The notes beneath the pieces were generated by a model. It had not been told where the DNA came from and ran no database searches. It saw only the letters and a program-made list of their open reading frames with translations. This document shows positions 1 through 64,000 of a stretch of DNA of 64,000 bases, one piece after another. The DNA lies in NCBI GenBank assembly GCA_022508805.1, contig JAFLUM010000009.1, forward strand, positions 1-64,000, written 5' to 3'. The translations under genes and the position numbers were made by a program. Origin of the DNA: Oscillospiraceae bacterium (GTDB taxonomy: Bacteria > Bacillota > Clostridia > Oscillospirales > Acutalibacteraceae). The number at the start of each line of letters is the position of its first letter. Positions within the stretch are counted from its first letter, which is position 1.

Positions 1-83
1 AAAAATTCTTAGGGTCCTTTTTTCTTGTCGTTGTTTAATTTTCAAGGTGCAAAAGCATAGTCCCCGTTGACGGGGTGACTATC

Positions 84-112
84 ATTATATCAATCTGCGA
101 GCTGATTGTCAA
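84..112 (-). promoter_or_regulatory. rrn-type promoter P2 (proximal)
   Basis: On the minus strand a perfect TTGACA (112-107) and a perfect TATAAT (89-84) are separated by 17 bases. Downstream the transcript would carry a CCCCG/CGGGG hairpin (62-75) and then, at about 50-30, a GCACCTTGAAAATTAAACAA segment. That segment resembles the conserved sequence found in Firmicutes rRNA leaders and 16S-23S spacers. An rRNA operon starting just left of base 1 is inferred, not seen. Confidence 0.75.
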
Positions 113-158
113 GAAGTTTTTTTAACTTTTTTGAAAATCTCTCGCAGACAGCTTTGTT

Positions 159-187
159 ATAATATCACACCAAATACGCCTTGTCAA
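159..187 (-). promoter_or_regulatory. rrn-type promoter P1 (distal)
   Basis: On the minus strand TTGACA (187-182) is followed after 17 bases by TATTAT (164-159). It is the upstream member of a tandem pair reading leftwards out of the window. Closely spaced strong promoters followed by a leader are typical of Firmicutes rRNA operons. The gene served lies outside the window. Confidence 0.7.
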
Positions 188-350
188 TAACTTTTTTAAA
201 TTTTTTTCGAATTTTTTTAATGATTTTTTCCCACAACTATATATGGTATATAAAGCCCTTTTCAACCACAAATACTTTAATTTCTGACCCTTGAATAAAA
301 CAAAACTCTATGGAAAAAATACTATAGAATTCTACTTCGGGGAGAACATT

Positions 351-1061
351 ATGGAAAACAGAAAGCGCGAAACAAGAAATAAAAAGCAACTTTTATGGCA
401 AATAGTGGCGATAATTTTGCTGAACGCCATGGTGATAACGGCTATTGCATATTCATACAATGAAAGCACACAAACGCTGTCGCGGCTCGGCTCACGCGGT
501 GAGGAGGTCCGTCAGATACAGCAAAAGCTTCGCGGGTTAGGACTGTATTCGGGCGCGATAGACGGAATATACGGTACAAATACGCAAAAAGCCGTGCGGC
601 AATTTCAAAAAAACTGCGGTCTCACCGTAGACGGTATTGCAGGACCTAAAACGCTGTTGTACCTGGGACTTGGTTCGGGAACCTCGTCGGGTTCAACAGG
701 CGGATACAGCAGCAGCGATATCTATCTGTTGGCGAAGGTAATTGCAGCCGAGGCTCGCGGCGAAAGCTATACCGGTCAGGTCGCCGTGGGAGCGGTAGTA
801 CTCAACCGAGTCCGTCACTCGTCTTTTCCCGATTCCATTTCGGGTGTAGTGTACCAATCGGGAGCGTTTTCCTGCGTTAGAGACAGCAACTGGAATGTTG
901 CGCCTAACGATACCGCAAAAAAGGCTGCTAACGACGCCATAAACGGTTGGGATCCGACAGGCGGAGCTATATACTATTATAATCCCGCAAAAACAAGCAG
1001 TACGTGGATGCGCAGCCGTCCCGTTACAACGACCATAGGAAATCACGTGTTTTGCAAGTAA
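351..1061 (+). CDS. sleB: SleB-type spore cortex-lytic cell wall hydrolase
   Basis: Peptidoglycan hydrolase expected to depolymerise spore cortex at germination. The ATG at 351 is preferred over the TTG at 291 because GGGGAG sits just upstream; the product is 236 residues. It has an N-terminal membrane segment (about 18-40), then a PG_binding_1 domain (LGSRGEEVRQIQQKL ... VDGIAGPKTL, about 45-110), then the SleB/Hydrolase_2 catalytic domain (about 125-236). The catalytic glutamate is expected in AAEARGE, and VLNRV and NHVFCK are typical of the family. Domain order matches SleB rather than CwlJ, which lacks the binding domain. No ypeB partner is adjacent, so a vegetative SleB-like hydrolase is possible. 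It is the first gene after the divergent rrn promoters. Confidence 0.88.
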   Translation: MENRKRETRNKKQLLWQIVAIILLNAMVITAIAYSYNESTQTLSRLGSRGEEVRQIQQKLRGLGLYSGAIDGIYGTNTQKAVRQFQKNCGLTVDGIAGPKTLLYLGLGSGTSSGSTGGYSSSDIYLLAKVIAAEARGESYTGQVAVGAVVLNRVRHSSFPDSISGVVYQSGAFSCVRDSNWNVAPNDTAKKAANDAINGWDPTGGAIYYYNPAKTSSTWMRSRPVTTTIGNHVFCK

Positions 1062-1108
1062 TTTTATATACCATAATATACTGAAAAGCAGTAAAATGTT
1101 ACAGTGGA

Positions 1109-1144
1109 TTAAAGGACGGTGCAAAATGATGCACCGTCCTTTAA
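1109..1144. terminator. Bidirectional terminator between sleB and the GH5 gene
   Basis: A perfect 15-bp stem (TTAAAGGACGGTGCA with its complement) encloses a 6-base loop between two convergent genes. The stem ends are AT-rich on both strands, so it can serve both. Confidence 0.85.
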
Positions 1145-1146
1145 TT

Positions 1147-2427
1147 TCACCTTTTAATAAAGCCTCTGTTTTTTTGTTTAATTAAAATTATTATAAGTAT
1201 CAAAATAACGACCGCGATGACTGCAAAAATAATCGGCAATGTTACGTCGGGGCTTGTTTTTTGAGCATTGTTTATTTCGGTATTTTTCAAAGCCCCGTCA
1301 GCCGATTTAACCATTGTCTCGGCAATTTCGGGAAATACCCATTCGCCCGTAGCTCTGTCATAAAGCCCCCAGCATTCAGCGCCCGATTCGGTTCCGATGT
1401 TATTGTCCCATACGGCGCAGGGAATCCCGTACTGTCCTGCACCTTTTACATAATATTCCGCCCATTTGCAGCGATCCTCAAGATTATTTTTATTTGTTGC
1501 TCCGAATTCTCCTATCACAACAGGGATACCCTTGCTGATAAAAATTTTGTTCAGATCAGAGAAGAATTTGTCAAGCTCTTTTTTGTCACTTTTTGTGAAA
1601 TCGGTAGCGCCGTTTTCGTCCATCGCGAACGAATACGGAGAATATGCGTGTATTGAAACGATAATTCTGTCGTCTTCCGGCAGTTCCATTTTGCGAAGAA
1701 CCTTTGTCAAAGGCGTAGCCGCATAGGCAGGAACCATAATGTGACGGTATGCGTTGTTTCCGCCCGTTGCCCGTATTGCCTTGACGATGGCATCGTTTAG
1801 AGCAAACACGATTTTATACTCCTCATCGGTTCCGCCCAGCCATTCATTTTCGCTGCCCACGGTTCGCGGCTCATTCATTGTTTCAAACACCAAACGCTCG
1901 TCATAATCTTTAAATGTGTTAGCGATATTCCTCCACAAGTTTGCCGTTTTTTCAATATTCTCGGCATATGTATCCTCATTTGACAAACATCCGCCGATGT
2001 CAAAGTAGCTGTCGTCGTGGTGAGAATTGAGAATTACGTACATATCATTATCATAAGCGTAATCCACGACCTCTTTAACGCGTGCCATCCACTCGCTGTC
2101 GATATTGCCCTTTGAATCTGCGTGTATACTCCAAGTGACCGGTACACGAACCGTATTAAAGCCCATCGCTTTAATGTCGAGGATCATTTTTTCGGTAGTT
2201 TTTGGGTTGCCCCACGAGGTTTCGGAGTCAAGTCCCGAACCGTCCCAAGAATCGAGGGTATTGCCTAAATTCCAGCCGATTTTCATTTCCCTTGCGATTT
2301 GAGCGGAGGTTTTGTCGGTATCAAAGCCGTTCGTTGGCATTTCGTTATCGGTTGCAAAGGCAGTTAAACTCAAATTCAGGCAAAGACATATTACCAAAGC
2401 CGTAAAAAAAGATAATAATTTTTTCAT
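1147..2427 (-). CDS. GH5 endoglucanase (cellulase), membrane anchored
   Basis: Predicted beta-1,4-glucan endohydrolase acting at the cell surface. The start was moved from 2511 to the ATG at 2427, which follows AGAGAGGA and gives a proper signal peptide (MKKLLSFFTALVICLCLN); the product is 426 residues. GH5 hallmarks are visible: GWNLGNTLDSW near the start, FETMNEPR with the acid/base glutamate, and VIGEFGA with the nucleophile glutamate. There is no carbohydrate-binding or dockerin module. The C-terminus is a single hydrophobic helix followed by KQKNRGFIKR, so the enzyme is probably held in the membrane rather than sorted by sortase (no LPXTG). The exact GH5 subfamily and substrate (cellulose, xyloglucan or mannan) cannot be fixed by eye. 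Confidence 0.9.
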   Translation of the reverse strand: MKKLLSFFTALVICLCLNLSLTAFATDNEMPTNGFDTDKTSAQIAREMKIGWNLGNTLDSWDGSGLDSETSWGNPKTTEKMILDIKAMGFNTVRVPVTWSIHADSKGNIDSEWMARVKEVVDYAYDNDMYVILNSHHDDSYFDIGGCLSNEDTYAENIEKTANLWRNIANTFKDYDERLVFETMNEPRTVGSENEWLGGTDEEYKIVFALNDAIVKAIRATGGNNAYRHIMVPAYAATPLTKVLRKMELPEDDRIIVSIHAYSPYSFAMDENGATDFTKSDKKELDKFFSDLNKIFISKGIPVVIGEFGATNKNNLEDRCKWAEYYVKGAGQYGIPCAVWDNNIGTESGAECWGLYDRATGEWVFPEIAETMVKSADGALKNTEINNAQKTSPDVTLPIIFAVIAVVILILIIILIKQKNRGFIKR

Positions 2428-2493
2428 TATACCAATCCTCTCTGTATGCAAATGTATTTTACTGCATTTAAATCTGCTTTTCAACCGATAAGG

Positions 2494-2522
2494 TTGACAA
2501 TTTGGGAACATATTGTTAGACT
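2494..2522 (+). promoter_or_regulatory. Putative promoter of the trxB-like gene
   Basis: TTGACA (2494-2499), a 17-base spacer, then TAGACT (2517-2522). The -35 is perfect and the -10 is weak. It lies about 80 bases upstream of the start at 2605, which has an AGGAGA ribosome site. Confidence 0.5.
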
Positions 2523-2604
2523 AAATAAAAAAATTTGCAGAATTGAATTATCGGGTGTGTGTGACATACACTTTGTTTTAGAAAAATATAATAGGAGAAT
2601 ATAA

Positions 2605-3468
2605 ATGGAAACAGTGGATATAGCGATCATAGGAAGCGGTCCTGCGGGGATATCCGCCGCAATCAACGCACAGATACGCCACAAGAGCTTTTATCTTTTC
2701 GGTAACTCTGACTTAAGTGACAAGGTTCAGCGCTCTGAGCTTATTTCAAATTACCCTGCCCTGCCCGATATCAGCGGGGCAGAGCTTAACGCTCTTTTTC
2801 GGGAGCATTTGGAAAAGGCTCAAATCGCCGTTACACAAAAACGCATTACGGGAATTTTTAAAATGAAAAATCGCTTTGTTCTTCTTGCAGACAGAGAGAA
2901 ATTCGAAGCAAAGTCCGTTATTCTCGCAACGGGAACGGAAACCGTAAAGCCCGTAAAGGGCGAACATGAGCTTCTCGGCAGGGGTGTCAGCTACTGTGCC
3001 ACCTGCGACGGTAACCTTTATAAGGGCAAAACCGTTGCCGTGGTGTGCGACAATGCGCCTATGGAAGATGAAGCCGATTATCTTTCTGCACTGGCAGGCA
3101 AAATCTATTATCTTCCGCTGTTTAAGGGCGGCAGCTTTTCCGCCGATAATGCAGAAGTGCTCCCATCGCCCATAACAGAGATATTGGGAGAACAGCGTGT
3201 CAGCGGTATCCGTCTTAAAAGCGGCGAGGAAATTGCCGTGGACGGGGTGTTTTTCTTAAAGCAGTCCGTTTCACCTGCCGTTTTGCTGAACGGACTCGAG
3301 ACTAACGGCGGTCACGTCACCGTTAACCGTGATATGGGAACAAGCGTCAAAGGCTGTTTTGCCGCGGGCGACTGTACGGGACTGCCGTATCAGATAACCA
3401 AAGCTATGGGCGAGGGAAATATCGCCGCCCACTCCGCATTCAAATATCTTTCGGAAATTAGAGATTAG
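2605..3468 (+). CDS. Thioredoxin-reductase-like flavoprotein, NADPH motif degenerate (FFTR-like?)
   Basis: FAD-dependent dithiol oxidoreductase of the TrxB fold, 287 residues (classical TrxB is about 310). The FAD motif GSGPAG is at residues 11-16 and the redox-active CATC at about 132-135. The C-terminal FAD-binding AAGDCTG is present. The NADPH-binding half is odd. Where classical TrxB has GGGxSA this protein reads CDNAPMEDEA, and the HRRxxxR motif for the NADPH phosphate is missing. Loss of exactly these motifs is known in ferredoxin-dependent flavin thioredoxin reductases (FFTR) of clostridia and in related DDOR proteins, so reduction by ferredoxin rather than NADPH is a reasonable inference. 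No thioredoxin gene is adjacent. The gene stands alone between its own promoter and terminator. Confidence 0.8.
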   Translation: METVDIAIIGSGPAGISAAINAQIRHKSFYLFGNSDLSDKVQRSELISNYPALPDISGAELNALFREHLEKAQIAVTQKRITGIFKMKNRFVLLADREKFEAKSVILATGTETVKPVKGEHELLGRGVSYCATCDGNLYKGKTVAVVCDNAPMEDEADYLSALAGKIYYLPLFKGGSFSADNAEVLPSPITEILGEQRVSGIRLKSGEEIAVDGVFFLKQSVSPAVLLNGLETNGGHVTVNRDMGTSVKGCFAAGDCTGLPYQITKAMGEGNIAAHSAFKYLSEIRD

Positions 3469-3503
3469 ATTTTAGATGTTAGATTTAAATATTAGGCAAT
3501 ATT

Positions 3504-3532
3504 AAAACGGAGTCGGAACCCGACTCCGTTTT
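3504..3532 (+). terminator. Terminator after the trxB-like gene
   Basis: A 13-bp stem (AAAACGGAGTCGG/CCGACTCCGTTTT) with a 3-base loop and a T-rich tail. Its A-flanked left arm also allows use by the convergent minus-strand TIR gene ending at 3553. Confidence 0.85.
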
Positions 3533-3552
3533 GCTTTGTATTCTTACGATGA

Positions 3553-6006
3553 TTATTTAATATGTTGCCGTACGATTGCTAAACGTTCTGCGTACATTTG
3601 CATATTCGGACATTTGGCAGTCAGTTGCGCCAAAATCATTTCAGCATTACGCAGATATTTTTGTCTCTCATCTTCTGTGCCGGCAACCTTAAACATATTC
3701 CAGTAGGAAACCGCAAGATCATCATATGCCTCTATTGTCTTGACCTCCGCCGCAAGGTGTTCGCGGATATCATGGCATATTTTATAAAAAGCCTTTGCCT
3801 CATCTAAATTACCCCGTGCATAGCCGATATGCCCCAGCTTTTCAAAGCTGACGGACCAATCCCGTACCGATTCTACGGTTCTCGTCTCTGACGCAAGCTG
3901 TCCGGCAATGGCATGAAGCTTTTCATAAAAATTCTTCGCACCTGTTAGATCTCCCTGCAACTGGCAGATATCACCCAGCTTGCCATAGCCAACGGATAAA
4001 TCCCGCCGTGCTTCCACGGTGCCTGTCTCCGCTGCAAGTTGTTCACTGATGGAAAGGTATTTTTTATAGAAATCTTTCGCACCTGTTAAATCACCGATTG
4101 CATAGCTTATATTTCCCAAATTATTATAGCTAACAGATAAGTCTCGCAGCGACATCGGGGTTTCCGTCTCCGCCGCAAGCTGTTCGGCGATGGCACAAAG
4201 CTTTTCATAAAAAGACTTAGCCTCTGACAATTTGCCCTGCCAATAGCTTATATTGCCCAGCTTTTCAAAGCTAATCGACAAGTCTCGCCGTGCTTCCACG
4301 GTTCCCACTTCTTTCGCAAGCTGCTCGCGGATCACAAGACATTTTTTATAGAAATCTTTCGCCCCTGTCAAGTCATCCAGTGCATAGTCGATATTTCCCA
4401 ACTTTTCAATGCTGGTAGACAGATCTCGCCGCGATTCTACAGTGCCCGTTTCAGTCACAAGCCGTTCACGGAGCGCAAGGCTCTTTGCATAGTATTTCTT
4501 CGCGCCTTCCAAGTCTCTCTGCATTTGGCAGATATCACCAAGACGGTTACAGCTCAAAGACAAGTCCCGCAGTGCTTCCACGGTTCCCGTTTCAGTCGCA
4601 AGCTGTTCAGCGATGGCAAAGCCTTTGCCATAGAAAGCCTTCGCTTCTGTTAGGTCGCCCTGCGCTTGGCAGATATTGCCAAGTTTATCATAGCTAACAG
4701 ACAAATACCTTTGTGTCCAATCGGAATGATAAGCCGCATCCAAAAGTCTGACGGCTTCTAGCAATGCGGTATAAGCTTTATCGGCTTCTGTCAGTTGACG
4801 CAGTTCGTACCAAAAATTGCCCAGATCCCACAAAGCGTTGCACCACTGCCGTCCCATTTCCTCGGCGGGAGTGGCTTCATAAGCAGCACGGTACACCTTC
4901 GCCAGCTTCTCCTGCCAACGGATGGCGGTACGGTAATCACGTTCCACACCTTCGCCGTTGCGGTACATAGATGCCAGCTTTTCAATAGCTTCTGGCAAGC
5001 CTGCTTCCGCCGCTCGTGTAATAAGCTGAACAGCCAACCCGTAGTTTACTTCCACGTCGATTCCGCTCAGGTACGCCAAGCCGATGAAGAAGATGTGCTG
5101 TGGATCGTCATTACTGCTTGGAGTAATGACGGAAGCTAATGCACCGCGCAGAGCATCAGACAAAGCGCCTTTCTTTTTCGGATCGATCGGCGTTGGGATA
5201 TTTGTATACTTCTCTGCAAGCTCACCGCCGTCAGTGGGAACCAATACAGCCGGCAAAATTGTTTTGCCTGCCTTCTGTGCTTCCGGGTATTCCTTTTCCA
5301 AAATATAGTTTTTCTCTTCCAAGAGGTTGGGCGTAACCACCAGTGCAAACAGCTCGCTTTTTTCCATTGCCTTAAGTATAGCGTCATTAAAATCTTCACC
5401 GGGGACTAAAAATTCATCATACCAAATGGCAATATCCCGACAGAAAGAGTTTTGATGTATAAGATTCATAAGCTGCTGAGCATAGCGGCGATCCTTTTTA
5501 CGGTAACTTAAAAATATGTATGCATCAAAAGCAGCGCGCACCTTGGCGACCAATTCGTCGCCCACAAGTACACTGTCGAGGAACTTTTTCAGCTTTTCCT
5601 CAAAGGAAACAGCGGTATCGTCTTTAGCATTGGGATCAAGATACTGCAAATTGCCGCATTTTTTATCGAAATCCCGTTCGATACCGTTTTCCTCCAAAAT
5701 AGGCAGCACGGGGATGTGGCGCTCCATAGCGTGCTTGAACACCGTGTTATGAGCAAAGGTTTCACCGTATATATACCGACCTGTCACCGCCAAAACGATA
5801 AGCTGCATACTGTCAAGACGGCTGATAAAGTTATCGGCATCCTCAGGATGCTCCGGGTCCTCATCGTAAAATACGGCACAGTTATGCAGCTTTAAAATAT
5901 CATCGCTGATGCTTTCAAAGTACTGCTTAACGTCAGTCGGATGTCCGGTGAAATATATACGCGCTTTGCCCTGCGGGGAGGCATTTCCTCTTGTCTTGTA
6001 TTTCAT
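3553..6006 (-). CDS. TIR-TIR-Sel1-TPR protein (putative immune/signalling protein)
   Basis: 817 residues, ATG after GGAGAAAGTT. Residues about 15-145 form a TIR-like fold (ARIYFTGH ... FISRLDSMQLIVLAVT). Residues about 160-290 form a second TIR domain (DAYIFLSYRKKDRRYA ... IWYDEF ... LFALVVTPNLL). In the second domain a glutamate in LEKEYPEA sits where NADase TIRs carry their catalytic Glu; in the first domain that position is not acidic, so it may be inactive. Two Sel1-like repeats follow (about 310-375), then TPR-like helical pairs of 47 residues (about 432-760). This layout is typical of bacterial TIR sensors in which the solenoid recognises a trigger and the TIR consumes or converts NAD. 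It lies 33 nt downstream of an unknown gene on the same strand and is probably cotranscribed with it. An anti-phage role is inference only. Confidence 0.8.
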   Translation of the reverse strand: MKYKTRGNASPQGKARIYFTGHPTDVKQYFESISDDILKLHNCAVFYDEDPEHPEDADNFISRLDSMQLIVLAVTGRYIYGETFAHNTVFKHAMERHIPVLPILEENGIERDFDKKCGNLQYLDPNAKDDTAVSFEEKLKKFLDSVLVGDELVAKVRAAFDAYIFLSYRKKDRRYAQQLMNLIHQNSFCRDIAIWYDEFLVPGEDFNDAILKAMEKSELFALVVTPNLLEEKNYILEKEYPEAQKAGKTILPAVLVPTDGGELAEKYTNIPTPIDPKKKGALSDALRGALASVITPSSNDDPQHIFFIGLAYLSGIDVEVNYGLAVQLITRAAEAGLPEAIEKLASMYRNGEGVERDYRTAIRWQEKLAKVYRAAYEATPAEEMGRQWCNALWDLGNFWYELRQLTEADKAYTALLEAVRLLDAAYHSDWTQRYLSVSYDKLGNICQAQGDLTEAKAFYGKGFAIAEQLATETGTVEALRDLSLSCNRLGDICQMQRDLEGAKKYYAKSLALRERLVTETGTVESRRDLSTSIEKLGNIDYALDDLTGAKDFYKKCLVIREQLAKEVGTVEARRDLSISFEKLGNISYWQGKLSEAKSFYEKLCAIAEQLAAETETPMSLRDLSVSYNNLGNISYAIGDLTGAKDFYKKYLSISEQLAAETGTVEARRDLSVGYGKLGDICQLQGDLTGAKNFYEKLHAIAGQLASETRTVESVRDWSVSFEKLGHIGYARGNLDEAKAFYKICHDIREHLAAEVKTIEAYDDLAVSYWNMFKVAGTEDERQKYLRNAEMILAQLTAKCPNMQMYAERLAIVRQHIK
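3727..4713 (-). repeat. Seven tandem 141-bp coding repeats (47-residue TPR units)
   Basis: Inside the TIR gene the unit RDLSxSxxKLGxIxxxxGDL, followed by xxAKxFYxK and ending EQLAxETGTVEA, recurs seven times without spacers. The period is 47 residues (141 bp). Copies have diverged but share long stretches, so the array can recombine or expand. It is a protein repeat, not CRISPR. Confidence 0.85.
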
Positions 6007-6039
6007 AACTTTCTCCGAAAAATATAAAACAATATTTTT

Positions 6040-6567
6040 TTATATAATATCGAACTTCAGAATACTGTCATTATCAAGAATGCCGCATCGCTGCATTTTT
6101 TCCCAAACACCTTTCGGCACGGTTCTTACATCTTCGGTCACTTCAATCTCTTTTTGTTCATCCTTACAGTAAACACAGGTGAGACGGTCATCCGATAAGA
6201 TATAAAACCAGTTGTAATAACGGTTTTCGTGTAAAAAATCAAAGCTGTCAAAGCACGGAAATCTTTCTCTGTAAACGAACACCCTTCTGCCGAAAGTGTC
6301 CTTATAAAGAGACTTTTCCTTGTCTATACATATTGCCGTGAGCTTCTTTAATTTAGTATACGTTTTTCCCGCTGCTTCAAAGCCGATTTCCTTTAAAAAC
6401 TTATCGGTTTTTTCACAGGGAATTCTTCGGTAAAGTGGTTGCCCCATCTCATCTGTTTCTTCACTTATCCATTCCGCCAGTTTGTCGGTCTCAACAAATT
6501 CTATACTAGGTTTGTCGTTAAGCTTTAAAAGCAAATGATATTTTTCGTTATTTAATTGCATCATCAC
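6040..6567 (-). CDS. Unknown protein, companion of the TIR gene
   Basis: 175 residues with no recognisable family. The start reads GTG-ATG-ATG; AAAGGGA upstream fits the GTG at 6567 best, though the ATG at 6564 is possible. The protein is mixed alpha/beta with a conserved-looking centre (RERFPCFDSFDFLHENRYYNWFYIL) and no signal peptide or membrane segment. It starts 12 nt after the GH95 stop and ends 33 nt before the TIR start, with no terminator or promoter obvious on either side. It may therefore be translated from the GH95 transcript or from an internal promoter. Pairing with a TIR-TPR gene suggests a regulator or partner of that protein, but this rests on position only. Confidence 0.6.
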   Translation of the reverse strand: MMMQLNNEKYHLLLKLNDKPSIEFVETDKLAEWISEETDEMGQPLYRRIPCEKTDKFLKEIGFEAAGKTYTKLKKLTAICIDKEKSLYKDTFGRRVFVYRERFPCFDSFDFLHENRYYNWFYILSDDRLTCVYCKDEQKEIEVTEDVRTVPKGVWEKMQRCGILDNDSILKFDII

Positions 6568-6579
6568 ATATATTCCCTT

Positions 6580-9261
6580 TTATTTGCTTAATTCAAAGGT
6601 GACAGTTTTGGTTTCACCGGCATTAAAGCTGATTTCCTGTTCGCCTTCCGAGAGTCCGCAGGACACCGTGACAGTCTGAGCGATATCAGAGGTGATCTCA
6701 ACGGTTGCAGTTCCGGCATTTATATCCCATTCAAGTTTTTCAACGGTTGCACGGGTACGCGCTCTTATTCCCGTTACCGTTCCCTTGTCAAAACCGCTGG
6801 TGAACAGCGCAGGCAAAACCTCGATTTCACCTGTATTTGAATATACAAGGCTCTCGTTGATAATTCCCAGATATCCTATGGCAAAATCGGTGCAATAGCA
6901 GCTTCCACGGTCGTAATCGTGGTTCGTCATCAGCGAATTATAGCGAATTCTGTGATTCATCAGCTTTGCAAGAGCTTTTGTAAGGCTGTCACGGTCCTTA
7001 AGTCTTGCCGCGATAAGCGAGCGGTGGATAAGTGCGTGGCTTGCCTCGTTTTCGCTGGTTCTGTTGTCTATGGCCTGAATTGCCGCATTTTTCAGTTCCC
7101 CGTCATTCTGTGTTTCGAACAACGGCCATACGCAGTAGAGATGGCTTAGGTGCCTGTGTTCGTTGTTTTCCTGGAATGCGGTGGTTGCCCATTCTTTAAG
7201 AGCGCCTGTTTCATCATAGAGGTACGGCGGTAAATTGTTTAATAATTCCTGCCATTTTGACGTATCGGCATCGGGAGCCACTCTTGACATAATGTCAATG
7301 AGCATATTGAGATTATCCCTGCACGCCGCAATATCAATGGCACAGTTTGCATCCGACGGGCTGGGGTAATTTGAGGGATTGTTCTCAGGCGAGTAGCTGG
7401 GGAGTATGCAGTAGCTCTCACCCTCATTTAATACGGTTTTGCCCTCTTCGTAATGGATCCCGCCGTCTTTATCGGTATAATAATCGGGAGTCATAAGCTG
7501 AGCCCAATAATTTGCCGATTTAACGAGCATCGGATAGAGAATATCCTCCTCCAGTCTTAAATATCCCCTGTCGGTGATTTCTTTTATCTGATCATCGGTC
7601 AAGTCCTCATCTACGGGAGACAAAACCGAACGCAGAGAGTCAAGATCGAATTCGTCACTTAACGGAATATTGATATTTCCGTAGCACTGCAGTGTCTCAT
7701 ATAAGGGCTGGATCATCCAAGATGTGCCCGCGTTCCAATATCTGAAAGGATACGGATAACAGGTCTCGGTTATGACCGCCTTGTCACCGTCCGAGTTAAC
7801 GGGAGCCTGTATAGCCTCCGTAAAGCCGTGGGTAGCGTAGGCATTTTCCTCCCAATCGGGAAGCTGACGGAGAATGAAATAGGCATAGCCTATGGGTGAC
7901 GATGAAATATTACCCGTGTTCATTGACGAGGTCTGCAGGTTAACGTTTGCGTCCATAGTATATTTACTGCCCCAACCGGTGTTCCACTCGCCTGTCCACA
8001 TTCCGTAAAGTCTGCTTGTTGAATATCCGCTGCAGCAAAGATAAGCAAATCTGCCCGCGTAATAAGTCCTTTGGGCAAGTGCAGAGTTGATTTTTTTCCT
8101 CGCCCATTGAGCCCTCAAAAGGCTCTCGTTTGAGGCGGTGCTGTCCTCTAAGGTAAGAGTGACCGCATCAAACTGAGGCTGATATACGGCAAGATGATTT
8201 TTTAATGCCTCTTCGTAGTTAAATCCGCCATTTGAGGTGTATTTATCGGCTACCGCTTTGGTTTGGACGTAGAGCCCGTCAATGAGTTCAAAGCTTTCCT
8301 GCTTGTTAAAGGCAACGTACACGCCCATATCGTATGTGCGGTCGGAAATGGTGATGAGATAAACTGCATCGGCATCGGTTATTTTTATGCCGCAGTTTTC
8401 ACCGCTGAACTGATATTCCCAGTTGCTCTTTTCAAGGTCAATCTTTTCCTTTGTACCGCCCTCAACTACTACATAAGTAAGAGTTGCATATCCGCCGTTT
8501 TTCAGCTCGCTGTTGTCGTAGGCGGGATAGTGGGCAACAAGCGCTATGTAATCCGCATCATCGCTCACCAGCTTTTTGTATTTCAGGTTATTTTCATCAC
8601 TGCTGCCGAAATTTGCCATAGTGCAGAGATCGTCAAGCGACAGCGTTAAATTGACCTTTGCTCCGTTACTCGAAGATGAAATCTGAGTGATGACCGCTCC
8701 GTCCTCCATAGAGGTAAAGGATTTCCTTTCCCATATGCCATCGCTGTTTTCGTAGCGAACGCCTACCTGAGAGGTCTCATAATCGGTATAGCGAACGTAA
8801 TTTTTTTCGCCTTTGCCATCTATGAAAAGTCTTAACTGTCCACCCGGATGAAAGCGGTAAACGTCGTCATAATTGGCAATATCGGTTATATCCTCACCGT
8901 TCACGATAGCCTGTTTAACGGTTTCAAGCTCCGTGTAGGTCTCGGGGCAGTAACGCACGTTTCTGTTGGGCATAATGAAATGCATATTTTGGAAGATAAA
9001 TGTATCGGCATAAGGCGAGCCGCTCTCGACAAAGCCCTGCAAACCGTTGCCCGACACCATTCCCTGCCGCCATTTATTGGTTTTATTCTGTTTGGTTGCG
9101 GAAAGCTCCGTGTATTTTTCGCTGTATGAAACCTTGCCGAGGTCTGTAAACAAATCTTCTATTTTAGCATTTGTGCTTTTTCCACCCGAGCAAGCGGAAA
9201 GGGCCAGAATAAAGGACCCGCAAATACCTAAACAAAGTACATTTTTGATATATTTATTCAA
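6580..9261 (-). CDS. GH95 family glycosidase lipoprotein (alpha-L-fucosidase/galactosidase-like)
   Basis: Exo-glycosidase of family 95, which removes alpha-L-fucose or alpha-L-galactose from plant or host glycans. The track start at 9270 is GTG, but that GTG is part of the ribosome site GAGGTG. The TTG at 9261, six bases further on, is the better start and leaves a clean lipoprotein signal (MNKYIKNVLCLGICGSF ... LSAC). The product is 893 residues. Family features include the N-terminal beta-sandwich with MVSGNGLQGFVESG, the catalytic-barrel stretch TGEWNTGWGSKYTMDANVN, and ENNEHRHLSHLYCVWP near the C-terminus. The mature protein should be tethered to the outer face of the membrane. No transporter or fucose catabolism gene is adjacent, so the released sugar may be handled elsewhere. 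Confidence 0.85.
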   Translation of the reverse strand: MNKYIKNVLCLGICGSFILALSACSGGKSTNAKIEDLFTDLGKVSYSEKYTELSATKQNKTNKWRQGMVSGNGLQGFVESGSPYADTFIFQNMHFIMPNRNVRYCPETYTELETVKQAIVNGEDITDIANYDDVYRFHPGGQLRLFIDGKGEKNYVRYTDYETSQVGVRYENSDGIWERKSFTSMEDGAVITQISSSSNGAKVNLTLSLDDLCTMANFGSSDENNLKYKKLVSDDADYIALVAHYPAYDNSELKNGGYATLTYVVVEGGTKEKIDLEKSNWEYQFSGENCGIKITDADAVYLITISDRTYDMGVYVAFNKQESFELIDGLYVQTKAVADKYTSNGGFNYEEALKNHLAVYQPQFDAVTLTLEDSTASNESLLRAQWARKKINSALAQRTYYAGRFAYLCCSGYSTSRLYGMWTGEWNTGWGSKYTMDANVNLQTSSMNTGNISSSPIGYAYFILRQLPDWEENAYATHGFTEAIQAPVNSDGDKAVITETCYPYPFRYWNAGTSWMIQPLYETLQCYGNINIPLSDEFDLDSLRSVLSPVDEDLTDDQIKEITDRGYLRLEEDILYPMLVKSANYWAQLMTPDYYTDKDGGIHYEEGKTVLNEGESYCILPSYSPENNPSNYPSPSDANCAIDIAACRDNLNMLIDIMSRVAPDADTSKWQELLNNLPPYLYDETGALKEWATTAFQENNEHRHLSHLYCVWPLFETQNDGELKNAAIQAIDNRTSENEASHALIHRSLIAARLKDRDSLTKALAKLMNHRIRYNSLMTNHDYDRGSCYCTDFAIGYLGIINESLVYSNTGEIEVLPALFTSGFDKGTVTGIRARTRATVEKLEWDINAGTATVEITSDIAQTVTVSCGLSEGEQEISFNAGETKTVTFELSK

Positions 9262-9328
9262 AATTATCACCTCAAGTGAATTGTAACATATTTATAAGGC
9301 AAAAGAAAGTATAAAAAACCGAAGACAC

Positions 9329-9368
9329 AAAAACCTCTGAGACGGAGACGGCGATCACAGAGGTTTTT
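9329..9368 (-). terminator. Terminator downstream of the mscS-like gene
   Basis: An 11-bp stem (AAAAACCTCTG/CAGAGGTTTTT) with an 18-base loop. Read on the minus strand it ends in GGTTTTTG, 15 bases after the channel gene's stop. Confidence 0.75.
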
Positions 9369-9383
9369 TCTATGTATTGCTTT

Positions 9384-10187
9384 TTATTTGCTTTCGGTCA
9401 TAACACGGACAGCGGGAGCCTGTACTCCTGCTTCGCCGAGCGCCTCAATGATGCCTTGGGTAAGGTCAAAATACACATCCCAATAATCTGCGTTTGTACA
9501 CCATGCTCTGACGACGAAGTTCATCGCCTCATTGGTGCCGCCGCTGACACGGGCAAAGGGTGCAGACGGAGCGTCGAGTACCTTTGAATTGTCCTCCATA
9601 ACCTTGATCATAATGCTTTGGACCTTTGCCGGATCTTCATTCCTTGCGCAGGTGAATTCCAGGTCTACCCTGCGAAGATCTTCGGAGGAGTAATCCACAA
9701 TATTGGCGTTCATCAGATTGCCGTTAGGAACAGTGATGCGCTTGTTATCAAGTGTCATGATAACGGTATAAAACATGGTGATTTCCTTAACAACGCCTGA
9801 AACGCCTGATGCCTCTACAAAATCGTCCACCTTGAAGGGCTTGAATGCCATAAGCATAATGCCGCCGGCAAGATTGGACAAAGCGCCCTGCAAAGCAAGA
9901 CCGATCGCAACGCCTGCGGAAGCCAGTGCCGCCACAATAGAAGCCATCGGCACGCCCAAAATACCGATGATAGAGATAATTAAGAGCACATACAATGCGA
10001 TTTTCACAAAGCTTAAGGCAAAGGTTTTGACAGAAGCATCCAGCCTGTCAAGCAGCTTGCCTTTCTTGAGCAGCTTCATAACCGCATTGATAAGCAATTT
10101 GCCGATAATCAAAACGACAACAGCAAAAACGATCTTACTGCCCACAGAGGTAGCTAATGCGGCTAAAGAATCAATAATAACTTCCAT
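9384..10187 (-). CDS. mscS: Small-conductance mechanosensitive channel (MscS family)
   Basis: Cytoplasmic-membrane channel that opens on membrane tension and protects against hypo-osmotic shock. It has 267 residues, an ATG after AAGGAG, and three N-terminal TM helices. The pore-lining TM3 is rich in Ala/Gly (SIVAALASAGVAIGLALQGA). The beta domain follows, with VPNGNLMNANIVDYS, which matches the conserved PNG segment, and a C-terminal alpha/beta domain. Length and order match the short MscS/YnaI-like class of about 270-290 residues. It is a single-gene unit with its own promoter and terminator, unrelated to its flanking sugar genes. Confidence 0.92.
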   Translation of the reverse strand: MEVIIDSLAALATSVGSKIVFAVVVLIIGKLLINAVMKLLKKGKLLDRLDASVKTFALSFVKIALYVLLIISIIGILGVPMASIVAALASAGVAIGLALQGALSNLAGGIMLMAFKPFKVDDFVEASGVSGVVKEITMFYTVIMTLDNKRITVPNGNLMNANIVDYSSEDLRRVDLEFTCARNEDPAKVQSIMIKVMEDNSKVLDAPSAPFARVSGGTNEAMNFVVRAWCTNADYWDVYFDLTQGIIEALGEAGVQAPAVRVMTESK

Positions 10188-10203
10188 TTGAAATTCTCCT
10201 TAT

Positions 10204-10233
10204 TCGTTTTATTTTATTATAAGCAGTATAGCA
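10204..10233 (-). promoter_or_regulatory. Possible promoter of the mscS-like gene
   Basis: On the minus strand TTGCCT, about 18 bases, TATACT, followed closely by a second AT-rich CTTATAATA. It lies between the GPH transporter stop and the channel start. The exact -10 used is uncertain, and coordinates are approximate. Confidence 0.4.
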
Positions 10234-10285
10234 TATTTCTTCCAAAAAAGGCAAGATTCCGATCAATGATCCGCATAGGTAAGGA

Positions 10286-11701
10286 TTATTCCTCGTTTTG
10301 CCTTATCTCTTCAAGCTCCGCATGAAGAACCGACAGCTTTTTCTTGGAAAGATTGTAGCCAAACGCCAAAATAACTGCCATAAGAGCCAACGCTATTGCC
10401 GGCACAAGTGTTGATATATCGTACAGCTTGCGGAGCACTTCCTCGGGTAAAGCCAAACCGTTTTCGGATGCCTCACTGTTATAATGAATAAGCGCCAAAA
10501 GAGCATTGAGTCCAACGCCCGCAAGTGTCTGACCCAGCTTTCTTGTGAATGAAAAGAATGCATATGCAGTACCCTCTTCACGGCGGTGAGTTCTTATTTC
10601 GTGATAATCGATAACGTCCATAACCAGCGCCCAAACCTCTAACACAAGGAAGGTCTGACCTAAACCGGAAAGTAAGGTGAATGCCAAAAATACGTACGGA
10701 TTATCGGTCTTTATAAAGAACAAAATAAAGCTTACTACTGCGGCAAAAGCCATACCGCCGGCGCAAAGCTCTTTTTTGCCGAATTTATCAATAAGCTTAT
10801 TCATTATCGGAATAAGAATTGCCATAGGCAGATAAGTGCATACGGTTACCATAGAATACAGTCCTGCGCTGTGATAGTAATCGGCAAATAAATACGTGTA
10901 TGTTGACTGATAATAGAACTGGAATGCAATAAGCAGCATGGATGCCAGGCAAAGCATAACAAAAGGTCTGTTTTTAATAAGATCGCCTATTGTTTTAAAG
11001 GCATTGTAATCACCCTTTTGCTTTTTGGGCGGTGCAATGCGTTCTTTTGTAAGCTTGTAGTGTCCAAAATATACTGCAACAGAAATTACGGATAAAATCA
11101 AAACACCTATTGTAAGCTTTGTGCCGTTAAGGGTCTGTATCTTCGTGCCGTCTGCGCTGAATGTTGTTGTGTAAACCAGCATCGGAAGCAGGATGGTGCC
11201 GGGAAGTCCGCCCAAGCCTGCACCGATGGAACGCCACATTGAAAGTGATGAACGCTCCTTTTCGTCATCCGTGACGACTGATGCCAGCGAACCGTACGGA
11301 ATATTTACCGCCGTGTACATCATTCCGTAAAGAATATACGTTATATATGCAAACAGCAGATATTTTGCCTCGCTTAAATTCGGTATAACGGTGAACATAA
11401 GCACTGCCGACACTGCAAGCGGTATTGAAAACCAAAAAATATAAGGTCTGAAGCGTCCGTAACGGGTCGGTTTTCTTGAGTCGATAAAAGCTCCCCATAT
11501 AGGGTCGTTTATGGCATCCCAAAGGCGGGCAACAAGTATCAATACCACGATTTTTGCAGGGCTTATGTGCAGTACGTCGGTATAAAACTTGTTTTGAAAA
11601 GCACCGATAAGCGAAAAGGTCAAAAGACCGCCCATATCGCCCATGGCATAACCGATTTTGTCCTTAAACTTAATGCCGTGTGTTAAATTGTTCTCTTTCA
11701 T
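10286..11701 (-). CDS. GPH-family sugar:cation symporter, probable sulfoquinovose importer
   Basis: Twelve-TM secondary transporter of the glycoside-pentoside-hexuronide family, 471 residues. The N-terminal signature FKDKIGYAMGDMGGLLTFSL and the loop DAINDPIWGAFIDSRKPTRYGRFRP are diagnostic. E. coli YihO and YihP, in the sulfoquinovose cluster, are also GPH transporters. As the last gene of an operon with a sulfoquinovosidase and SQ-catabolic enzymes, its likely substrate is sulfoquinovose or sulfoquinovosyl glycerol. Substrate choice is inferred from context; GPH proteins elsewhere carry melibiose, xylosides or glucuronides. It starts 17 nt after the ROK gene. Confidence 0.85.
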   Translation of the reverse strand: MKENNLTHGIKFKDKIGYAMGDMGGLLTFSLIGAFQNKFYTDVLHISPAKIVVLILVARLWDAINDPIWGAFIDSRKPTRYGRFRPYIFWFSIPLAVSAVLMFTVIPNLSEAKYLLFAYITYILYGMMYTAVNIPYGSLASVVTDDEKERSSLSMWRSIGAGLGGLPGTILLPMLVYTTTFSADGTKIQTLNGTKLTIGVLILSVISVAVYFGHYKLTKERIAPPKKQKGDYNAFKTIGDLIKNRPFVMLCLASMLLIAFQFYYQSTYTYLFADYYHSAGLYSMVTVCTYLPMAILIPIMNKLIDKFGKKELCAGGMAFAAVVSFILFFIKTDNPYVFLAFTLLSGLGQTFLVLEVWALVMDVIDYHEIRTHRREEGTAYAFFSFTRKLGQTLAGVGLNALLALIHYNSEASENGLALPEEVLRKLYDISTLVPAIALALMAVILAFGYNLSKKKLSVLHAELEEIRQNEE

Positions 11702-11718
11702 AATAACCCCCTGATTTT

Positions 11719-12819
11719 TTAATATTTTTCAAAAAAATATTTTTTTGCGCATATTGCCACAGCTCCGATATACTCTCTTTTATCGTTAAGAGATGATATT
11801 TTAATAATATCGTTACTGAAATTTCTGTTGTATCTTATACACTGTTTAGCAAGCTTTTTTATGATACGGTCATTATCAAACAATGACCCGAAAAGAATAA
11901 TGCTCTCTGCATTAAGAATGGTCGCAGTGTTTGAAAGTGCCAAAGCGACTAAATCAATTTTATGGTCAAGCAGATAAACTGTGTCCTGCCTGTCACTGTT
12001 AACGATTTCTTCAAGCGACAAGCTCCCCCCTGCCTCAGAGATTATTTCCTCGCTTGACGCTTCAGTTTCAAGGCATCCGAACCGACCGCAGCGACATTTT
12101 TTGCCTGCAACATTGACGATATAATGACCTATTTCGGCAATACCGCTGTCGTTGCCCGAATGCACTTTTCCGAAGGTCGCAATTGACGAGCCTATACCCG
12201 GACCCCATTTTAAAAACAGAATGGATTTGCTTTTATCCGTTTTGCCGTATATGAGCTCGCTTTGAGCAAACGCCTTTACGTTATTTTCCACGGTGACGGG
12301 AATACCGAGAGCCGCCTCGAATTTTTCTTTTATATTTCCGTTTTTCCAAATGCCGAAATCGTTTTCGCCTACGGCACCGATTATACAAATTCCTGCTCCG
12401 ATAACTCTATCAATATCAATGCGGAAATTTTGCAAAAAATCCTTTGCTTTATCGGTAACTGTTTCAATATCGGCACAAAATTCATCTCTTTTTATACCGA
12501 TAAGCTCGCCCTCGAGATTTGACAGGGAATATGTGATCCCGTTTCGTTCGGTATTTACGCCTAAGACCAATTTGTCACGTAGGCAAAGTCCGAGAAGCAC
12601 CTCACGTCTGCCTGATTTTCCCTGCTCTTCGATTTCTCCTAACTCCTTAATAAAGCCGTCTTTGATCAATTCGTTACATATTTTTGTGACCGCGGCAGGT
12701 GTAAGTGACAGCTTAGCGGCGATTTCCTTTCGGCTTAAATCACCGTGATCATTAAGAAGATATAACAACAAGCTTCTGTTTTTGCTTTTTAAGGATTTAA
12801 GATTTAATCCTTTCGCCAA
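11719..12819 (-). CDS. ROK-family transcriptional repressor
   Basis: Sugar-responsive regulator, 366 residues, with a TTG start after GGGAGGCGGTGTA. The N-terminal winged helix (DLSRKEIAAKLSLTPAAVTK, about 30-52) is followed by a ROK domain. The zinc-binding signature CRCGRFGCLE and the EIGH sugar-binding motif are intact. The sugar-kinase catalytic aspartate of the usual ENDAN motif is replaced, reading ENNVKA, so it should bind but not phosphorylate its ligand, as in XylR/NagC-type repressors. Its likely operator is the palindrome at 19171-19191 in front of the operon, which would make it autoregulated. It is embedded between the exporter (12 nt upstream) and importer genes. The inducer may be SQ or SF. 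Confidence 0.88.
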   Translation of the reverse strand: MAKGLNLKSLKSKNRSLLLYLLNDHGDLSRKEIAAKLSLTPAAVTKICNELIKDGFIKELGEIEEQGKSGRREVLLGLCLRDKLVLGVNTERNGITYSLSNLEGELIGIKRDEFCADIETVTDKAKDFLQNFRIDIDRVIGAGICIIGAVGENDFGIWKNGNIKEKFEAALGIPVTVENNVKAFAQSELIYGKTDKSKSILFLKWGPGIGSSIATFGKVHSGNDSGIAEIGHYIVNVAGKKCRCGRFGCLETEASSEEIISEAGGSLSLEEIVNSDRQDTVYLLDHKIDLVALALSNTATILNAESIILFGSLFDNDRIIKKLAKQCIRYNRNFSNDIIKISSLNDKREYIGAVAICAKKYFFEKY

Positions 12820-12831
12820 TACACCGCCTCC

Positions 12832-13581
12832 CTACTTTACTAACAACGATACCGCACTTACGCCCATAAGTATATACGTTATTATCATAAATGTTTTTTT
12901 ATTCATACGCTTTGCGATCATATTACCGACCGCCACAGCGGCAAAAAGAATAATTATTGATATGCCGAGTAACGGCATTATTTTCATATTAAAACTGCCG
13001 TTTTTAATATCAGTCAGCAAATTTACGGAATTCAGCACTATCCACACGGCGGAAACGGTGGCTCTGAATTCATCCTTATCCCTAAGTCTTTTGCCTGCAT
13101 ATACAATGAGCAAGGGGCCGCCGCACACAAACATACCGTGAACAATACCCGAAACGGCTAAAATGCAATATGAAAATAAGGAAGGTTTTTTCTCCGAAAC
13201 AATTTGATTTTCGTCGGTTTTCTTTTTAAATGTATTCACACAGCCTATTACGGTAAAGATGATCACCGTAACGCCCAAAATCTTATATAAAATACCCGCC
13301 CGAACAGTGAAGCTTTCGACGATAACAAGGCCGATAACCATACCGATGAGCATTATCTCCGTAATTCTCAAAAATTCCTTTTTATTAAAGGACTTTCTGT
13401 TCATCAGGAGAACACCCACGGATGCAACAAGTCCGAGAATGTTCAGTACCGTTTTTGCCGTGTCAAAGCCGATGAGCATTATGGAAAACGGCATTGCAAG
13501 AACAGTTCCTGCAAACCCCGTAATACACTGTATCACATTTGAAATAAAAACTACAATAAAAAACAGTATGTTTTTAATCAA
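12832..13581 (-). CDS. TauE/SafE (TSUP) family exporter, probable C3-sulfonate exporter
   Basis: Membrane protein of 249 residues with about eight hydrophobic helices in two halves. The first half carries QCITGFAGTVLAMPFSI and the second IVHGMFVCGGPLLIVY, which is the TSUP repeat signature. TauE/SafE proteins export sulfite, sulfoacetate or related organosulfonates and are recurrent partners in sulfoglycolysis clusters. Here it should export the C3 product, DHPS or sulfolactate. Its ATG overlaps the isomerase stop by 4 nt (ATGA), indicating translational coupling. Confidence 0.82.
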   Translation of the reverse strand: MIKNILFFIVVFISNVIQCITGFAGTVLAMPFSIMLIGFDTAKTVLNILGLVASVGVLLMNRKSFNKKEFLRITEIMLIGMVIGLVIVESFTVRAGILYKILGVTVIIFTVIGCVNTFKKKTDENQIVSEKKPSLFSYCILAVSGIVHGMFVCGGPLLIVYAGKRLRDKDEFRATVSAVWIVLNSVNLLTDIKNGSFNMKIMPLLGISIIILFAAVAVGNMIAKRMNKKTFMIITYILMGVSAVSLLVK

Positions 13582-14912
13582 AACTTTTCTACCTCAATAC
13601 AAAGCATATTCGCAAGTGCTTCCAGTTCACTTGAAATATCACCCATTGCCACTGCAAAGTGAGGCTCCCAGCCACCTTTAACGGCATTTTTAACTAAATC
13701 GCCCACATTGTTATTGGTTTTAACAACGACAGATGTTCCGAAAAACTGCTGAGGTTTATCGAGTGCCTCACCGTTTGAAATGAAAAATCTGAATTTTCCG
13801 TCAGGCTTTTTTCCCACTCTGAATACAGTTACCTTTTCCTCTTTTTTGCAGCCGAATTCAAGGGTCGGTCCTATTTTTCTGTTGCAATGTACCCCTGCAC
13901 AGGCACCCGTATCTTCACGGGCAAGTGAACAGGGAGCCATTCCGCAGTGCCAGAAGGTCAGGCTGTTTTCCTTTTCGTCCACCGAAACGGGGTCACCGAA
14001 AAATACGGCTTTTTTCGTCAAATACTGTGCCATATACATTGAAAGAGCACCGTATGTATCGGCCTCACAGGCGGCGGAAATTCCCAAATCGTTCAAAATT
14101 GAAAGCACGGCACAAACAGGCGTACCGAACGCTGTAAAGAAATCGGGCCAACACCTGCTGGATAGGGCACCGATGTTATTATTTTTTACATACTCATCAT
14201 AAGCCTTATAAAGCCTTGCAAAGTCGGAAATGTTGTTTTTATCTATTTTGTCAAGACCGTTTATTCTTCTTTCGGCATCGTTGATATACCGCTCAACATC
14301 CGACTCGCTGTAGCTCTTTGCCGTATCAATAAGCTCTCTTGACTCAACGGAAATCAGATTTGAACCGAATACGGTCATCATTTCGCTGTCAAGTGCCCTG
14401 CCGAAGCCAAAGCCCTGGGGTGTATGACCTATCTGCAAAATGTTTAGCTGTGTCAGTGCTTTTTTCAGCTTTGCCGCTGATATGACCGATGATATTTTCT
14501 GTTTTACGGCAGTCTCGTCAGGAGAGCCGAGCACATATTCAAAATTTCTTCCGAAGGCACTCAGCATATTGCCTGCCGAAAATGCCCCTGTCAGTGAATT
14601 AAGACATAATCTGCCGCCGTTATTTTCGGGTTCACGAAGAGTCCAAAGCAAAACAGGGCAGTCAAACCGCTTTAAGACCTGTGCTATGTATGCTCCGTTT
14701 GCAAAGGTCACGTTCTGAACGATTGCCAAATCGGGATTTTTACCGTTCAAAAAACCGTCTAATTTATTGATATCAAGCAGCATTTCATCAGGCACCGAAG
14801 CATTTGCATCGATCCCCTTTAAAAGCTCTGCCGATTTATCGAATTCCCTTTGTGCGCTTTCCAAATGAAAGGTCGGAACACCGATGGGAATATACAAAAT
14901 TTCAAAATTCAT
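13578..14912 (-). CDS. sftI: L-fucose-isomerase-like enzyme, probable sulfoquinovose isomerase
   Basis: 444 residues of the L-fucose/L-arabinose isomerase-like superfamily. It has an N-terminal Rossmann-like half (FEILYIPIGVPTFHLE ... PDLAIVQNVTFANGAYI, LLWTLREP) and a C-terminal half with CEADTYGALSMYMAQ. The acidic and histidine residues there are in keeping with a metal-dependent ketol-isomerase. In the transaldolase sulfoglycolysis route of Bacillus and Agathobacter, SQ is isomerised to 6-deoxy-6-sulfofructose by an enzyme of this superfamily rather than by YihS. The neighbouring transaldolase and GH31 genes make that assignment likely. It could in principle act on another aldose. ATG start at 14912, 13 nt after the DUF4867 gene. 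Confidence 0.78.
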   Translation of the reverse strand: MNFEILYIPIGVPTFHLESAQREFDKSAELLKGIDANASVPDEMLLDINKLDGFLNGKNPDLAIVQNVTFANGAYIAQVLKRFDCPVLLWTLREPENNGGRLCLNSLTGAFSAGNMLSAFGRNFEYVLGSPDETAVKQKISSVISAAKLKKALTQLNILQIGHTPQGFGFGRALDSEMMTVFGSNLISVESRELIDTAKSYSESDVERYINDAERRINGLDKIDKNNISDFARLYKAYDEYVKNNNIGALSSRCWPDFFTAFGTPVCAVLSILNDLGISAACEADTYGALSMYMAQYLTKKAVFFGDPVSVDEKENSLTFWHCGMAPCSLAREDTGACAGVHCNRKIGPTLEFGCKKEEKVTVFRVGKKPDGKFRFFISNGEALDKPQQFFGTSVVVKTNNNVGDLVKNAVKGGWEPHFAVAMGDISSELEALANMLCIEVEKF

Positions 14913-14925
14913 TTTTACGCCTCGT

Positions 14926-15591
14926 TTAATATTTTAACTCTTTATTTTCACCTATTAAGCCGGCATAAGCGCCCTGCTTAATAAGCGGTTCTCTGTCCTT
15001 ATGAGCAATGACCCACTTGTTTTTCATAAGGAGCAATTCGCTCTCACTATTATTGCTTTTTTCTTTTGTGTCAAGCGGTGTATTAGTTCCTTTGAGAAGA
15101 ATTACTATGTTCTTAAAGCCGTCATCACTGCACTTGCACGGGGACAGGTGAAGCGTTGTCTGATAAAGCTCTGCTGCCGTTCCTTTCGGAACATAAAACA
15201 CCTTTTCGTTACCCACATAGAATTTGTTGTTTTCTATCTGCCAAATATGCCCCAACACAAGCATAAAATCGGTAACTGCAATGTTTATCTCGGAGCCCTT
15301 GTGGTATTCAAAGCCGTTATAGGTTGAATTTTTCCCGTTGCAGTAGCCCACCTGAATAGGCATTCCGCCGAAAAATACATTTTTTACCGATTCAAAGACC
15401 TCAAATTTTTCAAGTTCTTCATCACTTGGCAGATAAATATTGTTTTCTTTCGGTATATCCGTTTTATTGACCGTATAATCGACAGGCTTTGAAAAGTCAA
15501 AACCGTCCACAATCTTTCCGTAGGTTTTGAAATCATCGTCAAAAACGGAATAAATTTTCACATCGTTAACACTGTTAAGGCGGTCAAGCAT
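14926..15591 (-). CDS. DUF4867 cupin-like protein of the sulfoquinovose operon
   Basis: 221 residues; I recognise it as DUF4867-like, a family of unknown function. The central region (GFEYHKGSEINIAVTDFMLVLGH ... LYQTTLHLSPC) has the beta-rich, His/Glu-spaced look of a cupin barrel, suggesting a metal-binding enzyme or sugar-binding protein. A mutarotase- or isomerase-assisting role is possible. Its ATG overlaps the reductase gene by 8 nt and follows AGAGGGG, so it is translationally coupled. Conserved placement between reductase and isomerase argues for a function in SQ metabolism, but none has been shown from this sequence. Confidence 0.7.
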   Translation of the reverse strand: MLDRLNSVNDVKIYSVFDDDFKTYGKIVDGFDFSKPVDYTVNKTDIPKENNIYLPSDEELEKFEVFESVKNVFFGGMPIQVGYCNGKNSTYNGFEYHKGSEINIAVTDFMLVLGHIWQIENNKFYVGNEKVFYVPKGTAAELYQTTLHLSPCKCSDDGFKNIVILLKGTNTPLDTKEKSNNSESELLLMKNKWVIAHKDREPLIKQGAYAGLIGENKELKY

Positions 15592-16450
15592 CGTAATCCC
15601 CTCTTACGACTTTTATCGTTGCACGCCAATCCTCTTTACCGATTCCTGCCTGCATAGCATCGTCGTAAATCCCCTTAGCAAGCTCCATACCGGGCATATT
15701 CAAGCCCTTTTCCTTTGCAAGCCGTTGGCAGATACCGAGATCCTTATGCTCATTTTCTATTGAAAAAGCAGTTTCGAAGTTTTCATCACGAAGATTTTTC
15801 CACTGTGCATCAAGATAAAAGCACTGTGCTCCGCCATAGGAAATTGCCGTGTGATAATCTTCTGTTGAAATACCCATTTTTGAAGCCAGTGTCAAGGTTT
15901 CATTGACACCGTTCTGAATTTCCGCGCAAAGAGTATTGTGGCATATTTTCATGGCAAGCCCCTTACCGTTTTCACCCATTCGGATAATATTGCAGCCCAT
16001 ATATGATAGAATCGGCTTTATAACGGGGAACAGCTCTTCATCACAGCCCACAAGTATACCCAGCTCTGCTGCTATGGCTGCAGGCTTTGATTTAACAACG
16101 GGAGCATCCGCAAACTGTGCTCCCTTTGACTTTATCATCCGTGAAACTTCAACGGATACTGACGGGTCGATGGTGCTCATATCTATACATATCTTGCTTT
16201 CATCAATATATGGCAAAAGCTCGGTATAAACTGCTTTAACGTGCTCCGATTTGGGCACCATTGAAATAATGATGTCGGATTTTTTCGAGAGTTCAATGTT
16301 GTTCTCGCAAGGCACAGCGCCCAGCTTTTCAAGCTTTTCCACTTGACTTTTATTTATGTCCGAGCAATAAACCGTGTCGCCGTGCCTTTTAACAATGTTT
16401 TCGCACATGGACTCGCCCATAATGCCGAGACCTATAAATCCTATTTTCAT
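15584..16450 (-). CDS. Beta-hydroxyacid dehydrogenase family, probable sulfolactaldehyde reductase
   Basis: 288 residues, NAD(P)-dependent. The Rossmann start is IGFIGLGIMGESMCENI. The beta-HAD substrate-loop motif is DAPVVKSKPAAI and the catalytic lysine lies in GKGLAMKICHN. E. coli YihU, which reduces 3-sulfolactaldehyde to DHPS, belongs to this family and has DVPVGRTSAN at the substrate loop with a sulfonate-binding Arg. Here the aligned residue is Lys, a conservative change that could still hold a sulfonate. The operon context makes SLA reductase the best call. 3-hydroxyisobutyrate or tartronate semialdehyde activity would be the alternative elsewhere. ATG 16 nt after the transaldolase stop, with AGGAG upstream. 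Confidence 0.78.
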   Translation of the reverse strand: MKIGFIGLGIMGESMCENIVKRHGDTVYCSDINKSQVEKLEKLGAVPCENNIELSKKSDIIISMVPKSEHVKAVYTELLPYIDESKICIDMSTIDPSVSVEVSRMIKSKGAQFADAPVVKSKPAAIAAELGILVGCDEELFPVIKPILSYMGCNIIRMGENGKGLAMKICHNTLCAEIQNGVNETLTLASKMGISTEDYHTAISYGGAQCFYLDAQWKNLRDENFETAFSIENEHKDLGICQRLAKEKGLNMPGMELAKGIYDDAMQAGIGKEDWRATIKVVRGDYDA

Positions 16451-16466
16451 AAAGGCTCCTCCGTTG

Positions 16467-17156
16467 CTATTCTGTTACCGTGTTATCCCAAGCGTTTTGG
16501 AATTTTTCCAAACCGTAATCCGTAAAGGGATGGTAAAAACTGTCTTTATATACCTGAAGCCCTGCCGTAACAATATCGGCGCCTGCTGCGGCGCAGTCAA
16601 CAATTTGTTTGCCTGTCCTTACTGCCGCACATATTATTTGTGTTTTGCCGTAAAAGCCGTAGTTTTTATAAATTTTCACAATATCCTCAATATACTGCTT
16701 GCAATCCTCTCCGCTGTTTTCCTTCCAGCCGATAAACGGAGAGACGAAAAGAGAGTTGTTTTTAGCCGCAATAATTGCCTGCGATGCCGTGAATACAAGA
16801 GTAAGGTTCGTTCTGACTCCCTTTGCTTCAAGAATTCTGGCGGCGGTGATGCCTGCCTCTGTGCACGGAATTTTGATGCAAAAATTCGGACACATCGATG
16901 CTATTTTTTCACCCATTTCCACCATATCGTCTGCGTTGTCAAAATGGGGATCGATTTCCACGGAAATTGGGAATTTATCCCACCCTTCAACGCCTTTTTC
17001 CTTAACAAAATCCGCAAGCTCCTTTATAACCACAAAAAACGGCTTGCCAGAATTCATAATGTGATTCGGATTTGTGGTGATACCGTCAATTCCGAAGGTT
17101 TCGTACGCCTCACGAATCTCATCAATTTTTGCACTGTCTAAAAAGTATTTCATCAT
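16467..17156 (-). CDS. sftT: Small transaldolase, probable 6-deoxy-6-sulfofructose transaldolase
   Basis: 229 residues, FSA/TalC-like class I aldolase fold. It begins YFLDSAKIDEIREAYE with GITTNPNHI, and the Schiff-base lysine is in NFCIKIPCTEAG. It would transfer the C3 keto unit of 6-deoxy-6-sulfofructose to glyceraldehyde 3-phosphate, yielding fructose 6-phosphate and sulfolactaldehyde. Where ordinary members read SPFVGR this one has SPFIGW, a change in the region that contacts the substrate's distal charge. The start is one of two adjacent ATGs after AGGAGG. It lies 9 nt after the GH31 gene. The specific sulfosugar role rests on context. Confidence 0.8.
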   Translation of the reverse strand: MMKYFLDSAKIDEIREAYETFGIDGITTNPNHIMNSGKPFFVVIKELADFVKEKGVEGWDKFPISVEIDPHFDNADDMVEMGEKIASMCPNFCIKIPCTEAGITAARILEAKGVRTNLTLVFTASQAIIAAKNNSLFVSPFIGWKENSGEDCKQYIEDIVKIYKNYGFYGKTQIICAAVRTGKQIVDCAAAGADIVTAGLQVYKDSFYHPFTDYGLEKFQNAWDNTVTE

Positions 17157-17165
17157 TAAGTCCTC

Positions 17166-19148
17166 CTAAAACAACTCAAGCAGATCATCTGCCTCTTTAC
17201 GGATAAATACGGGTATTTCCCCTATTTTTGCGCTGACTGTGTACGTTCCGCCTTTATATTCTTTTTTGCTCCAAAGATGTATCCACCCGTCGTCGGGAAG
17301 ATAAACCTCACGGCTGTCTGCCCCTGCCTTTATTACGGGAGCCACAAGAATATCCCGTCCGAGCATATATTCAAAGCATTCGGTGTAGGCACGTTCTTCA
17401 TCATAATAAAAGAACAGCGGTCTGACAACACCGACGCCCTTTTGAGCATTATATTCCACGGCCGATTTAATATACGGCTTTAATTTTTTGTGAATTTGCG
17501 ACATTTTTGCACTGTGCTTTAGTACCGTATCACTTCCGTCAAACTGTACGTTTAAATCGGGATTTAATCCCTCGTGACCTCGCATAACGGGTGAAAATGC
17601 GTTCATTTCACACCAACGCATATAAAGCTCTTCGTCTCTTTTTAAATTAAAGAATGATGTGTAACCGCCTATATCGCTGTGTGAAAGTCCAAACCCACAG
17701 CAGGTCAGGCTGAGCATTGCGGGAATGACCGACGGCAAACCGAAATCCACCGAAAAATCCACGTGATTATCGCCGTTCCACATCATAGTAGAATATTTCG
17801 GCGTATCGGAATAGCCTGCTCTTGTGAAGAACATTATTTCCCCAAGCTTGCCGGATTCTTCAAGCGCTTCTCTGTTGATTTTTGCCCACAATGCCGGCCA
17901 CGTATTGTGCACGGTTTCAGGATCTTCACCGCTTGACAGCACGCAATCAGTGGGCAAATATTCTCCGAAATCCGCCATCCAACCCGAAAAGCCGAAATCT
18001 ATCATATTCTTCTTGATTATATCCTTTATCCAACCCACGGCATCGGGATTTGTCAGGTCGATCATCGCCGCCGGGAAGGTAGTGATGGTAACGTAATAAT
18101 CTTCGCCGTCTTTATTTTTAACACAGTAGCCCTTTGCGCTTGCCTCTTTGTATAAAGGCTTTTCAACTGCCAAAAAGGGATTGATATATCCCAGCACCTT
18201 GATGCCTTTACTGTTTAGTTCTTCTATCCTTTTTTCAAGCTCGGGATACAGCTCTCTGTCCCATTGCCAGTTCCAATAAAGCTGTTTTCCCGCCGCAGTT
18301 ATGCGTCTGCCTTCCCAATCCTGTATCCACACACCGTTTACCGCAATACCGCTTTCAAGAGCAGTGTCCACTTTCTTCATCATAGTGTCCGTTCCGCCTT
18401 GAATACCGAGAATATATCCGTCATATACCCAATCGGGTAAAGCAGGCTGTCTGCCGACTACGGAAGAAAGGTTTGACAGTACATCCTCAAATGTTTCACC
18501 GAAGCCCATATAAAAGGGGGATATTTCATTTATTTTGATTCTGTGATAGTTGTCGTTTTTAAAGTCAAATTCGCTTTTTGCAGTTGTCAGGCTGTGAAAG
18601 AAATATTTTCTTGAGCTTAAGAAGGTAGGCTGAGCATAGTAGGTCTCATATTTAGAAAATTTTTGCTTTCTTTCGGTATTTTTTATACCGAAAATCTGTT
18701 TTAAGAGTTTTTTGGCAATTTGAACAGCGTTTATATGCTCTGCGACCCACACGTTGACCTTCTTATTTCTAAGGTTAAATTCGCTGAAGGTCTCTCCGCC
18801 GCCGTAAATATATTCATCCTTTATAGCCGGAATATCAAAACTCATTCTGTTGTAATTCTTAAGACCGTCAAAGCTGAATAATAGCTTATTACCGTCCGTA
18901 ATTTCTATTTTGCATTTTCCCTCGTTCAAACAAAGCTCGGCACTGTTCTCTGAGGCCTTAATACCTGTCACGGTCAATTCTTTATCAAACAAAACTTTTT
19001 CCTTTATCTTAAAACTGCCGTGGCTCATTTTGTATGTATTTTTACTGTTCCCCACATTTAAAAGCTTTTGCCCCATTTTGACATTGAAAATTGACTTATT
19101 ATTTAAGCATATATGAAAAACATCATTCTTAACAACAAAAGAAAGCAC
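17166..19148 (-). CDS. GH31 sulfoquinovosidase (YihQ-like)
   Basis: 660 residues, cytoplasmic (no signal peptide), GTG start with GGGGGTG upstream. It hydrolyses sulfoquinovosyl glycerol or lipid headgroups to free sulfoquinovose. Similarity to E. coli YihQ as I remember it is strong across the barrel: LPDWVYDGYILGIQGGT, QDWEGRR, GWMADFGEYLPTD (nucleophile Asp) and YSTMMWNGDNHVDF (acid/base Asp), then HSDIGGYTSFF. Of the five residues used by YihQ to hold the sulfonate-bearing sugar (Q262, Q288, R301, W304, Y508), four have equivalents here. The R301 position reads Gln in AAGKQLYWNW. It is the first gene of the operon, directly behind the promoter and palindromic operator. Confidence 0.87.
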   Translation of the reverse strand: MLSFVVKNDVFHICLNNKSIFNVKMGQKLLNVGNSKNTYKMSHGSFKIKEKVLFDKELTVTGIKASENSAELCLNEGKCKIEITDGNKLLFSFDGLKNYNRMSFDIPAIKDEYIYGGGETFSEFNLRNKKVNVWVAEHINAVQIAKKLLKQIFGIKNTERKQKFSKYETYYAQPTFLSSRKYFFHSLTTAKSEFDFKNDNYHRIKINEISPFYMGFGETFEDVLSNLSSVVGRQPALPDWVYDGYILGIQGGTDTMMKKVDTALESGIAVNGVWIQDWEGRRITAAGKQLYWNWQWDRELYPELEKRIEELNSKGIKVLGYINPFLAVEKPLYKEASAKGYCVKNKDGEDYYVTITTFPAAMIDLTNPDAVGWIKDIIKKNMIDFGFSGWMADFGEYLPTDCVLSSGEDPETVHNTWPALWAKINREALEESGKLGEIMFFTRAGYSDTPKYSTMMWNGDNHVDFSVDFGLPSVIPAMLSLTCCGFGLSHSDIGGYTSFFNLKRDEELYMRWCEMNAFSPVMRGHEGLNPDLNVQFDGSDTVLKHSAKMSQIHKKLKPYIKSAVEYNAQKGVGVVRPLFFYYDEERAYTECFEYMLGRDILVAPVIKAGADSREVYLPDDGWIHLWSKKEYKGGTYTVSAKIGEIPVFIRKEADDLLELF

Positions 19149-19170
19149 TGCAACACCCCCGCATTTTTAA

Positions 19171-19191
19171 TTGATTAACAGTGTTAATCAA
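19171..19191. promoter_or_regulatory. Perfect palindromic operator of the sulfoquinovose operon
   Basis: TTGATTAACA, one central G, then its exact reverse complement: 10+1+10 bp without a mismatch. It begins about 10 bases past the -10 box of the operon promoter, so a bound protein would block transcription initiation or clearance. The ROK repressor encoded in the operon is the obvious candidate ligand-sensing protein. Confidence 0.75.
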
Positions 19192-19200
19192 ATTACAGTT

Positions 19201-19229
19201 ATTATACAACACTAAATCGCTTATGTCAA
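19201..19229 (-). promoter_or_regulatory. Promoter of the sulfoquinovose operon
   Basis: On the minus strand a perfect TTGACA (19229-19224) and a perfect TATAAT (19206-19201) are 17 bases apart. A consensus promoter suggests control by repression, in keeping with the operator just downstream. Confidence 0.85.
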
Positions 19230-19302
19230 TGAAACAGTTGTGATAACAGTGAAAAGATTCGTTATTTTCAAGAGATTTGCCGCACCGTGAGAACCGATAA
19301 CA

Positions 19303-19331
19303 TTGACAAGTTACTGATTTGGTAGTATGCT
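19303..19331 (+). promoter_or_regulatory. Promoter of the ArsC/Spx-Nudix gene
   Basis: TTGACA (19303-19308), 17 bases, TATGCT (19326-19331), about 44 bases upstream of the ATG at 19375 with TTAGGAG as ribosome site. Confidence 0.7.
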
Positions 19332-19374
19332 GAACTTTGCCGTATATAATTTGAATTATTAGGAGTACGAAAAT

Positions 19375-20133
19375 ATGTTGAAATTTATATGCTATCCCAA
19401 ATGCACCACCTGCCAAAAGGCAAAAAAGTGGCTGGATGACAATAAAATCGACTATGAGCTTCGGGATATCAAGCTGGATAATCCTACGCTAAATGAACTG
19501 ACTGATTGGTACAAGAAAAGCGGACTTCCGCTGAAGAAATTCTTTAACACAAGCGGGCTTCTTTATAAATCGTTAGACCTGAAAAACAAACTGCCCGAAA
19601 TGACTGAAGATGAAATGTTTAAGCTCCTATCAACTGACGGTATGCTGGTGAAACGTCCTCTGCTTATCGGCGAAGACTTTGTACTTGTCGGATTTAAAGA
19701 CACCGTATGGGCAGAAACGCTGAAAGAACATAAAAATAAAGCGGTCGTTCCCGTAGTAGCAGCTTTAATATGGGATAACGGTAAATTTATGATCTGCCAA
19801 CGACCGAAGCATAAGACAAGAGGCTTGATGTGGGAGTTTGTGGGCGGTAAAGTCGAACCGGGCGAAACGAAAGCACAGGCTCTTATTCGAGAGTGTCGGG
19901 AAGAGCTTGATGTTACCCTATCAGTCGGTGATGTTTTTATGGATGTGGTTCACGAATATCCTGATATTACTGTCCATTTGACCCTATTTAACGCTACTGT
20001 TGCTGAAGGCATCCCTCAAAAGCTGGAGCATAACGATATTAAGTGGATAACTCCGAAGGAAATCCCCAATTATACCTTCTGCCCCGCAAATGATACGATT
20101 TTAGAGAGAATTATAGAGGTTTATGATAACTAA
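19375..20133 (+). CDS. ArsC/Spx-like thioredoxin-fold protein fused to a Nudix hydrolase
   Basis: 252 residues in one frame. Residues 1-120 are an ArsC/Spx-family domain: CYPKCTTCQKAKKWL supplies a CxxC pair, and RPLLIGEDFVLVGF is the conserved C-terminal end. Residues about 124-252 are a MutT-type Nudix domain with a complete Nudix box (GGKVEPGETKAQALIRECRE, then ELDV) and an 8-oxo-dGTPase-like look (MICQRPKHKTRGLMWEFVGG). The pairing suggests joint handling of oxidative damage: disulfide or thiol chemistry plus clean-up of oxidised nucleotides. The N-domain could instead act as arsenate reductase or as a transcription cofactor. The junction shows no internal start with a good ribosome site, so a genuine fusion is likely. 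Confidence 0.85.
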   Translation: MLKFICYPKCTTCQKAKKWLDDNKIDYELRDIKLDNPTLNELTDWYKKSGLPLKKFFNTSGLLYKSLDLKNKLPEMTEDEMFKLLSTDGMLVKRPLLIGEDFVLVGFKDTVWAETLKEHKNKAVVPVVAALIWDNGKFMICQRPKHKTRGLMWEFVGGKVEPGETKAQALIRECREELDVTLSVGDVFMDVVHEYPDITVHLTLFNATVAEGIPQKLEHNDIKWITPKEIPNYTFCPANDTILERIIEVYDN

Positions 20134-20159
20134 CCTGTACTGATGTGAGATGATACTGT

Positions 20160-20573
20160 ATGTGGATGATTTTAGCACTGCTGTCCGCAGTTTTTGCGGC
20201 ACTTACTTCTATCTTAGCCAAGGTAGGTATTGAAGGTGTAGACTCAAATCTGGCTACTGCTGTCAGAACGGTAGTGGTTGTGTTGATGGCATGGGGAATG
20301 GTATTCCTGACTAATACGCAAAACACTATAACGGAAATCAGCCGAAAAAGCTGGGTGTTTCTGATTTTGTCCGGTCTTGCCACCGGCATCTCTTGGCTTT
20401 GCTATTATAAAGCATTGCAGCTGGGAGAAGCATCCAAAGTCGTGCCCATCGATAAGCTGAGCGTTGTGATCACATTGGTATTGGCGTTTATATTCCTGCA
20501 TGAAAAATTCACGCCGAAATCTCTCGTCGGTTGTGTCCTTATCGGTATAGGAACACTGCTTATGGTTCTGTAA
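20160..20573 (+). CDS. Single-domain EamA-type transporter
   Basis: 137 residues, about five hydrophobic helices, one EamA (DMT) unit. Markers are AALTSILAKVGIEGVDSNLATAVRT near the start and ALQLGEASKVVPIDKLSVVI in the last third. Full DMT exporters carry two such units; this half-size form probably works as a dimer. The substrate cannot be inferred. It lies 26 nt behind the Nudix fusion and 16 nt ahead of the next gene and could be cotranscribed with both. Confidence 0.8.
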   Translation: MWMILALLSAVFAALTSILAKVGIEGVDSNLATAVRTVVVVLMAWGMVFLTNTQNTITEISRKSWVFLILSGLATGISWLCYYKALQLGEASKVVPIDKLSVVITLVLAFIFLHEKFTPKSLVGCVLIGIGTLLMVL

Positions 20574-20589
20574 AAAAGGAGATGATAGT

Positions 20590-21339
20590 GTGAAAGAGAA
20601 AAAAATCAATCCGCTGTACACAAAAAAGTGGTTCGGAGTAATACTGCTCACACTCGGTATCTTCGGTGCGCTCGTTATTCTACACAGGCTGGCGCACTAT
20701 GTTTATGAATACGATCCCGAATTCAGCCCGATAGATTACGGCAGATTCAACATCCTTTCGTTCTTTACCGTACAGTCTAATATTTTTGTATGTTTTTACC
20801 TTCTGACGTCTGCTTTGGCGGTTTTGGGAAACGAAAAAGCGAAAAAAATCGCTTTTAACCCGCTGCTCGGCGCAATGGTTACGACCTACATAACCGTTAC
20901 GGGAATAGTTTACTGCTGCGGTATACCGTTAGGCTTTACCCCACCGTTTAAATGGGATAATCCAACTCACGCTATGTCCGGCTTTATACAGGTTTATCAC
21001 CATATGATAATCCCGCCGACAATGCTTTTGCTTTGGTTCTTCCCACCGACAAACGAGAAAGTCGGTTATAAAAAGGCTTGGCTTTTCGGAATATATCCCC
21101 TTGTGTATTCAATATTTTCCATCGTAAGAGGGGCTGTTTCTGATCCGACATTTTACCCCTATCCCTTTTATGAGCCGTCATTTTTCTGGGAAATGCTCTT
21201 TTCGGACAAGGCGATAATAATGCCGCAAGCGTACCTGTTAATGCTCCCCGTTCTCATAGTCGGAATATTGATTTTTATCGCTATCGGGGCAGTACTGATT
21301 CTGATACACAATAAACTTATAAACCGAATGAATAGATAA
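20590..21339 (+). CDS. Pr6Pr-type integral membrane protein
   Basis: 249 residues with six predicted TM helices; GTG start after AAAAAAGGAG. NILSFFTVQSNIFVCFYLL in the second helix region and THAMSGFIQVYHHMIIPP match the Pr6Pr (FAR-17a/AIG1-like) membrane family. Function in bacteria is unknown; related eukaryotic proteins hydrolyse bioactive lipids. It is near-adjacent to the EamA gene (16 nt) and the amidohydrolase gene (about 20 nt), so a small operon is likely. Confidence 0.7.
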   Translation: MKEKKINPLYTKKWFGVILLTLGIFGALVILHRLAHYVYEYDPEFSPIDYGRFNILSFFTVQSNIFVCFYLLTSALAVLGNEKAKKIAFNPLLGAMVTTYITVTGIVYCCGIPLGFTPPFKWDNPTHAMSGFIQVYHHMIIPPTMLLLWFFPPTNEKVGYKKAWLFGIYPLVYSIFSIVRGAVSDPTFYPYPFYEPSFFWEMLFSDKAIIMPQAYLLMLPVLIVGILIFIAIGAVLILIHNKLINRMNR

Positions 21340-21358
21340 AACGCGAAGGAGCATGGAT

Positions 21359-22687
21359 ATGAAATACGCTTTTTTAAACGCAAATCTATTGGATGGCAAC
21401 CTTGATGAGACAGGAAATATGCCGCTCAAGAAAAACACTGCGATTTTTGTTACAGATGATAAGATAACAGATATCTATATCGGCAATCATCCCGATACTG
21501 CCGACTATCAAGTGATAGACCTATGCGGCAAATACGTATTGCCGGGTTTGATCAATTTGCACGCTCATTTTGTCCCTGCTATGCCTGTGCGAAAGTCAAA
21601 ATCGGGAAAAGAAGCAAAAAAACTCGATTTGGCAGCATTGAAGCAAAAGCTGGCAGGGTCAAAATTGGCGGATCAAATTATTGGCATTGTCTTAAAAGGC
21701 GTGGCCCGTGATACAGTATGCTCCGGTGTGACCACTGTTCGAACTGTCGGCGGCTTGTATGACGCCGATGCAAAAATGCGGGATAAAATTAAAGACGGCA
21801 AGGTGACAGGTCCGCGGATGTTAGTTGCCAATACCGCCATCTCGGTTCCGGGCGGCCATATGGCAGGCTTACTGGCGACGGAAGCCACTTGTTCTGCTGA
21901 CGCGGTACGTGATGTGCGGGAAATCGCCAAAACCAATCCGAACCTTATTAAGCTTATGGTGACCGGCGGCGTTCTGGATGCTACCGAGACAGGGGAACCG
22001 GGCGCGCTCAAAATGGCGCCTGAAATCGTGAAATCCGCCTGCGATGAGGCGCACGCACTCGGTTATCGGGTTGCCGCTCATACCGAAAGTGCGACGGGCG
22101 TTAAAACGGCACTTCAAAACGGAGTTGATACCATTGAGCACGGTGCGAAGCCTGACGAAGAAATGTTGAACCTTTTTAAAGAACGTAACGCGGCGGACAT
22201 CTGTACGCTGTCTCCGGCACTTCCCTATGTGTTTATGGATCCCTCCGAGACCGGCTTAGGGGAGATCGGTCGGAATAACGGCACTATTGTATTTAACGGA
22301 ATTGTGGAATGTGCAAAAGCATGCTTGCAAAACGGCATACCGGTCGGTCTTGGCTCTGACACGGGGTGTCCGTTTATTACGCCTTATGATATGTGGCGAG
22401 AGCTTGTCTATTTCGTGAAATTCTGCGGTGTTACACCGGCGTTTGCACTCCATACCGCGACAAAAGTGAATGCGGAGATATTGGGTATCGGCAACGAGGT
22501 AGGTACTATTGAAGTGGGAAAAAGTGCAGACTTTATTGTGGCAGACGGAAATCCGCTGGAGGACTTTGAATACATCCGCAATCTTTCAACAATCTGCGTT
22601 CAGGGAAAACTGATTCGAAAGCCTAAGGTAAAAAAGATCAAGCACATTGATAAAGCGCTCGATGATGTTATGATTAAAATTCGATAA
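21359..22687 (+). CDS. Metal-dependent amidohydrolase (imidazolonepropionase/prolidase-like)
   Basis: 442 residues. The ATG at 21359 is chosen over 21353 because AAGGAG is seven bases upstream of it. The amidohydrolase-superfamily metal site is visible: GLINLHAHFVPA (HxH), AAHTES and IEHGAKPDE supplying further His ligands, and GLGSDTG with the catalytic Asp. The C-terminus (GTIEVGKSADFIVADGNPL) is the usual closing beta strand of this clade, which includes aryldialkylphosphatase- and Xaa-Pro dipeptidase-like hydrolases. Substrate unknown. There is no signal peptide, so it is cytoplasmic. Confidence 0.85.
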   Translation: MKYAFLNANLLDGNLDETGNMPLKKNTAIFVTDDKITDIYIGNHPDTADYQVIDLCGKYVLPGLINLHAHFVPAMPVRKSKSGKEAKKLDLAALKQKLAGSKLADQIIGIVLKGVARDTVCSGVTTVRTVGGLYDADAKMRDKIKDGKVTGPRMLVANTAISVPGGHMAGLLATEATCSADAVRDVREIAKTNPNLIKLMVTGGVLDATETGEPGALKMAPEIVKSACDEAHALGYRVAAHTESATGVKTALQNGVDTIEHGAKPDEEMLNLFKERNAADICTLSPALPYVFMDPSETGLGEIGRNNGTIVFNGIVECAKACLQNGIPVGLGSDTGCPFITPYDMWRELVYFVKFCGVTPAFALHTATKVNAEILGIGNEVGTIEVGKSADFIVADGNPLEDFEYIRNLSTICVQGKLIRKPKVKKIKHIDKALDDVMIKIR

Positions 22688-22711
22688 TACGGCAAGAGAA
22701 TAGAGCAAAAA

Positions 22712-22744
22712 AACGGTGGAATCTGAACATCAGGTTCCACCGTT
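22712..22744. terminator. Hairpin after the amidohydrolase gene
   Basis: A 15-bp stem (AACGGTGGAATCTGA pairing across a 3-base loop, one wobble). The following bases (AAAATTT) are only moderately T-rich on the plus strand. A run of seven A's to the left makes it also a good minus-strand terminator. Confidence 0.65.
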
Positions 22745-23053
22745 AAAATTTGCAGATCGATTTAGGTTTTTAAAATAAATTACCGTTGTATCATAAATTT
22801 AGACTAACACCTTTACGGCTACGCCGCACATTGCACCTTGGGCAATGACTTTTATATTAAACGGGTAAAGCATCGATAGCTATATCGGTCAACGATTAAA
22901 AAATTGAAATTATTATGTTTGACACTCATATGAAAAAGTGCTGTACCGAATAACGAATCCTAAAAATTTTATTGTTTTTTTATCTGTATATTTATTTCTC
23001 TGCGGAGCAAAATAACAGGGAAACAAAAGCAAATCAAAAGGAGCGTTTAACAT
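22745..23053. other. Intergenic region upstream of spoVT
   Basis: 309 bases without a gene. I see a TTGACA at 22919 but no convincing -10 at the right distance. A forespore sigma-G type promoter would be expected for spoVT, but I could not assign one with confidence. The ribosome site AAAGGAG precedes the ATG at 23054. Confidence 0.5.
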
Positions 23054-23233
23054 ATGAAAGCCACAGGAATTGTCAGAAGAATCGACGATCTTGGGAGAAT
23101 CGTCATTCCTAAAGAAATTCGCAGAACTATGCGTATTCGCGAGGGCGACCCGTTACAGATAACACTGACAAAAGAGGATCTGTTCTGCAAAGCGATGCTG
23201 AAACTGGGCGAGCGGATCGGGATCGGAAAATAG
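23054..23233 (+). pseudogene. spoVT: spoVT, 5' fragment (interrupted by the integrative element)
   Basis: Codons 1-30 (MKATGIVRRIDDLGRIVIPK ...) are the N-terminal AbrB-like DNA-binding domain of SpoVT, the forespore regulator of sporulation genes. At 23144 the sequence enters the 11-bp att core and then element DNA, so the frame now continues as GDPLQITLTKED and stops after 59 codons. The missing 149 codons are found intact and in the same frame at 47179-47625. Joining both parts across the core gives 179 residues; B. subtilis SpoVT has 178. The truncated product keeps most of the swapped-hairpin DNA-binding half but no GAF-like C-terminal domain, so it is probably non-functional or could interfere with paralogues. 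Confidence 0.93.
23144..23170 (+). other. attL: left attachment site of the spoVT element
   Basis: The core GGCGACCCGTT (23144-23154) is identical to 47179-47189. The element-side arm CGTTACAGATAACACTGACA (23151-23170) is the inverted copy, with one mismatch, of 47160-47179. To the left the sequence is spoVT coding; to the right it is element DNA. This is what a large serine recombinase leaves after attP x attB exchange. Confidence 0.92.
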
Positions 23234-23242
23234 AAATACATA

Positions 23243-23279
23243 AAGACCTCGGTTGAAGGTGTATTTCGACTGGGGTCTT
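23243..23279 (+). terminator. Terminator behind the spoVT 5' fragment
   Basis: A 15-bp stem with a few G-U pairs (AAGACCTCGGTTGAA against TTCGACTGGGGTCTT), a 7-base loop, then GATTATTTTT. In the excised circle it would end the recombinase transcript. Confidence 0.75.
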
Positions 23280-23381
23280 GATTATTTTTGTTCCTATGGA
23301 TTGCAATTTGTATTGTAAAAATTTAAGAGTCTTGCTTTTGACGGCAAGGCCCTTTTTCTATACTCGGAAAGGAGAGAGATT

Positions 23382-24119
23382 ATGAAGTGTTTAATGTGCT
23401 ATCAGTGGGTAAAACTGCCCCGTAAAAGCTTGCCCGAAGGCAAGGGTGTAATGGCCGCATGGGCGAAACTTGCTTCACACGCAACATACCGCAAAGGCAA
23501 TGCTACCTACTGCGGGCATATTAACGCTGTAGTTCCCGGTATGTGGTCCGGCGGTATCGTTGGGTTAAAAAGCATTTTGGGTATCAAAGACCGGACAAAA
23601 GTTTTAGAAGTAATGGATCGGCTCTCCAAACTGGGATTGATTTCTTATACTCTGGACGAGAAAACCAAGAAACTCAACTATTTTATATCTGACTGGGTCG
23701 TCAACTGCGACGGTAAGGCGTGTCTGCCAAACTCGGTTTATGCGACCAATGGATATGGATACCTTTGCCTGCCTCGAAATATTACAGAAAAACTGGTGGA
23801 ACAGCATTATGTGTTTGAAGAGGCTGATGCGTGGCTGGATCTGTGGTGCCATACGGTGCACTGCGATTTCAGCAACGCATTTTCTTTTGCTGCACCTGCG
23901 ATCCAGTATGGGAAGGAAGGCTCCATACTCACTTTGGAAACCTTGGGTAAGCGCTGGAGATGGGAGAAGACTAAGGTGTGGCGGTTTATGAGAAAGCATC
24001 GGGATACGTTTGCCCTCCGCCGTCTTCCCGGTTCCTTCGGCTGTGTAATCTTTAATGCTCAGTATCCGGACGATCAGGATTATTCTGTGCCGAACTCTGA
24101 GGATGTTGTGCGCATTTAG
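23382..24119 (+). CDS. Element-borne HTH-like protein (possible replication/regulatory protein)
   Basis: 245 residues, ATG after GAAAGGAGAGAG. It opens MKCLMCYQWVKLPR and has two winged-helix-like segments (LGIKDRTKVLEVMDRLSKLG and LTLETLGKRWRWEKTKVWRF). Such proteins are common near the ends of Firmicutes mobile elements, but I cannot name a function. It ends at an amber codon (24117-24119), and the same frame stays open for 92 further codons (see next entry), so this may be a truncated form of a protein of about 340 residues. Confidence 0.65.
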   Translation: MKCLMCYQWVKLPRKSLPEGKGVMAAWAKLASHATYRKGNATYCGHINAVVPGMWSGGIVGLKSILGIKDRTKVLEVMDRLSKLGLISYTLDEKTKKLNYFISDWVVNCDGKACLPNSVYATNGYGYLCLPRNITEKLVEQHYVFEEADAWLDLWCHTVHCDFSNAFSFAAPAIQYGKEGSILTLETLGKRWRWEKTKVWRFMRKHRDTFALRRLPGSFGCVIFNAQYPDDQDYSVPNSEDVVRI

Positions 24120-24401
24120 AACGAAATGCGTAAAACTGATACGCATACGCATATTGTCAAGAAACCGGTTCGATTCGTCGCAAGAATCAGCCGCTTTTTC
24201 CTAAACTCACTTGAAACTATGCGTGATTTTTATTTTCAAAAAAGTCGCGTTGCACTTTTTGCCCCTATAATACGCACGTATATTTCTCACTGTAAGAATT
24301 GTAAGAACTGTATATATGACTGCAGGAGTAAGTATAGAAATACAGGTCCAATCGAAGTGAATCTGACAGAGATTATGCGGGCGCAGTTTTCATTTGGATA
24401 G
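24120..24401 (+). pseudogene. In-frame extension of the HTH-like gene behind an amber stop
   Basis: Directly after TAG the frame reads NE-MRKTDTHTHIVKKP and runs to 24401. It includes a cysteine cluster CKNCKNCIYDC that could bind zinc. The ATG at 24126 has no ribosome site. Continuation in the same frame suggests that a Leu (TTG) or similar codon mutated to TAG. A separate small gene is the alternative. Confidence 0.45.
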
Positions 24402-24590
24402 GAAAAGTGCGCCTATCTTTATAAAATCGCACCTAATAGTAACGATTTAGTGCGAAATCAAGACGAAAGCGTGCTTATTCGGCTTCCTTCCGCAGTCATT
24501 TTCAGTTCATTTATGAGTGGAATTTCTTTGTTCTTCAAACCGAACCTAATCGACACTATTTCCCGCCAAACAAGCGAAAATCAAACCTAA
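24402..24590. other. Intergenic region ahead of the cargo operon
   Basis: No gene seen. It contains a small imperfect hairpin (TCGCAC ... GTGCGA, about 24429-24457). The operator-like palindrome and the operon promoter follow immediately. Confidence 0.45.
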
Positions 24591-24607
24591 TTATTTGTGA
24601 CAAATAA
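24591..24607. promoter_or_regulatory. Palindrome, candidate TetR operator
   Basis: TTATTTGT-G-ACAAATAA is a perfect 8+1+8 palindrome 13 bases upstream of the operon's -35. A second short palindrome, ATTTG-A-CAAAT (24619-24629), overlaps that -35. Two related sites around the promoter of a tetR-led operon suggest autoregulation by the TetR protein. Confidence 0.55.
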
Positions 24608-24620
24608 ATGAGTATAATAT

Positions 24621-24649
24621 TTGACAAATGTGCAATAATATGTTATAAT
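24621..24649 (+). promoter_or_regulatory. Promoter of the cargo operon
   Basis: A perfect TTGACA (24621-24626) and a perfect TATAAT (24644-24649), 17 bases apart, about 105 bases before the tetR start. No other strong promoter or terminator was noticed before 42127, so it probably drives all 13 genes. Confidence 0.8.
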
Positions 24650-24754
24650 AAGTCGAGTTTTGACGAGAGTTGAGAAGTAGCAGGTTTATTTTTTTTAACA
24701 TCGAACCGAGCGAGCGCTTGATTTGATAAGCGTTATGTGTTAGGAGTGACAAAG

Positions 24755-25321
24755 ATGGAAACAGACAGAAGAAAAGAAATCGTCAATGCTTGCCTTGACC
24801 TTTTCGTTGAAAAGGGGTTGTATAAAACCTCAACAAGAGATCTAAGCAAGGCCATGAAATTACAAAGCGGGGGTTTGTACTATTATTTTCAAACCAAGGA
24901 CGAGGCAGTGATAGCATGTGTTGAAGCTGCAATTCGAAGACTTGAAGATGTGTTGATTTTGCCTGTTAAGAAAGAAATCATGAACCCGGCTAACATGATG
25001 TCAAGATTACTTTCAAGGGCAAATGAAATGGCTCCAGTTTATCAGTTTGTTGTTTCAGTATGTTCCGATAAGCAGTATAAAGAGTTAACAAAGCCTATTC
25101 TTGATGCATTAGACGAAAGATACATTCAATACTTAGAAACATATGCAAATTTGTTGAATTGCAAAACACAAATATTAGCACCTTTTTTCTATATGTGTAT
25201 TACAGCAATTACAAATTATATGATCTTTCAAAAAGAGTCGTTCGTCTCTCCGCAATTAAAAGCAGTTCAGCTCAAATTAGAACGAATTATAACCGACAAC
25301 CAAGAAACAAGCAATATATAA
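24755..25321 (+). CDS. TetR/AcrR-family regulator of the cargo operon
   Basis: 188 residues; ATG at 24755 after TTAGGAGTGAC. The N-terminal TetR helix-turn-helix is clear (RRKEIVNACLDLFVEKGLYK, then TSTRDLSKAMKLQSGGLYYY, FQTKDE). The C-terminal ligand domain (about 60-188) is unlike any I can name and ends with a helical ITNYMIFQKESF segment. Being first in the operon, behind a palindrome-bearing promoter, it most likely represses its own operon until a signal (small molecule or membrane perturbation) releases it. The signal is unknown. Confidence 0.88.
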   Translation: METDRRKEIVNACLDLFVEKGLYKTSTRDLSKAMKLQSGGLYYYFQTKDEAVIACVEAAIRRLEDVLILPVKKEIMNPANMMSRLLSRANEMAPVYQFVVSVCSDKQYKELTKPILDALDERYIQYLETYANLLNCKTQILAPFFYMCITAITNYMIFQKESFVSPQLKAVQLKLERIITDNQETSNI

Positions 25322-25380
25322 TCAATTGAACAACTAATTACCAAATACTAAACACCAACTCGGTGAAAGGAGATAATAAA

Positions 25381-26628
25381 ATGGCAATTGCAGAAGTAAT
25401 TAAATTCGAAGGCCCCCAGGATGCACTGGTGTGGAAATTTCCTGTAGAAGATTTTAATGCCACATCACAGCTCATTGTTGACGAAACTCATGAGGCCCTT
25501 TTGGTCGTTAACGGAAATGCGGCAGATTTGTTTACTGCAGGAAGAAGAACTCTTTCTGTGCCTAACATTCCCCTTGCAAGAAAGTTAATTGAGATTCCTA
25601 CTGGTGGAAATTCACCCTTTCCTTGTAAAGTTTTCTTTATCAACAAAGTTCATCAAATGGATATGCTGTGGGGAACTCAAGGCCCCATCGCCTTAGAAGA
25701 TCCTTTGTATGATATTTTCATGCACGTTATGGCTAATGGTAGCATGACTATTTCGGTAGAAAACTCTCGCAAGTTTATGCTGAAAGCAGTAGGTTTTCGA
25801 GATAGATTTGATTCAACTGAACTGATTTCCAAATTTAGAGGGATTATCTCTTCACACGTTAAAGATTACATATCCAAAATCATGATTAACGGAAAACTCA
25901 GTTACTTCATGATGAATGCTCATCTTTTCGAATTAAGTGGTGTTATCAAGGAAAAGCTTGATATTATTTTTGAAGAATACGGCATCAAGATTCAATACTT
26001 CAATCTCGAAACAATTGAGGTGCCGGAGGCTGACTATCAGAAAGTAAGCGAAGCTAAAGAGCGCAGAACAAGTCGCATGATCGAAGGCTACACATGGCAA
26101 GAAGAACGTCAAATGATGATCGCCGAAAAGTTTGCTGGGAACGAAGGTACAATGGGCGGTGTAGGCGGTGCAGTTGGCGGCTTTATGATGGGCGGCGCTA
26201 TGGGCGGTTCAATTGTGGAAATAGCAAGAAATGCCCTTGATCCCGAAAACATCCCATCCGCAAAGCCTCCAAAGGATGCTGCTGGAACTGGCTCACATGT
26301 AGGTAATGGCCCCGATAGCATTGATGTTAACAGTTTCTTCAAGCCAAAAGAAGAAGGAACAGAAACAACGGGGGCGACTCCTTCTGGCAAGTGTTTAAAG
26401 TGCGGCGCAGACCTTCCCGAGAACGCAAAATTCTGTTTGAGTTGTGGTGAGAAGGTGCAAGTTGCGGATCAAAACACGGTCGTATGTCCCGGCTGTGGCA
26501 AAACAGTTCAAAAAGGTAAATTCTGTTTAGAGTGTGGATATAAGTTTGCAAGCAACACGTGTCCAAAATGTGGAGCAACTCTCCCCGAAGGCGCAAAATT
26601 CTGCCTTGAGTGTGGCGAAAAAATCTAA
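25381..26628 (+). CDS. SPFH/YdjI-like protein with three C-terminal zinc ribbons
   Basis: 415 residues; ATG after GAAAGGAG. Residues about 1-245 are an SPFH (band 7)-like domain of the YdjI / so-called virion core protein type (GPQDALVWKFPVEDFNATSQ, VNGNAADLFTAGRRTL, FRDRFDSTELISKFRGII). A Gly-rich linker (GGVGGAVGGFMMGGAMGG) follows. Three zinc ribbons then lie at about 338-415, each CxxCG(x)n FCLxCG. There is no TM segment, so membrane contact would be peripheral. In B. subtilis YdjI works with the PspA-like membrane-stress operon. Here it probably forms a membrane-associated oligomeric scaffold that recruits the other zinc-ribbon and coiled-coil proteins of the operon. Role inferred. Confidence 0.85.
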   Translation: MAIAEVIKFEGPQDALVWKFPVEDFNATSQLIVDETHEALLVVNGNAADLFTAGRRTLSVPNIPLARKLIEIPTGGNSPFPCKVFFINKVHQMDMLWGTQGPIALEDPLYDIFMHVMANGSMTISVENSRKFMLKAVGFRDRFDSTELISKFRGIISSHVKDYISKIMINGKLSYFMMNAHLFELSGVIKEKLDIIFEEYGIKIQYFNLETIEVPEADYQKVSEAKERRTSRMIEGYTWQEERQMMIAEKFAGNEGTMGGVGGAVGGFMMGGAMGGSIVEIARNALDPENIPSAKPPKDAAGTGSHVGNGPDSIDVNSFFKPKEEGTETTGATPSGKCLKCGADLPENAKFCLSCGEKVQVADQNTVVCPGCGKTVQKGKFCLECGYKFASNTCPKCGATLPEGAKFCLECGEKI

Positions 26629-26642
26629 GGAGTGTATCGAAG

Positions 26643-27338
26643 ATGAAGAACAATAAGACTAAAAACACAGTAGCCATTGGCTTGATTTATGTAATTCTTT
26701 TAGGGGTTTTTAACCTTCTTGTGTTTACTATTTTTAAGTCCCATAGTAACGTATTTTGGCTCAGTTACGGATTTATGACTCTTGCTTTTGTAGTTCAAAT
26801 TGTAAGCATGTTTCTCTCCTTTAAGACGGCAGATGTAGAAACAGCCTTCTTTGGAATTCCATTGGCCTCATTTTCAGTTTTCTACTTGTGTGCCGAATTG
26901 GTAATTGGCGCACTGTTTATGATTTTCCAAATGGCAAGCATTACTTTGGCTCTTGTCATTCAGGTGCTGGTGCTTGCAGTGTTCTTAATTATTGCGATTA
27001 TTTCATTGCTTGCTCGTGATACCGTGCAACAAATTGGTGACACTGTAAAAGAGCATGTTTCGAATTTGAAATCTGTATTGGTTGATGTAGAGATGATTAT
27101 GGACTCTTGTACAGATCCGGAACTTAAAGCTTCTCTTAGAAAACTATCTGAAACCGTAAAGTATTCAGACCCTATTTCAAATGAGGCGGTGGCAGATGTT
27201 GAGCAACGTATCATGAGAAAGATTTCGGAACTGAGAATCAATATAGATGACAATCAGATCGAGGATGCCAAACAGTCATGTGCCGACCTTGAAAGACTTT
27301 ATGTTGAAAGAAATAAAAAACTCGCCATATCTAAATAA
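26643..27338 (+). CDS. Four-TM membrane protein with C-terminal coiled coil
   Basis: 231 residues; the ATG at 26643 (TAAGGAG upstream) replaces the track start. Four hydrophobic helices fill residues about 8-130, followed by a cytoplasmic helical tail (ARDTVQQIGDTVKEHVSNLK, then ISNEAVADVEQRIMRKISEL) that should form a coiled coil. Family not recognised. Next to an SPFH protein it may be the membrane anchor of the complex, comparable to the small TM partners in ydjFGHI-type operons. It sits 14 nt after the SPFH gene. Confidence 0.75.
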   Translation: MKNNKTKNTVAIGLIYVILLGVFNLLVFTIFKSHSNVFWLSYGFMTLAFVVQIVSMFLSFKTADVETAFFGIPLASFSVFYLCAELVIGALFMIFQMASITLALVIQVLVLAVFLIIAIISLLARDTVQQIGDTVKEHVSNLKSVLVDVEMIMDSCTDPELKASLRKLSETVKYSDPISNEAVADVEQRIMRKISELRINIDDNQIEDAKQSCADLERLYVERNKKLAISK

Positions 27339-27358
27339 GTGCAAAGGAGACCGTCACA

Positions 27359-29353
27359 ATGGCCGTTAGTTTTGTGGCACGAAAATGTACCCAATGTGCC
27401 GGAAAATTAAAATACATAAAAGAAAAGAAGCTTTGGCAATGTCTCTATTGTGGCGCAGAGATCGAGCGAGAAGAAACCTACGATGGACTTTTCACCATTA
27501 AAAATGTGGTTCGTCAATCCTTGTTGGATACTGCCTATCGCAGACTCGATAGTGCGGAAAAGAACATCATTGAATGCGAGAAAATCGATTCGCGCTATAT
27601 TGGCACGTTGATTGCTAAAATTGCTTTTGAAATGATAAGCGTGATCACCCCTGGTGCGTGTGATCCTAATAATACAAAAAACATCTTCTCACAGCTCAAG
27701 AAGAACTACGAACAGTTGAGAGAGGTTAGTACAACAGTTTCAGATGAAGAAGAAGCCCTATATGATTTTTTCGAAGAGTCGGATATTTTTGCTACTCTGC
27801 TCTTGGTGTACGATTCGCTCAATGATGTTGCAAGAAGGGATTTTGTTGCAAATCTAATTGATGCGGAAGATATCTATTCTAAAGCAGCAAACACTAATTT
27901 GCTTACATATTCGATCAAGAACAGCAAATTCGAAATGGCTGACAAAGTGTTAAATAACACGAATAATTTGGATAACCTTTCCGCATTAGTTGAAGTTCTA
28001 AACAAGTATCCCGATAATGATAATAAAGCAAACAATATTGATAAATTGCTTGGTACGGGAGAGATAAAAGGCGAAAATAAAACTATTATTGAAAACTATC
28101 TTTCCTCTTCGGATGATTCTGTAAAAACAAAATCTTGTGTGTTGGTGTCGGCGCTTACATCAGGAATGAAATTAGGCACAGAATTGATTATTCATACAAT
28201 CCTATCCAAAGCGGACGCAGAGCAAGTACAGGCCGTTCTGCCTTGTATGTGTAAATCGCGCCTAAACGATGAAGACACTTTACGCATATTATCTTTTGCT
28301 TATGAATGTGGCAACTATAATATAGCTACTATAGTGCTTAATTGTCTTAAAGAGAGCGAACAATATGTTTTGTTGCCAGCCAAGTATATTATTTCTATGC
28401 TGTCACAGACTACTTATTCCGCTGAAGAAAAAGTTGCCCTTTTAAAACTTTCTTTTGAGTTTAAGATTGAGAATAAGTCTTTTGAGTCTATCGTGTCAAA
28501 TTACTTGTGTTTTAATTCTGACGATATACAAACACGAAAAGCAATACTTGATTGTTTGTTTGACAGAGCGACAACTTTCCCGACATCGTTAGTTGAGACC
28601 TATGTCTTAAAATGCTCATCAGACGGAGAAAGAAAACCGGATATTATCAAGCAAATGTTTGATAAAGGCTTAAACACAACATTCTTCAACGATTTGCTAT
28701 CAAGATATATGAGCGCAACTACTGACTCACAAGAAGTTAAGATTGCGGTAATTGACACTTTAACAATGATTGGTCTTAAAATAGATCCGTCTGCATTTGC
28801 AGATTATATTTGTGAATCAAATGATGAGGTTCAAAATAAGATTAACTTCATTGGTAAAATGATTAGAAATGGCGCTCAAATTAGAAGTGATACAGCAAAT
28901 CTCTATTTGGAAAAAACCAAGCCCGAAGATTTTAGTTCTGAACTTTTTGCCACCATTTTCACCCCAGTTAGTTCTTTCAGCGCAAAAGCAATAGAGAATT
29001 ATATTTTGCGTTTCAGAGAACGTGAAGCAGTTAAGGCTCAGAATGCCAAAACTATATTAGATTTATCACCAAATGTAGTCACAAATATCACTTGCCAAAT
29101 TTCGCACTTGAATAACAGTATATCTTGTAACTTGCTTCAAGCATATTTGTTACAAACGGAAGATAGTCAGACGGTTGCTTTTGACATTGTAAACAATCTC
29201 ATCAACGGACAAAGAATCAAGATCAACGAAGAAATGAGAGTGTCAGGCACTCCAATGAAACTAAAAAAATATGTCGTTGCTAACAAGAGTAATTTGAGTG
29301 AAGCAACAAATGCGATTTGCGAGAAATACAAAGTATATTCAATGATTTTCTAA
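27359..29353 (+). CDS. Zinc-ribbon plus alpha-helical-repeat protein, unknown
   Basis: 664 residues; ATG after AAAGGAG. It opens with a zinc ribbon (CTQCAGKLKYIKEKKLWQC, LYCG). The rest is a long all-alpha solenoid with HEAT/ARM-like periodicity (for example LSALVEVLNKYPDNDNKANN, SDDIQTRKAILDCLFDRATT). No enzyme motif is visible. Such an architecture suits a scaffold or adaptor that docks through its ribbon to the SPFH protein. The final helices include KYVVANKSNLSEATNAICEK. Not identified with any named family. Confidence 0.75.
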   Translation: MAVSFVARKCTQCAGKLKYIKEKKLWQCLYCGAEIEREETYDGLFTIKNVVRQSLLDTAYRRLDSAEKNIIECEKIDSRYIGTLIAKIAFEMISVITPGACDPNNTKNIFSQLKKNYEQLREVSTTVSDEEEALYDFFEESDIFATLLLVYDSLNDVARRDFVANLIDAEDIYSKAANTNLLTYSIKNSKFEMADKVLNNTNNLDNLSALVEVLNKYPDNDNKANNIDKLLGTGEIKGENKTIIENYLSSSDDSVKTKSCVLVSALTSGMKLGTELIIHTILSKADAEQVQAVLPCMCKSRLNDEDTLRILSFAYECGNYNIATIVLNCLKESEQYVLLPAKYIISMLSQTTYSAEEKVALLKLSFEFKIENKSFESIVSNYLCFNSDDIQTRKAILDCLFDRATTFPTSLVETYVLKCSSDGERKPDIIKQMFDKGLNTTFFNDLLSRYMSATTDSQEVKIAVIDTLTMIGLKIDPSAFADYICESNDEVQNKINFIGKMIRNGAQIRSDTANLYLEKTKPEDFSSELFATIFTPVSSFSAKAIENYILRFREREAVKAQNAKTILDLSPNVVTNITCQISHLNNSISCNLLQAYLLQTEDSQTVAFDIVNNLINGQRIKINEEMRVSGTPMKLKKYVVANKSNLSEATNAICEKYKVYSMIF

Positions 29354-29377
29354 TAATGAGAAATGGAGGAAGGGTTT

Positions 29378-32086
29378 ATGATAAAAACATTGGCATTGGC
29401 TAATGGTAATTATGTAAGTATGGCCATCGCTGAAGTTATCTCCGTTCCTTATTTTGAGTTATATGCAAAAGACTTAGATCGAGCAAATTACATGAATCAA
29501 GTTTTATTTACACAGTTAATTCAGTCTTTGCATAGAAAAACTGAGGGTGGAAATACTGCTTTCGAATTTTTGTTTCAAAGTGTGGCAGTAGATAACCAAA
29601 CATACAAAGCACAGGTTAAGATGTATGTCCTCATAAGAAGAATTGGTGACGCCAAAGATGACAACGAAAAGAAAGTGTCAGATTTAATAAACAGCATAAA
29701 AAACGATATGGAGGATAAGAACTTCACAGTATCTATTTTTGCTGATGATATAGCTTACAATGACTTTGAAGAATCATTATCAAAATGCGACTATTCAAGG
29801 AAGTTGTCTGTATCAAAAAATGAAAAAGCTATGGCAAACGCTTTGTCTGCCAACGGTCTGACATATTACAATGAGGTTATTGAGCCTTCGGAAAATATTA
29901 ATCCATCCACATTGATCAATGCACTTTCTCAATATCCCGACAGCGTTGTTTCATTGCAAATCCTTCCAACAAAATACACTTTGAATGAATTGCAGTTAGT
30001 AGAGCAAATACACAATTTTTATGAGCATTATGTAAGCGAGATAAGATTCCGTCAAGGCATCCATGTAGATGTTAACACTCAAATGGTGGCTGATGCTTAT
30101 AATTATTATTCTCAGTCTTCCAACGAACAATTATTTCTTTACAGTTTTGTTGTATATTCCGGATATAGCAGTGCAATCGATCTATCAAATAAGCTGATGG
30201 ACTCTCTTGAAGCAGAGGGAAAAGCAACCGGTAGTTCATTATGCGTTGTTGATTTTTCTGATTTTAATGTTGTTCCTTATCAAAATCTATTTGCGAATCC
30301 TTGGTTATTAAGTGATGTTTTAATTTATAAAGCAAGAGAGAAGAACTTTTGGCAAAGCAAAAATGCACCAACGGTTTTGCAACGCTTCAAGCATTTGATG
30401 ACAACGAGAGAGATTCGCGGACTATTTAAGTTTCCAATTGATGATAAACGTGTTATTGGATTAGAAAGCAATAAAATTCTTTCTAACAGAGAAAAACTAC
30501 ACAAAAGCATTATCTCTGATGGAAACTTCAAAGTGGGTATCATCCAAAATGCCAGCAAGAATTCAAGAGATGCAGATGCACATGCCGGTATACCGCTTAA
30601 TGATTTTACGAAACACGGTCTTATTGTTGGTATGCCCGGTTCAGGTAAAACGAATTTTTCATTAGGGCTACTTTTGCAATTCTGGAACGAATTCAATATA
30701 CCTTTTCTTGCAATTGAGCCTACTAAAAGCGAGTATCGTTCATTGATAGACGGTATTCCCGATTTACAAGTATTTACTCCAGGAAAAAACACAGTATCTC
30801 CTTACATAATAAATCCATTCCTCCCCCCCACCGGAGTTACTGTTGAAAGTTATGTGCCAAGTTTGATGTCGGCATTTCGGGCAGCCTTCTCTATGCCGGA
30901 TCCGTTGCCGGATATCTTTTTGGCTGCAATTAATGATTGTTATAACGAATATGGTTGGAAAAACGATAGTACTTCTGACGATCCTGCAGTACAGCGTTTC
31001 GGCCTGTATGAGTTTATTAAGGTTTTCAAAAAGAAAATTCAGCACATGGATTATAAAGGCGATGTAAAATCCAATATGGAAAGCGCCGGTGTTGTCCGCT
31101 TAGTTAGTCTTATTGAGCAGAACAGCAACATATACGATACGATTAACACGATTCCACTTGAAGATTTACTGAAAAAGCCAACTGTTATTGAGCTGAATGC
31201 GATCAACAACAAAGAGCAAAAATCTCTGATAATGGCACTGTTGTTGATTATGATTTGTGTTTATACAAAGAACAATGTTTCAGGGGATGGACAATTAAAG
31301 AATGTCCTGCTCATAGACGAAGCACATGTTCTTCTTGCCGGTGGCGGTGCCAAGGCGGATGGTAGTGCGGATTCTCAAGGTTCAACCGTAGAAGCCCTTG
31401 AAGATATGATCGCAGAAATTCGTTCATATGGTACAAGTATAATTATCGCTGATCAGTCCCCCACTAAAGTTGGTAGGAGCATTGTTGCAAATACCAATGT
31501 TAAAGTGATTTTCAAGCTGGTCGAAAAAGAAAACAAGGATGCAATCAGTACAGCAACAAATATGAATGAGGCTGATTATGAACTTCTTGGCCGCTTAGGC
31601 GTTGGAGAAGCTTTGCTCCATTACGGCAGAGTTTATACGCCCCTACATATAAAAACTTATAATGTCCAAGAAAAAGCAACACTTAGACCAGTAATTGAGG
31701 ATCGTGAAATAGCCTCATTAACAAAGTATTGGGACACTCATCAATCGTTGCTTGTTCCACACATCGAATGTGAGAGCTGTTTTTACTGTCACAATGATTG
31801 CGATTTTAAAATTCGTGCAAATGCTGACTTTATTGCAACCAGGTTGATCAATGAATATTTGTATGAATTGCAAGACAAATCTGCCTTTGTGAAATTTCTT
31901 GTGCGGATTGATAAACCAATCAATGATATATTGGCAGAGAATAATTCAATTACTTTTAGTAAAAGACTTGCTAATTGCATCAAGATTAAGTTTTTACGCA
32001 AGGCAATGCTTGTAAAGAATTATGGGATAACGAAAAATGAGTACAAAACCATTCTTAAACACCCAAATTTCTTGAAGCGCGACTGA
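29378..32086 (+). CDS. HerA/FtsK-like ATPase with C-terminal Cys cluster
   Basis: 902 residues; the ATG at 29378 fits GGAGGAAGGG. Residues 1-400 are a family-specific domain. Walker A GMPGSGKT is at about 418-425, Walker B VLLIDEAH at about 643-650, and the sensor-like IIIADQSPTKVGRSIVANTN further on. These belong to the HerA/DUF87 group of ring-shaped translocases. Near the C-terminus CESCFYCHNDC (about 798-808) could bind zinc. HerA proteins usually pair with NurA, Sir2 or DUF4297 nucleases, and none is present here. The ring may therefore pump protein or remodel complexes rather than resect DNA. It is too unlike VirB4/TraG and lacks conjugation neighbours. Confidence 0.85.
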   Translation: MIKTLALANGNYVSMAIAEVISVPYFELYAKDLDRANYMNQVLFTQLIQSLHRKTEGGNTAFEFLFQSVAVDNQTYKAQVKMYVLIRRIGDAKDDNEKKVSDLINSIKNDMEDKNFTVSIFADDIAYNDFEESLSKCDYSRKLSVSKNEKAMANALSANGLTYYNEVIEPSENINPSTLINALSQYPDSVVSLQILPTKYTLNELQLVEQIHNFYEHYVSEIRFRQGIHVDVNTQMVADAYNYYSQSSNEQLFLYSFVVYSGYSSAIDLSNKLMDSLEAEGKATGSSLCVVDFSDFNVVPYQNLFANPWLLSDVLIYKAREKNFWQSKNAPTVLQRFKHLMTTREIRGLFKFPIDDKRVIGLESNKILSNREKLHKSIISDGNFKVGIIQNASKNSRDADAHAGIPLNDFTKHGLIVGMPGSGKTNFSLGLLLQFWNEFNIPFLAIEPTKSEYRSLIDGIPDLQVFTPGKNTVSPYIINPFLPPTGVTVESYVPSLMSAFRAAFSMPDPLPDIFLAAINDCYNEYGWKNDSTSDDPAVQRFGLYEFIKVFKKKIQHMDYKGDVKSNMESAGVVRLVSLIEQNSNIYDTINTIPLEDLLKKPTVIELNAINNKEQKSLIMALLLIMICVYTKNNVSGDGQLKNVLLIDEAHVLLAGGGAKADGSADSQGSTVEALEDMIAEIRSYGTSIIIADQSPTKVGRSIVANTNVKVIFKLVEKENKDAISTATNMNEADYELLGRLGVGEALLHYGRVYTPLHIKTYNVQEKATLRPVIEDREIASLTKYWDTHQSLLVPHIECESCFYCHNDCDFKIRANADFIATRLINEYLYELQDKSAFVKFLVRIDKPINDILAENNSITFSKRLANCIKIKFLRKAMLVKNYGITKNEYKTILKHPNFLKRD

Positions 32087-32119
32087 TTCACCTATCCTTA
32101 TAAAAAGGAGGTTAATGGC

Positions 32120-34315
32120 ATGGCCGATGAATTTGATACTTCTGTAGACACTTCATCATTTGATGATACAGGTTCAGATGTCTCTGACACAAGTAGCTTT
32201 GATACATCAACTGATGTTGGCGAGATAATGAGTGACAACTCATTTGACGTTGCAGACACATTTGCTGAATCTGAATTATCAGATATGGAAACGATTGAAA
32301 CCACATCTGATATTGGGGACTTAATGGCAGATACAGACGCCGAATATACCGAGTCTCTTGACACAACTGAAATTGAAACAGATATAATTGAAGATGGATC
32401 AGACAATATTGAAAATCTTATGGACGATGCACCCAACGATGGATTTTCCGAAGTAAGTGATATTCCAAGTGATATTACATCAGAAACTGAGTTTGCGGCC
32501 GAATCAGATATTGTCGACCTTATGGATGAGGCGGCACTTGAAACTGCTGAAGAATCATTAGATATCACAGACGGCGAACCATCTGAATCATTAGATATAT
32601 CGGAACTAATGGACGAAACTGTTAATGATTCTCCCGATGAAACAATTGAAAATTTAGAAGCTGTTGATACTACAGAAAATATTGCCGATGAAACCATGGA
32701 TGACATCGAGAGTTTGATGGACAATAACAATTCGGAAGTTTCTGATACACCGGAAGAAACTGAAGAAATTGCGGCAGAAGTAGTTGAGAGTGGAACTGAT
32801 TTGTCTGATTTGATGAATGAAACAGATGAGCCATCCGAAATGCCCTCCGACATTTCAGTTGAAACTACAGAAGAAGTTTCTGATGCACTTGAAGGAAACG
32901 AAGAAATTACGACTGAAGTAACTGAAGATGGAACTGATTTATCTGCTCCAATGAATGAAACAGTTGGGCAACCGGAGCTATCTTCCGACATCCCTGCTGA
33001 GCCGTTAGAACAAGTTTCCGAAACAGCGGATATGTCTGAAGGCAACTTTGACGAAACAGTTGAAGATACAACAGATGGAACTATAATTGATGCATCCAAT
33101 AGTGAAACTGATGTCTCTGCTTATGATAACCTTATGGCTTATATGAATTCACATAACTATGGGCAACAAGACGTTGGCGAATATTCACAGGATCCCGAGT
33201 GGCAAGAACTTAACAACGCTTACCGAATTGAACAAGGAATGGAGCCTATAGATTATGGTGGAAATGACTGGACTGACACCCATGTTGAAGATTTCAAAGA
33301 CGAATTAGTCGCATTGGGTATTCCGGAAGAAAGCGCTGAGCTTGAAGCAATAATCGAAAACGAGCAGCAAGGTATTGATGACATAAAAAAGCCCACGCCA
33401 GTAGACGAACCGAACAATGAAGATTTATTGGATGGTGCAGAGGAAATCATTGATGCAGATTCCGCTGATATATCTAATGAAATTGAAGCAATAGCAGAAG
33501 CCGAAACTATAGAACCAGTCGAAGATTTGACAGAAACACCGAGAGTCTTCGACGATTTCGAAAACAGCGTGCTTGAAGGCAAACCGGACTTTTATGAAAC
33601 GGGCTCATTCTATGAGCAAGGAATCAATGAGTATGGTTATCAAGGAACCTGTGGCCCCACGTCGCAAGCTAATGCGCTCAACAAATTATTTGACACCAAT
33701 GAATTCACGGAAAACAAAGTTCTTAATGTTGCCGTAGATAATAATCTATGTAGCATGGACACATCTCCCGAAAACTGTGGCGGCACAACAACAGAACAGT
33801 TCATGGAACTGTACGATAAAATGAACGAGCAACTGGACGGAAAAATCGACACACAACTGTTTGAGTACGATAATGCATTAGATGTTAACGATGTGGCTGA
33901 TAAACTTGATGAAGGTTGTGTTTTGAATGTTGCTGTAGATGCCAATGCTTTATGGGATCAACCACGTGAATATGTTAACTCTATGGGCATACCGTGTGAT
34001 GATTTCTATTCAGATCACTGGATTACAGTTACTGGAGTTCAGCGGGATGAACTTGGCAATGTCCAAGGGTTTGACATTATCGATTCCGGAGGTGGAGTTG
34101 ATTATGTTAGTGCAGACAAATATCACGAAATGTGTTTTGGCACTGATGAACATCGAGTTATAGATCCAACCGCAATTGTGGTATCTAAAAAGGATGTTTC
34201 ACCGGTTGGAGAAATCCCTACTGCTGAAGGCACAAGTTCTGATATAAACGATTCCACTTCAAACAATAGTGAAAGTGGTTGGTTTCAAAGAATCTTTGGA
34301 AGGAGGAACAATTAG
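32120..34315 (+). CDS. Acidic repeat protein with C-terminal papain-like (C39-like) protease domain
   Basis: 731 residues; ATG after AAAAAGGAGG. Residues 1-340 are disordered and extremely rich in D, E, S and T. Embedded in them a motif [DN]-[ILV]-x-x-[LI]-M recurs eight times at about 32-residue spacing (D32, D64, N96, D130, D159, D195, D227 and a weaker one at D273), with a variant YDNLM at 335-339. Residues about 490-690 form a papain-like fold: C511 in YQGTCGPTSQANAL, H633 in SDHWITVTG and D655 in DIIDSGGG fit a Cys-His-Asp triad. There is no signal peptide. It may be a protease effector or client held by the repeats. Protease activity and target are unproven. Confidence 0.82.
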   Translation: MADEFDTSVDTSSFDDTGSDVSDTSSFDTSTDVGEIMSDNSFDVADTFAESELSDMETIETTSDIGDLMADTDAEYTESLDTTEIETDIIEDGSDNIENLMDDAPNDGFSEVSDIPSDITSETEFAAESDIVDLMDEAALETAEESLDITDGEPSESLDISELMDETVNDSPDETIENLEAVDTTENIADETMDDIESLMDNNNSEVSDTPEETEEIAAEVVESGTDLSDLMNETDEPSEMPSDISVETTEEVSDALEGNEEITTEVTEDGTDLSAPMNETVGQPELSSDIPAEPLEQVSETADMSEGNFDETVEDTTDGTIIDASNSETDVSAYDNLMAYMNSHNYGQQDVGEYSQDPEWQELNNAYRIEQGMEPIDYGGNDWTDTHVEDFKDELVALGIPEESAELEAIIENEQQGIDDIKKPTPVDEPNNEDLLDGAEEIIDADSADISNEIEAIAEAETIEPVEDLTETPRVFDDFENSVLEGKPDFYETGSFYEQGINEYGYQGTCGPTSQANALNKLFDTNEFTENKVLNVAVDNNLCSMDTSPENCGGTTTEQFMELYDKMNEQLDGKIDTQLFEYDNALDVNDVADKLDEGCVLNVAVDANALWDQPREYVNSMGIPCDDFYSDHWITVTGVQRDELGNVQGFDIIDSGGGVDYVSADKYHEMCFGTDEHRVIDPTAIVVSKKDVSPVGEIPTAEGTSSDINDSTSNNSESGWFQRIFGRRNN

Positions 34316-34317
34316 CG

Positions 34318-34791
34318 ATGTTAGACATTAAGAGTGTTGTTTCCAATTTAAACAGGAATGCACTTGGTGGTACAAAAATTCCACACGCTGTGTCAAATTC
34401 TGTATTAAGACAGGAAAACGAAAAAATCTATATTGCTGCTTTTGTTTACACCTATAATCGTGAAAATTTGCAGAGCAATAAGATGCCTCGTCCCACTCAA
34501 TGGTTATTGGCAGATATTGAATCCGGAGAAATTATTAAAGAATACGATTGCAGAAGCAAAGATTTTTCAGATGCCGAATTTGATACCCTATATGATTTAA
34601 ACGATCCTAATGTTAAGCGCCCTTCAAGGGAAGACTTCGTTGAAATCTATACGCTTTTCGATGATATTAGGAATGAAATCACAAAAAATGATTTACAAAT
34701 GGTCGATAAGTACCACGACTACTTGAATAGGATCCTTGAAATTACACCGAGCAATTATCAAAGATTCTACAAAGATCTCAGTAATCTATAA
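34318..34791 (+). CDS. Unknown small protein following the protease gene
   Basis: 157 residues; ATG at 34318 with AAGGAGGA upstream, whose ribosome site lies inside the preceding gene (only 2 nt between stop and start), so translation is coupled. A mixed alpha/beta first half (KIYIAAFVYTYNRENL, TQWLLADIESGEII) is followed by a helical half (DFVEIYTLFDDIRNEIT). No family recognised. Tight coupling to a protease gene would suit an inhibitor, chaperone or specificity factor, on position alone. Confidence 0.65.
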   Translation: MLDIKSVVSNLNRNALGGTKIPHAVSNSVLRQENEKIYIAAFVYTYNRENLQSNKMPRPTQWLLADIESGEIIKEYDCRSKDFSDAEFDTLYDLNDPNVKRPSREDFVEIYTLFDDIRNEITKNDLQMVDKYHDYLNRILEITPSNYQRFYKDLSNL

Positions 34792-34808
34792 GAAGGAGGT
34801 TTTCTGTT

Positions 34809-36557
34809 GTGACTGAAGAAGAATATCGTGCGGAACAAGCTGAAGCAGAACGATTAAGAAGACAGATTAATGATGTAATTAATCGAATCAACTACACGAA
34901 TCAGGAAAACGCAGAACTTGAAGCAGAATTAGAAGTTGCCATTGAAAATGTAGGTATTTTAATTGGTAACTGCGGTCAATTGGATAACGAAGTCTTTGAG
35001 GAAATGGGGTGGCTCTCCGGCGTTGTTGGGGAAGCCGATATAAGCACAAAAGAAGTATTTCAGGCACTAAACGAGCTTACTGTGCAATATTTCTCATTCA
35101 AAAGTATTTCTACTGCATCCAAAAATGTAACCCAGTACAATGATGAGTATTACACAAAATATTCCTATTACAATGAATTACGGCGAATTTCGTTAGGTTA
35201 TGTTATTGGTCTTGATTCAAACATTATCAATAACGAAACCATGCGGAAAAAGGTAGAAAAAGCTTATTTGCAGAACACAGAGTATTGGCTTGCATATTGT
35301 ATTGCCGCTGTAATGTTGTGGGCGAATAAAGAGAAAGAGGCCGCACAACGAGCAATGAGCAAAAGCCTTTCTATTAACTATTTTAATTCTTGTTTATTCT
35401 ATCTGCTGATCAATTTGAGATTCAATCGAATAGACGCTGCAAAGAAATGGTATGTTAATTACCTTGATAGAGCTGACATGAATAACTTGGGCGAAGAATG
35501 GCAGTATCTCCTGCAAGCCTACTTGTTTGGTGCATTTGGTGCGGATGAGGAATTCCAAGAAATTATCGCTAAATGTTTCCAAAGCATGCTTGCACAGGTA
35601 GAAGTTACAACTGTTGATTTTGCTAAGAAATTCACGCAAAAGGCTCTTGAATTTGCTGAACTCTATGTTCATAAAACGAATTATGAGTTTACTATTTTGG
35701 GACGCACTTGTGATGAATATCCGCAGATGAAAGATTTGTTATCCACTGCGGAGAAGAACATTGAAATTGCAAAGTATTATGATGGGTTGGCCGAAGCCGA
35801 AATCACAGAAACTATTGATTTGCCCCAAAGAATCGAAAATGTTCTTTATTCGTTGGTTAATGATTATGATGAAGAAGAACTAAAAGTGGTTCAGAAAATC
35901 AAATACAACGAGGCAATTATTAGCGCAAAAGGCGACGTTGCTACTGCCCAAGCAAATTACAATGCAATTTTTGAAGATCGCAATAAAAAGAAAAACCTCG
36001 GCGATTTGCTTTTATCATGGGCATTTGCAGATGACACGGCTCAAACAGATGTTTCAGTTAAGAGATTCTCTATTTCCTTTATGAAAGAAGCAATTGCAAA
36101 AGGCTTTGAGCAATTCGTTGAAAAATACCGTGCCAGAGAAAAAGAGAAGTATTCTTTCAATATTGATGAATGCATCTTGGAATGCAACGAGAATGATTAT
36201 TCTGAAGCAGAGAAAACTCTTGATAAGTATTATGATAAAAACAAGCTTAAAGATACTATCAAGGACAAGCAGGTGTTGATTTATTCAGGTTTATGTGGAC
36301 TTTCGCTACTTCTGCTGTTAATTCTGTTTGCGTACTTCTCACCGGTTATCCTTACCTTTGGAATACTTATAGGTCTTGCTGGCAGTTTTCTTCTTTGGCG
36401 CCGAATTGTTGATATGGGTAAAATACTCAAAGAAAAGAAACGCAAAGGCAAGTTGCTTTTGAAACAAGCTCTCGACGAATTGAAACAATGGAGAGTAGCT
36501 TACAAAGAAGCAGACGAAAAGCACACTGATATGCTAAAAGCAATTGATAGATTTTAA
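34809..36557 (+). CDS. Coiled-coil/helical protein with C-terminal TM hairpin, paralogue 1
   Basis: 582 residues; GTG start behind AGAAGGAGG. An N-terminal coiled coil (EEEYRAEQAEAERLRRQIND) leads to a helical domain with TEYWLAYCIAAVMLWANKEK and YLLINLRFNRIDAAKKWYVN. A second helical region (AQTDVSVKRFSISFMKEAIA) follows, then two TM helices at about 485-530 and a basic coiled-coil tail (GKILKEKKRKGKLLLKQALD). The same plan and motifs recur in the genes at 36576 and 40411, so three diverged copies arose by duplication. TPR-like architecture plus membrane anchor suggests a hetero-oligomeric membrane-bound scaffold. Family not known to me. Confidence 0.75.
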   Translation: MTEEEYRAEQAEAERLRRQINDVINRINYTNQENAELEAELEVAIENVGILIGNCGQLDNEVFEEMGWLSGVVGEADISTKEVFQALNELTVQYFSFKSISTASKNVTQYNDEYYTKYSYYNELRRISLGYVIGLDSNIINNETMRKKVEKAYLQNTEYWLAYCIAAVMLWANKEKEAAQRAMSKSLSINYFNSCLFYLLINLRFNRIDAAKKWYVNYLDRADMNNLGEEWQYLLQAYLFGAFGADEEFQEIIAKCFQSMLAQVEVTTVDFAKKFTQKALEFAELYVHKTNYEFTILGRTCDEYPQMKDLLSTAEKNIEIAKYYDGLAEAEITETIDLPQRIENVLYSLVNDYDEEELKVVQKIKYNEAIISAKGDVATAQANYNAIFEDRNKKKNLGDLLLSWAFADDTAQTDVSVKRFSISFMKEAIAKGFEQFVEKYRAREKEKYSFNIDECILECNENDYSEAEKTLDKYYDKNKLKDTIKDKQVLIYSGLCGLSLLLLLILFAYFSPVILTFGILIGLAGSFLLWRRIVDMGKILKEKKRKGKLLLKQALDELKQWRVAYKEADEKHTDMLKAIDRF

Positions 36558-36575
36558 AAACGGAGGTAGTAAGTT

Positions 36576-38177
36576 ATGTCTAATGCTTCACAAGCAATTA
36601 ATACTCTTGACCAAACTATTAACTCCTTTAAGTCAAGAGTTGATGTAAAGGTCAATGATGTTAACGCATCGACCGCAAGCATTCAAGCAACCACAAATAA
36701 GATTTACGAAAACATTGAAAGATTCAAAACCGATATGCTTCATGGCGAAGAAAAGCAAATCGCTCATGAGAATATTCTGAGAATCGATCAGATCATCAAA
36801 GAACAGTTCAGTAATCACATTGCTATCCGGCGTACAGTAATGGGAGTTGTTCGTGATTTTGACATCAATCTTGTTCGCAACAGCACTATTCAAGAATTGT
36901 CCGAAGAACTGTGGATTACAAGTTCTCGCTATTGGCTTTCCTACGCATTGATTGCAATTACCGCTTGGGTTAACAACTATCCCGATGTGGCGAAGAATGC
37001 GTTGGCCGAAAGCGGAAGAAAAGATGCGATTAAAACAACCCTCTTCTTCTGTTTGATGAACTTAAGATTCGGACGCATGGACGCGGCAAAAAAATGGTTC
37101 TACGAGTATTTTAAGACATTAGATCCGACCATGCTCCAACAGGAAACGGCCATTCTGTTACAATCCTTCTTGAATGGAGTTTTTGGAAAAGACAAAGAGT
37201 TAGAGCATGAAGTTATCGAGCTTATTGATGAATGGATCACCATCATCAATGACAACGAGGAAATCTCTAACGAATTACTTAACGGTTATGAAACTTACAT
37301 ATCCAATTTAAATGCACCTGTTCAGTTCAGTTATGAATCCATCCTAAAGTATTGCACAAACTCCGGACAATTGGAGAAGACTTACAAGGATGTATCCAAA
37401 TTCGAAATGCTTTTAGAGTTCGTTAAATCCCTTGATGTAGAAGCAGAACCTCAAGATGATGAGAATTATAAGAGTAGAATAGATGCTATCTTGATCAACC
37501 TTATTTCTAATTATGACGCCGAAGAACTTGAACTGAAGAAGCAACAAGAGTATTATCGCTGTATCGTGGAAAACAATGGCGTTGTTGAGCAAGCTGAGGC
37601 TCAGTATCAAGCTATGGAAGAATTGCAGAACACCTCTTTTAACATCGGTAAGCAAATGATTAAGTGGGCTATTTATGACGATAGCGATCAGACCGATGTG
37701 CAAGTAAGAAAGTTTGGCTTCCAAAACACAAAGTCTTGGTTTAAGAGTGCAGTTAATAATTTTGATGGAAAAGTTCAAGAGGCCTATCCCAATGAATACA
37801 ACCTGCATATTGATACCTGGGACGGAGTAAGTAACGGAAACGATCAAGCCGAGCAAATCCAAAGTCTAAAGAATCATTTTGACAACAACAAATTTCAGAA
37901 TATGTTTGTTAACACCCCCAATATTCTTGCAGCAATTCTATTTGTAGTTTCTGCCGGACTTGCTTTTGCAACGTTGTATTCACTAATTGTAACAGCACTG
38001 TCTGCTGGTTTCTTAGTATTCAGAGTTTTGCAAGCAATTAAAAAGTATCCTCTCCGCATCAAAGCCGCAACTGATAATTTGAATGCTGTTATGGGTGAAA
38101 TTGCTGAGTTCAAGCGCTATTACGATGAAAAACGTGCAAAGAAAGATGAACTTCTTAGCACTGTAGAGTTTCTTTAA
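36576..38177 (+). CDS. Coiled-coil/helical protein with C-terminal TM hairpin, paralogue 2
   Basis: 533 residues; ATG after ACGGAGG. It shares with paralogues 1 and 3 the central block (here SRYWLSYALIAITAWVNNYP ... CLMNLRFGRMDAAKKWFYEY). It also shares a later DQTDVQVRKFGFQNTKSWFK segment and two TM helices near the end (FVNTPNILAAILFVVSAGLA ..., LIVTALSAGFLVFRVLQAI). The C-terminal tail after the hairpin is helical and would lie on the same side as the N-terminus. It starts 18 nt after paralogue 1. Confidence 0.75.
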   Translation: MSNASQAINTLDQTINSFKSRVDVKVNDVNASTASIQATTNKIYENIERFKTDMLHGEEKQIAHENILRIDQIIKEQFSNHIAIRRTVMGVVRDFDINLVRNSTIQELSEELWITSSRYWLSYALIAITAWVNNYPDVAKNALAESGRKDAIKTTLFFCLMNLRFGRMDAAKKWFYEYFKTLDPTMLQQETAILLQSFLNGVFGKDKELEHEVIELIDEWITIINDNEEISNELLNGYETYISNLNAPVQFSYESILKYCTNSGQLEKTYKDVSKFEMLLEFVKSLDVEAEPQDDENYKSRIDAILINLISNYDAEELELKKQQEYYRCIVENNGVVEQAEAQYQAMEELQNTSFNIGKQMIKWAIYDDSDQTDVQVRKFGFQNTKSWFKSAVNNFDGKVQEAYPNEYNLHIDTWDGVSNGNDQAEQIQSLKNHFDNNKFQNMFVNTPNILAAILFVVSAGLAFATLYSLIVTALSAGFLVFRVLQAIKKYPLRIKAATDNLNAVMGEIAEFKRYYDEKRAKKDELLSTVEFL

Positions 38178-38208
38178 TCAATATTAATACGATAAAAGGA
38201 GAATTATC

Positions 38209-38394
38209 ATGAGTAACGAAATCAAAAACCAAAATCAAGATGTCGAATTTGAGCAGATGATGGAACAGCGCATCCGTGAAAACTTTGCAGCTCCTAACAA
38301 TGGCAGTGTAGAGATTTCCGATGAACGCTTGAAAGAAATGAGCAAAAAACTTCCCGAATGGAGTCTTGAACCTCCATATAGTTTCTTGAAATGA
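38209..38394 (+). CDS. Small unknown protein (61 aa)
   Basis: 61 residues; ATG after AAAAGGAG. The first half is polar and helical (NQDVEFEQMMEQRIRENFAA) and it ends in EPPYSFLK. Its stop overlaps the next gene's start by 4 nt (ATGA), which supports it being a real, coupled gene. No family recognised; it could be a small adaptor or inhibitor. Confidence 0.65.
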   Translation: MSNEIKNQNQDVEFEQMMEQRIRENFAAPNNGSVEISDERLKEMSKKLPEWSLEPPYSFLK

Positions 38395-38894
38395 GTATAG
38401 TAACAGAACGAACAGAAACAAAAGCTCCAACTACATATCAAGAATGGCTCGACTGTTTCGAAACGATGAAACATAACCCTGTTAGCGGTAATGGAGTCTT
38501 TGATGCTGTTGCGTCAGGCTCCTTTACCGGAACAGAGATTACAATTGGTGCGATGCAAAATCAAGTGGTAGAAACGGTTAACGCAATTCTGGACAAGAGT
38601 GTAAAGCGGTTTATCAAAGAGCTGAATGAAAGTATCTCTTTTAATGATTTGTCGCAGATTGATGTTTTGTTTCGTCATCTAAAACGAGATATAGAAAAGT
38701 CATTGTTTTTTGAAAATCTGTTCTTTCTTCCAAAGACATTCCGAACGGAATTGTCGCAATCAGTTAAAACACAAATGCAAAAGTTTTGGAATGATACTGT
38801 GAAGTTTTTATACGAGCAGTCTTTGGAATTTTCCAACTCCGAACTTGAAGATGTGTTGTTTTTGATCAACCGCATTCATCTTTTCAAATCGTAG
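38391..38894 (+). CDS. Unknown helical protein (167 aa)
   Basis: 167 residues, starting inside the preceding stop (ATGA). Mostly helical, with FNDLSQIDVLFRHLKRDIEK and KTQMQKFWNDTVKFLYEQSL, and no TM, Cys cluster or enzyme motif. It is followed after 8 nt by the AAA+ gene, so it may be a substrate adaptor of that ATPase. Function unknown. Confidence 0.65.
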   Translation: MSIVTERTETKAPTTYQEWLDCFETMKHNPVSGNGVFDAVASGSFTGTEITIGAMQNQVVETVNAILDKSVKRFIKELNESISFNDLSQIDVLFRHLKRDIEKSLFFENLFFLPKTFRTELSQSVKTQMQKFWNDTVKFLYEQSLEFSNSELEDVLFLINRIHLFKS

Positions 38895-38902
38895 GTGATA
38901 CA

Positions 38903-40414
38903 ATGGGCAATTACGTTTCAACAAAAGCTGAAATTAAAAATTACATATGCGCAAGAACACCACTGATTGTGGTTGATTCTTCAGAGCGTGAACGAGTCGA
39001 AAGAATGCTGAAGGAAATCTCTAAAGAATTGGATGTCAGCATTAACTATTATACTGATGAAAAGCAGGTATGTTCTTTTAATGGCAACGCAAGACAAGAT
39101 GTGGACGGCGATCCGTTGCATTATATTGCTACTGCCTTCAAGAAGCACCGCAACTCGACTTTCGCCATAGGAGATATTAAGCGTATAGGTGAGGATAACG
39201 TTTTCAGCCGAGAAGTTCTCAATCTTTTGTATTTGGCGAAAGAAACAAATTGCACATTGATACTTATTACCGCAGATAGCATTTGGTCTCGTTTGTCCCA
39301 GTTTGGAATGCTGACTACGTTAGAGTATCCCGATATGGATGAACGAATTAGTCAAGTAGAGACCTTCATAGGACAGTTTAACGGAAGATATCCAATCGAG
39401 TGGGATCCCCAAGACATACGAATGGCAGCAACACTTTTGAGAGGTTTCTCGGAGATCCAGATCGATAACATCTTGTCCACAACATTGGTAAGCAAACAAA
39501 AACTGAGCAAAGAGCATTTATTCGAATTAACCGAACAAAAAAGCAAACTATATTCTGCAGTTCCAAGCATACAAGCTGTTAATGTTAACAGAAACCTGGA
39601 AGTATCAGGACTTGATAATTTAAAAGCTTGGCTGAATGAGAAAAAATCTATTTTCTTTGCTTCCGATGATGCGTTGAAAGACCGTGATCTTACAACTCCT
39701 AAAGGCATTTTACTTGCCGGCGTTCCAGGTTGTGGTAAATCTTTATCTGCCAAGATGGTAGCAAAAGAATGGGAATTGCCACTATTTAGGTTTGATCTTG
39801 GAACCATTTATGACAAGTGGGTCGGCGAGAGTGAAAAGAAGATGAAGGAAGCACTACAGTTTATTGATAATGTTTCTCCATGTGTCGTTTGGGTTGATGA
39901 GATTGAAAAAGCGTTATCGGTTTCTGACACAGGTAATGATACAGGAAAACGTGTTCTTGGTCAGTTTTTATTTTGGCTTCAAGAATCTAAGAGTCGTGTG
40001 TTCTTAGTGGCTACAGCAAACGACATTTCCTTACTGCCCTATGAGTTGTTTAGAAAAGGAAGGTTCTCAGAAATATTTTTTATTGATTTGCCTAATGCTG
40101 CAGAACGCAAAGCAATAATAGAACAGTATTCAAGAAAGGCTCTGCACATTAAGTTTGATGAATCCGAAACATCAGAACTTGTGCAAGCTTCAAAAGGATT
40201 CTCGTATTCTGATATCGAGTATGTTATTAAGGATACCGCACAATTGGCATTATTAAACGGACAAACCATAATTAGCAAAGATTTGCTTTTGGAAAAGTTC
40301 AAGGAGATCATTCCAATTTCGCAAACTAATCCCGATAAAGTAAAACAAATCAGAAAATGGGGATCTGAAAGAGCTGTAGCAGCATCAAGTAAATCAGGAG
40401 GTATCGAAGAATGA
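38903..40414 (+). CDS. Ycf46-like AAA+ ATPase
   Basis: 503 residues. The N-terminal 230 residues (YICARTPLIVVDSSERERVE ...) resemble the domain preceding the ATPase in Ycf46-type proteins. The AAA core has GVPGCGKS (Walker A, about 273-280), VVWVDEIEKAL (Walker B, about 329-339), a sensor LVATANDISLLP and an arginine-finger region RKGRFSEIFFIDLPNAAER. These are classic AAA (FtsH/Cdc48-type) features, so a hexameric unfoldase or remodeller is expected. No protease domain is fused, but a cysteine protease lies in the same operon. The start follows GTAGGTGAT. Its last codons overlap the third paralogue by 4 nt. Confidence 0.87.
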   Translation: MGNYVSTKAEIKNYICARTPLIVVDSSERERVERMLKEISKELDVSINYYTDEKQVCSFNGNARQDVDGDPLHYIATAFKKHRNSTFAIGDIKRIGEDNVFSREVLNLLYLAKETNCTLILITADSIWSRLSQFGMLTTLEYPDMDERISQVETFIGQFNGRYPIEWDPQDIRMAATLLRGFSEIQIDNILSTTLVSKQKLSKEHLFELTEQKSKLYSAVPSIQAVNVNRNLEVSGLDNLKAWLNEKKSIFFASDDALKDRDLTTPKGILLAGVPGCGKSLSAKMVAKEWELPLFRFDLGTIYDKWVGESEKKMKEALQFIDNVSPCVVWVDEIEKALSVSDTGNDTGKRVLGQFLFWLQESKSRVFLVATANDISLLPYELFRKGRFSEIFFIDLPNAAERKAIIEQYSRKALHIKFDESETSELVQASKGFSYSDIEYVIKDTAQLALLNGQTIISKDLLLEKFKEIIPISQTNPDKVKQIRKWGSERAVAASSKSGGIEE

Positions 40415-42126
40415 GTAATTACGCATTACAGAGCCAACTTAACCAGCTTGAAGCAGAGTTAAGAAGGGCTCAAGAAATAAATCGTCAACTACGCGGTGAA
40501 TTGACCACTGTTGCAAACGGCGTGAGTCGTGCTCACAAAGATCTTGAAGATTATAATAGTACAATTCGGAATACGTTGGACAATTGCAACGGTGCGATGC
40601 ATTCATCCCATCAGCGCGTAATTGATGCAATAGAATTGCAAGGCGATATCGAGCGTTTGTATGTCAAATTTAAAAACGTCGAACTTGCTAACAAAAAGAT
40701 TAGATCTTGCAACAATAAAAAATACTATGATTTTGCTAACTATCGTACAGTGAGAAAAATCGTTCAAGGTATTATGGATAATCTCGACGTACAGATGGTT
40801 AGTGATCAAACCATTACAAAATCAGTCGAAGTTCAGCATTTACAAACGCCGGATTATTGGCTGACTTGTGTGCTTATTAGTGTAATGGCATGGAGAAATA
40901 ATGATAAAGAACTTGCCGATCGCGCGATGGCACGCGCTATCAAGCTCGACAAGAAAAATAGTGCTATTTTTTATATGCTCTTCAATTTAAGAATGGGTAG
41001 AGATGGCGCAGCATTAAAATGGTTCTACACATACCAAGAGTGTGAGCTAAAAGGTAGCGATCAACGGACATTCTTGATGTTGTTCTCGCTTGTTAGCAAA
41101 ACATTGGCAGATAATGTTGACGAGAACACTAAGAATGAGATTTTTGCTTTTATCAAAAAAGTAATTGATATGAATATGGCCGCCTCCGGTTATAGTGAGG
41201 AAGACATCGTTGCTCAGATAAGAGCATATTTCAATAGAATGCAACCTTCGGATCAGCTCCAGTATTCGATGTTGCGAAAGTATTGTTCCGAATTTGACCA
41301 ACTGACCTCTTTAATGATGCAGGCCAAGAACAATATCAACATACTTGAGTTTATTCTAAAAACGGCTAATGTACCTGCAGAGGAAAAGAACTCCTTCCTC
41401 AAAAATTACATTGACGAACTGATTGCCACACCGAACCAAGTCGAAAAAGATGTATATGACGAAATCGCATATAACGAGTTAGTTATTAAACTTGAAGGTG
41501 AAGTTGAAACCGCAAAAGAACAGTTTGAGACTGCCCAAGCTAAAAAAGCGAATGATCTGAATCTTATTGCAGAGATGATAGATTGGATTTATGAACGAGA
41601 TGCCCAAGATGTTAACGGTCAGATCAGACTCAGTATGTTTACTCTTACGAAACTGCTCCAGGAAAAAGCCGTAACAGAACATGTAGAGAATTACAGAGCA
41701 AGAAGAAAGGCCAATTATCCGATCACAATTGGCGAGTATGGTACAACGGCAAACTTTAAGCGCGAAGATGAGGAATACAAGAAAATCACCGATTACTTTA
41801 CTGAAAAGAAGAATGTAGCCGTTGCAGCAATCAAAGATTGGCCTGCCTTTATCGGATTTGGTATTGGTGCCGCCGCACTTGTTGGTTGTTTCTTCGCTGG
41901 ATTCTGGTTATTGGTTTTAACGCTGGGTGGAGTAGGTTATGGCCTTTTCACCTTGCTATCCAACAAAGGTCAGAGAAAGCAACTCGAACAAAAGTGTGCA
42001 GAAAGCATTAAATCCACAAGTGATATAATGCAAAAAATGTTTGTTGAATTCAAGCAATATCAGAAAGAATTGGATGAGTATGATTCTTATTATGAAAGAA
42101 TCTGTGATGAATTAAGTAAAATTTAA
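40411..42126 (+). CDS. Coiled-coil/helical protein with C-terminal TM hairpin, paralogue 3
   Basis: 571 residues, last gene of the operon, start overlapping the AAA+ stop (ATGA). The N-terminal coiled coil (LNQLEAELRRAQEINRQLRG) is strong. The shared central block is present (PDYWLTCVLISVMAWRNNDK ... MLFNLRMGRDGAALKWFYTY), as are the ENYRARRKANYPI segment and a TM hairpin (WPAFIGFGIGAAALVGCFFA ..., FWLLVLTLGGVGYGLFTLL). A helical tail of about 50 residues closes the protein. Coupling with the AAA+ gene suggests these two products meet directly. Confidence 0.75.
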   Translation: MSNYALQSQLNQLEAELRRAQEINRQLRGELTTVANGVSRAHKDLEDYNSTIRNTLDNCNGAMHSSHQRVIDAIELQGDIERLYVKFKNVELANKKIRSCNNKKYYDFANYRTVRKIVQGIMDNLDVQMVSDQTITKSVEVQHLQTPDYWLTCVLISVMAWRNNDKELADRAMARAIKLDKKNSAIFYMLFNLRMGRDGAALKWFYTYQECELKGSDQRTFLMLFSLVSKTLADNVDENTKNEIFAFIKKVIDMNMAASGYSEEDIVAQIRAYFNRMQPSDQLQYSMLRKYCSEFDQLTSLMMQAKNNINILEFILKTANVPAEEKNSFLKNYIDELIATPNQVEKDVYDEIAYNELVIKLEGEVETAKEQFETAQAKKANDLNLIAEMIDWIYERDAQDVNGQIRLSMFTLTKLLQEKAVTEHVENYRARRKANYPITIGEYGTTANFKREDEEYKKITDYFTEKKNVAVAAIKDWPAFIGFGIGAAALVGCFFAGFWLLVLTLGGVGYGLFTLLSNKGQRKQLEQKCAESIKSTSDIMQKMFVEFKQYQKELDEYDSYYERICDELSKI

Positions 42127-42222
42127 TTTGTCTAAGAGGGATGCAACTTCCCGTATTCCCCCGCTAACTGATTGTGCTAAATGTTTTGAATATATATCAC
42201 TTTTGTCAAATGACAAGCATGG

Positions 42223-42260
42223 CAAAGATCTCCTGTGATTCAAAACATGGGAGGTCTTTG
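42223..42260 (+). terminator. Terminator of the cargo operon
   Basis: A 15-bp stem with some G-U pairs (CAAAGATCTCC ... GGAGGTCTTTG), 8-base loop, then TTCTTTG. It lies about 100 bases after the last operon stop. Confidence 0.75.
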
Positions 42261-42537
42261 TTCTTTGAATTAAATGGTTTTTAGAAATTAAAATAACACA
42301 AAGAGTTTAGAAAAAACATATGTAAAAATGATGTTGAAAACTCTGTCAAAAACGACACCCATTTCAATGCCTAGGAATCCGCATAGATAAAGGCATTTTG
42401 CAAGGTCAGAAACTACGAAATACGCCAAAGAGAGTCGCAGTGTGGGCGTATTTCTCCCATTTTCGGTCTGATATAATAGCACATTTTCACGCCCTGGCAG
42501 TCATGAGCGGCAGTCAGAAAATTCTTCATTACAATAA

Positions 42538-42569
42538 CGAAAGCCCCGGAGTCTGTTCCGGGTCTTCGC
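42538..42569 (-). terminator. Putative terminator of the AAA/nuclease gene
   Basis: A hairpin with AAGCCCCGGA pairing TTCCGGGTCTT (one mismatch) around a short loop, 16 bases beyond the minus-strand stop. The tail on that strand (CTTTCGTT) is only moderately T-rich. Confidence 0.5.
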
Positions 42570-42584
42570 CATGCTATGATGTTG

Positions 42585-44381
42585 TTATGCGAGAGATTTT
42601 AGATACTGCTCGACATTCAAGTATTGAACGCCGTCAGACTCAACTGGTTCGCCGCGATAGATGACATACCGGCCGGTGATCCTGCCAAAGCGATGTTCTG
42701 TTTCGGCGCACTTTTCGGCATTGATAAGATGTCTGTACTGATTTGCCACGACTTCTTTGCTGTGCTTGATTTCGTAAATCTCGCAAGTGAGTGTGGCGGG
42801 ATCGTAAATCACCATATCAAATTCTCCGACTGCGAATTGCAGCTGAAAAACCTGCTTTTTAGGATTGGCAAGTTTGGTTTCCAGCAGGACAATATCTTCC
42901 ATCATTCTGCCTTTGATCTCGCTTAAAATGCGCTCGAGAATGCGGTTGCGTTGCACAACGGAAAGAGCATTGAATTTTTCATCCAGCAACAGACTACTGA
43001 CGAGCGCATCTGCCTGAGCATAGCGCAGTCCCGGTTGGCTGATCACCGTAATTTTTTCGTGCGTGTTGACATCTGGTAAGTGAAACAGATCCACTTCCAT
43101 GATCAAATCAAGCAGGGTCAGATATTCCTTGATTTGATAGGCGTGCGTATCGTCCACTTCAACCGTTTGTTCTTCCTTGTTGAGTATGTCTAGCATGGTT
43201 CTGACAAGTTCAGTCACAGTATCCTCATCGATATTTTGCGTAATATCAATAGGCTCACTGCGGTCGTGGAGAAGGTTGCGCGCGGAAATGGCTAAATCAT
43301 TAGATGCAAATGTTTTTGTGAGAACCTCTTTCGTAAAGCGATGGTTAATATCCTCTACAACACGGTTAATAGCGCTGGTGAGTTCACCTTTTTCGTACAG
43401 CTCATATAAATGACGAAAATGACCACCCTCTTGATAATACTTGAGCGAGTGCTGAATGTTTCGGGCAATTGCGCTGTCGATATATTCGCCGGCGCTCTTA
43501 TTGGTGGCAAAAGAGGATTTCTCGTTATAATTGACGCCGCCCATACTCATCGTACCACCGTACCGAATGTATTCGTCGATACCTTCGATGCCGAGAATGG
43601 TTTCAAATTCCCGATAGGGGATAATTGTGGTATGCAGCAGGATACAGCGATCGTAAAGTTGTTCATATTCGGTAAAAATAAAACCGAGCGAGTCTGTACC
43701 TGACAGAACGATTTTCATACCGCTGCTGGCATAAATATCAGAAAACAGCGCGGCGCCTTCGATAAAGTCTTCCATAAGGGTGACTTCATCAATAAACACA
43801 TACTTGTAGCCTTGCTTCTCAAGGTACTTCAAGTCCGCATTAATCTCCGACAGAGTATCTCTGGTTTTGATTTGGATAAACGCCGCCGCATTCAACTGCT
43901 CCGGCGTCATATCGAGTATCGCTTGACGGATCAATGTGGTTTTGCCGGTTCGACGCAGGCCATAGAGAATAAATACTTTATCTTGCTGCACGCCGAATAC
44001 GAAATCGTGTAAAGTGGAATAGCACTCACGGCGTTTATACTTTTTCACAGGAGTTGCCCAGCTTTTCAGCTGAGAACCGATCCGCACATAGGTGGAAAAC
44101 GGATGCATATCCTTTTCTTTTTTCACGCGTTCCGATGCAGGCACAAGTTTCTTAAGCTTTTTCAGTTCTTCCTCTAATTCTTTTCTTTTTTCAATTTGAG
44201 AGCGCAACTCTTCTACGTGATCAAAATCCACATAGGTTTCGGTGCGCTTTTTGTTTTGGGTAATACGATGATAGAAGTACTCTTTCCCTTTTACTTTTTT
44301 TGCGGAAACGCTGCCGGGTGGCAACAATGCAATTTCACGCTCCAGTTCATTGATCCGCTCCATTATATCAAATTCAGTCAT
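42585..44381 (-). CDS. AAA-ATPase with C-terminal PD-(D/E)XK nuclease-like domain
   Basis: 598 residues; the ATG at 44381 is chosen because GCGGAGG is seven bases upstream. The N-terminal 100 residues are coiled coil. Walker A GLRRTGKTT (about 141-149) and Walker B YVFIDEVTLM follow, with VLSGTDSLGF as sensor; this is the DUF4143/archaeal-ATPase type common in gut bacteria. The C-terminal GEFDMVIYD ... CEIYEIKHSK fits the D ... ExK core of a PD-(D/E)XK fold. Such proteins are widespread, poorly understood and often linked to mobile DNA or toxin-like functions. It is transcribed against the cargo operon from its own consensus promoter and may be an independent passenger on the element. Confidence 0.8.
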   Translation of the reverse strand: MTEFDIMERINELEREIALLPPGSVSAKKVKGKEYFYHRITQNKKRTETYVDFDHVEELRSQIEKRKELEEELKKLKKLVPASERVKKEKDMHPFSTYVRIGSQLKSWATPVKKYKRRECYSTLHDFVFGVQQDKVFILYGLRRTGKTTLIRQAILDMTPEQLNAAAFIQIKTRDTLSEINADLKYLEKQGYKYVFIDEVTLMEDFIEGAALFSDIYASSGMKIVLSGTDSLGFIFTEYEQLYDRCILLHTTIIPYREFETILGIEGIDEYIRYGGTMSMGGVNYNEKSSFATNKSAGEYIDSAIARNIQHSLKYYQEGGHFRHLYELYEKGELTSAINRVVEDINHRFTKEVLTKTFASNDLAISARNLLHDRSEPIDITQNIDEDTVTELVRTMLDILNKEEQTVEVDDTHAYQIKEYLTLLDLIMEVDLFHLPDVNTHEKITVISQPGLRYAQADALVSSLLLDEKFNALSVVQRNRILERILSEIKGRMMEDIVLLETKLANPKKQVFQLQFAVGEFDMVIYDPATLTCEIYEIKHSKEVVANQYRHLINAEKCAETEHRFGRITGRYVIYRGEPVESDGVQYLNVEQYLKSLA

Positions 44382-44400
44382 ACGAATACCTCCGCTATTG

Positions 44401-44448
44401 GTTATACCCAATTATACCCTTATTATTCAAAAATGTCAAGGGTATAAC
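44401..44448 (-). promoter_or_regulatory. Promoter and repeated operator of the AAA/nuclease gene
   Basis: On the minus strand TTGACA (44439-44434), 17 bases, TATAAT (44416-44411), both perfect. Three copies of one 9-mer surround it: GTTATACCC (44401-44409), ATTATACCC (44411-44419) and the inverted GGGTATAAC (44440-44448). They overlap the -10, flank the -35 and lie just downstream, so a repressor bound there would shut the gene off. The repressor is not identifiable in the window. Confidence 0.8.
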
Positions 44449-45106
44449 GGGGATAACAGATCGATTTTTAGCGGCAAAAACCATGTTACGTTTAGGGGGT
44501 AAAAATACTACCTCAAAAGTAATAGGGTCAAATATTGAGAAAACCCGCATAAATACAGGGATTTTTCAATATTAAAAAACAAATTTTACGCCGGTAGGAG
44601 TGATGACGTTGGCGGAATTTCTTGCATTTTGTGTGTGAAAGGAACCTCTCACCCCGCAGTCATGGGCGGCAGACAAACACACTTTTCCGCCAACTCCATC
44701 ACTTCTTTCTCGGTCTGGAGACAGGGGAAACTGTTATTCCGGCTTTTCAGATATTTATCAAACTGATTTGGTATTTCCACCAACGCTCCAGACCGAGATA
44801 TACTGAGCATACGCCCAAGATGATTCCCACTTTATATCTGCCCCTTGTTTTCGTCTTGAAAGGTGGAAATAAGATGGCACAAAATTGGCGTAAAATTGGC
44901 GAGCCTTTGCCGATGACAAGTGAATGAAAATGTGTTATGATATTAGCGTGGATAAGTGGATCAAAGCGATCCGCTTATTTTTTTATTGTCTTAGAGGATA
45001 CTCCACAGCCCCATCATTTTAAGGCGATCCGGGCGAGGATATGGGTAGCAAGCGATTAAAAATCTATTTTCAGTCAAGAATAATAAGGAAGAAGCGAGGT
45101 GAGAAG
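44449..45106. other. Intergenic region with decayed coding traces
   Basis: About 650 bases. On the minus strand around 44660-44880 two reading frames look protein-like and abut: one with a hydrophobic VGIILGVCSVYLGLERWWKY, the other with FDKYLKSRNNSFPCLQTEKE ending VCLPPMTAG-stop. This suggests a frameshifted small mobile-element gene. A 13-bp inverted repeat (TCTCGGTCTGGAG at 44708-44720, complement at 44786-44798) spans the same stretch. No intact gene supported. Confidence 0.4.
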
Positions 45107-45370
45107 ATGAAAATCGAAGTAAAAGAACGGCCGATGAAAATGGTGTGTTGCTGGATGAGCGCCGAGGAAGGTCAGGATAAAGAACTGATGGCATCTCTCA
45201 GACCTCGGTTCAAAGAATGGAAGTCCAAAAACTATCAGCCGGTGGTTTATATTTCCGGCACAGAGAGCTTAGAGGAAGGCATGTACATGCTGATGAAACG
45301 AAATTACGAGGAGCTTGCGAAAAAACAGTTGGCAGAGGAAGCGGTCGCCGGGGGGATACAAACGGAATAA
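45107..45370 (+). CDS. Small element-encoded protein upstream of the recombinase
   Basis: 87 residues; ATG at 45107 with GAGGTGAGAAG before it, better than the track start at 45041. The sequence is compact and charged (MKIEVKERPMKMVCCWMSAE ... PVVYISGTESLEEG ... EELAKKQLAEEA), with a beta-alpha pattern. Small proteins of this kind commonly precede large serine recombinases in Firmicutes elements. It could be a directionality factor or regulator, but no homology is certain. Confidence 0.65.
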   Translation: MKIEVKERPMKMVCCWMSAEEGQDKELMASLRPRFKEWKSKNYQPVVYISGTESLEEGMYMLMKRNYEELAKKQLAEEAVAGGIQTE

Positions 45371-45399
45371 TTTGTATCCTACATATTTTGATTTTCATC

Positions 45400-45428
45400 T
45401 TGCTTTCAGTCTGTAGATGTGATACAAT
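45400..45428 (+). promoter_or_regulatory. Putative recombinase promoter
   Basis: TTGCTT (45400-45405), 17 bases, TACAAT (45423-45428), 34 bases before the recombinase ATG, with AAAAGGAG in between. A moderate promoter. Confidence 0.55.
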
Positions 45429-45462
45429 GTTGTCATATATTAGAAAAGGAGTATGACGCAAT

Positions 45463-47628
45463 ATGGTAGAAACTTTTGATATTGCGGGTTACTGCCGTAT
45501 CTCGGTCGATGACGAACTGGATCGGGATAACACCTCCATCGAAAACCAAAAGTCTATCATCAAAGAGTATGTCGAGCGTACATTCCCCGGATCGAGACTC
45601 ACCTTCTATGAGGATCGTGACCGAAGCGGTTATACCTTCGAGCAACGTGAAGGATATCAAAAAATGCGCCCCTATCTTATGGGGCGCAAATACGATATCC
45701 TTGTGGTCAAGGATTTCTCACGATTTTCCCGTCGAAACAGCCGCGGACTTGTGGAGCTGGAAGACCTGCGGGACGCCGGTGTGAGGATCATATCCATCGG
45801 GGACAGCATCGACTATCCTACTTACGATGATTGGACAGCGATTCAATTCCGCTTTCTTGTCAACGAAATGCCGGTTACCGATGCGTCTAAGAAAGTAAAA
45901 TCGGTAATCAAGCGACGGCAGGAGGACGGCAAGTGGATCTGCGCCGTTCCCTACGGATATGTGATCACGAATTATAAAACGATGACCTACGAGGTCGAAC
46001 CAACCGAAGCACTCGTTGTCAAAAAGGTGTTCGAACTGTACAGCGAGGGCTGGGGCTATAAAAAGATTGCGAACTATCTCACCGAGCAGCACTATCCTAC
46101 GCCGCGGATGAACGAGCGAGCACGAAAGGAAGCAAGGGGCGAGGAATGCAAACTGAAAGCCCGTCCCGAGTGGAGCATTGTAACTGTGCAAGGGATGCTC
46201 ACCAATGATTTCTATATTGGTACCCTACGCCAGGGAAAGTACACTCGTAAAAAAATCAACGGTGACGATATCAAGAAAGATGAAAGTGAGCATATCGTAT
46301 TTGAAAACTACCACGAGGCAATCATCGACTATCGCACCTTCGCTACGGTACAGGAGCAACTGAAAAAGCGCACCACCAACCATTACCGAGGCGTGAAAAA
46401 ATACGATAATGTTTATTCGGGAATTATGGTGTGCGGCGACTGCGGCAGCCCCATGTTCCCTATGAGCCGAAAGGATTTGAAGGACGCCTATCGGTGCGGC
46501 GCCTATCACCAAAGGGGACTGAAGGGCTGCACAAGCCACCATATCCGCGTGGATGTTCTTGACAATCTGCTGCGGAACTATCTGATAGAGGTCAGAGAAA
46601 CTTCATCGGAGATGATCGCCAAGCTGAAAAAATCCATCGAAGGCGAGAATGACGCTGTCAAGAACAATCAGGAAACCATTGATATTCTTGAAAAACAGCT
46701 TGAGGACGCGCACGAGGAAAAGAAAATGTACATACGCCAATGTACACGAGAGATCATGCGCCGTCCCGAGCGAGAGGAAACGATTCAGGAAACCTATGAC
46801 GAGCTGATCGCAGAGTGCGAGGCAAGGATTGACGGTATCAACAATCAGATCCTGCTGACCCACGATAAACGCAACACCATCATCAAGGTGAACCGCATCA
46901 CAAAGGTCGCACTGGATATATTCGAGGAAATTATCAGCAAATCCGGATTTCAAAAGGGAGATCTTGAACTGATCGTAGAGAAAATATATGTCTACGAAGA
47001 TCATATCGAAATCAAGCTGAAAGCGGACATCACAAGTATTTTGGAAAGTGGGACAATTCCCGAAACGGAGGAAGCCGCAAATTTTAGTGATGGCATCATA
47101 GATAGCTTAAAGACCGTAGTAGTCCAAACGAGCACAAATCGGCTGGACAAGGTCTATGATGTCAGTGTTATCAGTAACGGCGACCCGTTGGAGATTTACA
47201 CGGCGTCGGACGGAGAGGTTATATTCAAAAAATATTCGCCTATAGGCGAGCTTTCGGAATTTGCAAGTCAATACACCGATGTGCTGTACCGAGCGACAAG
47301 CTTACCGGTTATCATAACCGACCGCGATCACGTTATCGCGGTGTCGGGTATGCCGAAAAAGGATGCTATGGACAAACGCATCTCCGCGGCATTGGAGGAA
47401 CTGATTTCCGAACGCGGTAATTATGTTGCTTCACCTGATGCGAAGGCGTTGTACCCGATGGCGGAAAGCGACCGCGAGGCGGGCATTGCATTCCCCATAA
47501 TCGGCGGTGGAGACGTATCGGGAGCAGTCGTTCTGATGCTGGGTCAAAGCGGCTCAATGCCCACACAGACGGAGATAAAGCTTGTATCAGTCGCGGCATC
47601 ATTTTTGGGTAAACAGACCGAAGAATAA
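45463..47628 (+). CDS. Large serine recombinase, C-terminally fused in frame to SpoVT
   Basis: 721 residues as read now. Residues 1-150 form the resolvase catalytic domain, with the nucleophilic serine in YCRISVDDEL and the arginines of KDFSRFSRRNSRG. The recombinase domain (PYGYVITNYKT ... WSIVTVQGMLTN) follows, then a zinc ribbon (CGDCGSPMF ... YRCGAYHQRGLKGC) and a long coiled coil (about 385-480). From codon 573 (base 47179) the protein is SpoVT: GDPLEIYTASDGEVIFKKYS and onward. In the excised circle the same frame would instead end with 29 codons GDPLQITLTKED ... ERIGIGK, giving a 601-residue enzyme. Integration thus swaps the enzyme's tail for the SpoVT GAF-like domain. Activity of the fused form is unknown. 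Confidence 0.93.
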   Translation: MVETFDIAGYCRISVDDELDRDNTSIENQKSIIKEYVERTFPGSRLTFYEDRDRSGYTFEQREGYQKMRPYLMGRKYDILVVKDFSRFSRRNSRGLVELEDLRDAGVRIISIGDSIDYPTYDDWTAIQFRFLVNEMPVTDASKKVKSVIKRRQEDGKWICAVPYGYVITNYKTMTYEVEPTEALVVKKVFELYSEGWGYKKIANYLTEQHYPTPRMNERARKEARGEECKLKARPEWSIVTVQGMLTNDFYIGTLRQGKYTRKKINGDDIKKDESEHIVFENYHEAIIDYRTFATVQEQLKKRTTNHYRGVKKYDNVYSGIMVCGDCGSPMFPMSRKDLKDAYRCGAYHQRGLKGCTSHHIRVDVLDNLLRNYLIEVRETSSEMIAKLKKSIEGENDAVKNNQETIDILEKQLEDAHEEKKMYIRQCTREIMRRPEREETIQETYDELIAECEARIDGINNQILLTHDKRNTIIKVNRITKVALDIFEEIISKSGFQKGDLELIVEKIYVYEDHIEIKLKADITSILESGTIPETEEAANFSDGIIDSLKTVVVQTSTNRLDKVYDVSVISNGDPLEIYTASDGEVIFKKYSPIGELSEFASQYTDVLYRATSLPVIITDRDHVIAVSGMPKKDAMDKRISAALEELISERGNYVASPDAKALYPMAESDREAGIAFPIIGGGDVSGAVVLMLGQSGSMPTQTEIKLVSVAASFLGKQTEE
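47160..47189 (+). other. attR: right attachment site of the spoVT element
   Basis: Element-side arm TGTCAGTGTTATCAGTAACG (47160-47179), then the core GGCGACCCGTT (47179-47189), then spoVT coding sequence. The arm is the inverted repeat (one mismatch in 20) of the arm at attL. Fused, the two arms give a near-perfect palindromic attP around a 6-bp centre GCGACC. Confidence 0.92.
47179..47628 (+). pseudogene. spoVT: spoVT, 3' fragment
   Basis: 149 codons plus stop, carrying the rest of the SpoVT N-domain (GDPLEIYTASDGEVIFKKYS) and the GAF-like C-domain (PVIITDRDHVIAVSGMPKKD ... SGAVVLML). It has no start of its own and is translated, if at all, only as the tail of the recombinase. It is undamaged, so precise excision would restore a full gene. 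Confidence 0.93.
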
Positions 47629-47650
47629 AACTAAATTTATCAAAAATTAC

Positions 47651-47678
47651 GGCGGCAGGGAAAATCTTGCCGCCTTTT
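47651..47678 (+). terminator. Native spoVT terminator
   Basis: GGCGGCA/TGCCGCC stem with a 10-base loop and TTTTGCTTT behind it, 22 bases after the spoVT stop. Confidence 0.75.
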
Positions 47679-47705
47679 GCTTTGAAATATTTTTTTAATT
47701 TCATA

Positions 47706-47748
47706 TTGACACATCTGTATAAACTGTATATAATCAATATATACAGTT
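47706..47748 (+). promoter_or_regulatory. Promoter and operator of the GntR-ABC operon
   Basis: TTGACA (47706-47711), 17 bases, TATAAT (47729-47734), both perfect. The inverted repeat AACTGTATAT (47722-47731) / ATATACAGTT (47739-47748) straddles the -10, as expected for the operator of the YtrA-type repressor encoded next. Confidence 0.82.
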
Positions 47749-47765
47749 GTTGAAGAGGTGACAGT

Positions 47766-48143
47766 GTGGATATACTCATAGATAACAAAAGCAGTGCCCC
47801 CATATATGATCAGATATATTCGCAAATCAAGAGCCAGATCATAAGCGGGGCTTTAAAAGAGGATGAAATGCTGCCGTCCATTCGGGGACTGGCAAAGGAT
47901 CTGCGTATAAGCTTTATCACTACCAAACGCGCCTATGACGAGCTTGAAAAAGAGGGCTTTATATATACGATACAGGCAAAGGGCTGTTTTGTCGCGCCGA
48001 AAAACACGGAGCTTATCAGAGAAGAAAATCTTAAACGCATCGAAGAGCATATTGAGCAGATAATCAGACTTGCCGAAACGTGTAATTTGAGTAATGAAGA
48101 TATTATTGATATGGTCAAATTCGGTTTGGAGGTACGGGAATGA
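47766..48143 (+). CDS. GntR-family regulator, YtrA subfamily
   Basis: 125 residues; GTG start behind GAAGAGGTG. The winged helix is typical (PIYDQIYSQIKSQIISGALK, then LPSIRGLAKDLRISFITTKR, YDELEKEGFI), with only a short helical tail, the hallmark of the YtrA subfamily. Such regulators repress their own ABC transporter operon and are released by cell-envelope-active compounds. The palindromic operator at the promoter supports autoregulation. Its stop overlaps the ATPase start by 4 nt. Confidence 0.9.
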   Translation: MDILIDNKSSAPIYDQIYSQIKSQIISGALKEDEMLPSIRGLAKDLRISFITTKRAYDELEKEGFIYTIQAKGCFVAPKNTELIREENLKRIEEHIEQIIRLAETCNLSNEDIIDMVKFGLEVRE

Positions 48144-48982
48144 ACGCACTTGAAATCAAAGGCTTGTCAAAATCCTTTGGCAGCTTTAAGCTTGACAATT
48201 TAAATCTTACGCTGCCCAGCGGATGCATTATGGGCTTGATCGGCGAAAACGGAGCGGGAAAAAGCACAACTATCAAGTTGATACTCGATATTCTTCATAA
48301 GTACATCGGGACAATTACAATTTTAGGTCGGGATAATCAGGATAATATCAACCTGACAAAAGAAGACGTAGGTGTCGTATTGGACGAGGTGGGCATACCC
48401 GACTGCTTGACCGCAAATCAGGTGGGCAAAATTATGCGGTACACATTCAAAAATTGGAATGACGGCGTATATGCAAATCATCTTAAAAAGCTTTCCGTCC
48501 CCACTGATAAACCTTTCAAGGATTTTTCACGCGGTATGAAAATGAAGCTGGGTATCGCCATTGCAATGTCTCACGAAAGTAAGCTTCTTTTGCTTGACGA
48601 GGCAACAAGCGGACTTGACCCCGTTGTCCGTGACGAGGTGGTCGAAATGTTAAACGATTTTACCCGTGACGAGAACCATTCGGTGCTTATTTCTTCCCAT
48701 ATCGTCAGCGATCTTGAAAAGCTGTGCGACTATATTGCGTTTTTGCACAAAGGGAAGCTGTTGCTGTGCGAAGAAAAAGACCGTCTTTTAGGCGAATACG
48801 GAATAATTCACTGCTCCGCAAATCAGCTTTCAATGCTTGACTCGAAAGCGGTTTTGCATAAAAAAGAGTCTGCTTACGGTGCGGAGGCGATCGTATTGCG
48901 TAATGCTGTCCCATCAGGTATGAATATCAGTCCAGTGAGCATTGAAGAGCTGTTTATGTTTATGGTTAAGGGGGTAGAATAA
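48140..48982 (+). CDS. ABC transporter ATP-binding protein (YtrB-like)
   Basis: 280 residues. Walker A GENGAGKSTT, signature FSRGMKMKLGIAIA (the usual LSGGQ is degenerate, as in YtrB/BcrA-type exporters), Walker B LLLLDEATSGLD and the switch histidine in VLISSHI are all present. It pairs with the permease that starts 2 nt downstream. Context with a YtrA-type regulator suggests export or detoxification of an antimicrobial peptide or envelope stress function. Confidence 0.9.
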   Translation: MNALEIKGLSKSFGSFKLDNLNLTLPSGCIMGLIGENGAGKSTTIKLILDILHKYIGTITILGRDNQDNINLTKEDVGVVLDEVGIPDCLTANQVGKIMRYTFKNWNDGVYANHLKKLSVPTDKPFKDFSRGMKMKLGIAIAMSHESKLLLLDEATSGLDPVVRDEVVEMLNDFTRDENHSVLISSHIVSDLEKLCDYIAFLHKGKLLLCEEKDRLLGEYGIIHCSANQLSMLDSKAVLHKKESAYGAEAIVLRNAVPSGMNISPVSIEELFMFMVKGVE

Positions 48983-48983
48983 G

Positions 48984-49610
48984 ATGAAAGGGCTTATTTT
49001 AAAGGATCTTTATATGACGGCGAAATATTGCAAAGCGCATTTGCTTATCATAGCCGCATCAATAGGCATATCACTTTTCGTAAGCAACGTTATCTTTATT
49101 TTCTATCCGTGCTTGATGTCGGGTATAGTGCCTATGACTTTGCTTTCATACGACGAGCGGAGCAAGTGGAGCGAATATTGCGGAACTATGCCCATAAGCG
49201 CAGCTCAAATCGTATCGACAAAATATATTATAGGGCTTATCTGCTCTTTCTGCGTGCTGATTTTATCGGGTACAGCACAGGAGGTCAAAATGAACCATGA
49301 CGGAGTATTTCAGCTTGGTGACTGGTTGAATTTATTGGCTATGCTTTTGATTATGTCCTGCGTTGCCGTTGCCGTTACACTTCCGTTTATATTCAGATTC
49401 GGCGTAGAAAAGGGGCGGATAGCGTATTATTTGACAATAGCCATTGCCTGCGGAGTCAACTTTGCCGCGTCAGATGTTATAAATTTTAATACTGATGCTC
49501 CGGTGTTGCTTAACGTTGTTTATCTGATACTCTGCATTATTGCAGTGGCGATATACGCTCTTTCGTGGTATCTGTCGATAGTGTTTTATAAAAAGCGCTT
49601 GATAAAATAA
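48984..49610 (+). CDS. ABC-2 type permease
   Basis: 208 residues with about six TM helices (AHLLIIAASIGISLFVSNVI, IIGLICSFCVLILSG, LLAMLLIMSCVAVAVTLPFI). It opens MKGLILKDLYMTAKYCKAHL, the standard start of ABC-2 permeases in YtrA operons. Partner of the preceding ATPase. Confidence 0.85.
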   Translation: MKGLILKDLYMTAKYCKAHLLIIAASIGISLFVSNVIFIFYPCLMSGIVPMTLLSYDERSKWSEYCGTMPISAAQIVSTKYIIGLICSFCVLILSGTAQEVKMNHDGVFQLGDWLNLLAMLLIMSCVAVAVTLPFIFRFGVEKGRIAYYLTIAIACGVNFAASDVINFNTDAPVLLNVVYLILCIIAVAIYALSWYLSIVFYKKRLIK

Positions 49611-49616
49611 CAGAAA

Positions 49617-49638
49617 AAAGCGCCGTTTAAGGCGCTTT
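49617..49638 (+). terminator. Terminator of the GntR-ABC operon
   Basis: AAAGCGCC/GGCGCTTT stem, 6-base loop, followed by AATTCTATT; only weakly T-rich, but placed 7 bases after the permease stop. Confidence 0.65.
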
Positions 49639-49707
49639 AATTCTATTCTCAAATCTTATGCCGGTATAATAAAACAAGAAAAATATAAGCTAATTGTATT
49701 TGTCCCG

Positions 49708-50220
49708 TCACTCTGTATTGTCCTTTTCTATGAGTTCAACTTTCAAAATCAGATTTTGATAAAAACAGTTCTCATAAGTTATTCTTACATATTGACCTTC
49801 CTGTAATGGACTGCCGTCATCCTGACGCCAAAAGTATTCTATGCCGTATGTGGAATAACCGTATACAATAAACTCTGTACCGTCAACAAAAAATCTGTCC
49901 GGATAATCTTCCTTCGCCATTGTGCCGACTTCGTAATATTGCTCGTAGTTTTCTATTTCACCCTCTGCTATTTTACAATTTCCTTTTTGAAAATCTGAAA
50001 ACACTTTTTCAGTTCTAAAAAAGTTTGAAAATTGTGATATTATAACAATAGACATTAAAACAGGAACAAGTATAAGACCTATCTTTACACCGACATTCGA
50101 TTTTTTCCAAACTTTTATTGCATATACTATAGCTAAAATGAAAACCAAACAGATAATTATAAACGGAAGTGAAAATGGAGTAAAATCATTTGTGGCTTCA
50201 TAAATTGTTTGTATATTCAT
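49708..50220 (-). CDS. Membrane protein of unknown function
   Basis: 170 residues. Two TM helices (FSLPFIIICLVFILAIVYAI and VGVKIGLILVPVLMSIVIIS) are followed by an outer or cytosolic beta-rich domain (NCKIAEGEIENYEQYYEVGT ... FFVDGTEFIVYGYSTYG ... YVRITYENCFYQNLILKVEL). The tail resembles OB-like small domains of DUF3592-type proteins, but I am not sure. It ends convergent to the ABC operon and starts just after the acyltransferase gene. Confidence 0.65.
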   Translation of the reverse strand: MNIQTIYEATNDFTPFSLPFIIICLVFILAIVYAIKVWKKSNVGVKIGLILVPVLMSIVIISQFSNFFRTEKVFSDFQKGNCKIAEGEIENYEQYYEVGTMAKEDYPDRFFVDGTEFIVYGYSTYGIEYFWRQDDGSPLQEGQYVRITYENCFYQNLILKVELIEKDNTE

Positions 50221-50230
50221 CGTGATTTCC

Positions 50231-51502
50231 TCACAGAGATCTCATTTTATATATTTCCTCGGTGGCGAAGGACAGCTTTGTCACCGAATTTTTTTGCGAC
50301 GGATAGCAATAAAACGAATCGTTTTTTGTGGAAATATCCACGCAGTCGAGCGGCTCGATATGGCAGTAATCGTATTCAACGTGCAGTCCGTACATGCTTT
50401 GCGGCGGTCGGACTACGCGGTATTTTTCGCCGTTATACTCCCCCTCCAAAATGAAGCCGTTTTCGCGGTCGTGAGTGAGCACCGCATCGCCCAGATACTC
50501 GTATTTTTTGGTATTCGGCAATGAGTAGACCCTCACGTTATCGCAAAATTTATACGTTCCGTTTTCGAGTTGTTCTCTCACTTGAGAGCGTTCCCACTCG
50601 AACCAATCGGGGATATGCGAAAACCGAGTTTCACCGTGGAGCGCCTTTAATTCGCCCAGCTCCGTTAGCTCCCACTCCCTTTTGCAATGCTCGCAGAATA
50701 AGCGTGTCCCCTTGGAGTTCATTTCGTATTCAGTGCCGCATTCAGTGCATTGATAAAGCACCTTGTGAAGTCCTTCCGCACGGAATTTTTCGGTGATTTT
50801 TATGCTGTTTTCTTTTTGATACTTATACTCGTCGTACTCCATTTCCTTACGGATAAGGTTATTTATCTCGTCGACGGAAAGATTTTCCACGTCCTCGGCG
50901 GTAAGTATGGGTTTCATCACCGAGTGCAGAGGTACTTTTCGCCGACGGCGGAAATCCCAAAAGGGAGCTTGCAGATAATTCCCGTGGTGCATAAGCGTTA
51001 TAACGGGTACGCCGCATTTTTTCACGAGCTTACCCAATGAATCGGGCAAAATTGCCGTAGTGCCGATTGGCGAATATCTTGCCTCGGGATACATACAAAG
51101 CACGTCGCCGTATTCGTACAGAACCTTATAACAGGCTCTCACAAGGCTCAAATCGGTGGTAAATTTCCGCTTGCAGATACAGCCCAACCGCTCCATAAGC
51201 CTTTCGCGGTGAAAAAAGCCTTCAATGGTGGAAATATTATTGAGCCTGTTGGGATATGAGGCTATGCAATTCATCTGAATATCAAGAAAATGCATATGGT
51301 TGCACAGCAGGATATACGGCGGTTTTATGTCCTGCATATTTATTTTTTCGATTTTATAATTTCTCACTTTGGGGGGCATAAACGCCCGTGACAGCAGATA
51401 AAGCAGCAGCGTGAACGCAAAGGGCTGTCTGCACGGCATTTTTGATGTGTCGTAATGCTCCACATTATCGGGATATACAACGTAATCCTTGATTTTGTCC
51501 AT
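50231..51502 (-). CDS. PlsC-type acyltransferase with inserted zinc ribbon
   Basis: 423 residues. The acyltransferase block is NHMHFLD (the NHX4D catalytic motif), then MYPEARYSPIGT (the usual FPEG replaced by YPEA) and VITLMHHGNYL. It should acylate a lysophospholipid or related alcohol at the membrane. After about residue 240 a zinc ribbon follows (YQCTECGTEYEMNS ... LFCEHCKREW), then a beta-rich region, making it longer than plain PlsC (about 200-250). The extra module may bind another protein or sense zinc. ATG after AAACGGAG. It lies 19 nt downstream of the RluA gene. Confidence 0.82.
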   Translation of the reverse strand: MDKIKDYVVYPDNVEHYDTSKMPCRQPFAFTLLLYLLSRAFMPPKVRNYKIEKINMQDIKPPYILLCNHMHFLDIQMNCIASYPNRLNNISTIEGFFHRERLMERLGCICKRKFTTDLSLVRACYKVLYEYGDVLCMYPEARYSPIGTTAILPDSLGKLVKKCGVPVITLMHHGNYLQAPFWDFRRRRKVPLHSVMKPILTAEDVENLSVDEINNLIRKEMEYDEYKYQKENSIKITEKFRAEGLHKVLYQCTECGTEYEMNSKGTRLFCEHCKREWELTELGELKALHGETRFSHIPDWFEWERSQVREQLENGTYKFCDNVRVYSLPNTKKYEYLGDAVLTHDRENGFILEGEYNGEKYRVVRPPQSMYGLHVEYDYCHIEPLDCVDISTKNDSFYCYPSQKNSVTKLSFATEEIYKMRSL

Positions 51503-51521
51503 AGCTTTTCTCCGTTTTAAA

Positions 51522-52388
51522 TTATTTTAACAATCCCTGTATATCCTCGGGCAGAGGGGAGTTAAGCGTTATCTCTTCTCCCGTGACAGGGTGGGTAAAG
51601 CGGCACATACAGCAGTGCAGGGCTTGACGGGATATTTCATCGGACGGCGTACCGTACATTGTGTCCCCCGTAAGCGGAGTGCCGAGGCTTGCGAAATGCA
51701 CCCTTATTTGATGGGTTCTACCTGTTTGAAGATGTATCTGCAAAAGGGTCCGTCCGTTGTGGTGGGACAGCGCTTTCCATTCCGTAACGGCACGCTCGCC
51801 CCTTTCATCCACGGTACGCAGAGTGATTATGGGGTCGGGACGGTAAATCGGTCGGTCGATAATGCCCTCGCCCTCATAAATTCCCTCGGCGACCGCCATA
51901 TACTCTTTATAAATCTTGCCCGAAAGCCGTGCGGCGGAGTATTTATTGAGAGCGCATACGACTATTCCCGACGTTCCCCTGTCAAGTCTGCCCACGGCAC
52001 GGAAAACACTCTTTTTGCCTTTTTGTGAGAGATAATATGACACGGCGTTTGCCAAAGTATCGCCGGGGTGATTGTGGGACGGGTGCAGCGGCAAGCCCTC
52101 AGGCTTGTCCACCACAAGCAGATCATCATCCTCATAAAGCACGGTCAAGGGGTATTCCAGCGGTGATGCCGCCTTTTCTTCGCTGTCATCAGGCAGGGAA
52201 AGTCGCAAAATGTCGCCCGCGTGCATAATATCTACCGTGCGGATATGCTCACCGTTCAGCGTTATGCCGTTCTCGACCCGTTTAAGCTGACGGATAAGCC
52301 GTGCAGATGCTCCCACCTCTCTTTTCAGAAAGGTCAGCACCTTTTGCCCGTCGTATTCCTGTTCAATTTTATACTCAATATTTCTCAT
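51522..52388 (-). CDS. RluA-family pseudouridine synthase
   Basis: 288 residues. An N-terminal S4 domain (QKVLTFLKREVGASARLIRQ) precedes the synthase domain with the catalytic aspartate in GRLDRGTSGIVV. LLQIHLQTGRTHQIRVHFAS and GDTMYG are the remaining family motifs. It modifies uridines in rRNA or tRNA; the exact site (RluC/D-like or otherwise) cannot be told. Followed closely by the acyltransferase gene. Confidence 0.92.
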   Translation of the reverse strand: MRNIEYKIEQEYDGQKVLTFLKREVGASARLIRQLKRVENGITLNGEHIRTVDIMHAGDILRLSLPDDSEEKAASPLEYPLTVLYEDDDLLVVDKPEGLPLHPSHNHPGDTLANAVSYYLSQKGKKSVFRAVGRLDRGTSGIVVCALNKYSAARLSGKIYKEYMAVAEGIYEGEGIIDRPIYRPDPIITLRTVDERGERAVTEWKALSHHNGRTLLQIHLQTGRTHQIRVHFASLGTPLTGDTMYGTPSDEISRQALHCCMCRFTHPVTGEEITLNSPLPEDIQGLLK

Positions 52389-52468
52389 AACCGTATCCTT
52401 AAAGTTTCTTATTGAATTATAGCATAAAAGGAGTATAATAGAAAGAAGATTTTATGGGTGGTGAATCT

Positions 52469-52813
52469 ATGCAACTTTTAATATTGATTTTACACAACAC
52501 ACGGTATATGGACCGCATCTTGGCAAAAATGCTTGAGGCGGGCATCCGCGGCGGGTCACTTTTAGACTGTGAGGGAGTTTTGCAGGCTATGAGCCACAAT
52601 TCGGTTGAGCCGCCGCCGATTTTCGGTTCCTTGAGACAGTATCTTAATCCCGAACGGGGTGAGATGAACAAGGTTTTGCTGTCGGCACTGAGCAATGAGC
52701 AGGTTGAAACAGTCAGAAAGATCGTAAACGAGGTCACAGGGGGACTTGACAAGGCGAACACGGGTATTTTGATAACCGTTCCCGTGCTGACTGTTGAGGG
52801 ATTGGCAAAGTAA
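52469..52813 (+). CDS. PII-like signalling protein
   Basis: 114 residues from the ATG at 52469. It resembles the PII-like fold: a beta1-alpha1 start (MQLLILILHNTRYMDRILAK), a long middle loop (SHNSVEPPPIFGSLRQYLNP, the T-loop place), a second helix (SNEQVETVRKIVNEV) and a last strand (GILITVPVLTVEG). Typical PII uridylylation motifs are absent. It lies directly before a cation/proton antiporter gene, an arrangement in which PII-like proteins commonly sense nucleotides and gate the transporter. Assignment moderate. Confidence 0.65.
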   Translation: MQLLILILHNTRYMDRILAKMLEAGIRGGSLLDCEGVLQAMSHNSVEPPPIFGSLRQYLNPERGEMNKVLLSALSNEQVETVRKIVNEVTGGLDKANTGILITVPVLTVEGLAK

Positions 52814-52825
52814 CACACTTTCGGG

Positions 52826-53998
52826 GTGAAGGATTTGAATACGTTACTATCCCTGTCATTGGGTATGACTCTCGGTCTGCTGATGACAAGAATAATGAAA
52901 AAAATAAACCTGCCCAACGTGACAGGCTATCTTATTGCAGGACTTATTGTAGGTCCTTACTGTTTAAAAATATTTACCGCCGAGTCACTTGACTCTATGG
53001 CGGTCATCACGAACGCGGCCCTCGGCTTTATCGCATTCTCAATCGGCGGTGAATTCAAGCTATCCTCCCTTAAACAGCTTGGGGCAAAAATATTTGTTAT
53101 CACCGTTTTTGAGGCGGTAGGTGCAAGTGTGCTCGTCTCGACCGCACTGCTCCTTATGGGCTGCAGTGCACCGTTGGCATTGGTGCTCGGTGCAATAGCC
53201 TCTGCCACCGCTCCCGCCGCAACCCTTATGGTCGTGCGGCAATATAAGGCGTCTGGACCCGTTACGTCAACGCTTTTGCCGGTCGTCGCCATTGACGATG
53301 CAGTGTGCCTTATGCTGTTTTCGGTTTTATCGTCAGTTGCAAAATCCATTGAAGCAGGCGGCGGCTTTAATTTTGTACAGACAGTTCTTATGCCCATTTT
53401 GGAGATCGTCGGTTCTCTTGTGATCGGCTTCGCTGTCGGCTCTGTTTTGTCTTTAGCCACAAAATTCTTCAAATCCCGTGCAAACAGAGTATCCCTCGTT
53501 GTCACAGCCGTGTTTTTGGGCGTGGGTATTTCCGAACTTTTGGGACTTTCGTCACTTCTGTTATGTATGTCAATCGGCGCGGCGTTGGCGAACCTCAGCA
53601 GAGTGTCTTATGAAGTAATGGACGGTACAGACCGTTGGACCCCGCCTGTATTTATGCTGTTTTTCGTAATATCAGGCGCACAGTTCAACTTTTCCATTCT
53701 ACCGAAGGTGGGTCTTATCGGAATTGCGTACATACTGCTCCGATCATTCGGTAAATATTTCGGCGCAGTAATTGGCTGTTCAATAGTAAAATCCGAAAAA
53801 ACCGTAAGAAAGTACTTAGGTATAACTCTTCTTCCGCAGGCGGGCGTGGCTATCGGTATGGCTCAGCTCTCGCTGACTGTCGTACCCGAATACGGAGAAC
53901 AGATAAGGGCGGTCGTGCTCTTCGCAACGCTCATTTATGAGCTCATAGGACCGCTTCTTACAAAGCGTGCCCTCACAAAAGCGGGAGAAATCAGATAA
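52826..53998 (+). CDS. Cation:proton antiporter (CPA2 family)
   Basis: 390 residues with about 12 TM helices. The start is GTG at 52826 or, with GGGGTG as ribosome site, TTG at 52835. NVTGYLIAGLIVGPYCLKIF, AIASATAPAATLMVVRQYKA (gating region) and VVAIDDAVCLMLFSV (the ion-binding Asp of CPA2 proteins) are recognisable. There is no C-terminal TrkA-N domain, unlike KefB/C. Likely Na+/H+ or K+/H+ exchange, possibly regulated by the PII-like neighbour 12 nt upstream. Confidence 0.88.
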   Translation: MKDLNTLLSLSLGMTLGLLMTRIMKKINLPNVTGYLIAGLIVGPYCLKIFTAESLDSMAVITNAALGFIAFSIGGEFKLSSLKQLGAKIFVITVFEAVGASVLVSTALLLMGCSAPLALVLGAIASATAPAATLMVVRQYKASGPVTSTLLPVVAIDDAVCLMLFSVLSSVAKSIEAGGGFNFVQTVLMPILEIVGSLVIGFAVGSVLSLATKFFKSRANRVSLVVTAVFLGVGISELLGLSSLLLCMSIGAALANLSRVSYEVMDGTDRWTPPVFMLFFVISGAQFNFSILPKVGLIGIAYILLRSFGKYFGAVIGCSIVKSEKTVRKYLGITLLPQAGVAIGMAQLSLTVVPEYGEQIRAVVLFATLIYELIGPLLTKRALTKAGEIR

Positions 53999-54014
53999 TC
54001 AGCAGGTGAAAAAT

Positions 54015-55892
54015 ATGGGCTTTGTCCCTTTTAATTCAAGAGATCCCTTTTTCAAAGATAAATTCGGCAGTATTGAGGCGGAGGAGCAAGTGCATCTTCG
54101 CCTTGTTTTGCCGCGTTCATTTAACTGCAACGGGGCTTTTCTTGTCTTTAACCGCAACGAGAGCGAATACGGCGAAATCTCCATGCATTGGGCGGGAATG
54201 TGCGGCGACGACTGCGAAATATGGGATATTCACACGTCTTTCAGGCGCGAGGGACTTTACAGATACCATTTTGACTACCTGTCCCCCTACGGCAGAAGCT
54301 CAGTTTATGAGGTTTCTGACGGAGTGGGCGCTTTTTCGGGCGGAATGAGCTCAAAAAAAGAGTGGCAGTTGACTGTCACGGAAAAGGATTTTAAAACGCC
54401 TGACTGGATAAAGGGCGGAATAATTTATCAGATTTTCCCTGACCGCTTTTATTTTTCGGGTGAAGAAAAGGAAAATATCCCCGCTGACCGCGTAATGCGT
54501 GACGATTGGGGCGGCGAGCCCGAATGGCGACCAAATGCGCAGGGAAAGGTGCTCAACAATGACTTTTTCGGCGGAGATTTAAGGGGCATCGGCGAAAAAC
54601 TGACTTATTTAAAAAGTTTAGGCGTTTCCTGCATATATCTCAATCCGATTTTTGAGGCTCATTCAAATCACCGCTACGACACAGCTGATTACGGTAAAAT
54701 CGACCCCGTTCTCGGCACACAGAAGGATTTTGAAAAGCTTTGCCGTGACGCCGAAAAACAGGGCATTAAGATAATTCTTGACGGAGTTTTTTCCCACACG
54801 GGAGCCGACAGCGTATATTTTAACAAAAATAACAGATATTCCACTCTCGGAGCGTACAATTCCCCGGTCAGTCCATATTACAACTGGTATAAATTTGTGT
54901 CTTATCCCGACAAATACCAAAGCTGGTGGGGCTTTGAAACACTGCCCGAGGTCATTGAAGAGGGCGAAGATTACCGAAAATTCATAAACGGCGAAGGCGG
55001 TATAATCGAAAAATGGCTGAATTTAGGGGCAAGCGGCTTTCGCCTTGACGTGGCAGACGAGCTGCCCGATGTTTTCATTGATGAGCTTCGTGACAGACTT
55101 AAACGCACAAAGCCCGATGCACTTCTTATGGGTGAGGTGTGGGAGGATGCCACCACAAAGCACAGCTACGGATCACTTAGGCGATATCTTTTGGGCAGTC
55201 AGTTTGACTCGGTGATGAATTACCCCTTTGCCAACGCCGTTATCGGCTTTTGCCGCAACGGTACGGCCGAGTTCTTTATGGCGTCGGTTATGTCTATAGT
55301 CGAAAATTATCCGAAGCAGTGTCTTGACGTGATGATGAATCATATCGGCACTCATGACACAGAACGTGCCATAACGAGAATTGTGGGCGAAAGCTGTGAG
55401 TACCGTGACAGAACGTGGCAGGCAGGTCGTGTTCTTACAGATGAGCAATATGAGCGCGGCATACAGCTTTTAAAATGTGCGGCGGCGTTGCAATATACCC
55501 TGCCCGGCGTGCCGTCCGTTTATTACGGCGACGAGGCGGGAATGCAGGGCTACAAAGATCCGTTCAACCGCGGCTGTTACCCTTGGAGCAATGAAAACCG
55601 AGAGCTTGTTGATTTCTATAAACAGCTGGGCAAGGTTCGACGTGAAAATCCCGTTTTTAAAGAGGGACGTTTTATCCCCGTTTCTGCAATGCTCGGGTGC
55701 GTTGCGTACCGCCGATTTGATGAGCACGGCGACATAATGGTGATAGTCAACCGCAATGAACACCCCATATCCTACCGTCTGCCCGAATATTTTGAAAACC
55801 CCCGTGCACTTATGGGGTCTAACCCTCAAAACGGAGAGGTGTATATTGAGGCGTGCTCCTTCGTAATATTGACTAAAAACGGTAAAATGTGA
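54015..55892 (+). CDS. GH13 alpha-amylase/neopullulanase
   Basis: 625 residues; the ATG at 54015 (CAGGTGA before it) is preferred to 53967, which lies inside the antiporter gene. An N-terminal beta-sandwich (about 1-130) precedes the barrel: GIIYQIFPDRFYF, ILDGVFSHTG, GFRLDVADE with the nucleophile Asp, GEVWED with the acid/base Glu, and IGTHDTER with the third acid. A C-terminal beta domain closes it. No signal peptide, so it acts on intracellular maltodextrin or glycogen-like substrates. Overall layout is that of neopullulanase/cyclomaltodextrinase relatives. Confidence 0.92.
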   Translation: MGFVPFNSRDPFFKDKFGSIEAEEQVHLRLVLPRSFNCNGAFLVFNRNESEYGEISMHWAGMCGDDCEIWDIHTSFRREGLYRYHFDYLSPYGRSSVYEVSDGVGAFSGGMSSKKEWQLTVTEKDFKTPDWIKGGIIYQIFPDRFYFSGEEKENIPADRVMRDDWGGEPEWRPNAQGKVLNNDFFGGDLRGIGEKLTYLKSLGVSCIYLNPIFEAHSNHRYDTADYGKIDPVLGTQKDFEKLCRDAEKQGIKIILDGVFSHTGADSVYFNKNNRYSTLGAYNSPVSPYYNWYKFVSYPDKYQSWWGFETLPEVIEEGEDYRKFINGEGGIIEKWLNLGASGFRLDVADELPDVFIDELRDRLKRTKPDALLMGEVWEDATTKHSYGSLRRYLLGSQFDSVMNYPFANAVIGFCRNGTAEFFMASVMSIVENYPKQCLDVMMNHIGTHDTERAITRIVGESCEYRDRTWQAGRVLTDEQYERGIQLLKCAAALQYTLPGVPSVYYGDEAGMQGYKDPFNRGCYPWSNENRELVDFYKQLGKVRRENPVFKEGRFIPVSAMLGCVAYRRFDEHGDIMVIVNRNEHPISYRLPEYFENPRALMGSNPQNGEVYIEACSFVILTKNGKM

Positions 55893-55904
55893 TATAGTTA
55901 ATTG

Positions 55905-56040
55905 AGTCCGTCACCCACCCTCCCTCTCCGAGTAAGGTGGCAAAGCCGTTAGGATTTGACGGAGCGAGTAAAAAATATGGGAAAACTCCCTCAGTCGGCT
56001 ACGCCGACAGCTCCCTCAAAGAGGGAGCGAAAGATTTCCC
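55905..56040. repeat. Intergenic REP/MITE-like repeat with nested hairpins
   Basis: It holds two perfect small palindromes, GTCGGC-TAC-GCCGAC (55994-56008) and GCTCCCTC-AAA-GAGGGAGC (56010-56028). They are preceded by CACCCTCCCTCTCCG and a GACGGAGCGAG segment. The style (CTCCCTCAGTCGGC ...) is that of short interspersed repeats in gut Clostridia. A shorter CGGCTACGCCG also occurs at about 22818. No coding potential. Confidence 0.6.
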
Positions 56041-56076
56041 GATATTTAATGTATATATAAAGATAGGAAAGTTTAA

Positions 56077-56805
56077 ATGATAAAAGCTTACGGACACTTG
56101 CCGAAATCGCAAAAAATACTGTGGATAATACTGCGCGTGATCATTATTTGCTGGGGAGTTTACGGACTTTTCCACGGCTCGGTGGTGGAATTTTTAGAAG
56201 CCATCTTTGCGGTCATATTTACGCATTTGTGGGATTTCTTTCAAATCTTCGGCAAAAAATCCTTTATAATTGAGGTCCCTGTCTCCGCACAGACGGTGCT
56301 CAACATATTCATTTTTATTGCCGTGGTGATAGGCTCGACCCTCAATAACCGCACGGCGTTTCACGATTTCGACATCGTTACCCACTGTATGGCGGGATTT
56401 ATCTCGGCGTGGTTCGGTTACGATTTTGCTAATATCGTCTACCGCAAGCGCGGCGATTTAGGCCCTGCTATGTCATCTCTTTTCTCTCTGACCTTTGCGC
56501 TGGCGCTCTCCGTAGGCTGGGAGATATACGAGTTCTCAATGGACAGGATATACGGTCTGTCCCTGCAAAACTCCGCACCGAACACGGAAGCGGGACTTAT
56601 CGACACTATGGTGGATTTCATAATGTGTGCCATCGGCTCGGTGGTCGGTATGCTCTTGATTGCGTTTATCCGCAACGGCATTATCGGTAAGCACAAAAAA
56701 GAAGTCAAAGCAGGGCGCCGCCTTGAGAATGAAAAACGGCTTTTAAAGGACAGGCTTTACCAAGAGTATATGGAAAAACAGGAGAGCGAGGCTGAGGACA
56801 AATGA
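56077..56805 (+). CDS. DUF2238/YjdF-like membrane protein
   Basis: 242 residues, about six TM helices. Polar residues in the membrane part (FHDFDIVTHCMAGFISAWFG and SVGWEIYEFSMDR) are the family-type conserved His/Asp/Glu set, which suggests a metal or substrate site. The C-terminus is a long charged helix (HKKEVKAGRRLENEKRLLKD). Function unknown. It overlaps the next gene by 4 nt. Confidence 0.7.
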   Translation: MIKAYGHLPKSQKILWIILRVIIICWGVYGLFHGSVVEFLEAIFAVIFTHLWDFFQIFGKKSFIIEVPVSAQTVLNIFIFIAVVIGSTLNNRTAFHDFDIVTHCMAGFISAWFGYDFANIVYRKRGDLGPAMSSLFSLTFALALSVGWEIYEFSMDRIYGLSLQNSAPNTEAGLIDTMVDFIMCAIGSVVGMLLIAFIRNGIIGKHKKEVKAGRRLENEKRLLKDRLYQEYMEKQESEAEDK

Positions 56806-57692
56806 AAAAATCGGCTGTGCTGATGCTTTCGGCAATTATCTTTGCTCTAATTTTTTCCTCTTGCTCCGCGACCTCAAAGGTAAAGGTCAACGGCAGTAAA
56901 ATCGATAACGAAGTTTACGCGTATTTTGAAAGCGCCCACGATGGGTCGCTTGACGGCGACGAGCTTGAAAGCGCGGTAAAATTTGATATTACGCGGTACG
57001 TTACCGTGAATTCCGAGTTTGCCAATCGCTCGCTGACACTCTCAGTACCGCAAAAAGCGGAGCTTTCCGAGACCGTCAACGATTTGTGGCACCTTTACGG
57101 GTCGTATTATGAGGACAAAGGCATTTCCAAGCAGACTGTATATAAAATTGAGCAGTCAAAGCAGTATGAAAAATCCCTTCTTGCCGATTATTACGGCGAA
57201 AGCGGTGTTTCCCCCGTAGGCGAAGACGAAATCAAGGCTTTTTTCAGCGAAAATTATGCGGCGATACGCTTTGTAACAGGCTATCTTTTCAATATCGACG
57301 ACAACGGAACGGCTGTAGATATGACCGACGAACAGCGGTTGAACACTATCGAAGCCTTTAATTCGGTGGCATCAATGGTGAATAATGAAACGAAAATTGA
57401 GGAGGCTGTGGGCTCTCTCGGCAGCAACGTTGAGGTACACGACAGCATAATAAACGCCTTCACTGACGGCTCTTTCCCCACGGGATTCTTTGAGCAGGTT
57501 CAAAAAATTGATACCGGTAAAGCCTCGGCGGTCGTTCTCGGCAATTACGTTTTTCTTGTCCTGCGCGAGGATGTTTTCAGTGAGACCTACGGATATTATT
57601 CCACCTACCGCGGCGAATGCCTTGAGCGTATGAAAGGTAAGGAATTCAGCGCAATCGTTGACGAATGGGCAAAGAATTATATCGCGGAATAA
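56802..57692 (+). CDS. Lipoprotein with SurA/PrsA-like N-terminal fold
   Basis: 296 residues. The lipobox FSSC follows a short signal (MKKSAVLMLSAIIFALI). The body is helical (KVNGSKIDNEVYAYFESAHD ... ITRYVTVNSEFANRSLTLSV) and resembles the chaperone part of PrsA/SurA. A C-terminal portion (ITGYL-like strand, TGKASAVVLGNYVFLVLRED) may correspond to a degenerate parvulin domain. It probably helps fold exported proteins on the outer face of the membrane. Coupled to the preceding membrane gene (ATGA overlap). Confidence 0.72.
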   Translation: MKKSAVLMLSAIIFALIFSSCSATSKVKVNGSKIDNEVYAYFESAHDGSLDGDELESAVKFDITRYVTVNSEFANRSLTLSVPQKAELSETVNDLWHLYGSYYEDKGISKQTVYKIEQSKQYEKSLLADYYGESGVSPVGEDEIKAFFSENYAAIRFVTGYLFNIDDNGTAVDMTDEQRLNTIEAFNSVASMVNNETKIEEAVGSLGSNVEVHDSIINAFTDGSFPTGFFEQVQKIDTGKASAVVLGNYVFLVLREDVFSETYGYYSTYRGECLERMKGKEFSAIVDEWAKNYIAE

Positions 57693-57719
57693 ATCTAAAA
57701 ATCAAAACATACAGCAAAA

Positions 57720-57749
57720 AACTCTGCAAGAATTTTGCAGAGTTTTTTA
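57720..57749 (+). terminator. Terminator after the lipoprotein gene
   Basis: AACTCTGCAA/TTGCAGAGTT stem, 5-base loop, T-run behind it. A-rich left flank allows use by convergent prfB too. Confidence 0.88.
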
Positions 57750-57769
57750 ATTTATTAGGTTGATTTTTT

Positions 57770-58891
57770 TTATCCGTTTTCAAGCTGTTTTTGGGACTGC
57801 ATTTTGAGATACGCATTGATAAAACCGTCCAAGTCGCCGTCCATTACCGCGTTGATATTGCCGTTTTCAAAGGACGTTCTGTGGTCCTTTGCCAGCGTGT
57901 ACGGCATAAACACGTATGAGCGTATTTGACTGCCCCAGGCGATCTCTTTTTGGTCGCCCTTTATATCCTCGATTTTTTCAAGATGCTCGCGCTCTTTAAT
58001 TTCTACAAGCTTTGATTTAAGCATTGTCATTGCCACCTCACGGTTTTGGTGCTGACTGCGCTCAACCTGACAGGACACCACAATGCCCGTGGGCTTGTGG
58101 GTAAGTCTTACGGCGGAGGAGGTCTTGTTGACCTTTTGTCCGCCTGCACCGCTGGCACGGTAAACCGCCATTTCGATATCGTCGGGATTTATTTCAACGT
58201 TTGTATCCTCGTCGATTTCGGGCATTACCTCAAGGGATGCAAAGGACGTGTGACGTCTGCCCGAGGCATCAAAGGGGGAAATGCGCACAAGACGGTGTAT
58301 GCCTGCCTCACTTTTCATAAATCCGTAGGCGTTTTCGCCCTCTATAAGAATACTTGCGGATTTGAGTCCCGCCTCGTCACCGTCAAGGTAATCAAGTGTC
58401 GAGACCTTGTAGCCGTGGCGCTCACCCCAGCGGTTATACATTCTGAAAAGCATCTGCGCCCAATCCTGCGCCTCTGTTCCGCCCGCACCCGCATGAAACG
58501 TGAGAATGGCGTTTTTGGAGTCATATTCACCCGTGAGAAGCGTTGCAAGGGTCTGTGCATCAAGATTTTTCTCAAAATCCGTTACGCTCGCCGTACATTC
58601 GTCCAAAAGGCTTTCGTCGCCCTCTTCGTCGGCAAGCTCAATCATAACTAAAGCATCGTCAAAGTCGGATTTTAACTTTTCGTAGGATGCTACCTTATTT
58701 TTAAGGGCAGCAGTGCGCTGAAGCACCTTTTGCGAAGCGGAAATATCATCCCAAAAGCCGTCCTGCGCCGCCTGTTCCTCTAAAACGGCTATTTCCGATT
58801 TCATTTTTTCAAGACCAAGCGCCTCGGCAAGGTTTTTAAGCTCGCCTTCATGGGCGGAAAGTCTTAATCTGAGTTCTTCGTATTGAAGCAT
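57770..58891 (-). CDS. prfB: Peptide chain release factor 2, without programmed frameshift
   Basis: 373 residues. It carries the catalytic GGQ loop ([20 protein letters not shown]), the UGA/UAA-recognising SPF tripeptide ([16 protein letters not shown]) and the usual coiled-coil N-domain. In most bacteria prfB has an in-frame UGA near codon 25 with a +1 shift (CTTTGAC); here the region reads [10 protein letters not shown] with no stop in one open frame, so this autoregulation is absent. No good Shine-Dalgarno precedes the ATG, and a TGA sits just upstream in frame, so the start is 58891 or later. Confidence 0.93.
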
Positions 58892-59390
58892 GGTAATTCA
58901 TTCGGTACAGTGTTTTTCCGTACCGTTCCTTTCATATTATTTAGTATGTGATTATATTCAAATTTTATCAGTCACTTGTCCACGCAAAAATGCATAGAAT
59001 GTAACAAGATAACCGCTGTGGTCGGCGCGAGGTAAGTCCGTGGTAAGCGGTGATTAAATTGGCAAGAGTGATTTGCGAAAGATTTTTGTCGTAAAAAGGC
59101 GTAAAATCGCAGGAATACTTTGTGTATTACAAGATTTTGCAACGCATTTACGGCGGAAAAGATTTGCAAAGCACCGCAAACACATTTAATCGGCGTTTAC
59201 CCACTAAGACTTTTTAAAACAGCCCGCGCCAAGGCGGATTGATATACACAGATTTTTCGGCTCCCTTATCAGGGAAGTGACTGAGAGGTAGTTGTAGGGG
59301 GCGATGCCCTCATCCTCCCGCAACACGATTAAATTTTATCAGCAACTCACGGGCGGGTGTGGGCACCCGCCCCTACTATGTCTGCTGTAG
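58892..59390. other. Intergenic region with repeats upstream of prfB
   Basis: 499 bases, no gene. A hairpin (CGGTAC ... GTACCG, about 58900-58925) lies in the prfB leader. From about 59268 to 59372 there is a repeat-like segment containing the perfect stem GGGCGGGTG/CACCCGCCC (59351-59372). AAATTTTATCAG occurs twice (about 58959 and 59331). I see no ORF or RNA gene worth calling. Confidence 0.6.
59351..59372. repeat. REP-like hairpin GGGCGGGTG/CACCCGCCC
   Basis: A perfect 9-bp GC-rich stem with a TGGG loop. Without a T-run it is more like an interspersed repeat than a terminator. It lies 18 bases beyond the stop of the minus-strand gene ending at 59391. Confidence 0.55.
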
Positions 59391-60203
59391 CTACGTTTCA
59401 GTTGTGTTTTCTGTGGAGTTGCTCTCGTCAGCCGTTGCGGTTTTGCTTGTGCTTTCTTCAGTCTGTTCTTCCGTCTGTGTTTCGGACGGTTCAGCCTCGG
59501 TTTCAGGGGGCAACGTGGATCCTACCGTTGCGGTTTCGGGAGCGGTAGTCGCTTGAATGGCGGAAATATACTGATTTCCGTCCTTTTCACGCAGTGTCAC
59601 CTTTATATATTTATCGGGGACAGGCTCTTTCATCTGCCCGTCGTCACCCTGCTCCCAGCCCTCGCCTGCAAGACAGGCAACGGTGAGAACAATTGTATCG
59701 GAGGTTTCCGTTTTGTCGACAACTTTAGGGGTGTAAATGGGTATAATTCCCGTAAGCGGTATGTTATACACCCCTGCATCTTCGTCGTATGTGAATTCGT
59801 ATCCGTATCCCTCAACCGTGGCGTGAACGGGAGTGATTTCAGTTCCGAATAGCTTTTTAAACTGTTCCTCCACGTCCTCGGCGGGCACGACTAGTCCGTT
59901 CTCGCCGCTCTCATAGCGGTCGGGGGTGATGTCGCTGTTTCTAAGCAGCGACCAAATGGAAATATCCAAAAGCTCACTCATTTGGGCCTTTGTTATATCG
60001 TCAAAATTATCGGGGTCAATAAGCACTACAGGAGTGAGTAGCGTGTTATATTCATCATAATTTTTGCTTTTTTCCACAGCCGCACCGATACCCTTTGCCG
60101 CCGAGACGACTATGGTGACAAGACCCACCGCCGCCAGCAAGGCTATTATCATACCTATCGGGAATGCCGCCTTATGACTGCCTTTATGCTTTTTTCCTGC
60201 CAT
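59391..60203 (-). CDS. Single-TM exported protein, unknown
   Basis: 270 residues. A basic start (MAGKKHKGSHKAAF) precedes one TM helix (PIGMIIALLAAVGLVTIVVS). An outer domain of about 180 residues follows (YDEYNTLLTPVVLIDPDNFD ... YIKVTLREKDGNQYISAI) and then a disordered Thr/Glu/Ser-rich tail. The outer domain looks like a small alpha/beta fold but I cannot name it. The gene ends the minus-strand block proB-proA-this gene, 20 nt behind proA. Confidence 0.7.
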   Translation of the reverse strand: MAGKKHKGSHKAAFPIGMIIALLAAVGLVTIVVSAAKGIGAAVEKSKNYDEYNTLLTPVVLIDPDNFDDITKAQMSELLDISIWSLLRNSDITPDRYESGENGLVVPAEDVEEQFKKLFGTEITPVHATVEGYGYEFTYDEDAGVYNIPLTGIIPIYTPKVVDKTETSDTIVLTVACLAGEGWEQGDDGQMKEPVPDKYIKVTLREKDGNQYISAIQATTAPETATVGSTLPPETEAEPSETQTEEQTEESTSKTATADESNSTENTTET

Positions 60204-60223
60204 TGCTCACACCTGCCTTAGTA

Positions 60224-61462
60224 TTATCTTGTTTGACCGTTACCGTAAATTTTATATTTAAATGAGGTTAACTGCGGAAGTCCCAAAGGTCCTCTCGCGT
60301 GCAGCTTTTGTGTTGAAATACCTATTTCAGCGCCGAATCCGAATTCCCCGCCGTCAGTAAAGCGTGTACTTGCGTTATGATAAACGGCTGAAGAATCCAC
60401 ACGGTTTAAAAATTCCTCGGCATTTTGTGTATTTTCCGTTACTATCGTTTCGGAATGACCCGTTGAGTACTTTCTTATATGCTCAACAGCCTCACTGAGT
60501 GAGGAAACCACCTTGACCGACATTTTATAATCGAGATATTCCCTTGCCCAGTCGTCCCCGTCAGCAGGTTCAATATCAGGGCAGATAGCTCTTGATGCCT
60601 CGTCACCGTAAAGGACCACATTTTTCTCGTCAAGGCGTGCTTTTATGGCTATGAGCGCCAGCTCCGCAATGTCTTTATGCAAAAGCAGGCTTTCCGCCGC
60701 GTTGCAAACGGATATCCGCTGAGTTTTGGCGTTGAATACTATATCCGCCGCCATATCAATATCCGCATCGCTGTCAACGTAAATATGGCAGTTGCCGGCT
60801 CCCGTCTCGATAACGGGAACGGTGGAATTTTCAACAACTGCGTTAATAAGTGATGCACTGCCTCGAGGAATGAGCACATCAACATACTCGTTAAGCCGCA
60901 TAAGCGCCGCTGAGCTTTCTCGCGACGTATCACGCACAAGCTCAACGATATCGGGATCAAAGCCTGTTGATTTTACGGCATCACGCATACAGTCGGTTAT
61001 GGCACAATTGGAGCAAAACGCCTCTTTGCCGCCACGAAGAATAACCGCACTACCTGCCTTAATTGCAAGAGCAGCCGCATCGCTTGTCACGTTGGGTCGT
61101 GCCTCATAAATAATGCCTATTACACCTAACGGCACAGTCACACGCTGAATTTTAAGTCCGTTGGGGCGCTCTGTCTCCCACAGAATTTTACCTACGGGAT
61201 CGGGGAGCAAAATAATCTCCTCAATCCCCTTTGCCATATCCTCTATGCGGGTAGGTGTCAGCATTAAGCGGTCGATAAGGGACCCCGCCATACCGTTTTT
61301 TCTGCCGTTTTCAATATCTTTTGCGTTGGCATCAAGGATTTTTTCGCTGTTATCCCTCAGCGCTTGCGCCATAGCCTTTAGAATGTCATTTTTATTTTCA
61401 GTCGGTGCCACGGCAAGCTCTGCCGCCGCACGTTTTGCATTTTTCCCCAATTGAGTAAGCAT
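60224..61462 (-). CDS. proA: Glutamate-5-semialdehyde dehydrogenase
   Basis: 412 residues. It reduces gamma-glutamyl phosphate to glutamate semialdehyde with NADPH in proline synthesis. The catalytic cysteine is in RISVCNAAESLL, with NVTSDAAALAIKAGSAVILR and RGSASLINAVVENSTVPVIE as family blocks; length is standard. It lies 18 nt downstream of proB, whose product delivers its unstable substrate. Confidence 0.95.
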   Translation of the reverse strand: MLTQLGKNAKRAAAELAVAPTENKNDILKAMAQALRDNSEKILDANAKDIENGRKNGMAGSLIDRLMLTPTRIEDMAKGIEEIILLPDPVGKILWETERPNGLKIQRVTVPLGVIGIIYEARPNVTSDAAALAIKAGSAVILRGGKEAFCSNCAITDCMRDAVKSTGFDPDIVELVRDTSRESSAALMRLNEYVDVLIPRGSASLINAVVENSTVPVIETGAGNCHIYVDSDADIDMAADIVFNAKTQRISVCNAAESLLLHKDIAELALIAIKARLDEKNVVLYGDEASRAICPDIEPADGDDWAREYLDYKMSVKVVSSLSEAVEHIRKYSTGHSETIVTENTQNAEEFLNRVDSSAVYHNASTRFTDGGEFGFGAEIGISTQKLHARGPLGLPQLTSFKYKIYGNGQTR

Positions 61463-61480
61463 TTTCTACTCCTATTTTAT

Positions 61481-62263
61481 TTATGCTTTGAAAAATGTAC
61501 CTATTTGCTTGCCGTCGAGAGCTTTGTATATGTCCGTCGGGTCCTCGCCGTTCATAACAATGGTATCTATTCCCGCTTCCATAGCGATTTTCGCCGCGTG
61601 CAGCTTCGTTACCATTCCGCCTGTGCCAAAGCTTGAACCGTTTCCGCCGGCAAGCTTCATCAGCTTGTCGTCGATTTTTGTAACAAGATGAATGAGCTTT
61701 GCATCCTCATCCTCACGGGGGTTGCCGTCGAAAAGTCCGTCGGTATCCGTAAGTATTATGAGCGCATCGGCGTTAATTAATTTTGCAACTATGGCAGAAA
61801 GCGAATCATTATCGCCGTAAACTATCTCGTCAACGGCAACGCTGTCATTCTCATTTATTATGGGTATAGCACCGAAATCGAACAGCCTGTTAAAGGTGTT
61901 TATTAAGTTTTCTCGGCGCTCATCATTTTCCACGTCGCTTTTCGTGATAAGAAGCTGTCCCACCGTGTGACCGTACTCGCCGAAGAGCTTGTCATACATA
62001 AACATAAGCTCACATTGACCTATAGTTGCCGCCGCCTGCCTGCCGGGAGTGTCGGCGGGCTTTGCGGAAAGTCCTAATTTTCCTGCTCCCACGCCGATTG
62101 CTCCGCTGGTTACGAGAGCTACCTCCACACCCGAATTTGCTATATCAGAAAGCACGCTTACCAGCTTGTGCATTCTTCTTATATTTGTTTTTCCCGTATT
62201 ATACGTCAGTGTGGACGTGCCCACCTTGACCACGATACGTTTAACGTCCTTTAAAACAGCCAT
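61481..62263 (-). CDS. proB: Glutamate 5-kinase (lacking PUA domain)
   Basis: 260 residues. It phosphorylates glutamate in the first step of proline synthesis. Amino-acid-kinase motifs are VVKVGTSTL, VTSGAIGVGAGKLGL, PIINENDSVAVDE and GTGGMVTKLHAAKIA. Many ProB enzymes carry a C-terminal PUA domain (about 370 residues in total); this one is the short kinase-only form, common in clostridia and in plant-like P5CS layouts. Confidence 0.95.
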   Translation of the reverse strand: MAVLKDVKRIVVKVGTSTLTYNTGKTNIRRMHKLVSVLSDIANSGVEVALVTSGAIGVGAGKLGLSAKPADTPGRQAAATIGQCELMFMYDKLFGEYGHTVGQLLITKSDVENDERRENLINTFNRLFDFGAIPIINENDSVAVDEIVYGDNDSLSAIVAKLINADALIILTDTDGLFDGNPREDEDAKLIHLVTKIDDKLMKLAGGNGSSFGTGGMVTKLHAAKIAMEAGIDTIVMNGEDPTDIYKALDGKQIGTFFKA

Positions 62264-62271
62264 ACCGTATA

Positions 62272-63549
62272 CTATTCCCCGATAAGCGTATCGAGGTTTT
62301 TCTCCATAAGATCAAAGAATTTTTCCACAATCGCCTTATCCTCGTCATTGCCACGCACGCACATTGAAAGGGTGAGAACATTCCTAAACGAGGTCGCCGA
62401 GAGCAGTACATATGGCTTGTATTTGACGGCGCCTGACATAAAGCCGTCCGTAGGCTCATTGCCGCAGAGAGAGAGCTTATCCGCCTCTAAAATTCCGATA
62501 TTGCTCATAGCGATAAGGGGATTTGAGTATCCTATTTTTATTATCTCTTCCGATGCAGTATGGGGCAAAATCGTGTATCCCAGCTTTAAAAGGGGCAGAC
62601 CGTACAGTCCCATAAACTTGTCGTGCTTAAACTTATTTGCACTGCGTGAAGCATATTTCAGCGTTTCAAAAATATCTCTGCCGCGCTCGGGAACGGAGCA
62701 CTGCATCCACGCAGTGTGATTGGTGATTCCCTTATCGTCCACGTCCTTCATATGACGGCGAAGGTCGATAGCGCAGGATATGGAAACACTCTCTGAATTA
62801 TCAAAGCCTGCCAGCTCGTAAAGGCTGTAAAAATATGCCGTAACAAGCATATCGTTGACCGTAGCGGATAGCTTTTTGCCTGCCGCACGGATTTTTGCGA
62901 AACGCTCGGCATCTATTTTTCTTCTTGCGATAAAGGATTTATCCCTTATATTATCGGGGGTCAAGGGGAAAGCGTGGTCGTCCTTGGCGTTTATGTTCTT
63001 ATAAAGATTTCTCGCCATTCGCGTTTCGGTCTGTGAAAAGCCCGAGTATACCTCTTCATATGAGCGTGAGCCTGTTCTCAGGTCAATGGGGCTTATCTTC
63101 TTCTCCACATAATCACTGTAATTTTTGCAAAGTGCTTTTATGAAATATTTAAGGTCGCCGCCGTCCATACACATATGATTTTCCACTATGCAGAGCACTG
63201 ATTTGCCCTCATAATAGAATACGGCAACTTTCATTTGAATATCACTTTCAGGCGGGATATACTGGGTTAAAAATACATCTATAGCCGCGTCAACGTCCTC
63301 GGGGTACGCCACCGTCAGAACATCGTCAATGCTGTATGGCTTTACCTCCCAGTGAGTGCTGACGTGATTGTCAACAAAGCTTGCGTGTAAAACGGGTGCT
63401 TTTTCAAAAAAACAGATAAGCACGGTTTTGAGTGCCTCAATGTCTATTTCATAATCATACCGCAGCTCAACGTGCACCATACGGTCGTTAAAGTCGCGGA
63501 AAAGATAATGCATTTTATCCCAAAGCTCAGCGGTCAATTTTCGTTCCAT
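62272..63549 (-). CDS. Condensation-domain-like acyltransferase
   Basis: 425 residues. The acyltransferase motif HxxxDG is present as ENHMCMDGGDLKYF, and the fold (LRYDYEIDIEALKTVLICFF, ATVNDMLVTAYFYSLYELAG, ISCAIDLRRHM) matches the chloramphenicol-acetyltransferase/condensation superfamily, near alcohol acetyltransferases and PapA-like proteins. No NRPS module is near. It probably transfers an acyl group to a lipid or alcohol. The upstream membrane gene overlaps it by 16 nt, so the two probably act together. Confidence 0.75.
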   Translation of the reverse strand: MERKLTAELWDKMHYLFRDFNDRMVHVELRYDYEIDIEALKTVLICFFEKAPVLHASFVDNHVSTHWEVKPYSIDDVLTVAYPEDVDAAIDVFLTQYIPPESDIQMKVAVFYYEGKSVLCIVENHMCMDGGDLKYFIKALCKNYSDYVEKKISPIDLRTGSRSYEEVYSGFSQTETRMARNLYKNINAKDDHAFPLTPDNIRDKSFIARRKIDAERFAKIRAAGKKLSATVNDMLVTAYFYSLYELAGFDNSESVSISCAIDLRRHMKDVDDKGITNHTAWMQCSVPERGRDIFETLKYASRSANKFKHDKFMGLYGLPLLKLGYTILPHTASEEIIKIGYSNPLIAMSNIGILEADKLSLCGNEPTDGFMSGAVKYKPYVLLSATSFRNVLTLSMCVRGNDEDKAIVEKFFDLMEKNLDTLIGE

Positions 63550-64000
63550 ACATCCTCGACCTCCTGCCTGTAAATATATTTTGAGTTGTTAAGAATCGTT
63601 GCTATCATTACTATTAAATCAACCGGTATGCCCATAACAACTATCAGCCAGCCGGGGCTCCACGGTACTATGTAATATGCGCCGAGAACGACATACAACA
63701 GTGCCGCTATCACGGGAATATATATAAAATAGTTTATTACCGCCAGCTTTTGATGCGTAAAATGCGCAAGAATTGCATCTATTACGAGCATAAGTATAAC
63801 TCCCATCGGGAATACAGCCCACGGATTGGGAATGTCGGTCGCCGCAACGCAGAATAAAAATGCAAACGCTGTAAAGAGCATTACGCAGAAAGCCGTCAGT
63901 ATTCTTGCAACAGGGTGAAACAGCTTTCGCATTTTGAAAAGTCTTCTGATTCCGAAATGAGTAAAATAGATAACAGCCGCAAAAACTCCGCCGACAGGCA
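63534..64000 (-). CDS. Membrane protein, partial (5' end outside the window)
   Basis: The track starts at 63932, but the frame is open upstream to the window edge (PVGGVFAAVIYFTHFGIRRL before the first visible Met), so the start probably lies beyond 64000. At least four TM helices are visible (ILTAFCVMLFTAFAFLFCVA, FPMGVILMLVIDAILAHF, VINYFIYIPVIAALLYVVLG, GWLIVVMGIPVDLIVMIATI). It resembles the DUF6320-type membrane proteins that accompany condensation-like acyltransferases, though I am unsure of the family. It may flip or present the substrate of its overlapping partner. Confidence 0.6.
   Translation of the reverse strand, partial: PVGGVFAAVIYFTHFGIRRLFKMRKLFHPVARILTAFCVMLFTAFAFLFCVAATDIPNPWAVFPMGVILMLVIDAILAHFTHQKLAVINYFIYIPVIAALLYVVLGAYYIVPWSPGWLIVVMGIPVDLIVMIATILNNSKYIYRQEVEDVWNEN

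Follow-up and report, generated by a model that had tools for sequence, protein, structure and literature searches.

The window, a stretch of 64,000 nt of DNA from a gut bacterium of the Clostridia, carries three true paralogues of a protein family that we found without a name in Pfam, NCBIfam, PADLOC, PHROGs or the PDB, yet that recurs, in some cases on mobile elements, in three classes of gene sets from three or more phyla. The paralogues, designated A (34809-36557; GTG start, 582 aa), B (36576-38177; 533 aa) and C (40411-42126; 571 aa), are all encoded on the + strand, as are the remaining genes described here. Pairwise BLASTP aligned A and B with 25% identity over ~516 aa (176 bits, E 9e-53), and gave E-values of 2e-40 for A/C and 1e-34 for B/C; profile-profile comparisons with hhalign, using family alignments of 13 to 14 rows, reached E-values of 5e-47 (A/B), 1.9e-43 (A/C) and 3.5e-35 (B/C). 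Likewise, the Smith-Waterman scores of the three pairs (503, 427 and 356, in the same order) lie far beyond the maxima of 97-106 from 300 windowed shuffles that preserved local composition (z of 56, 32 and 28; about 27-57 sd), while none of the other operon proteins scored >55 against A, B or C with the same scoring. The paralogy proposed in the initial annotation is therefore real, and the pairwise profile alignment that it had suggested as a check detects significant similarity in every pair. The recurring YWL, W, N and A..W motifs on which the proposal was based are equally genuine: 18 residues are invariant across 40 A/B/C sequences, including YWL, W and the signature N..R....R...A..W, with residues Y119, W120, L121, W131, N162, R167, A171 and W174 of B identical in 40 of 40.

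The common plan of coiled coil, helical block and TM hairpin, also part of that proposal, agrees with an AlphaFold2 model of B from a 40-row alignment (pLDDT 82, pTM 0.62) and with the hydropathy of the scanned copies. The modelled chain comprises an N-terminal helix (residues 2-93), a helical-repeat block (~97-403), a beta hairpin (408-419) followed by helices and, in the C-terminal part, a hydrophobic hairpin (~447-487) and a long helix to residue 532; A is organized as coiled coil, helical repeats, TM hairpin and coiled coil. One or two strong hydrophobic segments occur at the place of the hairpin in every scanned A, B, C and single-copy relative. Fold searches of the PDB with two AlphaFold models of B retrieved nothing at E <= 0.001, with vague TPR-like matches to PilF, MamA and PEX5, and a fold search of BFVD with B gave no match either. 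A profile search of the PDB with the 40-row alignment returned mainly coiled-coil matches on the N-terminal helix (keratin), which we rejected as compositional; similarly, an N-terminal Pfam match of a class II protein to EspC (ESX; E 5.7e-6; see below for classes) was set aside as a coiled-coil match.

The three paralogues are part of a low-GC run of 13 genes that all point the same way (24737-42126). At its head lies a gene for a TetR-type regulator (24737-25321; Pfam TetR_N, E 2.4e-9); partial TetR ORFs occupy the same place in loci L011 and L013. It is followed by g2 (25378-26628), coding for a YdjI-type protein with an SPFH (Band_7_1) domain and two C-terminal zinc ribbons (PF13421, E 3.1e-34; DZR, E 8.9e-15; also Zn_Ribbon_1), g3 (26640-27338), for a membrane protein with four hydrophobic segments and a helical tail, as judged from hydropathy, and g4 (27359-29353), for a long helical protein of 664 aa preceded by an N-terminal CxxC...CxxC zinc-ribbon-like motif. 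Three cassette genes then precede A and B. As the initial annotation had described, C is set apart from A and B by two small genes and an AAA+ gene. The first, g10 (38209-38394), codes for a protein of about 60 residues (61 aa here) ending in KKLPxWSLEPPYSFLK, with LPxWxLEPPxxLVRR in relatives, and the second, g11 (38391-38894), for a helical protein of about 165-167 aa, with class I counterparts at E 1e-4 to 1e-15, located between the paralogue and AAA+ genes. The two-domain AAA+ ATPase (38903-40414; PF00004, E 1.1e-28) carries Walker A (GVPGCGKS), Walker B and Arg-finger motifs in its catalytic C-terminal domain, and no Walker A was found in the N-terminal half; the P-loop, Walker B and Arg finger are present in 20 of 20 homologues and the sensor 1 motif ATAN in 19 of 20. 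The AAA domain matches CdvC (E 3.8e-26) and CDC48 (E 3.6e-27), both far under the cut-offs, and its best NCBIfam/PADLOC models are IteA/IetA (PADLOC IetA, E 4e-35; 98 bits versus an NCBIfam cut-off of 510).

A scan of GTDB genomes retrieved 13 loci besides the window (L007-L019), all from Clostridia and with 47-82% identity in C, which make up class III. They contain, whole or in part, an operon coding for the SPFH/zinc-ribbon, 4-TM and zinc-ribbon helical proteins, A, B, g10, g11, AAA+ and C; the order A-B-g10-g11-AAA-C is kept in all 13 loci with a complete segment (the window plus L008-L019), and g10 adjoins B in 13 of the 13 class III loci with that segment. In every locus with enough flank, genes for the SPFH, TM and zinc-ribbon proteins are present upstream, except for L016, in which no SPFH gene was found; g2 is kept in most of the L007-L019 loci with flank extending that far. 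Gene g3 is conserved in L009-L013, L015, L016 and L019 and also in class II loci L053 and L054, and g4, mostly lacking a TM segment, is conserved among class III loci, with a short zinc-ribbon protein (267 aa) as its class II counterpart at the same position. The genes downstream vary by locus, except in L007 and L008, which are nearly identical, and in L011 and L013, which are alike. Counting all the genome searches, single-copy relatives included, the distribution is patchy, at about 1-2% of the sampled Clostridia genomes (sampling took 295-399 genomes per rank, mainly from Clostridia and the phylum they belong to, and the named collections are biased), and the majority of loci come from metagenome-assembled genomes; the carrier of L015, Pseudoflavonifractor phocaeensis An569, is a cultured one. 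In an empty-site test with two genomes of the same genus, the probes from both flanks either had no match or aligned at 67-70% across ~420-570 bases, too poorly to define an insertion.

An ML tree of 54 sequences (UFBoot) grouped A, B and C in one clade each, at 100% bootstrap, and joined the single-copy forms to B (99/97); the exact root among these groups is unsure, given the long branches between them. The same sub-branching is repeated in the three clades (L015 with L019, and L011 with L013), from which, together with the monophyly of each paralogue, we infer that the triplication predates the spread of the class III loci. The distance matrices of A, B and C correlate at 0.96-0.97, a correlation that the co-inheritance of a linked operon alone would yield. 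With a mean p-distance of 0.28, B is more constrained than A (0.37) and C (0.41), the most divergent copy. The clades, their congruent internal branching and the gene order kept in all complete loci support the suggestion, put forward from the letters of the window, of an ancient duplication followed by specialisation. The wider SPFH-AAA+ operon, the mobile forms with one copy and the optional toxin cassette go beyond that suggestion.

Single-copy relatives with 22-24% identity to B (E 1e-27 to 1e-42) emerged when plasmid and phage proteins were searched, and whole genomes provided more; a scan of IMG/VR with B gave no match, and no relative was found in E. coli genomes. The gene set of class I comprises the paralogue, g10, g11, AAA+ and a fifth gene of ~160 aa, which is first in the loci from Comamonas, Komagataeibacter, G485 and G961, and last in others. 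Its carriers are Comamonas, Komagataeibacter, Fusobacterium, the satellite phage Javan368, an IMG/VR contig and several Clostridia genomes. The Fusobacterium "plasmid" record measures 2.1 Mb and is probably a chromosome, and the G485 locus (L031) is on a 5.9-kb contig, close to the Comamonas form, that is possibly a contaminant. Class II, from two genomes of one genus, consists of genes for SPFH, a TM protein, a short zinc-ribbon protein, the paralogue and g10, and these genomes lack a full-length AAA+ homologue anywhere. Another locus, L051, has the paralogue, a zinc-ribbon g10 and several zinc-ribbon genes, with no AAA+ nearby. Class III equals classes I and II combined, with the paralogue triplicated and minus the fifth gene, for which we found no match in class III. 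Gene g10 neighbours the paralogue in both class II loci and in almost every class I locus, and only these two genes are common to all classes; the tail LPxWxLEPPxxLVRR of g10 is thus more likely to bind the paralogue than the AAA+ protein. The logic of the classes, in which a core pair (the putative scaffold and the motif protein) combines with the AAA+ half, the SPFH half or the two together, makes the respective roles directly testable.

To judge from its sequence, the cassette at 29363-34791 looks like a polymorphic toxin accompanied by an immunity gene. Its first gene (29363-32086) codes for a HerA/VirB4-like ATPase (PF01935, E 1e-5; CedD, E 1.5e-17; PADLOC mad8, E 1.3e-17); the second (32120-34315), for a polymorphic toxin-like protein with an acidic-repeat N-terminus and a swappable C-terminal domain; and the third (34279-34791), for a small partner that is a putative immunity protein. 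The N-terminus of the second product is common to L008, L014 and L018, whereas the C-termini are of three kinds: C39-like in the window and L017, under the Pfam cut-off; PF15644 Gln deamidase in L014 and L018 (E 6.5e-11 and 1.5e-10), over the curated cut-off; and HELWH metallopeptidase-like in L008, under the cut-offs. The small partner genes correspond only between loci with the same kind of toxin domain (58% identity for the window versus L017), and other small genes are found elsewhere; those of L014 and L018 look alike by eye. This arrangement resembles polymorphic toxin-immunity cassettes, such as those with PF15644 papain-fold toxins, in its constant N-terminus, exchangeable toxin domain and matched small downstream gene, but differs in being located, as an optional element, inside an SPFH/AAA+ operon along with a HerA-like ATPase. 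The presence of such an ATPase, of swappable toxin C-termini and of small partner genes within the operon could indicate a machine for toxin export or contact-dependent delivery, with the HerA-like ATPase moving the toxin through a membrane complex of A/B/C and SPFH. We consider this very improbable, and rejected toxin export as the core function, from the distribution of the cassette: the window and L018 carry it in the gap from the zinc-ribbon gene to A, L014 has HerA and the toxin gene ahead of A, and L008 and L017 have the toxin part, at least, in that position, but it is absent from 8 of 13 loci (L009-L013, L015, L016 and L019), with less than about 75 bases separating the zinc-ribbon gene from A, and is also missing from classes I and II. 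Among the loci without it is L009, whose A and B copies are sisters of those from the window. Hence, the cassette is an optional passenger rather than part of the core.

Class I modules are located in part on mobile elements: on two plasmid lineages, beside serine recombinases in the IMG/VR contig, a putative provirus, and near the end of the Streptococcus satellite phage Javan368, the end of a satellite phage being the usual position of cargo. These settings and the patchy distribution could reflect a mobile system of immunity against phages or mobile elements, in which the AAA+ protein and scaffold would block infection on sensing events at the membrane or in phage assembly, with the class III toxin cassette as effector. 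The cassette ATPase is indeed closest to CedD and the defence HerA/mad8 models, the AAA domain to IteA/IetA, and the best PADLOC match of the family, from the C-terminal half of one single-copy relative, is LeoBC, a dynamin-like defence model (E 1.1e-6; 0.011 for C). However, the LeoBC match falls in the coiled-coil/TM region and may be compositional, and A/B/C and the single-copy relatives showed no convincing match to any defence family in PADLOC-DB 2.0, where no system has these proteins as a member. Moreover, the modules were seen without defence genes alongside, SPFH and TetR proteins are more typical of stress operons, and IetAS requires a subtilase, absent here; we therefore regard immunity as possible, though unlikely. 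With the same reserve, the single-copy module might represent a new mobile system of immunity or membrane surveillance across Firmicutes, Fusobacteria and Proteobacteria, the window being a composite descendant that arose by merger with SPFH, triplication of the scaffold and acquisition of swappable toxin effectors. A correct defence reading would imply a new mobile immune system.

SPFH and AAA+ proteins are known to form partnerships, e.g., HflKC-FtsH, and in G843 the fifth class I gene also occurs beside genes for a triple-AAA protein and DnaJ-like and Hsp70-like proteins. Both facts would fit a general chaperone or quality-control complex for membrane proteins, without any coat function; nevertheless, no protease domain was detected in the AAA+ protein, whose partners are a dedicated adaptor and a scaffold, both putative, and the broad phylogenetic conservation expected of a housekeeping complex is not seen, making this explanation improbable.

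We judge it about equally likely to hold or to fail that A/B/C are a membrane-anchored hetero-oligomeric scaffold, remodelled by the AAA+ protein and tied to the SPFH module, that responds to envelope damage. The co-inheritance, coiled coils, TM hairpin and dedicated AAA+ make a hetero-oligomeric membrane scaffold, which the initial annotation had also suggested, plausible, with B modelled as a single chain, and the Band-7/AAA context is suggestive. A, B and C would be subunits of one cytoplasmic-facing hetero-oligomer, assembled via their coiled coils and anchored in the cell membrane by the C-terminal hydrophobic hairpins. The two-domain AAA+ protein would remodel or disassemble this scaffold, with g11 as a possible adaptor, whereas g10 would dock its conserved LPxWxLEPP tail on it. 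A tie between the scaffold and a membrane domain could be provided by the SPFH/zinc-ribbon protein together with its TM and zinc-ribbon partners, and the TetR regulator presumably governs the operon. The whole would then be an ATP-remodelled membrane coat responding to envelope damage, like PspA-YdjGHI or ESCRT-III/Vps4 and not homologous to either. Searches for papers on the operon returned Psp literature only, and the operon looks like an undescribed mobile machine for membrane maintenance or defence.

The scaffold reading was favoured because its nearest contextual analogies are the recruitment of PspA by YdjI and YdjG/H, and PspA/Snf7-AAA+ pairs. Also in its favour are the gene order, kept in every complete locus in spite of differing flanks, the separate clades of A, B and C with their correlated distance matrices, the make-up of the three gene-set classes and the lack of PspA in most carrier genomes. 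In B. subtilis, the SPFH protein YdjI recruits, with the membrane proteins YdjG/H, the ESCRT-III homologue PspA to the membrane (PMC8581546). The window shares with this system a Band_7_1 protein with C-terminal zinc ribbon, a TM partner, a zinc-ribbon partner, a helical coiled-coil protein and a membrane-associated operon; in contrast, its helical-repeat proteins are membrane-anchored and in three copies, and an AAA+ protein is added. We found no homology of A/B/C to PspA, Snf7, YdjG or YdjH, no PspA/IM30 (PF04012) match among the operon proteins, no TPM domain (YdjH) in g3, and no YdjG-type domain in the operon, YdjG having two zinc ribbons, an NTF2-like domain and a TM versus one zinc-ribbon-like motif and mostly no TM in g4. 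PspA did not exceed the cut-off in G000 or in seven of the eight other carrier genomes, a figure that covers carrier genomes only, and its absence may be common in Clostridia generally; the same search detected it in 9 of 14 known genomes used as control. The operon is thus not a member of the Psp system, for lack of PspA and TPM, in spite of its YdjI-type SPFH protein.

Of the other systems, anti-phage IetAS is similar in that IetA is the best PADLOC match of the AAA domain; the score is far under the cut-off, and no S8 subtilase, the protease partner in IetAS, was found in the operon. The full-length AAA+ protein also aligns with ~30% identity to AAA family ATPases from cyanobacterial plasmids, which we take to be of the Ycf46 type found in cyanobacteria and plastids; these have different partners, with no match to B on those plasmids. 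One such plasmid gene adjoins a DUF2997 gene.

Bacterial PspA/Snf7 relatives sometimes co-occur with AAA+ proteins, including a two-AAA protein with an inactive N-terminal copy, which has been read as ATP-dependent membrane remodelling (PMC11237479). The window resembles these pairs and ESCRT-III/Vps4 in combining a helical, oligomer-prone membrane protein with a dedicated AAA+, an ATPase N-domain without P-loop and a small protein whose tail bears a short motif with proline. Conversely, A/B/C have a TM hairpin and no ESCRT-III homology, and the AAA+ has no detectable MIT; neither Snf7 nor MIT had a Pfam match in the operon at E <= 1, and membership in ESCRT-III/Vps4 (Cdv) was discarded in spite of the intact classical AAA+ catalytic motifs. 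Were A/B/C indeed to form a coat, bacteria would have one more, unrelated means of remodelling membranes with ATP.

The operon contains, at window positions 29363-34791, a cassette of a HerA-like ATPase gene, a gene for an acidic-repeat protein and a small gene, with counterparts at the Clostridia loci L008, L014, L017 and L018, whose operons likewise carry the three paralogues A, B and C. Across the window and these four loci the C-terminal domain of the acidic-repeat protein is swappable, being C39-like, a Gln deamidase or HELWH metallopeptidase-like, and the small genes covary with the kind of domain. This insertion into the operon is polymorphic-toxin-like in its make-up. Separately, L008 has an additional ORF (8449-9795) between the AAA+ gene and C, resembling by eye an IS110-type transposase.

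GC content is low across window 24-42 kb versus ~0.43-0.48 in the surroundings, which suggests that this operon stretch was acquired. Flank probes against two same-genus genomes defined no empty site, the flank matches being too poor. A minus-strand ATPase gene (42585-44411) lies 3' of the operon, as does a gene for a large serine recombinase (45463-47628). Near the window start, inspection by eye finds in a minus-strand gene (3553-6006) many TPR-like repeats and, at the N-terminal end, two stretches that are TIR-like; a gene at locus L030 (16451-18763) looks related.

One single-copy class II paralogue (L053 9602-11272) has an N-terminal coiled coil that scores above Pfam's cut-off for EspC of the T7SS (E 5.7e-6); this probably reflects coiled-coil likeness. 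In genome G843, the fifth gene of class I has a diverged homologue (L071 7835-8452), which adjoins genes for a triple-AAA (CbbX/SpoVK-like) protein, Hsp70-like and DnaJ-like products and a TM repeat protein, possibly a second AAA+ system employing the same small protein.
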